NCBI GenBank assembly: GCA_902573325.1
Contig: CACGJH010000002.1
Location: 115,207-179,206, forward strand
Origin: an uncultured Alphaproteobacteria bacterium
GTDB taxonomy: Bacteria > Pseudomonadota > Alphaproteobacteria > HIMB59 > GCA-002718135
Direction: 5' to 3'
Length of the DNA stretch: 64,000 nucleotides
Part shown: positions 1 through 64,000 of the stretch, in pieces
How positions within the stretch are numbered: the first letter of the stretch is position 1
Layout of the letters: the number at the start of each line of letters is the position of its first letter
The notes under the pieces: generated by a model
Told to the model about the DNA's origin: nothing
Seen by the model: the letters and a program-made list of their open reading frames with translations, nothing else
Database searches by the model: none
Made by a program: the position numbers and the translations under genes

Positions 1-9123: not shown

Positions 9124-10130
9124 TGGATAAGAGTCAAGAATCTTTATTTGTCAGACTTATTCCTTTTTTTGAAAGATATGGAATCTTATTACTTATCCTA
9201 ATAATGATTGCTGTTTTGCATTTGTTGCAACCTGATGTTTTTTTATCATGGAGAAATGTAACAAATATTTTTAAACAAGTTTCTTGGCAGTCTATGTTAG
9301 CACTTGGTGTCTTTATGGTCATTGTAACTGCAGGTATAGATCTATCAGTCGGTTCAATTATTATGTTATCATTAATGGGACTCGCTATTGCTTCGAAGGC
9401 AGGAATGCCTTGGTACGTTGTCATGTTAGTTGCGCCAGCAATTGGATTTTTGTGTGGTATGTTTAATGGTATTGGCATTACCTTACTTCGCATGCCTCAT
9501 CCATTCATTATGACATTGGGCACGCTGTATATATTTAGAGGAATTGGAAACCTTATTTCTGGAGGTGTGCCAATAACAGGTTTTGCTGAACAGATTAGAG
9601 TTATCGGAAATGGTAAAATTAAACTAGATGTAATTTTTGGAGAAGGCGCTAGAGAGTATATACCCACAAGTTTAATTTTAATGATTGTTATATTCTTTAT
9701 CTTTTGGATATTTTTAAATCATACAAGAATAGGTAAATGGATTTATGCGATTGGAGGCAACCCAGGAGCAGCTAGGGCAGCAGGTATAAATGTCGATCGT
9801 ATTTTAATCGTAGTTTACACCCTTTGTGGTTTCTTGGCTGGTATTGGAGGTTTAATTTTAGCTGGAAGAACAAATTCCGCTTATCCAAATGCCGGTTTAC
9901 AATCTGAACTAGATGCGATTGCAGCAGTAATTATAGGTGGAGCAAGCTTCTTTGGGGGTAGAGGAACTGTTTTAGGTGTATTTGCTGGAGTCATGATTAT
10001 GGGTATACTCCGAAATGGTCTAAATCTAATGAATGTCAGTGTTTTTTGGCAACAAGTTCTTATTGGGTCAATTATTATTTTGGCTGTTTATATTGATGTT
10101 CTAAGAAGACAACTTGCAACCAGAACATAA
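9123..10130 (+). CDS. CUT2-type sugar ABC transporter permease (RbsC-like)
   Basis: Hydrophobic; VTAGIDLSVGSIIMLS, AAVIIGGASFFGGRGTVLG; ATG at 9123 overlaps ATPase stop (ORF track starts at 9099). Confidence 0.9.
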   Translation: MDKSQESLFVRLIPFFERYGILLLILIMIAVLHLLQPDVFLSWRNVTNIFKQVSWQSMLALGVFMVIVTAGIDLSVGSIIMLSLMGLAIASKAGMPWYVVMLVAPAIGFLCGMFNGIGITLLRMPHPFIMTLGTLYIFRGIGNLISGGVPITGFAEQIRVIGNGKIKLDVIFGEGAREYIPTSLILMIVIFFIFWIFLNHTRIGKWIYAIGGNPGAARAAGINVDRILIVVYTLCGFLAGIGGLILAGRTNSAYPNAGLQSELDAIAAVIIGGASFFGGRGTVLGVFAGVMIMGILRNGLNLMNVSVFWQQVLIGSIIILAVYIDVLRRQLATRT

Positions 10131-10219
10131 TATCAAAAAATAATCACTTTCTGACAAACAGTCACTTGATTAGAATTTCATTTTTGATTAATGATTAAAA
10201 AAAAATTTTAGGAGGAAAA

Positions 10220-11137
10220 ATGAAATTTTTCATTTCAATAATTACTACTTCTGTATTGTTTTTTTCAGGTAGTCTTTTAGCAGGCTCACATGCAAAAACA
10301 ATTATGCTAAGTACTAAAGGACCAGGTGCTGGAAACCCTTTTTGGGCTTCAGTTGAAGCTGGTGCTAAAGATGCTGCTGAAGAATTAGGTGTAAACCTTA
10401 TTATCCTTTCACCACCACAAGAGAGTGATGTTATGGCTCAGGTAGCACAAATTGAAGACCAAATTGCTAAAGGTGTAGACGGTATAGCGATTGCACCAAC
10501 TGACCCTAACGCAGTTGCACCAATTCTTGATGATGCAATGGCTTCAGGTGTTCCAGTTGTATACATTGATACTAATGGAATTAATGAAGGTGTAACTTTC
10601 ATTGGTACAAACAATATCAATGGTGCTGCTTTAGCTGCTCAATACATTTGTGATAATGTTCCAAGTGGTTCTGATGTTGCAATCCTTCAAGGAATGATCA
10701 CACAAACTACTGGTCAACACAGAGCTGAAGGATCACACAAAGGTCTTGAAGCATGCGGCATGAACATTGTTGCTGAACTTCCAGCTAACTGGGATACTGC
10801 ACAAGGTATGTCAGTAACTGAAGATATCATCACTGGTAACCCAAATCTAAAAGCAATATTTGCTTCTAACGATAATATGGGTCTAGGTGCTATCCAAGCA
10901 TTAAAAAATGCTGATATGCTAGATGATGTTGTCGTTGTTGGATTTGATGCTAACCCTGATGCTGCTGCAAGTGTAATGGCTGGTGAAATGTCAGCAACTA
11001 TTGCTCAATTCTCATACAACATGGGATACATGGGTGTAGAAAATGCACTTAAATTAGCTAATGGTGAGAGCATTCCAGATAACATTGATACTGGAACTGT
11101 ATTAGTTACTAAAGAAAACGCTGCAGACTTTATGTAA
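10220..11137 (+). CDS. Periplasmic sugar-binding protein (RbsB-like)
   Basis: Signal peptide MKFFISIITTSVLFFSGSLLAGSHA; KGVDGIAIAPTDPNAVAPILDDAMASGVPVV; strong SD aggagg. Confidence 0.9.
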   Translation: MKFFISIITTSVLFFSGSLLAGSHAKTIMLSTKGPGAGNPFWASVEAGAKDAAEELGVNLIILSPPQESDVMAQVAQIEDQIAKGVDGIAIAPTDPNAVAPILDDAMASGVPVVYIDTNGINEGVTFIGTNNINGAALAAQYICDNVPSGSDVAILQGMITQTTGQHRAEGSHKGLEACGMNIVAELPANWDTAQGMSVTEDIITGNPNLKAIFASNDNMGLGAIQALKNADMLDDVVVVGFDANPDAAASVMAGEMSATIAQFSYNMGYMGVENALKLANGESIPDNIDTGTVLVTKENAADFM

Positions 11138-11157
11138 GTCTAAGCAAAATTATTTTT

Positions 11158-11190
11158 AAAAGGCCGTAATTTTTTACGGCCTTTTTTTTT
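11158..11190 (+). terminator. Rho-independent terminator downstream of SBP 1
   Basis: AAAAGGCCGTAA / TTACGGCCTTTT stem followed by T-run. Confidence 0.85.
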
Positions 11191-11229
11191 ACTATTCCAT
11201 TTTTTACAATTGATTTATAGAAACAAATT

Positions 11230-12381
11230 ATGAAAAATATTGGACTGATTGGTTGCGGTAATATTGCAGAGACCTACTTCCGGGCTCAGGAATATTTTAA
11301 TAATATAAATTTTGTTGCTTGTGCTGATATTAATTTAGATGCTGCTAAAAAAACAGCTGATCAATATAATATTATTCCTTTATCAGTTGATGAAATACTT
11401 AATGACAAGAATGTAGACATCATTCTTAATCTCACAATTCCCCAAGCTCATTATGAAATATCTAAAAGAGCTCTTGAGGCAAACAAACATGTTTATTGCG
11501 AAAAACCAATGAGTGTTAAGTTTGATGAAGCAAAAGAATTATTAAATTTAGCAAAAAAAAATAGTCTCTATATTGGGAATGCACCAGATACTTTTTTAGG
11601 AGGAGGAGGTCAACTTACACGAAATTTAATTGACAACAATGATATTGGACAAGTTTTAACCGGTAATTTTATTTTTGCTTTTCCTGGTGTTCAAGATTTT
11701 CATCCAAGTCCTGAGTCTTGGTTTCAAGAAGGAGGAGGACCTGTAATAGACATGGGTCCATATTTTTTCACAACACTTGTTAATCTTCTAGGTCCTGTAA
11801 AAAATATAAGAGGAAGAGGAGCCAAATTTTCTGATAAAAGAGAATACAAAGCTGGTCCAAAAAAAGGAGAAACTTTTAATGTTGAAATTCCAACTTCTTA
11901 TATGTTTAATATTGAGTTTCAAAATAAAGCTATTATTCAAGGCTTCATTTCATTTGATGTTTTAAATCATAAACGTAATCATATGGAGCTTTATGGAACG
12001 AAAGGTTCAATAGTAGTTCCTGATCCAAATATGTTTGGTGGTCCAGTTTCCATATCTGGTGAGTTTGGATCTGAATGGAAAGATATTAGCGTCGAAGATA
12101 AACCCCTTGGAAAAACAAATATTGTTAACCATAGTGGAAGAAGTAATGAAGCGCCTGAACAAGCAAACTACAGGGGTATTGGGTTAGCTGAAATGATTGA
12201 CGCTATCGAAAATAATAGAATGCATAGGTGTAATGGAGAACTTGCTCTTCACGTTTTAGATGTAATCGAGTGTGCAATGATTTCTTCAATTTATAAAGTG
12301 GAAGTAGAGCTCCGTTCTTCCTGTGTGAAGCCTGAACCCATGCATGACGATTTCATAAGGCAAATCCTAAAAAAAATATAA
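11230..12381 (+). CDS. Gfo/Idh/MocA family oxidoreductase (paralog A)
   Basis: GLIGCGNIAETYF, VYCEKPMSVKFDEA, DMGPYF; similar along its length to 38179-39324. Confidence 0.85.
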   Translation: MKNIGLIGCGNIAETYFRAQEYFNNINFVACADINLDAAKKTADQYNIIPLSVDEILNDKNVDIILNLTIPQAHYEISKRALEANKHVYCEKPMSVKFDEAKELLNLAKKNSLYIGNAPDTFLGGGGQLTRNLIDNNDIGQVLTGNFIFAFPGVQDFHPSPESWFQEGGGPVIDMGPYFFTTLVNLLGPVKNIRGRGAKFSDKREYKAGPKKGETFNVEIPTSYMFNIEFQNKAIIQGFISFDVLNHKRNHMELYGTKGSIVVPDPNMFGGPVSISGEFGSEWKDISVEDKPLGKTNIVNHSGRSNEAPEQANYRGIGLAEMIDAIENNRMHRCNGELALHVLDVIECAMISSIYKVEVELRSSCVKPEPMHDDFIRQILKKI

Positions 12382-12492
12382 ATTTTGCTTTACTATTGAT
12401 TAGTGCGATAATTTTACAACCTAATTCCCAATATTTCTCCTTGTTTTACATACCCATTCTTGCTAGGAAAATATTATTTATAGGAGGAATGC

Positions 12493-13458
12493 ATGAAAAA
12501 AATTGCTTCAATTATTCTTGCCTCTGTAGCGTTATTTGCTACTTCAGCGAAGGCAGAATACAAATTTAACTTCGTAATGCACAGTGATACGAACAATGCT
12601 TTCTGGGCAGCTGTTCATAAAGGTTTTAAAGATGCTTGTGCACAAATTAATGCTGATTGCCAAATGTTAACTCTTTCAGGTGATGGAGACCAACAAGAGC
12701 AATTACAAAACCTAGAGTCTTCAATAGCTCAAGGTGTTGATGGTATCGTAACTACAATTACTAACCCAACTATCTTTGATGCTGCAGTTGATGAAGCATT
12801 AGCTGCTGGTATTCCAGTAATTACAGCTAATACTGATGATCCAGAAGGTGCTGCTGGTAGTAACAGACTAGCATATGTTGGACAAGACTTAGAAGCAGCT
12901 GGTTATGAATTAACAGCTAATCTTTCTGAAATGTTTCCTGATGGAGATATTCACGTTCTAATCGGTGTTGCAGACATGAACCAATCATGGGCATACACTA
13001 GAGGAAACGGTATTGCACGTTTCATGGAAGATTACAAAGCAGCTAACCCTGATAGAAAAGTAACTTATGAGAAAATCGAGTCAGGTCTAGATCTTTCAAC
13101 TGTTGGAAACAGAGTGGCAGCTTATGTTCAAGCTAACCCAAATACAACTGCATATCTTGATGTAGGTTTCTGGGAAGCTGGTGCAGCTGCAGCAGTAAGA
13201 AACTTAGGTTATGGACCTGGTGAAATTCTTCTTGCTGGTTTCGACTTAGTTGACGTAGTTTTCGAAGAAATGGACAAAGGTTATGTTCAACTAACAGTTG
13301 ACCAACAGCCATACTACCAAGGTTACATGTCAGTTCACCAATTATACTTAATGAACAAGTATGGTTTAAGTGCACTAGATATCAATACTGGTAAAGCTAT
13401 GATTGGTCCTGATGATGTTGAAACAATCAGATCATTCAAAGGAATGTCAGTTAGATAA
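12493..13458 (+). CDS. Periplasmic sugar-binding protein (CUT2 family)
   Basis: Signal peptide MKKIASIILASVALFATSAKA; AQGVDGIVTTITNPTIFDAAVDEALAAGIPVI; SD aggagga. Confidence 0.88.
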   Translation: MKKIASIILASVALFATSAKAEYKFNFVMHSDTNNAFWAAVHKGFKDACAQINADCQMLTLSGDGDQQEQLQNLESSIAQGVDGIVTTITNPTIFDAAVDEALAAGIPVITANTDDPEGAAGSNRLAYVGQDLEAAGYELTANLSEMFPDGDIHVLIGVADMNQSWAYTRGNGIARFMEDYKAANPDRKVTYEKIESGLDLSTVGNRVAAYVQANPNTTAYLDVGFWEAGAAAAVRNLGYGPGEILLAGFDLVDVVFEEMDKGYVQLTVDQQPYYQGYMSVHQLYLMNKYGLSALDINTGKAMIGPDDVETIRSFKGMSVR

Positions 13459-13465
13459 ATATCTT

Positions 13466-13498
13466 AACCAGGCTCTTTAAATAGAGCCTGGTTCTTTT
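13466..13498 (+). terminator. Stem-loop with short T-tract between SBP 2 and its permease
   Basis: AACCAGGCTCT / AGAGCCTGGTT perfect 11-bp stem followed by cTTTT. Confidence 0.75.
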
Positions 13499-13513
13499 AA
13501 AAATAAAAAAAAT

Positions 13514-14494
13514 ATGAGTAAAAATTTTAGTCTTAGAAGTTTATTAGTAAGACCAGAAGTAGCAACCTTCTTAATGTTTCTAGCAATAATGATTGGGTTT
13601 TATATTGCTAATGAAAGATTTTTAGATGCAAGAAATATAAGAATAGTTATGGGTATTACACCCGAATATATTATTGTTGCTATTGGGATTGCAATATTAA
13701 TGATCTCAGGTGAATTTGATTTATCTGTAGGCTCTGTCTTTGCATTAGTCCCAATGACTATTGTACAAATGGTGCATCAAGGGATACCACCTTGGTTCGC
13801 TATTTTTCTAGGATTAATGATTGGTATTATTGTTGGTTTTGTTAATGGATTTATTACCTTAAGATTTGGAATCCCTTCTTTCATCGCAACTCTTGGAATG
13901 CTCTATATCGCTAGAAGTCTTACAACTGTAGCTACTGCAGGATTTCCACCACCATTTCCTCATATTTTACCAAATGAGTTATTCGTTTATCAATTTGAGT
14001 TATTTAGAGCTTCCTTGTACTGGGCTCTTTTAGTTGCCGTAGTTTTAGGTGTTATGCTTCACAGAAGTAATGTTGGTAACTGGATCTATGCAACTGGCGG
14101 AGATCAAAACGCAGCATCTTCAATGGGAATAAAGACTGGAAACGTTAAAATGTTTTGTTTCATCTTATGTGGTTTCTTAGCTGGCTTTGCTGGAATGATT
14201 CAAACATTTAGATTGGAAGCACCATTACCATCTCAAGGATACTTATTAGAACTAGAGTCAATTGCTGCAGCAGTTATTGGTGGTGTCAGTTTATTTGGAG
14301 GTATCGGAACAGTTTTTGGTGCCGTTATCGGTGCAATACTAATAAGATTTTTAGAAAGTGGAATCATTATGGCTAGAATAGATGCGGAATGGTTTAGAGC
14401 AGGTTTAGGCTCTTTAATTATCATAGCCGTAGTGTTTAATACTTATATAAGTAGAAGAGCGACACGAATTGGTCAAAACAAGGCAAAGGATTAA
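13514..14494 (+). CDS. CUT2-type sugar ABC transporter permease
   Basis: MISGEFDLSVGSVFAL, AAAVIGGVSLFGGIGTVFGAVIGA. Confidence 0.9.
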   Translation: MSKNFSLRSLLVRPEVATFLMFLAIMIGFYIANERFLDARNIRIVMGITPEYIIVAIGIAILMISGEFDLSVGSVFALVPMTIVQMVHQGIPPWFAIFLGLMIGIIVGFVNGFITLRFGIPSFIATLGMLYIARSLTTVATAGFPPPFPHILPNELFVYQFELFRASLYWALLVAVVLGVMLHRSNVGNWIYATGGDQNAASSMGIKTGNVKMFCFILCGFLAGFAGMIQTFRLEAPLPSQGYLLELESIAAAVIGGVSLFGGIGTVFGAVIGAILIRFLESGIIMARIDAEWFRAGLGSLIIIAVVFNTYISRRATRIGQNKAKD

Positions 14495-14496
14495 AC

Positions 14497-15234
14497 ATGG
14501 AAGATATAATAGTTTGTGAGGGTCTAAACAAATACTATTCAGGAGTTCATGCTTTAAAAGATTTAAGCTTAAAGATAAAAAAAGACTCTGTTGTCGGTCT
14601 TATTGGAGACAATGGTGCTGGTAAATCAACATTAATTAAAATTTTATCTGGTGCACATCAACCTGATTCAGGCCATATATATTTTGAAGGTAATAAGGTT
14701 AAATTTAAATCTACAAAAGAAGCAATGAATTTAGGTATTGAAACAATTTATCAGTATTCAGCTTTGATCCCTGAAATGTCTATTGCAAGAAATATTTTTA
14801 TTGGACGTGAACAAACTCAATATAATGTTGGTAATTTTGGTTTAATGAAAACTAAAACCATGCAGGACGATGCGATGAAAGCATTAACAGATGTTGAACT
14901 GCATCTTCGATCTCCAGATACACCAGTTAACCAATTGTCTGGAGGAGAAAGACAAGGTGTTGTGATTGCAAGAGCAATGTATTTTAAATCAAAAGTTTTA
15001 ATATTAGACGAACCAACAAACCACTTATCAGTAAAAGAAACAAATAAAGTACTAAGGTTTGTAGAAGGATTAAAAAGCCAAGGCGTGACATCAATATTTA
15101 TTACTCACAACTTGAGTCATGTGTATCCAATTGCTGATCATTTATGTGTAATGGCAAGAGGTGAAAAAATTGCTGATTTGGATAAAAAAGACACAACAAT
15201 AGATCATCTCACTGATTTATTAGTGAATGGATAA
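14497..15234 (+). CDS. CUT2-type sugar ABC transporter ATP-binding protein (single-domain)
   Basis: GDNGAGKSTL, LSGGERQGVVIARA, VLILDEPTNHL. Confidence 0.9.
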   Translation: MEDIIVCEGLNKYYSGVHALKDLSLKIKKDSVVGLIGDNGAGKSTLIKILSGAHQPDSGHIYFEGNKVKFKSTKEAMNLGIETIYQYSALIPEMSIARNIFIGREQTQYNVGNFGLMKTKTMQDDAMKALTDVELHLRSPDTPVNQLSGGERQGVVIARAMYFKSKVLILDEPTNHLSVKETNKVLRFVEGLKSQGVTSIFITHNLSHVYPIADHLCVMARGEKIADLDKKDTTIDHLTDLLVNG

Positions 15235-15248
15235 TTTTGGGAGGAATT

Positions 15249-16184
15249 ATGATTAGTGATGCGCAAATAAAACAATATAACGAAGAAGGTTATACGATCG
15301 TTGAAAATGTTTTTAGTATGGATGAGTTAAATCCAATATTAAATGAATTTGAAGAAATTGTTGATGATTTTGCAGAAAAAGCTTTTCAAGCTGGAAAAAT
15401 TACTAACAAACATGATGATAAAGATGTTTTTAAAAGACTAGCTGCTCTCGAAAGAGATTTTAAAGGTTCTTCAGTTTTAATTCATCATAGAGGCGAATTA
15501 AAACCAGCTCTTGCTAACTTATGGGGATCAAAAAAACTTTTAGATATGGTTGAAAATTGGGTTGGTAAAGATATTTCTGGTCATCCAGTTTGGAATATTA
15601 GATCTAAAACTCCTCAGACAGCTAGGATGACAGTTCCATGGCACCAAGATTCTGCTTATTTAAAAGATGGAGCAGAAAAAACCACTCAGCCTGCTGCGTG
15701 GATTCCATTTCTAGATGTAAATAAAAATAATGGATGCATGCAAGTTGTTCCTGGAGGACATAGACCTGAAAGAGTTTTGAATCATAAATTAGAAAAAAAA
15801 GATGGTTCAGTAAAAGATTCTTGGTATTTATTTATTGAAGACAAAGATATTCCAGAAGAGAAAGTCGTTACTTGTGAAATGAAGGCTGGTTCAGTCTTAT
15901 TTTTACATCAATTAGTTCCTCATCGATCACTTGAAAATTTATCTGAGGATGTAAGGTGGAGCGTTGACCTAAGATTTCAAAATCCAAAAGATGAAGCCGG
16001 TTTTCATACTGGTTTGGTTGATCCAATCATAATGAGAAAATCAGAAGACCCAAGCTATACAGCTGATTGGAATTCTTGGTTTAAAGGTTATGAGGAACAA
16101 CACACAAAATTTAGAGGGACTTCAAAAAAAGACCAATTTGACTCCGCAGTTGATGGGTCATGGTTAGATCGTTGGGATAATTAA
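15249..16184 (+). CDS. Phytanoyl-CoA dioxygenase (PhyH) family Fe(II)/2-oxoglutarate oxygenase
   Basis: WHQD (HxD), distal His in LVPHRSLEN, DVRWSVDLRF; ATG 15249 after gggagga. Confidence 0.8.
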   Translation: MISDAQIKQYNEEGYTIVENVFSMDELNPILNEFEEIVDDFAEKAFQAGKITNKHDDKDVFKRLAALERDFKGSSVLIHHRGELKPALANLWGSKKLLDMVENWVGKDISGHPVWNIRSKTPQTARMTVPWHQDSAYLKDGAEKTTQPAAWIPFLDVNKNNGCMQVVPGGHRPERVLNHKLEKKDGSVKDSWYLFIEDKDIPEEKVVTCEMKAGSVLFLHQLVPHRSLENLSEDVRWSVDLRFQNPKDEAGFHTGLVDPIIMRKSEDPSYTADWNSWFKGYEEQHTKFRGTSKKDQFDSAVDGSWLDRWDN

Positions 16185-16198
16185 TTTAATTATCAAGT

Positions 16199-17182
16199 AT
16201 GGAAGTTAATCTCGATGATTGGTACAGACCAGAAGTCGATAGAAAAAAATTAAAAGCCTTAAGTAAAAGAAGAGATCTACCTGGACTAATCCATTTCTTC
16301 TTTTATTTTTTATCCTTATTTGTTTCAGGATATTTAGCATACATTACTTTAGGTACGTGGTGGACATATCTATTCTTTTTTATTTATGGTACAATTTATG
16401 CGTTCAGTGTAGCGAACTGGCATGAAACTGTTCATCGAACTGCATTCAAGACTCGTTGGATAAATGAATTTTTTTATCACATAAGTTCTTTCATGTGTGA
16501 CTTTGAAGGTTTTAGATGGCGTTGGAGTCATACTTTTCATCATTCAAAAACATTACAAACAGAAGATGATTATGATCACGAAATACAAGTATCAAGACCG
16601 ATAGAATTATTTGCATTCTTTTTGAATTTTATACCTCTAACAGATTTATTATACCCACATAAATTAATTAAATTTGAAGTTCTAAAACATGCTTTTGGAA
16701 AATTCACTCCAGTTATTGATATAACAGCACCTAAAGAAGAAAAGAAAAAAATTCTTTGGAACTCAAGATTATATGTCTTTATTTGGTTATCAGTCATTGC
16801 ATATTCGTTTTACTTAGGTTCTTTTTTACCAATAATTTATATTATTTTACCAACTTATATTGGGAAGCCAATTTGGTTTGCCGTAAATGTGACTCAACAC
16901 CTAGCTGCTAAAGTTGACACAAAAGATCACCGCTTAAGCACTTATTCTGTGAGAATAAATCCAATATTAAGTTTTTTATATTGGCATATGGAATATCATT
17001 TAGAGCATCATATGTTTCCTATGGTGCCTTCATACAATTTAAAAAAATTACGAAAAGAAATTGATAAAGAATTACCACAACCTTTTACGAGTCTTTTTGA
17101 TTTTTATAAAAAAGTTTTGCCAGCTGTTATATCTTTGGCTACTGATCAAAATAAATATTATAAAGTAAAATTAAATAATTAA
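16199..17182 (+). CDS. Membrane fatty acid desaturase-fold oxygenase, MocD-like
   Basis: Histidine boxes HETVH, HTFHH, HLEHH; N-terminal WYRPEVDRKKLKALSKRRDLPGLIHF resembles MocD-annotated desaturases. Confidence 0.75.
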   Translation: MEVNLDDWYRPEVDRKKLKALSKRRDLPGLIHFFFYFLSLFVSGYLAYITLGTWWTYLFFFIYGTIYAFSVANWHETVHRTAFKTRWINEFFYHISSFMCDFEGFRWRWSHTFHHSKTLQTEDDYDHEIQVSRPIELFAFFLNFIPLTDLLYPHKLIKFEVLKHAFGKFTPVIDITAPKEEKKKILWNSRLYVFIWLSVIAYSFYLGSFLPIIYIILPTYIGKPIWFAVNVTQHLAAKVDTKDHRLSTYSVRINPILSFLYWHMEYHLEHHMFPMVPSYNLKKLRKEIDKELPQPFTSLFDFYKKVLPAVISLATDQNKYYKVKLNN

Positions 17183-17183
17183 A

Positions 17184-17609
17184 TTACCAAGAACCAGAAT
17201 TTTCCATAGACTTCCATGGTTCTTGTTCAGGTAAAGATTCCCCTTCTTGTAAGATTTCAATGGAAATTCCATCGGGAGAGCGAACAAAAGCCATATGTCC
17301 ATCACGAGGTGGTCTATTAATTGTAACGCCGTTGTTCATTAATTTCTCACACACTTCATAAATATTGTTAACACTGTAAGCTAGATGACCAAAGTTTCTT
17401 CCCCCAGTATATTTTTCAGGATCCCAATTATAGGTTAATTCAAGAAGACCGGTTCTTTCATCACTATTTTCAGCTGCTAAAAATATTAATGTGAAACGAC
17501 CTTTTTCATTGTCAACTCGTCGCACTTCTTTTAATCCAAGTTTGTTACAGTAAAAATCTAGAGAAGCATCAATGTTCTCAACCCTCACCATTGTGTGTAA
17601 ATATTTCAT
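17184..17609 (-). CDS. gloA: Glyoxalase I / lactoylglutathione lyase family (VOC) protein
   Basis: HTMVRVENIDASLDFYCNKLGLKEVRR, GHLAYSVNNI, FVRSPDGISIEILQ. Confidence 0.82.
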   Translation of the reverse strand: MKYLHTMVRVENIDASLDFYCNKLGLKEVRRVDNEKGRFTLIFLAAENSDERTGLLELTYNWDPEKYTGGRNFGHLAYSVNNIYEVCEKLMNNGVTINRPPRDGHMAFVRSPDGISIEILQEGESLPEQEPWKSMENSGSW

Positions 17610-17702
17610 ATAAACTAATAAATATTAACACAATTTTAAATTTATTTTCAATTGTTATTTTGCTTATTTCACGTAAGATAAAAAGCAAATAGGGAGGAAT
17701 TA

Positions 17703-19235
17703 ATGAAAAAGAAAAAAGAATTAAAAATCTCTAGACGTACAGTTATGAAAGGAGCTCTTGCTGCAGGTGCAATGATGTCAGCAGGATCTATACCTTCAAA
17801 ACTATTTGCTGGAGAATATAATATTCCTGATCCACTAAAACCATTACCAACAACTGGTGGTAATATGCGATGGATTGATAGTGGTGATATGAAGGGTGTC
17901 TTTTGGAAAAAATTATTTCCAGAATATGCAGCTTCAAGAGGTATCACTATTGAATATGATGGATTACCATGGAAAGAAATAAACAAAATTGTTCCAATCG
18001 CTATAAGAAATGGAACTGTTCATGATGTATTCCAATTACCGTTAGGAATGGATCCAGGTGTTGCAGTAGCTGAAGGTTGGGTTCAACCATGGGATGACTA
18101 CATTGAAAACATCGATGAATGGTTAGCTGCATTTCCTAGTGGTGTTTATCTGCCTGGTGTCAACCAATTCAATGGAAAGACTTATGGAACATGTTTAACA
18201 GCAAATAAGAGAACTGGAACTTGTCTTCTTTATAGTGAAAAATATATGAGTGAAGCTGGTTATGATCCTCAAGCTGGTCGTATGACATATTCTGAAATCA
18301 GAGATGCTGCTAAAAAAATTACTAAAAATGGTAATGGTCAGTATTATGGTTGGATTATTGGTGGAAACCAAGTTAATCGATGGGAAGATGTTGTCCATAC
18401 ATTTGGACAAGTAGGTGGAGCACATAGTGGAAGAGGTGGTTTTACAAATAGACACATTAACTTCCAAAATGGTAAATTCCAAATTGCATCTGATCAATAT
18501 ATGGAAGCAGTTGAATTACTTCTTCAATTAAAATCAGATGGTAGCGCTTTCCCAGGAGTTATGAGTATGAATGCTCCTCAAGCTAGAGCTTTGATGCCAC
18601 AAGGTGCAGCAGGAATGATATTCCAGGGTCCTTGGTGTATTGGAGTTTGGGGAAGAGATGCTCCAGATTGGAAATATGGTATTGCAAGTGAACCAGTTCC
18701 AGATGGAAAAGAAGCACAACCACTTTACATTGCAGAAGGTGGATCAAATACTTTTTGGTTAAGTGCTAATAGTACAATGGGACCATTTGCTGGTGACCTG
18801 ATTAGATTTATGGGAACTGAGCAAGGTCAAATTTACTGGGCTCAAACTGTTGGTGCCGCAGATCCAGCTGTTAATCCAGATGCAGTTGCTAAAGCTGGTT
18901 TAACCGGACCATCAGCACAAGCTTTATCTATGTTTGCTGAAAACATACTTGTTGGACCTAATCCAATTGTAAGAAATAAAGATGTTGGTATTGTAGCTGC
19001 AAAGTCTAGAGTACCAGATCCTTCTTTGGCTCTAGTTATTCAAGGGTTGTATACTGGACAACTTAAAGGTGTGGAAGCACAGCTTAAAGATTGTAATCAA
19101 AGGTATGAAGATGCTCTTGATAAAGCTGTTGAAGAGGCAAGAGCAGATGGTGCTAATGTAACTCGTGATGATTGGGTCTTCCCTAATTGGGATGTATACT
19201 CAAATTACGGTGCTGAAAAGTATCAAGAACTTTAA
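17703..19235 (+). CDS. Extracellular solute-binding protein (CUT1 family) with Tat-like signal
   Basis: SRRTVMKGALAAGAMMSAG twin-arginine leader; followed by two permeases; SD ggagga. Confidence 0.85.
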   Translation: MKKKKELKISRRTVMKGALAAGAMMSAGSIPSKLFAGEYNIPDPLKPLPTTGGNMRWIDSGDMKGVFWKKLFPEYAASRGITIEYDGLPWKEINKIVPIAIRNGTVHDVFQLPLGMDPGVAVAEGWVQPWDDYIENIDEWLAAFPSGVYLPGVNQFNGKTYGTCLTANKRTGTCLLYSEKYMSEAGYDPQAGRMTYSEIRDAAKKITKNGNGQYYGWIIGGNQVNRWEDVVHTFGQVGGAHSGRGGFTNRHINFQNGKFQIASDQYMEAVELLLQLKSDGSAFPGVMSMNAPQARALMPQGAAGMIFQGPWCIGVWGRDAPDWKYGIASEPVPDGKEAQPLYIAEGGSNTFWLSANSTMGPFAGDLIRFMGTEQGQIYWAQTVGAADPAVNPDAVAKAGLTGPSAQALSMFAENILVGPNPIVRNKDVGIVAAKSRVPDPSLALVIQGLYTGQLKGVEAQLKDCNQRYEDALDKAVEEARADGANVTRDDWVFPNWDVYSNYGAEKYQEL

Positions 19236-19246
19236 ACAAAATATCT

Positions 19247-19277
19247 AAAGGCGAATTTTTTAAATTCGCCTTTTTTT
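19247..19277 (+). terminator. Stem-loop with T-tract between SBP 3 and its permease
   Basis: AAAGGCGAATTT / AAATTCGCCTTT perfect 12-bp stem, TTTTTTT tail. Confidence 0.8.
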
Positions 19278-19280
19278 ACT

Positions 19281-20195
19281 ATGCACAAAAAACCTCTATC
19301 TAAACAAATATATGATGCAAGATGGTGTTACTTATTTGTTTTACCATGCTCAATTCTTACAGGAATGTTTGTCATTTATCCTATTGGAATGTCTTGGTAT
19401 TTTTCTTTATTAGATTGGAGTGGTTTTACAAAAGAAGCAAAATTTATTGGCCTTCAAAATTATTATGAAGCTGTCAACGATGAATTCTTTTGGGATGCAT
19501 TCATTCGTTCTTTTATTTTTATGTTTGGAACAGTTCCAGTAAAAATAGTTTTAGGTTTCATTATTGCAGTATTTTTAAATAATCAGGTTTTAAAACTTGC
19601 CCCTTTCTTTCGTACTGTAATCTTTATGCCTGTAGTTACTGCAATTGCTATCATTGGTATTGTAATGACTTTTGTATTTAGCCCTTTTAATGGACCTGCT
19701 AATAAATTTTTAATGTCTACTAATTTAACTTCTGCTCCAATTGATTTTCTTGGAAACCCAGATACGGTGCTTCCAACTGTAATGGGAGTGTATGTATGGA
19801 AATGGCTAGGGATAACCATGATGTATTGGCTTGCTGCTTTACAAACAGTCCCACAAGATGTTTACGATGCCGCAAAAATTGATGGTGCTGAAGGATATAG
19901 ATTATGGATCCATATTATTTTACCAATTGTACTACCTTTTGCTATTGTCATTATTCTTGTGGAGGCAGTTGGAGCGCTAAATGTTTTTCCTTTAATTGAA
20001 ACTATGACTGCTGGAGGACCATTCTTTAGTAGTGAAGTTATGGAAATATATATTTTTAGAACAGCTTTTGTAACTGACTCTGGAACAATGCCAAGGCTTG
20101 GATACGCTTGTGCTGCAGGTGTATTTTGGGGTGTTGCTGTTTTATTTATTACAGTGCTTCAGGGATTATGGATGAGGAGAACTCGAAGAATATGA
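19281..20195 (+). CDS. CUT1-type sugar ABC transporter permease
   Basis: Six-TM-like; EAA-like loop DAAKIDGAEGYRLWIHIILP. Confidence 0.88.
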   Translation: MHKKPLSKQIYDARWCYLFVLPCSILTGMFVIYPIGMSWYFSLLDWSGFTKEAKFIGLQNYYEAVNDEFFWDAFIRSFIFMFGTVPVKIVLGFIIAVFLNNQVLKLAPFFRTVIFMPVVTAIAIIGIVMTFVFSPFNGPANKFLMSTNLTSAPIDFLGNPDTVLPTVMGVYVWKWLGITMMYWLAALQTVPQDVYDAAKIDGAEGYRLWIHIILPIVLPFAIVIILVEAVGALNVFPLIETMTAGGPFFSSEVMEIYIFRTAFVTDSGTMPRLGYACAAGVFWGVAVLFITVLQGLWMRRTRRI

Positions 20196-21043
20196 GTAGA
20201 TACTTAAATTTTATTGCTGAAAAAAACCAAGTTAAATATTTAATTATAACTATAGCTTTTATTATTTTCTCTTTCTTTTGGATCTATCCATTACTGTGGG
20301 TACTTTCAGCTTCTTTCAAAACGGATTTTGAAATTTGGGGAGGCTTAGGCTTAATTCCTGATCGGCTTGTTTGGGAAAATTTCGAAAGAGCATGGTTTGG
20401 TGCAAATATGGGTAGGTATTTTTTTAATACCCTTATTATTACAGTTGTTTCTGTAATTATAGTTGTCGTAACAACTGGTATGTTTGGTTACGTAATTGGA
20501 AGATATTCTTTTCCAGGAAAAAAAATACTTATTGGAATTTTAATTAGTACAATTTTTATTCCTCAAGGTTACACAATTATTCCTGTTTTTGATTTATTAA
20601 ATAATTTAAATATTTCTAAAAACTTAATTGGACTAACACTCGCAACAGCAGGGCACACCCCTGTAATTTATATTTTATTGTTTGCAGGATATTTTTCGAG
20701 AGTTCCTGTAGAGCTTGAAGAAGCAGCTAAAATGGATGGAGCGGGTTTTGTTCGAACATTTATTTCAATTATGTTACCTTTAACAAAACCAGTAGTAGCC
20801 ACTGTTTCTATTTTACAAGTTTTACATGCATGGAATGATTTTTTATTACCAGTCGTCATCACATTAGGTAATCCTGATATACGAACACTATCCGTAGGTG
20901 TGTACGCTTTTAAAGGTGAATACTTTGTCGATTGGTCTGGTATGGCAGCTGCATCTGTTATAACTATTTTGCCTATAATTATTTTATTTTTGTTTATGCA
21001 AAAATATTTTGTTGAAGGTGTTCAAGGAGCTGTAAAAGGGTAA
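20192..21043 (+). CDS. CUT1-type sugar ABC transporter permease
   Basis: EEAAKMDGAGFVRTFISIMLPLTKP; ATG 20192 overlaps previous stop (ATGA); ORF track starts earlier at 20108. Confidence 0.88.
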   Translation: MSRYLNFIAEKNQVKYLIITIAFIIFSFFWIYPLLWVLSASFKTDFEIWGGLGLIPDRLVWENFERAWFGANMGRYFFNTLIITVVSVIIVVVTTGMFGYVIGRYSFPGKKILIGILISTIFIPQGYTIIPVFDLLNNLNISKNLIGLTLATAGHTPVIYILLFAGYFSRVPVELEEAAKMDGAGFVRTFISIMLPLTKPVVATVSILQVLHAWNDFLLPVVITLGNPDIRTLSVGVYAFKGEYFVDWSGMAAASVITILPIIILFLFMQKYFVEGVQGAVKG

Positions 21044-21045
21044 AT

Positions 21046-22587
21046 ATGAAAAGGCCAAATATTTTATTAATAACTTCTGATCAACAGCATCACGATACTA
21101 TCGGAAAATTTAATTCAAAAATACAAACACCGTATTTAGATAAGCTTTGTGATGAGGGAATGAATTTTACAAGAGCTTATTGTCCATCACCAGTTTGCAC
21201 GCCGTCAAGAGCAAGTATTATTACTGGACAATATCCGTCTTCTCATGGAGCTTGGACAATTGGAGTTAAATTAGATGAAGAAGTAGAAACTATTGGAGAA
21301 CTTTTATACAAAAATGGATATTCAACTGGGTTAATAGGTAAAGCACATTTCCAGCCATTAACTTCAGTTCCAGGTCAGGAATCTATAGAAGGACAACCAA
21401 CTTTAAGAGATTTAGAATTTTGGAAAAATTTTAAAGGACCTTGGTATGGCTTTGAGCATATTGAGCTAGCACGTAATCATGCAGATGAAAGTCATGTAGG
21501 TCAACATTATGCAATTTGGATGGAACAAAACGGTCTTAGTGATTGGAAAGAATATTTTCAACCAGTGCCTGGTGAAACTTCTAAATATGCTCCTCCAATT
21601 GCTCGTGAATATGACTACTGGGCAAGACCGGATAGGGTTTGGAAGTTAGATGAAAAACATCACTACACAAATTGGACAGCTGAAAGATCAATTGAATTTT
21701 TAGATCAACAAAAAGATGACAAGCCATTTTTTCTTTGGACAAGTTTTCAGGATCCACATCCACCATATGTATTAAGTGAACCATGGGCATCAATGTATAA
21801 TCCAGAAGACATGTCACCTGGAACGTTAAAAGAAGGTGAACACGAATTAAATCCACCACATTTTGGAAAAACACAAACGACAAATCCTGATTTTGAAAAT
21901 TGGCATTCACCATTTAACGCTCATGGATGCATGAGTCATCTGTATCCTATGGAAGAATTAAAAAAAGACATGGCAATTTATTATGGCATGGTTAGTTTTA
22001 TGGATAAGAATATTGGAAAAATAATTAATAAGTTAGATCAAATGGGTGAACTTGATAATACTATAATTATTTTTACTACTGATCATGGTCACTTTATAGG
22101 ACAGCATGGTTTAATTGCTAAAGGACCTTTCCACTATGAAGATATGCTCCGTTTACCATTTATTGTTAGATGGCCAGATAAAGTTCCTCAAAATTCATCA
22201 TCTTCATCTTTATTAAGTTTAGTTGATCTTGCGCCAACATTTTTAAAAATCGCGGGCATTGATATACCAACCCAAATGCAAGGAGTAGATCAAACGGATG
22301 TATTTTATGGCAACAAGGAAAGTATCCGTTCACATATATTTGTTGAAAATAGACATAATCCAAGAATGCCACATTTAAAAACTTACATTAATGATAATTA
22401 TAAAATTTCTATTTACCGAGAAGCTAACTACGGTGAACTTTTTGATTTAGAAAATGATCCAAACGAATATAATAATTTATGGGATAATACGAACGCACAA
22501 ACATTAAAAAAAGATTTATTATTTAAGTTTGCGCAAGCCACATTAAAAGATGAAACATCAAAAATGAAAAGAGTTTCAGGTGCTTAA
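21046..22587 (+). CDS. Sulfatase 1 (Cys-type; no signal peptide)
   Basis: MKRPNILLITSDQQ; C-T-P-S-R formylglycine motif; TTDHGHFIGQHG. Confidence 0.9.
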   Translation: MKRPNILLITSDQQHHDTIGKFNSKIQTPYLDKLCDEGMNFTRAYCPSPVCTPSRASIITGQYPSSHGAWTIGVKLDEEVETIGELLYKNGYSTGLIGKAHFQPLTSVPGQESIEGQPTLRDLEFWKNFKGPWYGFEHIELARNHADESHVGQHYAIWMEQNGLSDWKEYFQPVPGETSKYAPPIAREYDYWARPDRVWKLDEKHHYTNWTAERSIEFLDQQKDDKPFFLWTSFQDPHPPYVLSEPWASMYNPEDMSPGTLKEGEHELNPPHFGKTQTTNPDFENWHSPFNAHGCMSHLYPMEELKKDMAIYYGMVSFMDKNIGKIINKLDQMGELDNTIIIFTTDHGHFIGQHGLIAKGPFHYEDMLRLPFIVRWPDKVPQNSSSSSLLSLVDLAPTFLKIAGIDIPTQMQGVDQTDVFYGNKESIRSHIFVENRHNPRMPHLKTYINDNYKISIYREANYGELFDLENDPNEYNNLWDNTNAQTLKKDLLFKFAQATLKDETSKMKRVSGA

Positions 22588-22603
22588 TTAAGAGAGGATA
22601 AAG

Positions 22604-24103
22604 ATGAGAATTTTATACGTAGACATAGATTCTTTAAGACCTGATCATTTAGGATGTTATGGTTATCATAGAAACACATCTCCTACGATTGACTTAATAG
22701 CAAAAGAAGGAGTCAAGTTTACAAACTTTTATTCAACTGACACACCGTGCTTACCTAGTAGAACTGCTTTGTTCGGTGGCAATTTTGGTTTCAAAACTGG
22801 AGTTGTTAATCATGGCGGTGAATTCTCTGATATTGCTCCTAGAAAAAATATTTGGAATAGAGAATTTAAAGGCGGTTTAAGAGGAGAATATGCTTTTACA
22901 TCTCTTGGAAAAGTTCTTCGAGATGTAGGATATTATACAGCTAGTATTAGTCCTTTTCCTGAAAGACATACGGCCTATCAAGTTTGGTTTGGTTTTACCG
23001 AAACATATGACACTGGAAAAGGTGGTTTAGAAAATGCTGATGAAGTCTACCCTGTTATAAAAAAGTGGTTAGAAAATAATGGAGAAAAAGAAAATTGGTT
23101 CTTACATGTAAATATGTGGGATCCTCATACCCCGTATGATACGCCTGAAGACTTTGGAAATCCTTTTAAAGATGATCCTATCGAAGAATGGGTGACAGAA
23201 GAATTAATTCAAAAACAAAGGAATAGTTTCGGACCGCATAGCGCTAGAGAAGTTCCAGGATTTGATGAAGATCTTGGAGGAAAGTATACAATGGGAGTGG
23301 GTGAAATTAAAAATACTTCTGATGCTAAAGAACAAATTGATGCATATGATACTGGAATTAAGTACGCTGATTTTTATTTAAATAAAGTTTTTGCAGACTT
23401 AAAAAAAATGAATCTTTGGGATGATACAGCAATAATTATTTCAGCAGACCATGGAGAAAATCAAGGCGAGTTAAATGTTTGGGGAGATCACCAAACAGCT
23501 GATCATATAACTAATAGAGTTCCATTAATAATTAGATGGCCGGGGATAACAGATACAAATAAAGGAAGTACTGTAGAGAATAAATTTTATAATTTAGATT
23601 TAACTTCAACTATTTCTCAAATTACTTCATCTTCTCAACCTGATAGATGGGATGGTATTAATTTCACTGAAAATTTAACTAATAGTAAATCATCAAATGG
23701 AAGAGATTATTTAGTTATTAGTCATGGTGCTTGGAGTTGTCAAAGATCTGTAAGATGGGATAATTGGTTACTAATAAGAACGTACGATACTGGTTTAAAA
23801 GATTTTCCAAAATATATGCTTTTTGATATTGAAAAGGATCCTCATGAGTTGAATAATTTAGCAGATCAGCATAAAGATCTTGTAGCTCATGGAATGTTTT
23901 TAATCGATGAGTGGATTGAAGAAAATATGTATGAGGCTGATAGAGGAGATCCACTTCAAGGTGTAATTAGAGAAGGCGGTCCTCATCATGCAAATATTTA
24001 TTCAAAAGTCTGGAATACATATGTTGAGCGTCTTGAAAAAACAGATAGAAAAAAACACGCTGACAATCTTAGGAAATATAAAGGAAAACCTTTTAGTAAA
24101 TAA
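22604..24103 (+). CDS. Sulfatase 2 (Cys-type; no signal peptide)
   Basis: MRILYVDIDSLRPDHLGCYGY; C-L-P-S-R; SADHGENQGE. Confidence 0.9.
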   Translation: MRILYVDIDSLRPDHLGCYGYHRNTSPTIDLIAKEGVKFTNFYSTDTPCLPSRTALFGGNFGFKTGVVNHGGEFSDIAPRKNIWNREFKGGLRGEYAFTSLGKVLRDVGYYTASISPFPERHTAYQVWFGFTETYDTGKGGLENADEVYPVIKKWLENNGEKENWFLHVNMWDPHTPYDTPEDFGNPFKDDPIEEWVTEELIQKQRNSFGPHSAREVPGFDEDLGGKYTMGVGEIKNTSDAKEQIDAYDTGIKYADFYLNKVFADLKKMNLWDDTAIIISADHGENQGELNVWGDHQTADHITNRVPLIIRWPGITDTNKGSTVENKFYNLDLTSTISQITSSSQPDRWDGINFTENLTNSKSSNGRDYLVISHGAWSCQRSVRWDNWLLIRTYDTGLKDFPKYMLFDIEKDPHELNNLADQHKDLVAHGMFLIDEWIEENMYEADRGDPLQGVIREGGPHHANIYSKVWNTYVERLEKTDRKKHADNLRKYKGKPFSK

Positions 24104-24115
24104 ATCTAAATCATA

Positions 24116-25483
24116 ATGAATACTAAATCTAAACCAAACATCATTGTATTTTTTACTGATCAACAACGTTGGGATACTTCTAGTTTACATGGCAATCCAT
24201 TATCATTGATGGAGAACTTTGATCATTATGCAGTTGAAGGCACACATCTTTATAATTCATTTACATGCCAACCAGTTTGTGGGCCTGCAAGAGCTTCATT
24301 ACAATCAGGAATGTATGCAACAAAAACTGGATGTTTTAAAAATAGAATACCTTTAAAAAAAAATATTAAAACTCTTGCAAAATATTTATCAAAAGAAGGT
24401 TATGCCACTGGATATATTGGAAAATGGCATCTCGGCTCTTCTGAACCAGTTAAAAAAGAGGATAGAGGTGGTTATGATTATTGGTTGGGATCAAATCTAT
24501 TAGAATTTACTTCTGATGCTTATGAAACATATGTTTATGATGGACAAAATAAAAAAGTATTTCTTCCAGGATATAGAGTTGATGCAATAACTGATGCAGC
24601 TATAAATTTTATAAAACTAAATCAAAAAAAACCATTTTTTCTTTTTGTTTCTCTTATTGAGCCACATCATCAAAATAATACAGATGATTATCCACCACCT
24701 ATTGGATACAGAGAAAAATATACAGGCAAGTGGTCACCACCAGATCTTTCAACTCTAGTTGGATCTTCTCCTCGCCATTTAGGTGGCTACTATGGAATGG
24801 TGAAGAGAATAGATGAAGCTTATGGTAGAATGATTGATGTCATCAAAAGTTTAAAATTATTTGATGATAGTGCCATTATTTTTACATCTGATCATGGAAA
24901 TAATTTTAAAACACGAAATAGAGAATATAAACGTTCATGTCATGAAAGTTCAATACGAGTTCCTACTTCTTTAATTGGAAATGTTTTCCAACAAGGTGGA
25001 CGTATAAAAGAACTAACTAATATTTTAGATATTCATGCAACAATATTAGATTTGGCAAATGTCAAAAATACCTCTCATTGTGATGGTAGATCCGTATTGC
25101 CTTTAGTGAATAAAACTTCCAAAAAATGGGAAAACGAAATTTTTATCCAAATTAGTGAAAGTCAATTAGCTAGAAGTTTAAGAACCGAAAAATGGAAATA
25201 TTGTATTGCTGATCATGATTCTAATGGGAGTGATAAACCTTCATCTGATCAATACATGGAAACAAATTTATATGATCTTGATGCTGATCCGTATGAATTA
25301 AATAACTTAATTGGTATTAGTACTTATGATGAAATAGTAAACTCCTTAAGAAAAAAGATTAAAAGTAAAATTAAAAAAGTTGAAAATATAACAACTAAAA
25401 TTGCAAAAGCTAAAAATGTAATTAATCCTGGTCAAATGGGATTAAATCCTGATTCTTTTCATAGATTAAAGAAAAAACTTTAA
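24116..25483 (+). CDS. Sulfatase 3 (Cys-type; no signal peptide)
   Basis: KPNIIVFFTDQQRWDT; C-G-P-A-R; GYIGKWHLG; TSDHGNN. Confidence 0.9.
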   Translation: MNTKSKPNIIVFFTDQQRWDTSSLHGNPLSLMENFDHYAVEGTHLYNSFTCQPVCGPARASLQSGMYATKTGCFKNRIPLKKNIKTLAKYLSKEGYATGYIGKWHLGSSEPVKKEDRGGYDYWLGSNLLEFTSDAYETYVYDGQNKKVFLPGYRVDAITDAAINFIKLNQKKPFFLFVSLIEPHHQNNTDDYPPPIGYREKYTGKWSPPDLSTLVGSSPRHLGGYYGMVKRIDEAYGRMIDVIKSLKLFDDSAIIFTSDHGNNFKTRNREYKRSCHESSIRVPTSLIGNVFQQGGRIKELTNILDIHATILDLANVKNTSHCDGRSVLPLVNKTSKKWENEIFIQISESQLARSLRTEKWKYCIADHDSNGSDKPSSDQYMETNLYDLDADPYELNNLIGISTYDEIVNSLRKKIKSKIKKVENITTKIAKAKNVINPGQMGLNPDSFHRLKKKL

Positions 25484-25513
25484 TAATTATTTTTTTCGTA
25501 TTAATCTGCTTTT

Positions 25514-27022
25514 ATGAAAACAGTTTTTCTTTTATTTGATTCATTAAATAAAAGAATGTTAAATTCTTATGGTGGTAAATATATTGAAACACCAAATTTT
25601 AACCGATTAGCAGAAAAATCAATTCAGTTTAATAATCATTACATTGGTAGTATGCCATGTATGCCGGCAAGACGTGATATGCATTCAGGACGATTAAGTT
25701 TTCTCCACCGTGCATGGGGTCCTTTAGAACCTTTTGACAACTCATTTCCAGAAATATTAAGACTAAATAATACGTATACCCATCTAGTGACTGATCATTA
25801 TCATTACTTCGAAGATGGTGGCGCAACGTATCACAATAGATTTAATTCTTGGGATTTTATTAGAGGACAAGAGAGTGACCCATGGAAAGCTATGGTTCAA
25901 CCGCCTCTTGAAAAATTGAGAGAAAAATATCATCAATCTCAATTAAATTTAACTGATAGGGAAACAGGTTATTATCGTTATGCAATCAATAGTGAGTTTA
26001 TTAAAGAAGAAAAAGATTTTCCTTCTGTTAAATGCTTTCAATCTGGATTAGATTTTATTAATATCAATAAAGATGCAGATAACTGGTTTCTTCAATTGGA
26101 AACTTTTGATCCACACGAACCTTTCTTTGCACCTGAGCGCTTTAGAGAAAAATTAAAAACTAATTACAAAGGTCCAAGATTAGACTGGCCTCAATATGAC
26201 CGGGTCAAAGAAACGGATGATGAAGTTGCCGAATTAAAAGCTAATTACATTGCTTTAATTGGTTTATGTGATTACTTGCTTGGCACTGTCTTAGATTATT
26301 TTGATGAAAATAATTTATGGGATGACACCGCATTGATTTTAACTACTGACCATGGTTTCATGCTTGGTGAACATGATTGGTGGGCTAAAAATAGAATGCC
26401 TTTGTATAATGAAATTGCAAACATACCTTTTTATTTTTATCACCCTGAATACAAACAATACTCAGGCAAGCAAAGAAATGTTGTAACGCAAAATATTGAT
26501 TTAATGCCAACATTCATGACAATGCATGGTCACAATCTTCCTAAAGAGGTTAAAGGTAAATCTATATTAAACTTTCTGGACAAAGACAGTGAAAATGAGC
26601 ATTTTGCTTTGTATGGATATTGGGGCGGAGGAATAAATATATCCGATGGAAATTATACATATTTTCATTTCCCAGAAAATTTTGATCAATATGACAGAAG
26701 TAGATTTCAATATACATTGATGCCAACTAATATGAGGCAATTTTTTTCACACGAAGAGTTACAAACTGCAAGTATGCATGAACCTTTTGATTTTACGAAA
26801 AACATACCAGTAATGAAAGTAAACAAAATTCTTAGAAAAACTGATCCTCATAAATCTTTGGTAGATACTGAAAGTGCACTCTATGATTTAAAAAAAGATC
26901 CAGGTCAATTAAGTCCACTTAATGATATTTCTTTAATGACAAAATATAAAAATATTATGTTGGAAGAAATTAAAAATTACGATCCTCCAGAAGAACTATT
27001 AAAAAATTATTTTAATATATAA
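25514..27022 (+). CDS. Sulfatase 4 (Cys-type; no signal peptide)
   Basis: MKTVFLLFDSLNKRMLNSYGG; C-M-P-A-R; TTDHGFMLGEH. Confidence 0.88.
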   Translation: MKTVFLLFDSLNKRMLNSYGGKYIETPNFNRLAEKSIQFNNHYIGSMPCMPARRDMHSGRLSFLHRAWGPLEPFDNSFPEILRLNNTYTHLVTDHYHYFEDGGATYHNRFNSWDFIRGQESDPWKAMVQPPLEKLREKYHQSQLNLTDRETGYYRYAINSEFIKEEKDFPSVKCFQSGLDFININKDADNWFLQLETFDPHEPFFAPERFREKLKTNYKGPRLDWPQYDRVKETDDEVAELKANYIALIGLCDYLLGTVLDYFDENNLWDDTALILTTDHGFMLGEHDWWAKNRMPLYNEIANIPFYFYHPEYKQYSGKQRNVVTQNIDLMPTFMTMHGHNLPKEVKGKSILNFLDKDSENEHFALYGYWGGGINISDGNYTYFHFPENFDQYDRSRFQYTLMPTNMRQFFSHEELQTASMHEPFDFTKNIPVMKVNKILRKTDPHKSLVDTESALYDLKKDPGQLSPLNDISLMTKYKNIMLEEIKNYDPPEELLKNYFNI

Positions 27023-27025
27023 GTT

Positions 27026-29086
27026 TTAATATTCTAAAACTATAGCTTCATGTATTTGGAATTTATCAATTTTAATATTTATTACCTTAGTATCATTAAT
27101 CTCAATTTTCTTATCTATATTTAAAATAAATATTTTATTTATTTTCTTCTCTAAATTAATAGAAAGTTCAACATTATGAATTTCAGGAACATCTTCAATT
27201 ATTAAACATCTTCCTCTTTGTAATGGAGGAGCATACAAGAGATGAACAACATATCGATTTTTACTTTCTTGATGAAGCAATGTTATTCTCCCAGAACTTG
27301 GCAGACCCTTAGTTTTGATTAATAGATTTTTGTGTAAGTGCCTAATTGTATTTCCAAATAGTTGACGATGAACTTTTGATCCATTTTCTGCATAAATCCT
27401 ATCTAAATCATGAGCAAAAAAAACTGTGTTCTTATATTGTAGTACAGCCGGATAATTTTCTTTATCAAGTTTGTTTGGTGCATATAAGTGTCCATTATAT
27501 TTTTCTAATGTTCGACTAAAATATGGAACTTTAATATCTGCCAGAATATTACTATCCTCAACAACTTCTGATTTAATACCTGGCAAATAAGTTATAAAGG
27601 GAGAGGAAACTAAATTATTTGATAACTCTTTTCTTACTTGTACATAATCCATATCATAATCAGAGGGTCCAATATACTTTGCTCCAACATCAAATATAAA
27701 TTTATCCTTTTTATTATTAAGTGCGCCTTTCCCAATCACAACTAACGTTCCGCCTTTATTCTGAAAATCTTTGAGTTTATTTATTTCTTCTTCTGATAGA
27801 GTATTTGATGAGGGGATAATGATTAATTCAAACTCGTTAATTCTTTCTTGAGAAGCGTTAATACTTACGACTTCGTATTCAATATGCTCTTCCAATAACA
27901 TTCTAGCAACACCATCATCTGCATTGTAAGAACCTGTCAAATAAAGAGCAACATTTGAAAAAGGTTTGCCACCAATTCCATAATCTTCAATTTTTTTTAT
28001 ATATTCAAAAGCAAAACCGACGTTTTTATATGTATCCAAATCCATTTCTCCACTTGGATGAAGATGATCACCAAAATTACATCGTGCACCGTGGGAGATC
28101 ATAGCAGCTGCTTCATATTTTAGTGCTTCAGGATATTTAAAACCTCCAAATTCTCCCCATGAAGTATGAAATTTACCACTCATACCAATTATAGGTTTAT
28201 TTGTATAATTATGAAAATACCTAGACTGAGTTGCTATCTTATCATAGCCACCCCAAGTTGTTGGTAAATCTTCTAAATCATTTTTAGTTGAGTTTTCATG
28301 AACGCGGTATAGTAAATTTTCTTTTCTCTCAAGAACAGTTAAACCATTATAAAATACACTTGCATCTGGTTTCATAGACTGAATATGAGCAGTCATTTTT
28401 TTAGTAAAATTTTTTAGAACAATTTTATTCCAATGAGCATTTACTTCTTCAGGGTTACCGATATCATAACCAGTTTCCTTTATAGATTGCTTACAATTAT
28501 CACAGTAACATTTTAGTTGTGTGAAATGTATATCAAAGAAAAAACCATCCACTTGATAATTTGAACACAATTCAGTAACCACATTTGAAATTAATTCTTC
28601 ATAATTTCCTGAGGGACACATAAATTTCCAATTACAATAAGGTCTAAACTCTTTACTTTTTTTTCTTATCTCTTTATCGCTATGTTGACCGGTACTTGTA
28701 ATTTCTTCAATTTCGTTTCCAGTTTTTTTATTAAACTCAATTATACTTCCATCACTATTTCTTGCGCACCATTCTGGATGAATTTCAGCATCATGTGCTG
28801 ACCATCCGACAGTTAAATATATTGGAGCTTTTACATTAATTTCGTGACAAGCTTCAATTTGTTGACCTAGTAAATCAATATTCAAATTTGGATGAATTTT
28901 TGCATGCTTTACTTTTGTTGGATAATAACACCAACTATGATGACATTTTCCAAAAATATTAATTTGATTAATATGTCCAATTTGTAGAGCTTCTTTAAAT
29001 TGTTCTTTTGAAAAATATTTTCCAACATCAGGAATATGCTCTGATGTGTGAAAATCTAAGTGTATTTGCCTTGATGGTTCATTCAT
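27026..29086 (-). CDS. Glycoside hydrolase, GHL6/GH151-like (putative alpha-L-fucosidase), with Glyco_hydro_42M-like domain; no signal peptide
   Basis: RQIHLDFHTSEHIPDVG, KCHHSWCYYPTKV, VDGFFFDI, then ISHGARCNFGDHLHPSGEMD and a flavodoxin-like middle domain (ELIIIPSSNTLSEEEINKLKDFQNKGGTLVVIG). Confidence 0.6.
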   Translation of the reverse strand: MNEPSRQIHLDFHTSEHIPDVGKYFSKEQFKEALQIGHINQINIFGKCHHSWCYYPTKVKHAKIHPNLNIDLLGQQIEACHEINVKAPIYLTVGWSAHDAEIHPEWCARNSDGSIIEFNKKTGNEIEEITSTGQHSDKEIRKKSKEFRPYCNWKFMCPSGNYEELISNVVTELCSNYQVDGFFFDIHFTQLKCYCDNCKQSIKETGYDIGNPEEVNAHWNKIVLKNFTKKMTAHIQSMKPDASVFYNGLTVLERKENLLYRVHENSTKNDLEDLPTTWGGYDKIATQSRYFHNYTNKPIIGMSGKFHTSWGEFGGFKYPEALKYEAAAMISHGARCNFGDHLHPSGEMDLDTYKNVGFAFEYIKKIEDYGIGGKPFSNVALYLTGSYNADDGVARMLLEEHIEYEVVSINASQERINEFELIIIPSSNTLSEEEINKLKDFQNKGGTLVVIGKGALNNKKDKFIFDVGAKYIGPSDYDMDYVQVRKELSNNLVSSPFITYLPGIKSEVVEDSNILADIKVPYFSRTLEKYNGHLYAPNKLDKENYPAVLQYKNTVFFAHDLDRIYAENGSKVHRQLFGNTIRHLHKNLLIKTKGLPSSGRITLLHQESKNRYVVHLLYAPPLQRGRCLIIEDVPEIHNVELSINLEKKINKIFILNIDKKIEINDTKVINIKIDKFQIHEAIVLEY

Positions 29087-29279
29087 TAAAACAGCTTATT
29101 TTATAAATTATTAAAATTAAATAATTTTTTGAAAAAAAATTTAAAGTTTAAAAATTAAGTAATTCTCTAGGTTTTTTTATACTTTGAAACTGGCTCTAAA
29201 AGACAAAAACATTCAAAAAGTATTTATTTTTGGCTCTTTTATGCTAACTTCTTCTTATCTTAATAAGGAGGAATGTAAG

Positions 29280-30563
29280 ATGAAACAATATTTTAGTCGT
29301 ATATGGACTGGATTATTAATTACTTTTTTTTCTTTTTCTTTTATTAGCAGCTCGTATGCTATTGATATAAAACTTTGGGATCTGTCTGGTAGACAAGGTC
29401 AAGATGAGTTTTATGAACTTTTACAAAAAGAAGTAAGTAAATATAATCCAGATATTAATGTTATTGTTACTGAGTGGGAAAACGAGGCATATAAAACTCA
29501 AATTCAACTTGCTCTAAATGGTAACGATGGACCTGATGTCTTCTTTAACTGGTTTGGTGAAGATAGTGCAAGATTAGCAAGAGCTGGTTTAGCACTAGAT
29601 CTTACACCTTACGCTGATATGGAAGGTGGTTATGGAAACTTTATAAGTAAAGGTTGGCAAGATGCTGGTGCAGTAGATGGAAAAATTTATGGTGTTGCTA
29701 ATAAAGCAGTTTCAAAATACTTTTATTACGATCCTGCATTCTTTGATCAGCATAACTTATCTGTTCCTACAACATTTGGAGAGTTAATTGATACTTGTAA
29801 AAGTATTAAAGCAATAGATCCTTCAATCGTTCCATGGCCAATGGGTAATTCTGAAAGATGGAAATTGAATCATGTTATTACTATGCTTAATCAAAGAGTA
29901 GTAGGAGCAGAAAACACAAAAGCAGATTATGCGTTAACTGCACCTGATGATGAATTATTCACAAATCCTAAATATGTTGAAGCTTGGGAAAAAGTTGTTG
30001 AACTAAATGAAAATTGTTTCAATGATGCGCCTAATGCAACTAATCCAGAATTAACTAGATCAATGTTTGCAGCCCAAATTTCACCAATGATGTATTGTGG
30101 AACTTGGTGTGGAGGTATTTTTGCTTCTGAAGGTTTTACAGATTTTAAAATGTTTAGATTTCCACGTGTTGAAGGTGGAGCTGATGATGGAACTGTAGGC
30201 TTTCTAGTTGCAGAAGGATTACAAGTATCGGCAAAAACTAAACATCCAGAAGCAGCAGCTTTAGTAGCATCAATCAATGTATCTGATAATATGGCTTTAG
30301 CAGATGCTGAATTGAGAGGTAGTTTGATATCAAATGCAGCTTTAATTGATCAAATGAAAGATGCTCCTCATTGGTTTACATTTTATGTCAATGATATCGC
30401 TGACAAAAGTGGGCATGTAAATGTTTTAGATGTTCTTTTAGAAGCGAATGTATCTAATGCTTATCTTGATATGGGAACTGAAGTTCTTAATGGAACAAAA
30501 TCTCCTCAAGAGGCAATGGATTTCATTAGAAAAGTTGCTTTAGAAGCTAAAGCAGCAATGTAA
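29280..30563 (+). CDS. Extracellular solute-binding protein (CUT1 family)
   Basis: Sec signal MKQYFSRIWTGLLITFFSFSFISSSYA; GNDGPDVFFNWFGE; ATG 29280 after aaggagg (ORF track start 29184 is upstream of the SD). Confidence 0.87.
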   Translation: MKQYFSRIWTGLLITFFSFSFISSSYAIDIKLWDLSGRQGQDEFYELLQKEVSKYNPDINVIVTEWENEAYKTQIQLALNGNDGPDVFFNWFGEDSARLARAGLALDLTPYADMEGGYGNFISKGWQDAGAVDGKIYGVANKAVSKYFYYDPAFFDQHNLSVPTTFGELIDTCKSIKAIDPSIVPWPMGNSERWKLNHVITMLNQRVVGAENTKADYALTAPDDELFTNPKYVEAWEKVVELNENCFNDAPNATNPELTRSMFAAQISPMMYCGTWCGGIFASEGFTDFKMFRFPRVEGGADDGTVGFLVAEGLQVSAKTKHPEAAALVASINVSDNMALADAELRGSLISNAALIDQMKDAPHWFTFYVNDIADKSGHVNVLDVLLEANVSNAYLDMGTEVLNGTKSPQEAMDFIRKVALEAKAAM

Positions 30564-30576
30564 TATATAAATTAAT

Positions 30577-30603
30577 TTCGGCTATTAAAAATTAATAGCC
30601 GAA
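30577..30603 (+). promoter_or_regulatory. Stem-loop without U-tract between SBP 4 and its permease
   Basis: TTCGGCTATTAA-AAA-TTAATAGCCGAA perfect 12-bp inverted repeat. Confidence 0.7.
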
Positions 30604-30611
30604 GTTATCAT

Positions 30612-31517
30612 ATGAATAAGACTCAAACAAACTCAGTTGGCTTTTCCTTATCAAGTGATAGGGTTTCTGTAATTATTCTCTTAATCCCAGCGCTTATATT
30701 TTGTACAGTATTTATATTTATTCCTGCATTTTGGGCCATTGTTGGATCCTTTTATAGCTATGGGATGACTTCTCTTAATGATTGGAAATGGGTTGGTTTT
30801 GATAATTATATAAAAGCGTCACAGGATGAATTTTTTTGGATTGCACTAAAAAATAATTTTATAATTGTCTTTGCATCAATCGTCCTGCAAGTAGGTGTAG
30901 GTACAATACTTGCAGCAATCTTAGATCGAGGAATAAAATATGGAAAAGTAATTTTTCGAACTATTATATTTACACCAATGGTTATATCATCTGTTGCAGT
31001 AAGTATAATTTGGTTAATAATTTATGATCCAAATGTTGGAATTTTAAATAGTATATTAAAATCAATAGGTTTGCCTACACCTTCAATGGGTTGGTTGGGG
31101 GATCCCGATATATCTATTTGGATGATTATGATTGTTGCGGGCTGGCAAAATACTGGATTTATGATGGTTTTAATCTTAGCTGGGCTACAAGGAGTTTCTA
31201 AAGAGGTTTATGATGCAGCAGAGATAGATGGTGCAACAGGAGTTAAAGCATTTTGGTACATTACTCTTCCCATGATTAGAAATATTTTAATTGTTGCAAT
31301 ATTGATAACAACAATTGGTGCATTTAAAGTATTCGAATTTGTTTATGTCTTAACGCAAGGTGGTCCATCGAATGCAACTCAAGTATTAGGAACATATATT
31401 TATTTACAAGCATTTAATTTATTGCATATGGGTTATGCTAATGCTTTGTCAGTTGTACTATTAATTATTGCTTTAATTTTAGGTTGGTTTCAACTTAAAG
31501 CAAGTAGGAGAGCCTAG
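30612..31517 (+). CDS. CUT1-type sugar ABC transporter permease
   Basis: DAAEIDGATGVKAFWYITLPM EAA loop; hydrophobic. Confidence 0.88.
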   Translation: MNKTQTNSVGFSLSSDRVSVIILLIPALIFCTVFIFIPAFWAIVGSFYSYGMTSLNDWKWVGFDNYIKASQDEFFWIALKNNFIIVFASIVLQVGVGTILAAILDRGIKYGKVIFRTIIFTPMVISSVAVSIIWLIIYDPNVGILNSILKSIGLPTPSMGWLGDPDISIWMIMIVAGWQNTGFMMVLILAGLQGVSKEVYDAAEIDGATGVKAFWYITLPMIRNILIVAILITTIGAFKVFEFVYVLTQGGPSNATQVLGTYIYLQAFNLLHMGYANALSVVLLIIALILGWFQLKASRRA

Positions 31518-32335
31518 TGAGTAAATTTAAGTTAGCTAATATATTTGCTTACGGTTTTGTGACTCTCTTTAGTATTTATGTACTTTTACCAATAATAGTG
31601 ATGATACTGACCACTTTTAAAACAAGAAGGGAAATTTTTTTAGAACCACTTGGTTTACCAGGTCAATTTAATTTCTCTTCATTTGAAAAAGCATTATCCA
31701 TTGGCCTTGGAGGTTTCATTTTTAATTCTTTCTTGGTTTCATTATTTTCAGTTATTTTAATTGTAATAATCTCAGGAATGGCGGCTTATGTTTTAGCAAG
31801 AATTGATTTTCGAATAAATAGATATGTATATTTATTAATCGTTGCAGGTTTCGCAATACCGCCAGCAGCTGTGCTCGTACCACTCTATGCAACAGTATCA
31901 AATTTAGGTTTATTAAATAGTATATATGGTGTTGTTATGCCATTAACTGCATTTGGGATCCCATTCACAGTTATTCTATTTTATGCTTTTTTTTTAGATT
32001 TTCCAAAAGAAGTTGAGGAAGCAGCTACTATTGATGGTTGTAGCAAAATGCAGATTTTTTTTAGAATTATTATTCCCTTATCTGGTCCAGCTATTGCAAG
32101 TGCAGCAATTTTTCAAACCGTTTGGATCTGGAATGAGTTTCTATTAGCATTAATCATGCTGACATCTGATGAAGTAAAAACTTTGCCTTTAGGATTAATG
32201 AAGTTAAGAGGAGAATGGTCATCAGATTGGCCTTCAATTATGGCTGGACTAACTATAGCAATTTTACCAGTTCTCATAGTGTTCTTGATTTTCCAAAAAT
32301 ACTTTGTAAGATCATTAGCTGGTTTAGGAAAATAA
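31517..32335 (+). CDS. CUT1-type sugar ABC transporter permease
   Basis: EEAATIDGCSKMQIFFRIIIPLSGP; starts on previous stop. Confidence 0.88.
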   Translation: MSKFKLANIFAYGFVTLFSIYVLLPIIVMILTTFKTRREIFLEPLGLPGQFNFSSFEKALSIGLGGFIFNSFLVSLFSVILIVIISGMAAYVLARIDFRINRYVYLLIVAGFAIPPAAVLVPLYATVSNLGLLNSIYGVVMPLTAFGIPFTVILFYAFFLDFPKEVEEAATIDGCSKMQIFFRIIIPLSGPAIASAAIFQTVWIWNEFLLALIMLTSDEVKTLPLGLMKLRGEWSSDWPSIMAGLTIAILPVLIVFLIFQKYFVRSLAGLGK

Positions 32336-32340
32336 ATATA

Positions 32341-32619
32341 ATGGCCAAAAGACAAAAAGTTTTAGTTCTGTATTTAAAGTTTCCAAGTTTAGAAGCTGAA
32401 GTTATATCATGGGCTACTTTTGATGGTACGGGAAAAAAACTTCATATGACGGGCGATAGCGATGAACCTCCTTATCCTACAGGCTTAGATGCTTTGCTGG
32501 ATGGATGGAGATTATTTCAGGCCAGCCAAGCTATTCCTGAACACCCAGGTCAAGAATTTAGAACATCTTATTTAAAACATGAATTTTTTTTTGAAAAATT
32601 AGAAGAAGGAGATTTTTAA
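32341..32619 (+). CDS. Small uncharacterised protein (92 aa) paired with a PhyH dioxygenase
   Basis: MAKRQKVLVLYLKFPSLEAEVISWATFDGTG...; ATG 32341 lies just after the permease stop; ends immediately before the next CDS. Confidence 0.7.
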   Translation: MAKRQKVLVLYLKFPSLEAEVISWATFDGTGKKLHMTGDSDEPPYPTGLDALLDGWRLFQASQAIPEHPGQEFRTSYLKHEFFFEKLEEGDF

Positions 32620-32620
32620 T

Positions 32621-33541
32621 ATGCCAAAACTTTTAACAACAGAGCAAATGGCAGAATTTGCTAGTAGTGGATGCTTATTTTTTGATGCACTTATAGACGA
32701 AAAAACAAATAAAGAGTTTTTGGATGATATTGGTCATACTGAAATTGATAAAGTTGATACTGTTCAAGATTATTATAAAAATATAAAAGCAACTAGTAGT
32801 ATCCCTAGAATACCTGCAGGAACACCACTTAAGGATGCTTATCCTAAGAATTCACCACTAGAAAAAATTTTTCAAAATGAAGTTGTTGATGGTGCTATTA
32901 AAAGTTTAGTTGGCGATAGCACAATTATTGATCATCAGTTCCTTCATATAACATTTCCTACTAAATATTTTAAACAGGCAAATCAACGTCAGATGTCTCA
33001 GCAAAATCATCAAGACAGCACAATTGACCCTAGAAACACTTTTGATGTTCAAGTATTTTACTTCCCAACAGAAGTAACTAAGGAAATGGGCGGAACAAGA
33101 TATCATCCTGGTACTCACTTACGTATTGTTAATGAGTTTGGAATTGCAAAATATCAAAATATTAAAGGTCAAAAAAGTATTGTTTGTAAACCAGGTACTA
33201 TAGGTATTTTTCATAATGGTTTGTGGCATGGTGCTGGCGTAAATTTTTCTGAAAATATACGTTACATGTTTAAAGTTAGACTACAACCTACAGAGAAACA
33301 AGAGCTGTTATGGGATCCTGAAAAAAAATATCAACCTTTACCTAATCGTGCTCTGTATTGGACAGATGAAACTAAAGATAAAACCATAAATGATATTTTA
33401 ATGCAGTCTTATCCTTGGCAAGAAGCTGATACAAATAGGCTTGATAAAATAAATGTCGTTAAGTTTTGGAGGTTATTAACTGGTCACAACAAAATGGATG
33501 TTGACTATTGGCTTACAAGAATTGAAAATGAATTATATTAA
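32621..33541 (+). CDS. Phytanoyl-CoA dioxygenase (PhyH) family oxygenase
   Basis: HQDS (HxD), LWHGAGVN distal His, IRYMFKVRLQ. Confidence 0.75.
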   Translation: MPKLLTTEQMAEFASSGCLFFDALIDEKTNKEFLDDIGHTEIDKVDTVQDYYKNIKATSSIPRIPAGTPLKDAYPKNSPLEKIFQNEVVDGAIKSLVGDSTIIDHQFLHITFPTKYFKQANQRQMSQQNHQDSTIDPRNTFDVQVFYFPTEVTKEMGGTRYHPGTHLRIVNEFGIAKYQNIKGQKSIVCKPGTIGIFHNGLWHGAGVNFSENIRYMFKVRLQPTEKQELLWDPEKKYQPLPNRALYWTDETKDKTINDILMQSYPWQEADTNRLDKINVVKFWRLLTGHNKMDVDYWLTRIENELY

Positions 33542-35043
33542 TTGAAATCTCTTTCATCACCTTTTAGTGGAACAACATCACAAGTTTCTTGATACCATGA
33601 AAGCATTTTATCTTTAAGATCTTTAAGTTCTGAAGCATATTGTGGATCGTCAATAACATTATTAATTTCTCCAGGATCTTCAACTAAATTATAAAGCTCA
33701 TCTTTTTCGTAAGCTCTTTTAATATATTTAAATTTTTTATTTCTGCACATTGTTGCTTTGGTATGCATTAAAATTTCATCCTCTTGACCTTGTAAACTAA
33801 CTCTAGGGTAATAAAGGCCATGGGGCAATTGAAGACTTTGATTTTCACTTGCTTGTCTTTCTAACCTAAGTCTACCACCCTCCGTAAATACTTCTTCTCT
33901 ATGATCATCAGTTTTCTGTTCAATAAAATTTTTAATACTTTTGCCAAAATGCCAATATGAGGGCTCGATATTACTGTAATCATATATGGTTCCCGCAATA
34001 TCAATTAACTCAATCATTGTATCGCTTACACCATTTAATGTATTTTCACTTTTTGGTGGTTTAATAATAAGAGGAACATTCGTAAGACAGTCTTGAAAAG
34101 TATTTTGTGTTTTTTCAACTAAATTATAATCACCTGTAAAGTCACCATGATCAGATAAAAAAATTATCAAAGTATCATCATAAAAATTATTTTCTTTTAG
34201 TTGATTGACTAAAAGTCCAAATTGATAATCTACTCTTGCACACATACCAAGATATACTGCTCGTAATTCATTCCAACGTTCATCGGTCCAATCTTGCATT
34301 CTTTGCCCATCCATAATTCCTTTTAAAAGACTAGGCTTGTCTTCCCAAGTTTTGTATTGATATCTAATAGGTATTACGCTTCGATCAATTGAAGAAAACC
34401 ATGGATCCTCTACACAGTAAGGAGGATGCGGATAACCAAGTGGTAGAAATAAACAGAATGGTTTTTCTTGTTTATAATCTTTTATAAAATCTAATGCTCC
34501 ATAAACCATGGACCAATCATCATCGAAATAAATATCTTTATCTTTTTTATCTAATTTTCCTTTAAAGAAACTATAATAATTATCTCCATCTTCAGGTCCT
34601 CGCCATGTTAAATCTCCTCCATGAGTACCAGGTTGTTGAGAGTAATTCCATTTTTGAAAATCTCTATCAGTTGGTTCAAAATAAATATCACAATGATTAC
34701 GATAACCCTCTTGTCCTGCTATCAAATCATTTTTTCCACCCCACCATATAAAGTAATCTTTATTTTTTAGTTCTGATAAAATGCTAGAGTCTCCTTGGTC
34801 AGTATGTAGCATATAATGCATTGTTCTATGACCATGTACATGTGGATACCAGCCAGTCATAAATGAGCAACGACTTGGTGTACAAACTGTCGCTTGGCAA
34901 AAAGCATTCTTAAATGCAACTGCGTCTTCTTTAATTATATTATCTAAATTAGGAGTTTGTGCGCCTGGATAACCAAGATATCCAAGCATATCTCCTCTCC
35001 ATTGATCTGGATTAAATATAATGATGTTTGGTTTATTTTTCAT
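33538..35043 (-). CDS. Sulfatase 5 (Cys-type; no signal peptide)
   Basis: KPNIIIFNPDQWRGDMLGYLGYPGAQTPNLD; C-T-P-S-R; LSDHGDFTGDY. Confidence 0.9.
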   Translation of the reverse strand: MKNKPNIIIFNPDQWRGDMLGYLGYPGAQTPNLDNIIKEDAVAFKNAFCQATVCTPSRCSFMTGWYPHVHGHRTMHYMLHTDQGDSSILSELKNKDYFIWWGGKNDLIAGQEGYRNHCDIYFEPTDRDFQKWNYSQQPGTHGGDLTWRGPEDGDNYYSFFKGKLDKKDKDIYFDDDWSMVYGALDFIKDYKQEKPFCLFLPLGYPHPPYCVEDPWFSSIDRSVIPIRYQYKTWEDKPSLLKGIMDGQRMQDWTDERWNELRAVYLGMCARVDYQFGLLVNQLKENNFYDDTLIIFLSDHGDFTGDYNLVEKTQNTFQDCLTNVPLIIKPPKSENTLNGVSDTMIELIDIAGTIYDYSNIEPSYWHFGKSIKNFIEQKTDDHREEVFTEGGRLRLERQASENQSLQLPHGLYYPRVSLQGQEDEILMHTKATMCRNKKFKYIKRAYEKDELYNLVEDPGEINNVIDDPQYASELKDLKDKMLSWYQETCDVVPLKGDERDFN

Positions 35044-35169
35044 TAAAAATTTTTGATTAATCTTACAGCATAAATAAATGGTTTTAAGCCTAAAAATTGC
35101 CTTTTTTAGTTTAAAAAAATCCCTTTAGTGTTATAAATTTCTTACTACGATAATCTTAGGGAGGATTAA

Positions 35170-36420
35170 ATGAAATTATTACTAAAAATATTTTTCTCAC
35201 TAACTATTTTGATGTCATTTAGTTCTGTTAAAGCAGATACTATAAAGTGGCTTCACTTATTTGGTGAAGACTCAAGTTCATATGCTAACATGGTTAGGGC
35301 TGTTGAAGAATTTGAAGCTAAAACAGGACACACTGTTGTTATGCAGTATTTAGAAAATGAATCATTCAAAGCAAAGTTACCTACGATGCTTCAATCAAAT
35401 GATAGACCAGATATATTTTATAGCTGGAGTGGTGGAGTTATGTATGATCAAGCCAGAGCTGGTTTTTTAAGAGATATCTCCAATGTTGTACCAGATAGTT
35501 ATTTGGATACTGTTAGTGCAGCAGCAGCAGATGCTTTTACATTTGAAGGTCAAAGAGTAGGTTTACCTTTACAAGTATCGCAAGTTGCTTGGTGGTATAA
35601 TAAAGATCTTATCAATCAAGCCGGAGTTGACGTTTCAGCCATCAAAGAATGGGATGATTTAATTAGTGCTGTAAAACAAATCAAAGCAGCAGGAATTACT
35701 CCTATTTGTATGGGTGGTAAAGATAAATGGCCTGTTCACTTTCTTTGGACACACCTCCACATAAGAAATGGTGGAAAAGAATTGTTTCTTGAATCACTTA
35801 ATAATGGTGGTTGGGATAGACCAGAATACTTAAAATCAGGTGAGCAAATGCTCGAGCTAGTTGCTTTAGAACCTTTTCAAAAAGGATTTTTATCACACAC
35901 TTGGCCAGATCAAGCAGGTTTTTTTGGAGACGGTAAATGTGCAATGGCACTTATGGGTAACTGGATGTATGGTTCTCAAAAAGCTAACAGTTCAAGTGGT
36001 GAAGGTTTAGGAGATGATAATATGGGAATGTTTAATATGCCAATGACGAGTGGTGGTCTCGGTGATGCTGGGGACACACTTGGCGGTATAAATGGTTGGT
36101 TATTCTCAAGTAGTGCTCCTGACTCAGCAGTTGAATTTATTATGCATTATGTATCTCTTGATATTCAAAAAGATGATGCAGGAAAAGGTGCTTATATACC
36201 TATCGTGAAAGGTGCTGATGTATCTCTTACAAATCCTTTCTTGCAACAAGTTGCACAAAATATCTCCAACTCAGAATATCATCAAATATTTTATGATCAG
36301 TTCTTGGGTGCAGATATTGGTAGGGTTGTTAATGACGTATCTACTGATTTAGCGGCAGGAATTATTACTCCTGAAGAAGCTACTCAAGCTGTTCAAGAAG
36401 CTTGGGAATTTAATCAATAA
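35170..36420 (+). CDS. Extracellular solute-binding protein (CUT1 family)
   Basis: Signal peptide MKLLLKIFFSLTILMSFSSVKA; RPDIFYSWSGG; ALMGNWMYG; SD gggagg. Confidence 0.87.
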   Translation: MKLLLKIFFSLTILMSFSSVKADTIKWLHLFGEDSSSYANMVRAVEEFEAKTGHTVVMQYLENESFKAKLPTMLQSNDRPDIFYSWSGGVMYDQARAGFLRDISNVVPDSYLDTVSAAAADAFTFEGQRVGLPLQVSQVAWWYNKDLINQAGVDVSAIKEWDDLISAVKQIKAAGITPICMGGKDKWPVHFLWTHLHIRNGGKELFLESLNNGGWDRPEYLKSGEQMLELVALEPFQKGFLSHTWPDQAGFFGDGKCAMALMGNWMYGSQKANSSSGEGLGDDNMGMFNMPMTSGGLGDAGDTLGGINGWLFSSSAPDSAVEFIMHYVSLDIQKDDAGKGAYIPIVKGADVSLTNPFLQQVAQNISNSEYHQIFYDQFLGADIGRVVNDVSTDLAAGIITPEEATQAVQEAWEFNQ

Positions 36421-36427
36421 TATAAAT

Positions 36428-36460
36428 ATCAGGGCTCTTTTTTTAATTAAGGGCCCTGTT
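36428..36460 (+). promoter_or_regulatory. Stem-loop between SBP 5 and its permease
   Basis: CAGGGCTC...GGGCCCTG stem (one G-U pair). Confidence 0.65.
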
Positions 36461-36467
36461 CATAGCT

Positions 36468-37367
36468 ATGAGATCAGCAAAATTTGATGCACTACTTAGT
36501 AGGTATTATACAATAATAATCTTTTTAATACCTGCCTTAACAATATTTACTTTGTTTGTAGTTCTTCCAATAGGTGAAGCAGCCTATTACAGTTTTTTTA
36601 GATGGAATGGCTATGGTGCACCTGAGAAATTTGTTGGACTTAAAAATTATGAATTTTTATTCAAAAATAGAGTGTTTATTATGTCACTCAAAAATAATTT
36701 TTATATAATTGCTATATCATTATTTGTTCAATTACCATTTGCTCTTTTAATTGCTTTAATGATTTCAGATAAACTCAGAGGAGCAGCTTTTTTTAGAACA
36801 GTTTTCTTTCTTCCATTTATTTTAGCAGAAATAGTTACGGCGTTAATTTGGGCATACATTTATGATGGTAATTATGGTTTAGTTGCTGCAATTTGGGGTT
36901 TCTTCGGTGCAGAAGCTCCATTCATACTTGGTGATAAAGATTGGGCACTCTTAGCGATTTTAATTGTTATATTTTGGAAATTTTTTGGAATCCACATGAT
37001 GATTTATATTGCAGGATTACAAGCTATTTCAAAAGAAGTTTTAGAAGCTGCTAAAGTAGATGGTGCAGGCCCAATAACGACTGCTTTTAGAATTAAAATA
37101 CCAATGCTTATTCCGACAATTAAGCTGTCAGTATTTTTATCACTATTAGGTAGTTTACAGCTATTTGATATTATTATGCCACTAACAGGAGGAGGACCTT
37201 CAAATGTAACGCATTCGATGGTCTCTTATTTGTATTATTTTGGTGTAATGCGTATGAAAGTTGGTTTTGGAAGTGCGGTTGGAGTTGTAATATTCTTAAT
37301 CTGTTTATTTATTGCAATTGGTTATCAAAGAACATTAATGAGGGATGATAATGAAAACAAATTTTAG
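36468..37367 (+). CDS. CUT1-type sugar ABC transporter permease
   Basis: EAAKVDGAGPITTAFRIKIP EAA loop. Confidence 0.88.
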   Translation: MRSAKFDALLSRYYTIIIFLIPALTIFTLFVVLPIGEAAYYSFFRWNGYGAPEKFVGLKNYEFLFKNRVFIMSLKNNFYIIAISLFVQLPFALLIALMISDKLRGAAFFRTVFFLPFILAEIVTALIWAYIYDGNYGLVAAIWGFFGAEAPFILGDKDWALLAILIVIFWKFFGIHMMIYIAGLQAISKEVLEAAKVDGAGPITTAFRIKIPMLIPTIKLSVFLSLLGSLQLFDIIMPLTGGGPSNVTHSMVSYLYYFGVMRMKVGFGSAVGVVIFLICLFIAIGYQRTLMRDDNENKF

Positions 37368-38175
37368 AACTTATTATTTGTATCTTATTCTATTTTTTTT
37401 AGCAGGAGTAATTATTATTCCATTATACGTTTCTGTAATGGGAGGCTTTAAACACACCGGTGAACTTAGAACAAACTCTTTAGGCTTACCAATAGATTGG
37501 AAATTTGAAAATTATACATCGCTTTTAGCTAATTCAGATTTCTGGTTATTTTTATGGAACTCTACTGTGTATGCAGTCGGAACTACTTTTTTTGTAGTCC
37601 TTTTTGCCTCTATGACAGCCTTTGTTTTTGCTCATGTAAAATTTGCAGCAAATAAATTTCTTTATAATTATTTTTTACTAGGACTAATGTTTCCTTTTGC
37701 TACTGCAATTTTACCTCTATTTTTAAGAGTTCGTGACTTTGGTTTATTGGGTACTAGTTGGGCTGTTATAATTCCACAAATTGCATTTGGGCTTGGTTTT
37801 TCTATAATTCTTTTTCGAGGATTTTTTAGGCAAATGCCAAAAGAGATATTTGAAGCTGCTGTTTGTGATGGCTGTAGCTATACCCAATTTTACTTTAGGT
37901 TTACTCTTCCTTTATCAACTCCAATATTAGCTACTGTTAGTGTTATTACTCTTACAGGAAGCTGGAATAATTATTTGCTACCTCTTATAATGATTAATGA
38001 TGAGTCACTTTATTCATGGCCAATGGGTATAATGGTCTTTAGAGGTGAGTATTTTACTGATTGGGGTAAAATATTAGCTTATGTATCACTAACTCTTGTT
38101 CCAGCAGTAGTTTTCTTTTTTACTTTACAAAAATATATTGTTGCAGGTTTAACAGGTGGAGCAGTTAAGGAATAG
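37345..38175 (+). CDS. CUT1-type sugar ABC transporter permease
   Basis: EAAVCDGCSYTQFYFRFTLPLSTP; start at 37345 or 37351, both overlapping the upstream gene. Confidence 0.88.
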   Translation: MIMKTNFRTYYLYLILFFLAGVIIIPLYVSVMGGFKHTGELRTNSLGLPIDWKFENYTSLLANSDFWLFLWNSTVYAVGTTFFVVLFASMTAFVFAHVKFAANKFLYNYFLLGLMFPFATAILPLFLRVRDFGLLGTSWAVIIPQIAFGLGFSIILFRGFFRQMPKEIFEAAVCDGCSYTQFYFRFTLPLSTPILATVSVITLTGSWNNYLLPLIMINDESLYSWPMGIMVFRGEYFTDWGKILAYVSLTLVPAVVFFFTLQKYIVAGLTGGAVKE

Positions 38176-38178
38176 TTT

Positions 38179-39324
38179 ATGAAAGTAGGAATTATAGGTT
38201 GTGGGAATATTGCTGATATTTATTTTAGTAATTCTCAGAAGTACTTTAATAATTTTCAAATAGTTGCATGTGCTGATATTAAAAATGAAGCTGCAAAAAA
38301 CTATTCAGAAAAGTATGGGTTAGAACAATTATCTGTAGATCAGATATTATCTAATAAAGAAATTGAATTAATTATAAATTTAACAATCCCAGATGTCCAC
38401 TTTGAAGTTTCAAAATCAATTCTTGAAGCTGGTAAACATTCTTATTCAGAAAAACCACTTTCAATTAAATTTGAACATGGTCAAAAGTTGGTTAATTTAG
38501 GTAATTCAAAAGGTTTACATGTGGGTTGTGCACCAGATACTTTTCTTGGCGCGGGTATACAGGAAGCAAAAAAAATTATTGATCAAAATGCAATAGGTAA
38601 AATAAATCTTGGAAGTATTTCAATGGGTGTAGCTGGACATGAAATCTGGCATCCTAACCCAGATTTTTACTATAAATATGGAGGTGGTCCAATACTTGAT
38701 ATGGGTCCATATTATTTTACAGCTTTAGTAAGCTTACTCGGTCCTGCGAAAAATGTTTTTACACAATCAAGAACTGTTTATCAAAAAAGAGTTATTGGTA
38801 GTGGTGATAGACAAGGGCAAGAAATAGAAGTTGAAATCCCAACAACATTAGTTTCACAAATAGAATTTCAAAATGGCGCATTAATTGATTCATTTTTTTC
38901 TTTTGATGTTTGGAAACATAGTAAGAATCACATAGAATTATATGGCGATAAAGGTTCAATAAATATTCCTGATCCAAATATGTTCGGTGGTGATATTCTA
39001 GTTTGTAAATCAAAAAATGGAAGTTGGGAAAATATAGATACTAAGAATAACAATTTAGGGAAAATAAATATTAAAAATAAATCTGAAAAAGCAAATGAGT
39101 CTGCAGGTATTGCTAACTATAGAGGAATAGGTGTGAGCGAAACAGTTGATGCAATAAAAAATAATCGTTTAAATAGATGTAGTGGAGAATTAAGTCTTCA
39201 CGTTTTAGATATACTAGATAGTATAATTAAATCATCAAAAGAAAATACAAAAATAGAACTTAGAAGTTCTATTAAAAATTTAAATTACTTTTCTGAAGAT
39301 GAGATTAGTAATTTATTAAAGTGA
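38179..39324 (+). CDS. Gfo/Idh/MocA family oxidoreductase (paralog B)
   Basis: GIIGCGNIADIYF, SEKPLSIKFEHG, DMGPYYF; full-length similarity to 11230-12381. Confidence 0.85.
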   Translation: MKVGIIGCGNIADIYFSNSQKYFNNFQIVACADIKNEAAKNYSEKYGLEQLSVDQILSNKEIELIINLTIPDVHFEVSKSILEAGKHSYSEKPLSIKFEHGQKLVNLGNSKGLHVGCAPDTFLGAGIQEAKKIIDQNAIGKINLGSISMGVAGHEIWHPNPDFYYKYGGGPILDMGPYYFTALVSLLGPAKNVFTQSRTVYQKRVIGSGDRQGQEIEVEIPTTLVSQIEFQNGALIDSFFSFDVWKHSKNHIELYGDKGSINIPDPNMFGGDILVCKSKNGSWENIDTKNNNLGKINIKNKSEKANESAGIANYRGIGVSETVDAIKNNRLNRCSGELSLHVLDILDSIIKSSKENTKIELRSSIKNLNYFSEDEISNLLK

Positions 39325-39334
39325 AAGGAATAAT

Positions 39335-40048
39335 ATGAAAAAAGCTTTAATAGTTTATGGAGGTTGGCCAGGACATGAGCCAGAAAAATGTACTGAAATA
39401 ATTAAAGGTATGCTGGAGCCTGAAGGATATGAGGTAAGAGCAGAATATCAAACTTCTGCATTTGCAGAAGATTATGTTCACGAAATGGATTTGCTTATAC
39501 CTATAGTGACTATGGCCTTTCATTTTGATCCAAGAGGAGAAATAAAAAAAACCGCTGTTAATAATGTTATTAAAGCTGTTCATAATGGATGTGGTCTTGC
39601 TGGTCATCACGGTGGAATGTGTGATGCATTTAGACAATCAATTGATTGGCAGTTCTTAACTGGTGGTCAATGGGTAAGTCACCCAAATGGTATTCATGAT
39701 TATAAAGTCAATATAATAAAAAAAGATGATCCGATCATGGAAGGTATTGAAGATTTTGATTATCATTCAGAGCAATATTACATGCATGTGGATCCATTAA
39801 ATGAAGTTTTAGCAACGACGACATTTAAAGGTAACGAAGTTTGGAAGCTTGAACAAGAACCAGGTTCATCAAGTGGTGACGCATATACAACAGAATGGTT
39901 AAAAGGTGTAGAAATGCCAGTTGCCTGGAAAAGACGAATTGGGAAAGGAAAAATTTTTTATATTTCTCTTGGTCATTTTGCTCATGAATTAAACCATCCA
40001 CAAATGAATAAAATTTATAAACGTGGTTTACTTTGGGCATCAAGATAG
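39335..40048 (+). CDS. ThuA-like domain protein
   Basis: ALIVYGGWPGHEP, GLAGHHGGMCDAF, GKIFYISLGHFAHELNHP. Confidence 0.82.
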   Translation: MKKALIVYGGWPGHEPEKCTEIIKGMLEPEGYEVRAEYQTSAFAEDYVHEMDLLIPIVTMAFHFDPRGEIKKTAVNNVIKAVHNGCGLAGHHGGMCDAFRQSIDWQFLTGGQWVSHPNGIHDYKVNIIKKDDPIMEGIEDFDYHSEQYYMHVDPLNEVLATTTFKGNEVWKLEQEPGSSSGDAYTTEWLKGVEMPVAWKRRIGKGKIFYISLGHFAHELNHPQMNKIYKRGLLWASR

Positions 40049-40071
40049 AGTAATATAATATAGGAAATCAT

Positions 40072-41385
40072 ATGACAGAATACTTTAGTAAAATACCAGA
40101 GATTAAATTTGAAGGCGAAGAAAGTACAAATCCATTCGCTTTTAAGTTTTATGATGAATCTAAAAAAGTTTTAGGCAAGTCTATGAAAGAGCATTTAAGG
40201 TTTGCTACTTGCTATTGGCATACATTTACTTGGCCAGGTCTAGACCCGTTTGGCGGTCAAACATTTGATAGACCTTGGATGCAAGCAGGTGATGAAATGA
40301 AAATGGCTGAAATGAAACTTGATGCTGCATTTGATTTTTTCACTAAAATAAAAACACCTTTTTTCTGCTTTCACGATAGAGATATTTCTCCTGAAGGTTC
40401 AAATTATGCTGAGACACAAAAAAATTTCTTTCATATTATAGATTTAATGGAACAAAAAATTAATGACTCAGGAATGAAATTACTGTGGGGAACAGCAAAT
40501 GCTTTTTCTCATAAAAGATATATGAGTGGTGCATCTACCAATCCAGACCCAGAAGTTTTTGCATATAAAGCTGCACAAGTAAAAGATTGTATGGATGCAA
40601 CGATGAGATTGGGTGGTCAAAACTATGTTCTTTGGGGTGGAAGAGAAGGATACGAAACTATACTTAATACTGACATGACTAAGGAAACAGCTAATCTTCA
40701 AAGATTTCTCGAATTAGTCGTTAATTATAAACACAAGATAGGATTTAAAGGTCAAATTTTATTGGAACCAAAACCTCATGAACCAACTAAACATCAATAT
40801 GACTTTGATTCTGCAACTTGCTTAGCGTTTTTACGAAAGGCAGGTTTAGAAAATGAGATTAAACTAAATGTTGAAGTTAATCATGCAACTTTATCTGGTC
40901 ATAATTTTGAACATGAAATTGCTTACGCAACTTCAAATAGCGCCTTAGGAAGCATTGATATCAATAGAGGTGATACTTTAATAGGTTGGGATACTGATCA
41001 ATTCCCAAATAATCCTGCCGACTTAATTATGTCATTTTATTTTATTTTTAAGAATGGCGGCTTAGGCCAAGGAGGGATGAACTTTGATGCAAAAATAAGA
41101 AGACAATCTATCGATGCTGAAGATTTATTCCATGCTCATATTGGAGGCATGGATGTTTGTGCAAAAACACTTATTGCTGTTGAAAAAATGATGAATGATA
41201 ATGTTATTCCTAAGTTTATTGAAGATAGATATGAAGATTGGAATAAAAGTTTGGGGCATTTTATTTATAATAAAGATACTGGATTAGATGATATAAATAA
41301 AAAAGTAATCGAGGATAATATTGAGCCAGAACCTCGTTCAGGAAGACAAGAATATCTGGAAAATATCTTAAATAAATATTTGTAG
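40072..41385 (+). CDS. xylA: Xylose isomerase
   Basis: FATCYWHTFTWPGLDPFG, FCFHDRDISPEG, DINRGDTLIGWDTDQFPNN. Confidence 0.9.
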   Translation: MTEYFSKIPEIKFEGEESTNPFAFKFYDESKKVLGKSMKEHLRFATCYWHTFTWPGLDPFGGQTFDRPWMQAGDEMKMAEMKLDAAFDFFTKIKTPFFCFHDRDISPEGSNYAETQKNFFHIIDLMEQKINDSGMKLLWGTANAFSHKRYMSGASTNPDPEVFAYKAAQVKDCMDATMRLGGQNYVLWGGREGYETILNTDMTKETANLQRFLELVVNYKHKIGFKGQILLEPKPHEPTKHQYDFDSATCLAFLRKAGLENEIKLNVEVNHATLSGHNFEHEIAYATSNSALGSIDINRGDTLIGWDTDQFPNNPADLIMSFYFIFKNGGLGQGGMNFDAKIRRQSIDAEDLFHAHIGGMDVCAKTLIAVEKMMNDNVIPKFIEDRYEDWNKSLGHFIYNKDTGLDDINKKVIEDNIEPEPRSGRQEYLENILNKYL

Positions 41386-41427
41386 TTACTAACCATAAGT
41401 TTCTATACTAATTGATTTATAAATATT

Positions 41428-42357
41428 ATGAAAATTTATAAATTGGATACAGCATCAGATTTTGAAAAATTAAACCTTTGTCTCGCAATAGGTAATTTTG
41501 ATGGAATACATAAAGGGCACCAAGAAATAATAAATAAAATTAAGGAGATTGCATTAAACAATAATTTATTATCTTCTATAATGAGTTTTAATCCTCATCC
41601 TCGTATTTACTTTAATCAAATTAATGAACCTTTTAATATTTATACTCAAAATGATAAAATAAATTTTCTTGAAAGATTGGGTTTAGATATATTTATAGAT
41701 TTTTCTTTTGATAACAATCTATCAGTATTCTCAGCTGATGATTTTGTAACTAAAATTCTTATTGAAAAATTAAACATTAAATACTTAGTTATAGGTACTG
41801 ACTTTAAGTTTGGAAAAGACAGAAAAGGTAATTTTAAAACATTAGAAAAGTACGCTGAAAAAAATAATTTTAATATTCATTTAATCGAACCTATTATGCT
41901 TGCCGATAAATCTGATAAATATTCATCTTCAATAATTCGATCACAAATAAAAGAAGGTTATATGGAAGTTGTTACAGAGTCTTTAGGTAGGCCCTGGCAT
42001 ATGCATGGAACAATAATTGAAGGTGATAAAAGAGCTAGAGAAATCAATTTTCCGACTGCTAATATGATACCAGATCAACACATATTACCAAAAAGAGGTG
42101 TTTACTGTGTGGAAGTGCTATTAGAAGGCAAAAAATACAAAGGTGTTTCAAATTTTGGTTTAAGACCAACAGTCGATGGAAGCAAACTCCTTCTAGAGAC
42201 ACATATGTTTAATTTTAGTGAAGAAATATATGGTAAAGAATTGACTGTTGAATTCCTTGCATTTATTAGGTCTGAACAAAAATTTAATAATTTTGAAGAA
42301 TTAACAAAGCAAATCAACAAAGATATAAATACAGCTAAAGAATATCATCAAATATAA
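41428..42357 (+). CDS. ribF: Bifunctional riboflavin kinase/FAD synthetase
   Basis: AIGNFDGIHKGHQEII; GDKRAREINFPTANM; GVSNFGLRPTVDG. Confidence 0.92.
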   Translation: MKIYKLDTASDFEKLNLCLAIGNFDGIHKGHQEIINKIKEIALNNNLLSSIMSFNPHPRIYFNQINEPFNIYTQNDKINFLERLGLDIFIDFSFDNNLSVFSADDFVTKILIEKLNIKYLVIGTDFKFGKDRKGNFKTLEKYAEKNNFNIHLIEPIMLADKSDKYSSSIIRSQIKEGYMEVVTESLGRPWHMHGTIIEGDKRAREINFPTANMIPDQHILPKRGVYCVEVLLEGKKYKGVSNFGLRPTVDGSKLLLETHMFNFSEEIYGKELTVEFLAFIRSEQKFNNFEELTKQINKDINTAKEYHQI

Positions 42358-45131
42358 TGGAATATAAAGATACAATTTTTCTTCCCAAAACATCTTTTGA
42401 GATGAGAGCTAACCTTCCAGCAAAAGAACCTGCAATAATAGAGGGGTGGGATAAAGAAAATATTTTTAAAAAGCTAAGAGATAAATCTAAAGGTAGAGAA
42501 AAATTTGTTCTTCATGATGGTCCGCCATACGCAAATGGACATATTCATATGGGAACTGCTCTTAACAAAATTTTAAAAGATGTCATCGTGCGAACACAAC
42601 AAATGGCTGGTAAAGACTCTATCTATGTTCCTGGTTGGGATTGTCACGGTTTACCAATTGAATGGAAAATAGAAGAAGAATATAGAAAAAAAGGAAAGAA
42701 CAAGGATGATGTTCCAACTGTTCAATTTAGAAATGAGTGTAGAGAGTTTGCAGAAAAATGGATCGAGATACAAAAAAAAGAATTTAGACGACTTGGTGTT
42801 GAAGGAGATTGGGAAAATCCTTACCTCACAATGTCAAATCAAGCAGAAGCGCAAATTGTTCGAGAACTTGGAAAATTTCTACTTGATGAAAGCTTGTATA
42901 AAGGAGCAAAACCAGTTCTCTGGTCCGTTGTAGAAAAGACAGCTTTAGCTGATGCTGAAGTTGAATATGAAGATCATACGTCCAACACTATATATGTGAA
43001 ATTTTTAATTAAAAATTCTACTGATAAAGATTTAATTGAGTCTAATATAGTTATTTGGACAACAACTCCTTGGACTATTCCAGGTAACAGAGCCCTGGCT
43101 TATGGTAAAGAATTAGATTATTCACTTATTGTTGTTGAAGAATTAGAAGAAGATAGTCTAGCCAAAATAAATGATAAATTAATATTTGCTTCAGAACTTT
43201 TAGAAAATGTAACTAAAGAAATTGGAATTAAAAAATTTAGTATAAAAAAGCAATTTAAAGGAGATAATTTATCTTCTTGTGAATGTGAACATCCGTTTAA
43301 ACAATTGGGATACGATTTTATTGTAAAACCATTTCATGGAGATTTTGTAAACTTAGAACAGGGAACAGGAGTTGTGCATATAGCTCCTGGACACGGAGAT
43401 GACGATTATGTTTTAGGTGTAGAAAATAATGTTGATATTATCCAGACAGTTCAAGATGATGGAAAATATAATCAACATGCCGTTGGTTTTGAAGGTGAGC
43501 ATATTTATAAAGTAGATCACAAAATTGCAGATAAATTAGAAGAATTTTCAAAATTATTATTTAAAGGTACTCTGCGTCATAGCTACCCACATTCATGGCG
43601 GTCTAAAGCTCCTCTTATTTATAGAAATACTCCACAATGGTTCATTTCCATGGAAAAAAATAATCTAAGAGACATTGCTCTTAAATCAATTGATGAAACT
43701 ATTTTCTATCCTCCTCAAGGCCAAACAAGGCTTAGATCAATGATTGAAACTAGACCAGATTGGTGTGTATCTAGACAAAGAGTGTGGGGTGTACCTTTAC
43801 CATTATTTGTAAATAAAAAAACGGGTCAACCTTTAAGAGATGAAAATGTTATCAATAGAATAGCAGACATATATGAAAAAGAAGGAAGCAATACGTGGTT
43901 TACCGAGAATCCACAAAGGTTTTTAGGGGATGAATATTCACTTGAAGATTATGAACAGGTTAAAGATGTAGTTGAAGTATGGTTTGATAGTGGTTCTACG
44001 CATGCTTTTTGTCTAGAACAAAGAGAAGATTTGAAATGGCCTGCATCGATGTACTTAGAAGGAAGTGATCAACACAGAGGATGGTTCCATTCATCTCTTT
44101 TGGAGTCTTCTGGCACAAGAGGTAAAGCGCCTTATGAAAGTGTTCTGACACACGGGTTTGTTGTTGATGGAAGAGGACGTAAAATGTCTAAATCTTTAGG
44201 TAATGTTATTTCTCCAGATGATATATTAAAAAAATATGGAGTAGATATTTTAAGATTGTGGGTTGTCGCATCTGATTATTATGATGATCTGAAGCTTGAT
44301 AATGCTATCCTCCAATCACAAGCTGAGTCTTATAGAAGAATAAGAAATACCTTTCGTTTTTTGATTGGCAATTTAAATGATTTTACTAAAGAGGAAGCTA
44401 TTGATGAGACCGAGTTTCCAGAGTTAGAAAAATATCTGCTTCATAGATTGTGGGAAGTGGATCAAGTTGTTCAAAAATGTGTATCAACATTTAACTTTCA
44501 CTTGATGTTTACAACACTATTAAACTTTTGCTCAAGTGATCTTTCAGCATTTTATTTTGATATTAGAAAGGACACTATATACTGTGATAGTAAACAGTCG
44601 ATTAAAAGAAGATCTACTAGAACTCTATTATATATAATTTTTAATCATTTAGTAAGATGGTTTGCGCCGTCTATTTCCTTTACCTCTGAAGAGGCTTGGA
44701 AAGCTATGGGAAATAAAGAAAGTATACACCTACAAGATTTTTTACAATGTAAAAATGAATATGAAGATAATCAATTAAATGAAAAATGGAATTTAATAAA
44801 AAATATTAGAAAAGTTGCTACTGGAGCAATAGAGAAAATTAGAGAAGAAAAAATTATACGTTCAAGTTTAGAAGCTCATTTGGATATATATATTTCTAAA
44901 GAAAGTTTTGATAAAGTTAATGAAGTTATGTTTGATGAAATTGCTATTACCTCATCGTTTAAACTGCATATACTTAATGAAAACAATCTAGGTTTTTCAA
45001 TAGATGATATTGAAAATGTAAAGGTACAAGCATCAAAAGTAAGTGGTCAAAAATGCCAAAGATGCTGGAAATATGAACAAGAATTAGTGAAAAATGAAAT
45101 TTGCAATCGCTGTAATGACGCAATAAGTTAA
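42357..45131 (+). CDS. ileS: Isoleucyl-tRNA synthetase
   Basis: DGPPYANGHIHMGTALNKILKD, GRKMSKSLGN, C-terminal CQRCWKYEQ...CNRC zinc site. Confidence 0.96.
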   Translation: MEYKDTIFLPKTSFEMRANLPAKEPAIIEGWDKENIFKKLRDKSKGREKFVLHDGPPYANGHIHMGTALNKILKDVIVRTQQMAGKDSIYVPGWDCHGLPIEWKIEEEYRKKGKNKDDVPTVQFRNECREFAEKWIEIQKKEFRRLGVEGDWENPYLTMSNQAEAQIVRELGKFLLDESLYKGAKPVLWSVVEKTALADAEVEYEDHTSNTIYVKFLIKNSTDKDLIESNIVIWTTTPWTIPGNRALAYGKELDYSLIVVEELEEDSLAKINDKLIFASELLENVTKEIGIKKFSIKKQFKGDNLSSCECEHPFKQLGYDFIVKPFHGDFVNLEQGTGVVHIAPGHGDDDYVLGVENNVDIIQTVQDDGKYNQHAVGFEGEHIYKVDHKIADKLEEFSKLLFKGTLRHSYPHSWRSKAPLIYRNTPQWFISMEKNNLRDIALKSIDETIFYPPQGQTRLRSMIETRPDWCVSRQRVWGVPLPLFVNKKTGQPLRDENVINRIADIYEKEGSNTWFTENPQRFLGDEYSLEDYEQVKDVVEVWFDSGSTHAFCLEQREDLKWPASMYLEGSDQHRGWFHSSLLESSGTRGKAPYESVLTHGFVVDGRGRKMSKSLGNVISPDDILKKYGVDILRLWVVASDYYDDLKLDNAILQSQAESYRRIRNTFRFLIGNLNDFTKEEAIDETEFPELEKYLLHRLWEVDQVVQKCVSTFNFHLMFTTLLNFCSSDLSAFYFDIRKDTIYCDSKQSIKRRSTRTLLYIIFNHLVRWFAPSISFTSEEAWKAMGNKESIHLQDFLQCKNEYEDNQLNEKWNLIKNIRKVATGAIEKIREEKIIRSSLEAHLDIYISKESFDKVNEVMFDEIAITSSFKLHILNENNLGFSIDDIENVKVQASKVSGQKCQRCWKYEQELVKNEICNRCNDAIS

Positions 45132-45578
45132 GTGATTAAAATTGTTATACTAGTATCATTAATTGTTTTTGATCTGCTAACTAAGTATTTAATTCAAGAT
45201 AATTTGTTTTTAAATCAATCGATAAAAATTAATGAATATTTTGATTTAGTTTATGTTCAGAACTTTGGTGTTTCTTTTGGTTTATTTTCTGGTTATGTTT
45301 CTCATTGGATATTAATATTTATAGCATTAATAGTTGTTATATTAATTTTTTATTTATTTATTAAATCAGATAAACAACTTGAAAAACTGGCTTATTTCTT
45401 TGTTATAATTGGGGCTTTATCAAATATTATTGATAGATTGATAAATAGTTATGTTGTTGACTTTATCTTACTACATTATGAAAATTTTTATTGGCCAGCA
45501 TTTAATCTAGCAGATATCTATATTACAATTGGAATTATCATGTTAATAATGAGTTTTTTTATAAAATTAAAACAGTAA
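45132..45578 (+). CDS. lspA: Lipoprotein signal peptidase
   Basis: NFGVSFGLF, GALSNIIDRLINSYVVDF, FNLADIYI; adjacent to ileS. Confidence 0.9.
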   Translation: MIKIVILVSLIVFDLLTKYLIQDNLFLNQSIKINEYFDLVYVQNFGVSFGLFSGYVSHWILIFIALIVVILIFYLFIKSDKQLEKLAYFFVIIGALSNIIDRLINSYVVDFILLHYENFYWPAFNLADIYITIGIIMLIMSFFIKLKQ

Positions 45579-45579
45579 A

Positions 45580-46080
45580 ATGATAAAAGTTATTTGTGTA
45601 ACAATAATTTCCTCAATTTTTCTATTTTCTTGTAATACTATTCGAAGTAGTGCTGGTGTAGAAAGAAAAGTAATAGATGAATATAATGTAGTTGAAAATC
45701 CTCCATTAGTAATTCCGCCAAATTTTAATTTACTACCACCTGATCAAATTGAATCAAAAGATATTGATGATACCGATAGTGAGCTTGCAAAGGAAATTCT
45801 CTTTGGTCTGGATGAAGAAAGTGATGAAACACCTTCTGAAAATTCTGTTATCGACAATATTTTAAAAGAAACTGAAGCAAATCAAGTAGATAACAGCATC
45901 AGGGAAGATCTTGATGGAAACTCAGAAGATGAAATAAGCCAAGATAATACAGATGTTGAAAGTGAAAATATAGAAGAGCCAAAAAAGAAGAAAAGATTTT
46001 TCTTTTTTAACAGTAAAGAAGAAAATAAAGATGGCGAAGAAGGTGAACCTAAAAAGAAAAAAAGATTTTTCTTCTTTTAA
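45580..46080 (+). CDS. Lipoprotein, DUF3035-like, with repeated basic/Phe-rich C-terminus
   Basis: Lipobox LFSC; NPPLVIPPNFNLLPP; EPKKKKRFFFF occurs twice; downstream of lspA. Confidence 0.65.
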   Translation: MIKVICVTIISSIFLFSCNTIRSSAGVERKVIDEYNVVENPPLVIPPNFNLLPPDQIESKDIDDTDSELAKEILFGLDEESDETPSENSVIDNILKETEANQVDNSIREDLDGNSEDEISQDNTDVESENIEEPKKKKRFFFFNSKEENKDGEEGEPKKKKRFFFF

Positions 46081-46088
46081 TTTTATAA

Positions 46089-47288
46089 ATGGAAATAAAA
46101 TACTTTAATTCAAATTTTGACAAAATCACTCAAAATAAAGATACTGATCAAAGTATAACTAATGTAATAGAAAAACTTCCTTCTCTGAATATTGTTTCAG
46201 ATAAAAATTTATTAGAAGAAACCATAAAAATTTCAAATCAATTTAAAGAGAAAAAGGAAAAAATAATTGTATTCGGTACAGGAGGTTCAAATTTAGGGGC
46301 AAGGGCATTAAATAATGTTATTTCAAATAATAAAATTATTTTAGAATTTTATGATAATGTTGATCCTATTAATTTTAAAAAAAATTTTCAAAATATAAAT
46401 TTTGAATCAACTGGCTTTTTAGTTGTTTCAAAGTCTGGAACTACACCTGAAACATTATCCCAATTTTCATGTCTTTATCAAATAGCAATAGAAGCTAATA
46501 AAGTTGAAGCATTTTTTTCAAATACTTTAATCATAACTGAATTTAAAGAATCCCCTCTTTTTAAAATTGCAAAAGATAATCATTGTTTACTGTTAGAGCA
46601 TCATAAAGATGTTGGAGGTAGATATTCAATATTTACCAATGTTGGGATTGTCCCTGCAATAATTTCTGGACTAAATATTAATGAACTTTTTAAAGGAGCA
46701 TCTGAAGTAATTAATAATATTGATAATTACAGACCTTATGATCTCGGAAGCTATTTAACCCAAAAAGAAAATACAAAATTTACTAATAATGTTTTAATGA
46801 CATACTCAGATTCACTTTATTTTTTTGGAAAGTGGTATTTGCAACTTTGGGCAGAAAGTATTGGAAAAAATAACAAAGGTATTACAGCAATTCATTCAGT
46901 AGGGACCACTGATCAGCATAGTCAATTACAGTTGTATTTAGATGGCCCTAAAGACAAATATTTCACCTTTGTCACTACAGATCATTCAAATAAGGGCTTA
47001 AAAATTAATAATAATATGTTTGAAGGTACTGATATTGACTATTTTAAAGATAAAACAATGGGAGATCTAATGGAAGCTGAACAGCGCGCAACCATTGAAA
47101 CTTTTAAATTAAATAATTTTAGTTTTAGAGAAATCTATATTCCTAAAATAGATGAACAAAACTTAGGTAAATTATTATCGTTTAGTATAATAGAAACAAT
47201 TGCTTGCTGTATGTATTTAGATGTTGATCCTTTTGATCAACCTGCTGTTGAACAAGGTAAAAAACTAACTAAAACTTATTTAAGATAA
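46089..47288 (+). CDS. pgi: Glucose-6-phosphate isomerase
   Basis: FGTGGSNLGARAL, VVSKSGTTPETL, GVGIVPA-like and DQPAVEQGKKLTK. Confidence 0.85.
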   Translation: MEIKYFNSNFDKITQNKDTDQSITNVIEKLPSLNIVSDKNLLEETIKISNQFKEKKEKIIVFGTGGSNLGARALNNVISNNKIILEFYDNVDPINFKKNFQNINFESTGFLVVSKSGTTPETLSQFSCLYQIAIEANKVEAFFSNTLIITEFKESPLFKIAKDNHCLLLEHHKDVGGRYSIFTNVGIVPAIISGLNINELFKGASEVINNIDNYRPYDLGSYLTQKENTKFTNNVLMTYSDSLYFFGKWYLQLWAESIGKNNKGITAIHSVGTTDQHSQLQLYLDGPKDKYFTFVTTDHSNKGLKINNNMFEGTDIDYFKDKTMGDLMEAEQRATIETFKLNNFSFREIYIPKIDEQNLGKLLSFSIIETIACCMYLDVDPFDQPAVEQGKKLTKTYLR

Positions 47289-47840
47289 TTTAAAAAAATA
47301 AATTATTGTTTTACCGTAAGTCTTTTTTTGAAGCAGATTTAAATTTTCTGGAATCACAATATTATCTTTTACACTTGTTTCTAAGCCAATCACAGTAGTA
47401 TTTTTAATGTTACTGGATAAATTTTCTAAAAGCTTTGTTAAATTATACTTTGCATATGGTGGATCAATATAAACAACTGAAATATTCTTAAATTCTATTT
47501 CTAATTTAGAATGAATAAGGTCTTCTTCATAAATTTTAAATTGATTATTTTTACAAATACCTAAACAATTTTTTCTCAAAATTTTAAGAACTTCAATATT
47601 ATTCTCAAAAAAAATTACTTCTCTCATACCTCTAGAAATTGCCTCTAAACCCATTGTGCCAATACCTGCAAAAAGATCTAAAAAAATTTTATCTTTATAT
47701 AAATTGATTGAATTTTTGATTGCATAACTTTCAATAATTGAAAAAAAAGCTTCTCTCTTTAAAGCAGAAGTTGGTCTTACAAAATCATTAATGCTAGCTA
47801 ATTTTTTTTGTTTAAACTTTCCTCCAGTAATCTGTATCAT
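47280..47840 (-). CDS. rsmD: 16S rRNA (guanine966-N2)-methyltransferase
   Basis: RPTSALKREAFFSI, DLFAGIGTMGLEAISRG, YIDPPYAKYN. Confidence 0.88.
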   Translation of the reverse strand: MIQITGGKFKQKKLASINDFVRPTSALKREAFFSIIESYAIKNSINLYKDKIFLDLFAGIGTMGLEAISRGMREVIFFENNIEVLKILRKNCLGICKNNQFKIYEEDLIHSKLEIEFKNISVVYIDPPYAKYNLTKLLENLSSNIKNTTVIGLETSVKDNIVIPENLNLLQKKTYGKTIIYFFKLS

Positions 47841-48529
47841 TTGCTAATTGAATTTAATTTTTGAAATTGTCCTTCTTTAATTCTTCCAAGCTTATAAGGA
47901 CCATATCCAATTCTTATTAATTTAACTATATTCCATGAAAAATAATTACAAATATTTCTAATTTCTCTATTTTTTCCTTCTTTAAGTTTAAAAATTAACC
48001 AACTATGATTTTTTAATTTTTTTTCAAAGGCAACTTTAATTTTTTTATAACTAATTTTTTTAATTGTAATACCTTTATTTATTTTTTGTATATCAGTATT
48101 TTGTACATTGCTACTTATACAAACTCTATAGATCCTCTCAATATTTGAAGATGGGTGCTCTAAATATCTTGAATAATCACCATTATTAGTTAGTAATATC
48201 AATCCTTCACTCATATAATCCAATCTTCCAACACTTATCAATTTACCTAAATTTTTTGGCAACAGATCAAAAATTTTTTTTCTACCTAAATTATCTTTTG
48301 TACTACAAATATATTTTATTGGTTTGTATAATTTCCATACTTCAACTTTATTTATTTTTTTAACAATTTTATTATTAACTTTTACAATATCTAAATCGCT
48401 TACTTTATGACTTGGATGAACACATATTTGATTATTAATTTTAATTTTTTTTTCAACTATTAATTTTTCTGCATCTCTTCGTGAACAAATTCCAGCACTA
48501 GATAGATATTTTGAAATTCTAATATTCAC
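47837..48529 (-). CDS. Pseudouridine synthase, RsuA/RluB family
   Basis: S4 domain RISKYLSSAGICSRRDAEKLI; VGRLDYMSEGLILLTNNG; EGKNREIRNIC. Confidence 0.85.
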   Translation of the reverse strand: MNIRISKYLSSAGICSRRDAEKLIVEKKIKINNQICVHPSHKVSDLDIVKVNNKIVKKINKVEVWKLYKPIKYICSTKDNLGRKKIFDLLPKNLGKLISVGRLDYMSEGLILLTNNGDYSRYLEHPSSNIERIYRVCISSNVQNTDIQKINKGITIKKISYKKIKVAFEKKLKNHSWLIFKLKEGKNREIRNICNYFSWNIVKLIRIGYGPYKLGRIKEGQFQKLNSISK

Positions 48530-49224
48530 TTTGCTTCACTAATAAAATTTTTGATTATTTTTATATCATATTTTGTAATTAAAAATTCAGGATGCCATTG
48601 TAAGCCAATACACCATTTGTGTTTTTTGTGTTCTATTCCTTCAATAACACCATCATTGGCTACACATGAAACATTTAAGTCTTTACCAATTTTTTTTACT
48701 GACTGATGATGTGCACTATTAACTTTAATTTTTTGAGACCCACATATTTTATGTAATTGAGTATTGTTTGAAATATTAACACTGTGACTCGTTTGATTTC
48801 TTGGATTTTCTTGCTCATGGTTTATCGGATCTCTTTTTAAATCTTGTATTAATGTTCCACCGCATGCAACATTGATAAGTTGTGCGCCACCACAAATTCC
48901 CAATATAGGTTTGTTATATTTAAAAAAATTATTAAAAATTTTTATTTCAAAATTTGTTCTTTTATTTTTAATATTTTTAGATCGAGTATTACTTGTTTTA
49001 TATAATTTGGGATTAATATCAAAATCTCCTCCAGTAATAATTAGACCATCAATTAAATGACAAAAATCATCAATATATTTTTTTTCATGTAATAATGGAA
49101 AAGGAATAGCATTAAATTTAGTTAAGGAAGTTAAGTAATTTTCTCTCAATGCATACCATGGAAATTTTGAGTATGTTTTCTTTTTTTCACTATCAAGAGT
49201 TATTCCAATAATTGGTTTTTTCAT
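48526..49224 (-). CDS. Peptidase C26 / gamma-glutamyl-GABA hydrolase-like class I amidotransferase
   Basis: MKKPIIGITLDSE start; PILGICGGAQLINVACGG nucleophile; LQWHPEF; ATG at 49224 preferred over 49311. Confidence 0.8.
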   Translation of the reverse strand: MKKPIIGITLDSEKKKTYSKFPWYALRENYLTSLTKFNAIPFPLLHEKKYIDDFCHLIDGLIITGGDFDINPKLYKTSNTRSKNIKNKRTNFEIKIFNNFFKYNKPILGICGGAQLINVACGGTLIQDLKRDPINHEQENPRNQTSHSVNISNNTQLHKICGSQKIKVNSAHHQSVKKIGKDLNVSCVANDGVIEGIEHKKHKWCIGLQWHPEFLITKYDIKIIKNFISEAK

Positions 49225-49264
49225 TATAATCCAATTATAATGTACAACATAAGTGTGTTCCAGA

Positions 49265-49717
49265 ATGAACGTTGATTTTTTTATGAAAGAAGCAATTATT
49301 GAAGCAGGCAAAGCTTATAATTTAAATGAGGTTCCAGTTGGGGGTATACTTGTTGATAATACAACAAACAATATTGTAGCCAGAAGTTATAATTCAGTTA
49401 ATAAAGATAAAAATGCTATAAAGCATTGTGAATTAAATCTAATTCATGAAACTTGCGAAAAATTGAAGCTTAAATATTTAGACAATATGACATTATTTGT
49501 TACATTAGAACCATGCACAATGTGCGCTAGTGCAATAAGTGAAGTACATATTAAAAATGTTTATTTTGGTGCTTATGATGAAAAAAATGGAGGAATTGAA
49601 AAACTTCGAATTGCTTTTCAAAGAGAAAATATATTTACGCCAACTATTTACGGCGGCATTATGGAAAAAGAATGTAGCAATTTATTAAAAAAATTTTTTA
49701 AAAAAATAGATGATTGA
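49265..49717 (+). CDS. tadA: tRNA-specific adenosine deaminase
   Basis: HCELNLIHE, LEPCTMCASAI; ATG 49265 preferred over GTG 49253. Confidence 0.85.
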   Translation: MNVDFFMKEAIIEAGKAYNLNEVPVGGILVDNTTNNIVARSYNSVNKDKNAIKHCELNLIHETCEKLKLKYLDNMTLFVTLEPCTMCASAISEVHIKNVYFGAYDEKNGGIEKLRIAFQRENIFTPTIYGGIMEKECSNLLKKFFKKIDD

Positions 49718-51041
49718 TAAAATAAATATACCCGAGTTTGAAGTTTCAGAATTTAATCAAGCATTTAAAGAAGTAATTGAATCCAACTTTAACTATGTAA
49801 GAATTAAAGGAGAGATTTCTGAGGTTAAAACTGCAACAAGAGGTCAAATTTATTTAACACTAAAAGATGAAGATTCAATTTTAAGTGGAGTTATTTGGGA
49901 TCAGAAAAAAAAATATTTAGATATAAATCCAGAAATAGGGCTAGAAATTATAGCAACTGGAAGAATCACTACTTGGTCTCGCTATAAAACTACTTACCAA
50001 ATAGATATTGATAAAATTGAAATTGCAGGAGAGGGAGCACTTTTAAAACTTATTGAAGAAAGAAAAAAAAGACTACAAAAAAAAGGCTATTTTGATGAGG
50101 ATAAAAAAATCCCATTACCTTTTTTGCCTGAGAGATTAGGTATTATTACCTCTCCTACTGGCTCTGTAGTACATGACATAATAAATAGAGTGAATGATCG
50201 TTTTCCAATGCCTTTAGATATATGGCCTGTATCTGTACAGGGTGTTGATTCAGCAGATAGTATTATAAATGCTATCGAAGGTTTCAATAAAATTAAATCT
50301 GCTAAACCAGATATTCTAATTATTGCTAGAGGTGGAGGAAGTACCGAAGATTTAATGGCATTCAATGATGAAAATCTTGCAACAAGTGTTTTTGATTCAA
50401 AAATACCAATTATTTCAGCAATAGGTCATGAAACAGATACAACAATTATTGATTTAGTATCAGATTTAAGAGCGTCTACACCAACTGCGGCAGCTGAAAA
50501 AGCTACCCCAGTTAGATTTGAATTAATAGAAAAAATTAAAAATTTACAACTTAGATTAAACTCAAAAGTTAATTCACAAATTCAGTCCAAAAAGGAAAAT
50601 TATGAATATTTAAATAAGTTTCTTAAATCTCCAAGTTTGATAGTTAATAATTATAAGGAGAAGCTTTTAGACGATTTTAAAAATTTAACATTATCAATTG
50701 AAAATAAATTTAGTATATCAAAATTGAATCTTCTTAACCTGGGAAAATCTATTGTTTCACCAGATTCATCAATAAATTTAAAACAAACAAAGATTAACAA
50801 TCTTTCAAAAAACCTTAATTTGAATATAGCCAATAATTACAAAGATAAACTTGAAAAATATAAGTCTAATATAAGATTGCTCAATTCCAATTCTATTTCT
50901 TCAAATCTTAAAAAAGGATACACAATTTTGATGAATAAAAAGAAAATTGTTAAGACAAGTAAAAAAATTACTACTGACGATCAATTATCAGTGAAGCTTA
51001 TTGATGGTTCAATTGATATAAAAGTAACAAAAATTAACTAA
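49710..51041 (+). CDS. xseA: Exodeoxyribonuclease VII large subunit
   Basis: VRIKGEISEVKTATRGQIYLTLKDE; GIITSPTGSVVHDI; RGGGSTEDLMAFNDE; IGHETDTT; DLRASTPTAAAE. Confidence 0.93.
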   Translation: MIDKINIPEFEVSEFNQAFKEVIESNFNYVRIKGEISEVKTATRGQIYLTLKDEDSILSGVIWDQKKKYLDINPEIGLEIIATGRITTWSRYKTTYQIDIDKIEIAGEGALLKLIEERKKRLQKKGYFDEDKKIPLPFLPERLGIITSPTGSVVHDIINRVNDRFPMPLDIWPVSVQGVDSADSIINAIEGFNKIKSAKPDILIIARGGGSTEDLMAFNDENLATSVFDSKIPIISAIGHETDTTIIDLVSDLRASTPTAAAEKATPVRFELIEKIKNLQLRLNSKVNSQIQSKKENYEYLNKFLKSPSLIVNNYKEKLLDDFKNLTLSIENKFSISKLNLLNLGKSIVSPDSSINLKQTKINNLSKNLNLNIANNYKDKLEKYKSNIRLLNSNSISSNLKKGYTILMNKKKIVKTSKKITTDDQLSVKLIDGSIDIKVTKIN

Positions 51042-51897
51042 ATCTTTTATGCTGCCAGAACCATTGACTAGGTTCTGCTTTAATCCACTGTTCAATCTTA
51101 TTATGAATTTCTTCCATCATCTGAGTATCATTAATTTCTAAATTATTATGATAAAGTGGCTCTAAAAATGTTAGCTCAATATTCCCATTATCAATTCTTT
51201 TATTTTGTATTGGAATTATTGGTAAGTTATATTTTCTAGCTATTTTTAAAAAACCTGTTTGTGTTTTAACTTTTTTATTAAAAAATATTACTTCTTCTCC
51301 TGAGGAGTCTTTTTGATCTATTAATAATACAATTGATAAAGAATTGTTTATTGCATCAACAACATCTTTAGCACTTTTCTTACCTTTGGGAGTATAAAAG
51401 CTATTTTTAGAAACAAGAGAATTTTGTCTAATATTAAGTATTAGTTTATCAATAAAATTGTTGTTTATGTGCCGATAAATGCCACCAATATTAATTCCAA
51501 TTCTATCTAAACCTGGAACTAATACTTCCCAATTAGATTGATGAATACTAATAAAAATTGCTTGTTTTTTGTTTTTAATAAAATCTTCTATATTTTCAAG
51601 ATTGATATATTTTATTTTATTTTTAATAAAAATATCATTTAATCTTAGAAGTTCACAAATCGTAATTCCAAGATTGTTCCAACTTTTTTTAATAATATTC
51701 TGTATTTCTTCATCTTTAAGATTCGGGAAAACATACTTACAGTTATTGATAGCTGTTTTGTTGGCTCGTGAAAATTTGCCAAAAGTTCTAAATAAAAATG
51801 ATGAGACTTTCAAAGATAGATTAAGTGGTAAAATCTTATATAAAAAATAAATAAAAATAAATCCAATATACTGTAAAAAGTAAATTATCTGTTTCAT
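51034..51897 (-). CDS. lpxL: Lipid A biosynthesis acyltransferase (LpxL/HtrB family)
   Basis: ISIHQSNWE (HX4D/E-like), IDQKDSSGEEVIFFNKK, PSQWFWQHKRF. Confidence 0.85.
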   Translation of the reverse strand: MKQIIYFLQYIGFIFIYFLYKILPLNLSLKVSSFLFRTFGKFSRANKTAINNCKYVFPNLKDEEIQNIIKKSWNNLGITICELLRLNDIFIKNKIKYINLENIEDFIKNKKQAIFISIHQSNWEVLVPGLDRIGINIGGIYRHINNNFIDKLILNIRQNSLVSKNSFYTPKGKKSAKDVVDAINNSLSIVLLIDQKDSSGEEVIFFNKKVKTQTGFLKIARKYNLPIIPIQNKRIDNGNIELTFLEPLYHNNLEINDTQMMEEIHNKIEQWIKAEPSQWFWQHKRFS

Positions 51898-52892
51898 ATT
51901 GCTAAATCATTAATTTTATTTTCTAGTACATTACTTAAAATCTCTTTTAGTAAATTTTCATCTTCAAATTTTATTTCACCATTAAGTGTGCTGACTAAAG
52001 AACGATATGATTTTGGTATTCTTACAAAATCTTTTTTTGTAGTAACCAATACAGATTTTGTAAGATTAGCATTCTCTGCAAGATTTAACATATCATTTTC
52101 ATCAAATATATGATGATCTGGATAGCTAATTTTTTTTTCTAAAATAGCGCCTTGTTCACTTAGTGAATTATAAAATTTTTCAGGATAAGCAATGCCTGCA
52201 AAAGCTGTTACTTTTTGGTTTTTATAAATTTTATTATCTGTACTAATTTGAAATTTTGCATAAATAATAGGAACAGTGCTAGGAATTTTATCTTTAACAT
52301 CTTGAGCAATTTCACCAATTACAATTACTAAATTTGCTCTAGAAATACCTCTTGATATGCTTTCCCTAAGAGGTCCAGAGGGAATAACTCGTTTATTTCC
52401 AAATCCTTGTTCACCATTAATTACTATAATTGAAAAATCTTTTTGAAGAGCTGGATTTTGAAAGCCATCATCCATAATTATACAGTCAGCACCTTTTTCT
52501 TTAGCTAAAATAAATGATTTATTTCTATCCTGTCCAATCCAAGTTGGAGCAACTTCAGCTAGCAACAAAGATTCATCTCCAACACTTTTTGCCGAATGCC
52601 ATTCTTTAACGAGAACATTAGATGTTTCAACTCCACCATAACCCCTTGAAACAAAGTGAGGATTGTATCCATTAAGTTTTAATAAATTTCCAATTTTTAA
52701 TGCAACAGGTGTTTTACCAGCACCTCCCACCACTATATTCCCAATACAAATTACAGGAATTCCAGAAGATGTTTTTCTACTAACAAAATTTCTTATTTTA
52801 GTTCCAAATCTAAATAGTAATGAGAGTGGATATAAGGAATTTGATAAGTATGTGTCATTTTTTTTATACCAAAATTTAGGAGCTTTAAGCAT
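51894..52892 (-). CDS. lpxK: Tetraacyldisaccharide 4'-kinase
   Basis: GNIVVGGAGKTPVA, HFVSRGYGG, DDGFQNPAL, FAGIAYPEKF; start moved to 52892 (MLKAPKFWY). Confidence 0.9.
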   Translation of the reverse strand: MLKAPKFWYKKNDTYLSNSLYPLSLLFRFGTKIRNFVSRKTSSGIPVICIGNIVVGGAGKTPVALKIGNLLKLNGYNPHFVSRGYGGVETSNVLVKEWHSAKSVGDESLLLAEVAPTWIGQDRNKSFILAKEKGADCIIMDDGFQNPALQKDFSIIVINGEQGFGNKRVIPSGPLRESISRGISRANLVIVIGEIAQDVKDKIPSTVPIIYAKFQISTDNKIYKNQKVTAFAGIAYPEKFYNSLSEQGAILEKKISYPDHHIFDENDMLNLAENANLTKSVLVTTKKDFVRIPKSYRSLVSTLNGEIKFEDENLLKEILSNVLENKINDLAI

Positions 52893-52893
52893 T

Positions 52894-54114
52894 TTAATTA
52901 ATGTACTTTTCGATGTCTTTGAAAAGTTTTTCTTTTTCAAAGAAAGATCTATTAGAAAAATCAAGTGCATTTGCTTGAATTTTTTTTACTTCAAAATTAT
53001 TATTTAGTAATTCTTTCATCTTTACATCAATATCTTCAAACTTATTTACCATTATACATGAATTTGCTTTTACCATATCTTCGTAAATATTAGTCCAATT
53101 ATCAACATAATTACCGCTTATAATAGCACATCCATAACTTGCAGGCTCTATAGGATTATGTCCACCAATATTTTTTAAAAAAGAACCACCTAAAATAACT
53201 AAATCACTAATTTTAAAATATTGATCTAATTTTCCAAAAGTATCAATTACTACGATATTATTTTCTTCAATTTCTTTTTCAGATTCTATAGAAATATTAA
53301 ATCCCTCTTTATTTAATTCTTGCTTAATTTTATTAATTCTTTCTGGATGCCTTGGTGCAAGATAAATTTTTAAATTAAATTCATGTATTGTTTTTTTAAT
53401 ACATTTAATTATTTCTTTTTCTTCATTAGAATGAGTACTTGCAATCATAATAGTATTTGATTGATCTTTATTTATTGAAGAATTATTTTTATTCTTAGCT
53501 AATTTTAAATTTCCAATATAGTCAATTTGTAAGTTTGTTAATTCTTGAATTCTTTTTTTGTCATCTTTGCTTTGTGCAAAAATTTTATTAAAACTCTTTA
53601 ATGAATTTCTGTAGAAATTTTTTGTATTTTTCCATTTTTTAAAAGAAGTTGGAGAAATCCTTGCATTTACATATAAACAATTGATATTTTTAACTCTAAT
53701 TTTATTAAGCATATTTGGCCAAATATCTGACTCTATCCATAGAATCAGATTTGGTTTCCAAAAGTTCAAAAATCTTGAACACCACAGAGACACATCAAAT
53801 GGGATGTATTGATGGATAATTTTATTTTTATAAAACTCCTCAATATATTCTGCTGAAGATTTTGTTGTTGTAGTAACTAAAATATCAAATACTTTATGAT
53901 ACCGTTCTATAATTAAATCTGAAGATTTAAATTCGCCAATACTTGCTGCATGTATCCATAAAATTTTTTTCTCATTATTTTTTTTTACTGTTGGTTTCCC
54001 AAACCTTTCAACAAATCTTAGCCTATCCTCCTTTTTTCTATAGATACGAATAAAAATATTAAAAATAATTACTGGTATGAGAAGAGTACTGAGTATTTGA
54101 TATATTCTAAGCAT
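52894..54114 (-). CDS. waaA: 3-deoxy-D-manno-octulosonic acid transferase
   Basis: IHAASIGEFKSSD, TTTTKSSAEYI, GGSFLKNIGGHNPIEPASYG. Confidence 0.92.
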   Translation of the reverse strand: MLRIYQILSTLLIPVIIFNIFIRIYRKKEDRLRFVERFGKPTVKKNNEKKILWIHAASIGEFKSSDLIIERYHKVFDILVTTTTKSSAEYIEEFYKNKIIHQYIPFDVSLWCSRFLNFWKPNLILWIESDIWPNMLNKIRVKNINCLYVNARISPTSFKKWKNTKNFYRNSLKSFNKIFAQSKDDKKRIQELTNLQIDYIGNLKLAKNKNNSSINKDQSNTIMIASTHSNEEKEIIKCIKKTIHEFNLKIYLAPRHPERINKIKQELNKEGFNISIESEKEIEENNIVVIDTFGKLDQYFKISDLVILGGSFLKNIGGHNPIEPASYGCAIISGNYVDNWTNIYEDMVKANSCIMVNKFEDIDVKMKELLNNNFEVKKIQANALDFSNRSFFEKEKLFKDIEKYIN

Positions 54115-54778
54115 TTAGATTTTTTTCTGCTGATTCCATGCAATCATTAATTTTTCCTTCCAAGAAATTCTTATATTTATCTAAATCATCATCTTTAGTA
54201 GAAGAAGGAATATTAATTGGCTCACCCCAGACAAATCTACATTTTGAAAATGGATATGTAATTAAAAATGAGTCCCAAGATTTAAGTTTAAGATTTTTAC
54301 TTGAAGCAAAACCAAGTGGTATAATTGGGACTTGAGAATGAATTGCAATTTTTATAATTCCTTCTGAGACTTTCTTATTTGGTCCTCTCGGTCCATCAGG
54401 AGTAATACCAATATAATTTCTATCTTTTAAAATTTTAAATACTTTCCTTAATGAAGGTGATTTATTTTTTGACATTATAGAAACATTTTTTAAATTAAAA
54501 TGACCTGCAATATATGCACCAAATCGACCATCACTATGACTAGATGCCAACATATTTAACACAGCTTTACTTTTCCATACGTGTCCTATCATCATCAATT
54601 GACCATGCCAAAATGCTAAAATAAAAGGTTTATTCTCTCTCCACAATTTTTCTGGTAATTCAGAGTTTATAATCTGTATTTTAGAAGTGTAACATACGAA
54701 TAAGATATATAGGTAACCTATAAATGCCAAAATTTTTTGAGATATAGAAAATTTAAAAATTTTTTTTTTAAAACTCAT
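54107..54778 (-). CDS. Lysophospholipid acyltransferase-like protein (DUF374)
   Basis: LAFWHGQLMMIGHVW, SSHSDGRFGAYI, TPDGPRGPNKKVSEG. Confidence 0.85.
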   Translation of the reverse strand: MSFKKKIFKFSISQKILAFIGYLYILFVCYTSKIQIINSELPEKLWRENKPFILAFWHGQLMMIGHVWKSKAVLNMLASSHSDGRFGAYIAGHFNLKNVSIMSKNKSPSLRKVFKILKDRNYIGITPDGPRGPNKKVSEGIIKIAIHSQVPIIPLGFASSKNLKLKSWDSFLITYPFSKCRFVWGEPINIPSSTKDDDLDKYKNFLEGKINDCMESAEKNLNA

Positions 54779-56516
54779 TTTCCAACTGTTCTCTTAGTTG
54801 TAATTTTTTATAAATAGTTGATTTTGAAATTAACTCTTCATGCTTTCCCTGACTTTCAATTTTGCCTTTATCTAAAACATAGATAATGTCTGAGTCTTCT
54901 ATTGTGCTTAATCTATGTGCAATTATTAATTTAGTTTTATTTTTCATAAGACTATTTATTGTTTCATGAATTTTATTTTCAGTTATGTTATCTAAAGAAG
55001 ATGTAGCTTCATCCATAATTAAAAGTGGCGCATCTTTTATTAGAGCTCGGGCAATAGCAATTCTTTGTCGTTGTCCACCCGATAATTTTATTCCGTTTTC
55101 TCCAATAACAGTGTCTAGTTTTTGATCCAATTCTTCTGAAAAACTGCTCACCCCAGCATTTTTAGCGACTAAACTAATCTCTTCATCAGTTGCTTTAAGG
55201 TTTCCATATTTAATATTGTTAAATATACTCTCATTAAATAAAATTGTTTCTTGAGTCACTATTGAAACACTATTTCTTACATCTGTCAGATCTAATTCTT
55301 TTATATCTTTAGAATTAATTAATATAGAACCTGAATAATTATCATATAATCGCAAAATTATATTTGCTATCGTTGATTTACCAGATCCGGATAAGCCAAC
55401 TAACGCAACTTTTTTTCCTTTTGGTATTCTTAAACTTATTTTATCAAGTACTGTATTATCGTTATATGCAAATGAAACATCTTTAAATACAATGTCTCCA
55501 TCTAGATCTGAGGTTTTTTTTGGAGAAATATTTTCCATACTTTTTTCACTTGTATCTAAAAGTTTAAATATTCTCTCTGCTCCAGCCAGGCCTTCCTGAA
55601 CACTAATATTTAGATTGCCAAGTGCCTTTACTGGCTGATAAGCCAGAAGAAGACTTACTAAAAAACTCATAAATTGACCTGTTGTCATACTTTCGTTTAA
55701 GACAAATACACCCCCAGCATAAATTGAGAGTGCTACAGCTAAACTTCCAATAAATTCCATTAAAGGGCTTAAGCGATTGCTAATAAAAGCAGATTTTGTA
55801 AAATATTTTTGAATGAAACTAATTGTTTCAAAAGCTCTTTGTTTTTCATAGTTTTCTCTTGAGTATGCTTTTACTTGTCTAATACCTTTAATGCTCTCAG
55901 CTAATACATTGGAAAAAACTGCAATTTCGTTTTGGATAGTGTAAGTAATTTTTCTTATACTCTTCCCAATTTTTCTTATGGGCCAGATCGCTAAAGGGAA
56001 TGCAAAAAAAGCAAAAAGAGTTAGGGTCCAACTTTGGTAAAACATATTACCAAGTAAAAAAATAATAACTAAAACATCTTTTATAATTCCTGTTACAGAT
56101 TTAACTATTGCAAGTCTTAAGTAGTAAGTATCATTGATGAGTCTTGAAATTAAATTACCTGACTTAGAGTCATTATAAAATTTCATATTCAAATACATGA
56201 GTTTTTCAAACATCTGAGTTTGAAGTTTTGCAATAATAGAATGTGCAACTTTACTCATTTGATAAGAGTGAGTATATGTTGCCAATCCTTTACAGAGGGT
56301 CACTATAATTATTGCAATTGGAATTAAAAATAACATTTCTTTATTACCTTTGATTAAGACTTCATCAAGCGCAGGTCTTACTAACCAAGCATGTAAGCCT
56401 GTTGCTGCTGCTGAGATAACCATCATCAATAAAGCTAATATTATTTTGAGTTTATGACTCATTAAATAATGAAAAACTATTCTTGAAGTAACTGACTGTT
56501 TTTTATCTGAAGACAT
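54768..56516 (-). CDS. msbA: MsbA-like ABC transporter (fused permease/ATPase)
   Basis: GLSGSGKSTIAN, LSGGQRQRIAIARA, LLIMDEATSSLD; N-terminal TM domain. Confidence 0.85.
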   Translation of the reverse strand: MSSDKKQSVTSRIVFHYLMSHKLKIILALLMMVISAAATGLHAWLVRPALDEVLIKGNKEMLFLIPIAIIIVTLCKGLATYTHSYQMSKVAHSIIAKLQTQMFEKLMYLNMKFYNDSKSGNLISRLINDTYYLRLAIVKSVTGIIKDVLVIIFLLGNMFYQSWTLTLFAFFAFPLAIWPIRKIGKSIRKITYTIQNEIAVFSNVLAESIKGIRQVKAYSRENYEKQRAFETISFIQKYFTKSAFISNRLSPLMEFIGSLAVALSIYAGGVFVLNESMTTGQFMSFLVSLLLAYQPVKALGNLNISVQEGLAGAERIFKLLDTSEKSMENISPKKTSDLDGDIVFKDVSFAYNDNTVLDKISLRIPKGKKVALVGLSGSGKSTIANIILRLYDNYSGSILINSKDIKELDLTDVRNSVSIVTQETILFNESIFNNIKYGNLKATDEEISLVAKNAGVSSFSEELDQKLDTVIGENGIKLSGGQRQRIAIARALIKDAPLLIMDEATSSLDNITENKIHETINSLMKNKTKLIIAHRLSTIEDSDIIYVLDKGKIESQGKHEELISKSTIYKKLQLREQLENEF

Positions 56517-57379
56517 TAAAAGGTATGTAAAAGTAAAAATAACATAATTGCAAAAATATTATTTTGTCTGAAATAATAATTTGAACTTAACGGTGATGTT
56601 ATATCCCATTTCTGAATTGCTATATACGTACAAAATGCGATAGTGGCTATAATAATTGAACTAAGTAAAAAATTTGAGGAATTCCATACGAAATAAGACA
56701 ATATAATTAAGATAATAAGATAGCATGTTTGAACAAATCTTTTACCATTTTTATCAAAATAAACTGCAGTAGATTTGATTTTATTTAAAACATCATCTGA
56801 CCTATCTTGGTAGGCATAAATCGTATCATATGCTAACGTCCAAAAAATACATACAAAATACAATAAAATAAAATCAAATGTAATTCGTGTATTAAATTGC
56901 ATTGAAACTATTAGCACACCCCAACTAAAAATAATTCCAAGTAATAATTGTGGGAAGAAAGTTATTCTTTTCATAAAAGGATATAAAATAACAAATGGCA
57001 CACTTAACAAACCTAATACAATTGATTTAAAATTAAACTCGAGAAGAATGAAAAAACTAATTACCAATAATATTATTAATAATAATATCGCTTCAGTAAT
57101 AGAAATCTTTTTTGATGCTAAAGGTCTAAATTTAGTACGTGTAACTTTTTGATCAAAATCAATATCAATAATGTCATTAATTATACAACCCGCACTTCTC
57201 ATTAAAAAAGAACCAATTAAAAAAAGTATATACCAAAATAATAGTTTAGAAGTTTCTGTTTTTAGTAACGCTAAACCAAACCAGCAAGGCCACATTAATA
57301 GAAGGAAGCCAATAGGTTTGTTAAGTCTGATTAACTCGCAGTAATCAAATATTTTTTTTACAACTAAGTTATCCCACAT
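56516..57379 (-). CDS. ubiA: 4-hydroxybenzoate polyprenyltransferase
   Basis: RLNKPIGFLLLMWPCWFGL, INDIIDIDFDQKVTRTKFRPLAS, YDTIYAYQDRSDD. Confidence 0.92.
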   Translation of the reverse strand: MWDNLVVKKIFDYCELIRLNKPIGFLLLMWPCWFGLALLKTETSKLLFWYILFLIGSFLMRSAGCIINDIIDIDFDQKVTRTKFRPLASKKISITEAILLLIILLVISFFILLEFNFKSIVLGLLSVPFVILYPFMKRITFFPQLLLGIIFSWGVLIVSMQFNTRITFDFILLYFVCIFWTLAYDTIYAYQDRSDDVLNKIKSTAVYFDKNGKRFVQTCYLIILIILSYFVWNSSNFLLSSIIIATIAFCTYIAIQKWDITSPLSSNYYFRQNNIFAIMLFLLLHTF

Positions 57380-57414
57380 ATATGAATATAATGTTATAAT
57401 TCTAAATTATTGAA

Positions 57415-58146
57415 ATGAAAATGTCTAAAACACGATTATTTGTATCAAAAAAATTATCAGCAAATATTTTAATTTATATAAAAAATAAACAACATCATTT
57501 TTTAAAAAATGTCCTTAGAATCAAAAAAGAAGATAATATAAATTTGTTTGATGGTTTTACAGGTGAATGGTTATCCAAAGTAATTTCAATAAACAGAGAT
57601 AACATTGTTTTACAAATACAAAACAAATTGAAAGATATTCCTCAAGAAACTGATTTATGGTTAATTTTTGCTCCAATTAAATCTTATAGAATGAATATTA
57701 CTATTCAAAAAGCTACTGAGCTTGGCATCTCAAGATTTATTCCAATTTTGACTGAATATACAAACCAATCAAAAATAAATTTTAAAAATTTTGAATTGAA
57801 TATGATTGAAGCGTCAGAACAATCTGAGAGATTGTCTATTCCGACTTTAGATAAAACAATTAAACTAGATGATTTAATTAATAATTTTCCATCCGATAGA
57901 GGGTTAGTTTTTTGCGATGAAGGAAATGAAAATTTACCAACTATTTACAATGCATTAATCAACGAAACAGAAAAATATAAAAAATGGGCTGTCATTATTG
58001 GACCTGAAGGTGGTTTTTCTGAAAAGGAACGAAAAAACATCTCTTTATTATCTTCATGTATATCCGTCTCTTTAGGAAAAAGAATTCTACGATCAGACAC
58101 TGCAACTACAGCTGCAATTTTTTCTATTCAATCGGTTGTTGAATAA
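57415..58146 (+). CDS. rsmE: 16S rRNA (uracil1498-N3)-methyltransferase
   Basis: HHFLKNVLRIKKED, IQKATELGISRFIPILTE, IGPEGGFSEKE, LGKRILRSDTATTAA. Confidence 0.92.
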   Translation: MKMSKTRLFVSKKLSANILIYIKNKQHHFLKNVLRIKKEDNINLFDGFTGEWLSKVISINRDNIVLQIQNKLKDIPQETDLWLIFAPIKSYRMNITIQKATELGISRFIPILTEYTNQSKINFKNFELNMIEASEQSERLSIPTLDKTIKLDDLINNFPSDRGLVFCDEGNENLPTIYNALINETEKYKKWAVIIGPEGGFSEKERKNISLLSSCISVSLGKRILRSDTATTAAIFSIQSVVE

Positions 58147-58244
58147 ATCATAATGAGCGACAACCTGTCCTAGAATTTTGCCTCTAAATCACTGGTTAAT
58201 TTACTGAATAATTTATTTATTAGTGTATACAATAACTAATTAAG

Positions 58245-60654
<2,410 letters not shown>

Positions 60655-60659
60655 TTTAA

Positions 60660-64000: not shown

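Follow-up and report, generated by a model that had tools for sequence, protein, structure and literature searches.

Gene Content of the Locus

The window (the whole stretch of DNA that was analysed, 64,000 nucleotides) harbors a sugar-import cluster, in which five type I sulfatases (S1–S5) and a glycosidase are found among the genes of three CUT1 importers (Table 1). S1 starts only 2 bp behind the genes of the first importer. The listed ORF of permease P1b overlaps P1a by 88 bp, and the true start of P1b is probably internal to it. The 3′ end of S5 is overlapped by 4 bp by the oxygenase gene PhyH2, and another oxygenase gene, PhyH1, is located upstream of the SBP1 importer.

Table 1. Features of the sulfatase cluster and the upstream sugar-acid genes (positions in the window).
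Feature	Coordinates	Strand	Basis
6-deoxyhexose-type sugar-acid pathway: enolase-superfamily dehydratase, SDR, FAH-family hydrolase, FMN-dependent lactate dehydrogenase	76..4005	+	PF13378, PF13561, PF01557, PF01070
SBP1, CUT1-type solute-binding protein, twin-arginine leader ISRRTVMKGALAAGAMMSA	17703..19235	+	PF01547 + PF10518
P1a, permease of SBP1 importer	19281..20195	+	synteny; 51–61% identity outside clade
P1b, second permease of SBP1 importer	20108..21043	+	synteny, spacing
S1, leaderless type I sulfatase, CTPSR	21046..22587	+	PF00884, E 2.9e-55; upstream stop; leaderless homologs in many phyla
S2, leaderless type I sulfatase, CLPSR	22604..24103	+	PF00884, E 1.8e-38; upstream stop; motif retained in 32 clade copies
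S3, leaderless type I sulfatase, CGPAR	24116..25483	+	PF00884, E 1.1e-47; upstream stop; motif retained in 31 clade copies
S4, leaderless type I sulfatase, CMPAR	25514..27022	+	PF00884, E 1.1e-28; upstream stop; motif retained in 31 clade copies
GH151-type alpha-L-fucosidase relative, leaderless	27026..29086	-	GHL6 PF14871; PDB 6tvk, E 4.5e-111
SBP2, CUT1 binding protein	29184..30563	+	PF01547; leader from internal ATG
P2a, CUT1 permease	30612..31517	+	ORF position beside SBP2/P2b; synteny in some clade loci
P2b, CUT1 permease	31517..32335	+	ORF position; synteny in some clade loci
PhyH2, PhyH-family Fe(II)/2-oxoglutarate oxygenase	32621..33541	+	PF05721, E 7e-11
S5, leaderless type I sulfatase, CTPSR	33538..35043	-	PF00884, E 1e-32; stop 28 codons upstream, no common start between
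SBP3, CUT1 binding protein, Sec leader	35170..36420	+	PF01547, E 3.4e-35; leader
P3a + P3b, permeases of third CUT1 importer	36468..38175	+	ORF position; synteny

Sulfatases and Glycosidase

Profile searches confirmed the five sulfatases proposed by the first-pass annotation: S1–S5 score 101–188 bits against PF00884 (cut-off 25) and are its only matches in the whole genome. All five are Cys-type, with a C-x-P-x-R motif that is invariant across 20–34 complete clade copies of each. Based on domain and motif, they belong to the type I (formylglycine) sulfatases, S1 family. The equivalog cut-off for choline sulfatase (TIGR03417, 433 bits) was reached by none of the five, the best score being 197.9 bits (S1), and the closest solved structures, e.g., 9ihk (labelled S1_30A; 166 bits to S1), are too distant to indicate a substrate.

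The ORFs of the six enzymes were taken from the most upstream ATG, GTG or TTG. In-frame stops are located 11, 5, 3, 4 and 28 codons upstream of S1–S5, respectively, and 4 codons upstream of the glycosidase, with no ATG, GTG or TTG in between, so that a leader missed through a wrong choice among these start codons is excluded. Over residues 1–40, the maximum 12-residue Kyte–Doolittle mean, a crude stand-in for SignalP, ranges from −0.34 to 0.89 for the six enzymes, compared with 2.2–2.7 for three binding proteins of the window that carry Sec signals and 1.4 for the one with a Tat signal. The claim that the enzymes lack leaders thus stands. The trait is no peculiarity of this genome, because S1 homologs from Deinococcota, Chloroflexota, Planctomycetota, Armatimonadota, Bacillota, and Alpha- and Gammaproteobacteria also begin at strand beta1, rather than having longer N-termini with leaders, and leaderlessness is therefore a trait of a broad sulfatase family. 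Other sulfatases of the clade are likewise leaderless and adjoin transporter genes (SBP_bac_5 binding protein, TRAP DctM).

Transport and Conservation of the Cassette

The importers were assigned to CUT1 by their SBP_bac_1 binding proteins, by permeases recognized from position and synteny, and by MalK-type ATPases, three of which are encoded elsewhere in the genome. The twin-arginine leader of SBP1 scores 21.6 bits against PF10518, below the cut-off of 22.7, and the leader of SBP2 appears only when translation begins at an internal ATG (residue 33, MKQYFSRIWTGLLITFFSFSFISSSYA); this ATG follows the first 32 codons of the listed ORF and is likely to be the real start. With SBP1 carrying a Tat signal, SBP2 a leader from this ATG and SBP3 a Sec signal, the contrast between exported binding proteins and leaderless enzymes, drawn at first pass, holds. 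The absence of a TonB/Sus receptor, previously noted for the window, extends to the whole genome (89.7% complete), in which a domain search found no TonB plug domain. Nothing in the ORF and Pfam reading, which covered a subset of the ORFs, contradicts the accompanying claim that the window encodes no secreted hydrolase.

Outside the clade, the SBP1-P1a-P1b-S1 linkage recurs in 15 loci. A Trueperaceae locus combines all of S1–S5 with the same importer and a GH4 glycosidase. GH4 glycosidases use NAD+, which fits a cytoplasmic location. Together with the operon layout, the leaderless enzymes, the recurrent linkage of S1 to the importer, the absence of a plug domain and the Trueperaceae cassette lend good support to the earlier proposal of import followed by cytoplasmic desulfation.

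Leaderless hitchhikers on exported partners exist for other enzymes, and since the operon also encodes a Tat substrate, SBP1, the sulfatases might in principle leave the cytoplasm with such a partner and act in the periplasm. This is very improbable, as they are leaderless across many phyla, including Gram-positive and single-membrane lineages, and the partner glycosidases also lack a leader (GH151) or need NAD+ (GH4); moreover, we know of no hitchhiker case among sulfatases.

Substrate

The glycosidase matches a solved alpha-L-fucosidase (6tvk) over residues 6–686 in two stretches, and is thus predicted to be a GH151-type alpha-L-fucosidase. Among 35 clade loci, the window included, just three were seen to have it, and most copies of the cassette in the clade lack it. 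The sugar-acid genes further upstream look like a pathway of 6-deoxyhexose type, but do not tell fucose from rhamnose; the FAH-family hydrolase is nearest to 2,4-didehydro-3-deoxy-L-rhamnonate hydrolase (375.6 bits, cut-off 500). Sulfated fucose or galactose, the substrate named at first, is therefore not established by these genes, and the substrate would be a small sulfated sugar, perhaps a 6-deoxyhexose.

Survey of Sulfatase Maturases

Type I sulfatases need conversion of the motif cysteine to formylglycine by FGE or anSME. In the genome from which the window derives, no match to PF03781, SPASM or TIGR03942 was found. The survey was extended to 110 genomes of the family (about 319 sulfatase hits), which are incomplete single-cell assemblies (53–96% complete) of 1–1.6 Mb genomes with up to eight sulfatases; all counts from them describe one clade and not independent events. 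An anSME above cut-off was detected in none of the 110, and FGE homologs (PF03781) in only 17. The latter were rejected as FGE: the Cys pair is absent from all ten that were read, with RGGSFFYAQDHWHVGGGARK found where GGSFLCHRSYCFRYRIAAR is expected, and 31 of the 33 genomes with the cassette, one of them 96% complete, have no PF03781 match. As these 33 genomes average 78% completeness, chance loss is very unlikely, with a probability of about 1e-22 under the assumption of one such gene per genome.

Outside the clade, the 19 closest S1 carriers include 17 with a maturase (15 with an FGE that has the Cys pair, two with an anSME), and in Roseibium/Labrenzia the FGE gene lies directly behind S1. 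The comparison rests on these 19, because in a larger set of 46 outside genomes, 36 of which have an FGE homolog, the best matches of several PVC and other genomes lack the Cys pair. The absence of both maturases, not raised by the first-pass annotation, is a stronger anomaly than the lack of leaders.

A known maturase may have been overlooked, being either highly divergent or encoded in unsequenced genome parts. The incompleteness of the assemblies leaves room for this, as do a radical SAM protein of 475 aa from one relative, whose 75 bits against the anSME model fall far short of the cut-off, and the SPASM proteins present in 30 of the 110 genomes. We nevertheless consider it rather improbable, given that the same search recovered the outside FGE homologs and even the divergent, Cys-less ones of the clade, that the SPASM matches are scattered and skip the window's own genome, and that the cassette genomes agree so closely.

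Proposed Route of Import, Desulfation and Activation

Taken together, these results suggest, with a probability of about 75%, that the cassette serves to import small sulfated sugars and to desulfate them in the cytoplasm, with activation of the sulfatases by neither FGE nor anSME. Given the lack of any TonB plug match, the sugars would presumably enter the periplasm through porins, and would be captured there by the CUT1 ABC importers (SBP1 Tat-exported, SBP2 and SBP3 Sec-exported), powered by an ATPase encoded elsewhere, e.g., at C2:109677, a short way upstream of the window. Once the sugars are in the cytoplasm, the five Cys-type sulfatases would take off the sulfate esters, the GH151-type alpha-L-fucosidase (the GH4 enzyme in Trueperaceae) would cut glycosidic bonds, and catabolism would be completed by sugar dehydrogenases together with the acid pathway of 6-deoxyhexose type. 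Cellular location, entry route, substrate and order of steps are inferred.

As for activation, a formylglycine-forming activity beyond FGE and anSME appears most likely, ahead of function on an unmodified cysteine. We tentatively propose, at somewhat less than even odds, that the Cys-type sulfatases of the clade are matured by a third formylglycine-generating system encoded within the 1–1.6 Mb genome.

PhyH1 and PhyH2 were considered as candidates for this role and rejected, because neither occurs in all genomes with sulfatases. Oxidation of cysteine by an iron oxygenase is conceivable in principle, and both genes lie close by, PhyH2 against the end of S5 and PhyH1 upstream of the importer. 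However, two cassette genomes, G054 and G060, showed no PhyH2, and neither did several genomes that have other sulfatases. The PhyH1 gene is interrupted by an in-frame stop in two cassette genomes (G060 and G071), and several genomes that carry sulfatases lack it. Small molecules are the usual substrates of PhyH proteins encoded near sugar genes, and a maturase among these two is barely credible.

Distinctly less probable than a third system, though the main competitor to it, is the reading that the sulfatases work with their cysteine unmodified, or are slow ester hydrolases of broad specificity, and that a slow-growing oligotroph needs no maturase. Against it, all complete clade sulfatases that were read, spanning eight gene types, retain the full CxPxR motif, whose proline presumably matters for recognition by the maturase and not for catalysis. 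The lack of FGE and anSME in the clade agrees with function on bare cysteine, as does the recombinant choline sulfatase of Ensifer meliloti, which with Cys54 unmodified is a multiple-turnover enzyme, albeit of low kcat; formylglycine is reported to raise kcat 5- to 2500-fold (PMC6189696), which argues against dispensing with it.

A third maturation system would have to be sought among roughly 1500 genes, the compact genome that seemingly depends on it narrowing the candidates to that number; if the enzymes work on bare cysteine instead, sulfatase annotation would change. The results point to an abundant marine clade that is rich in Cys-type sulfatases but lacks both activating enzymes known so far, and for streamlined, TonB-poor plankton the route to sulfated sugars may be to import small pieces and desulfate them inside.

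Comparison with Known Systems

This organism is not alone in having type I sulfatases in the cytoplasm, earlier examples being choline sulfatase BetC and Pseudomonas aeruginosa AtsA; what is new here is the missing FGE and anSME. Like S1–S5, BetC and AtsA are type I sulfatases without a leader, belong to the alkaline phosphatase superfamily and act on sulfate esters taken up by the cell. The present cluster differs in that five sulfatases, none at the choline-sulfatase equivalog cut-off, share one sugar-import cluster, and in that E. meliloti, the BetC host, has a putative FGE (PMC6189696), whereas none was found in this clade.

Sulfatases beside glycosidases and sugar catabolism also characterize the TonB/Sus loci of marine degraders. 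The present locus is not a SusCD/TonB polysaccharide utilisation locus, as the genome has no plug domain, the six enzymes have no leader, and import is of the ABC type. AEGEAN169 'Ca. Indicimonas' genomes, with an average of five sulfatases per genome, a non-phosphorylating fucose pathway and GH29 (PMC11366302), are likewise GORG-type marine alphaproteobacterial single-cell genomes, and, as the matching number of sulfatases suggests, may represent the same clade as the window (AEGEAN-169/HIMB59), although GH29 is reported there and a GH151 fucosidase is found here. The text of that paper contains no occurrence of formylglycine, signal peptide or cytoplasm.

Beyond PMC6189696 and PMC3141025, we found little literature on intracellular bacterial sulfatases and FGE-independent maturation. 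The closest parallel for activation is the third sulfatase maturation system postulated for E. coli from heterologous maturation in deletion mutants (Benjdia et al. 2007, cited in PMC6189696). Cys-type sulfatases are apparently handled there, too, without known FGE or anSME. Here, it would be a natural clade that handles up to eight sulfatases of its own within 1–1.6 Mb.

Gene Content and Layout of the Sulfatase Cluster

A whole-genome search of the assembly holding the window (1.46 Mb, 37 contigs, 89.7% complete) revealed no PF00884 domain beyond those of the five Cys-type (CxPxR) sulfatases, S1–S5. By S1, close relatives of this organism are single-cell marine Alphaproteobacteria. The longest ORFs of two importer genes begin too far upstream: in binding protein SBP2 (29184–30563), residue 33 is an internal ATG from which the leader starts, and the ORF of permease P1b (20108–21043) overlaps P1a by 88 bp.

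Positions of the sulfatase cluster genes and associated features in the window
Feature	Position	Strand	Remark
S1	21046–22587	+	sulfatase domain, well above Pfam cut-off
S2	22604–24103	+	sulfatase domain, well above Pfam cut-off
S3	24116–25483	+	sulfatase domain, well above Pfam cut-off
S4	25514–27022	+	sulfatase domain, well above Pfam cut-off
S5	33538–35043	-	sulfatase domain, well above Pfam cut-off
GH151-type alpha-L-fucosidase relative	27026–29086	-	sole PDB match 6tvk, E 4.5e-111
Three CUT1-type importers	17703–21043, 29184–32335, 35170–38175		flanking sulfatases/GH151
Sugar-acid pathway, 6-deoxyhexose type	76–4005		

The segment between S4 and S5 differs between clade genomes, with the sulfatases retained: window positions 27026–33541 (GH151, SBP2-P2a-P2b and the oxygenase PhyH2) are swapped out or absent in relatives, and GH151 was seen in only two of the 34 other clade loci (L060, L068). 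The pattern resembles a swap of the stretch encoding importer and glycosidase. The predicted substrate is likely a 6-deoxyhexose, fucose and rhamnose being indistinguishable because the FAH-family hydrolase, closest to 2,4-didehydro-3-deoxy-L-rhamnonate hydrolase, falls under the cut-off of that model.

Absence of Leaders and Coupling to Import

The first-pass annotation described S1–S5 and GH151 as lacking signal peptides, and this is a solid observation. Only 11, 5, 3, 4 and 28 codons (S1–S5) and 4 codons (GH151) separate the starts from upstream in-frame stops, none of these codons is ATG, GTG or TTG, and the N-termini are less hydrophobic than those of the exported binding proteins of the window. 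S1 homologs were compared from Deinococcota, Chloroflexota, Planctomycetota, Armatimonadota, Bacillota and Proteobacteria; in almost all, the start codon closest to the alignment lies at most about three residues from that of S1. Two are unclear: L112, which has no start at that point, and L107, in which the farthest-upstream start would add a short hydrophobic stretch; L126 is truncated. Outside the clade, six homologs of S2, two each of S3 and S4, and one of S5 also start at beta1. Since homologs from many phyla begin there, leaderlessness is, judging by sequence, a trait of a broad sulfatase family and no quirk of this genome; the finding noticed earlier is real, and the novelty claimed for it (cytoplasmic sulfatases) is modest.

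P1b and S1 are 2 bp apart, and S1–S4 are spaced by 12–30 bp. Outside the clade, the SBP1-P1a-P1b-S1 unit was found again in 15 loci, with hosts including Devosia, Martelella, Aliiruegeria, Roseibium/Labrenzia, Cognatishimia, Tropicimonas, Granulosicoccus and Trueperaceae. One Trueperaceae locus (Deinococcota; L087:1–13051) carries all five sulfatases and the same importer, in the order S4, S3, S5, LacI-like regulator, SBP1, P1a, P1b, GH4 glycosidase, S1 and S2, with 52–68% identity to the window, which suggests that the cassette moved between phyla. GH4 enzymes use NAD+, as would suit a pathway in the cytoplasm. A search of the window's genome (89.7% complete) found no TonB plug domain, and MalK-type ATPases are encoded elsewhere in it, one of them upstream of the window at a distance of about 5.4 kb. 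Leaders are also lacking in further sulfatases of the clade, which have an SBP_bac_5 binding protein or a TRAP transporter as neighbour. One widespread clade enzyme, a PehA-like sulfatase/phosphonate-ester hydrolase (CGPSR/CGPAR; L172–L174, L176, L182, L184–L188, L190), is encoded between a methionine-synthase-like gene and one for an SBP_bac_5 binding protein. The best reading is that small sulfated molecules would be imported and then desulfated in the cytoplasm; as first proposed, this proves mostly right given the importer–S1 linkage, the leaderless enzymes and the missing plug domain, the location itself being inferred.

No Known Maturase Found in the Clade

The point deserving follow-up is the missing maturase. 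Cys-type sulfatases normally require FGE (PF03781) or anSME for conversion of the cysteine to formylglycine. C-x-P-x-R is kept in all complete clade copies of S1–S5 (three S5 copies with no motif match lie on contigs ending nearby) and in three further clade sulfatase types (20 other loci). The window's genome (89.7% complete) yielded no FGE-family protein, no SPASM protein and no match to the anSME model. Among 110 family genomes, 85 have sulfatases (about 319 matches), none reaches the anSME cut-off, and 17 have an FGE-family protein, with both active-site cysteines lacking in 10 of the 10 copies read. This FGE-family protein has 231–250 aa; L035–L044 carry it, as do seven more relatives, and the copies read show RGGSFFYAQDHWHVGGGARK. 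S1 is carried by 33 family genomes (mean completeness, 78%), of which only G024 and G060 are among the 17; if each of the 33 had an FGE-family maturase, the chance of missing it in 31 through incompleteness would be near 1e-22.

Outside the clade, 36 of the 46 genomes with an S1 homolog have an FGE-family match, a count that is too generous because several matches, in Planctomycetota and similar groups, are without the Cys pair; the canonical pair is present in 22 of the 30 loci examined. Among the 19 outside S1 carriers nearest in the tree, FGE with the Cys pair was found in 15 and anSME in 2, as against 0/33 in the clade (Fisher p = 8e-12, the clade being one lineage with non-independent genomes). 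Neither was detected in 2 of the 19, the alphaproteobacterial drafts of Paramesorhizobium deserti (L093) and Cognatishimia sp. (L104), possibly further maturase-less cases or assembly gaps. In Roseibium/Labrenzia (L102, L103, L105, L106), the FGE gene is directly behind S1; in the window, S2 occupies that slot.

The two PhyH oxygenases of the cluster are unlikely maturases, as neither is universal. PhyH1 (15237–16184) has an in-frame TAA in relatives G041, G060, G065, G071 and G081, which suggests that part of the clade is losing this gene. The clade sulfatases could instead work slowly on unmodified cysteine, as does the E. meliloti choline sulfatase, which turns over at low kcat in that state (PMC6189696), but the motif proline is preserved, which weakly favours modification of the cysteine. 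A third maturation system has a precedent, since E. coli, according to Benjdia et al. 2007 as cited in PMC6189696, matures Cys-type sulfatases by unidentified machinery.
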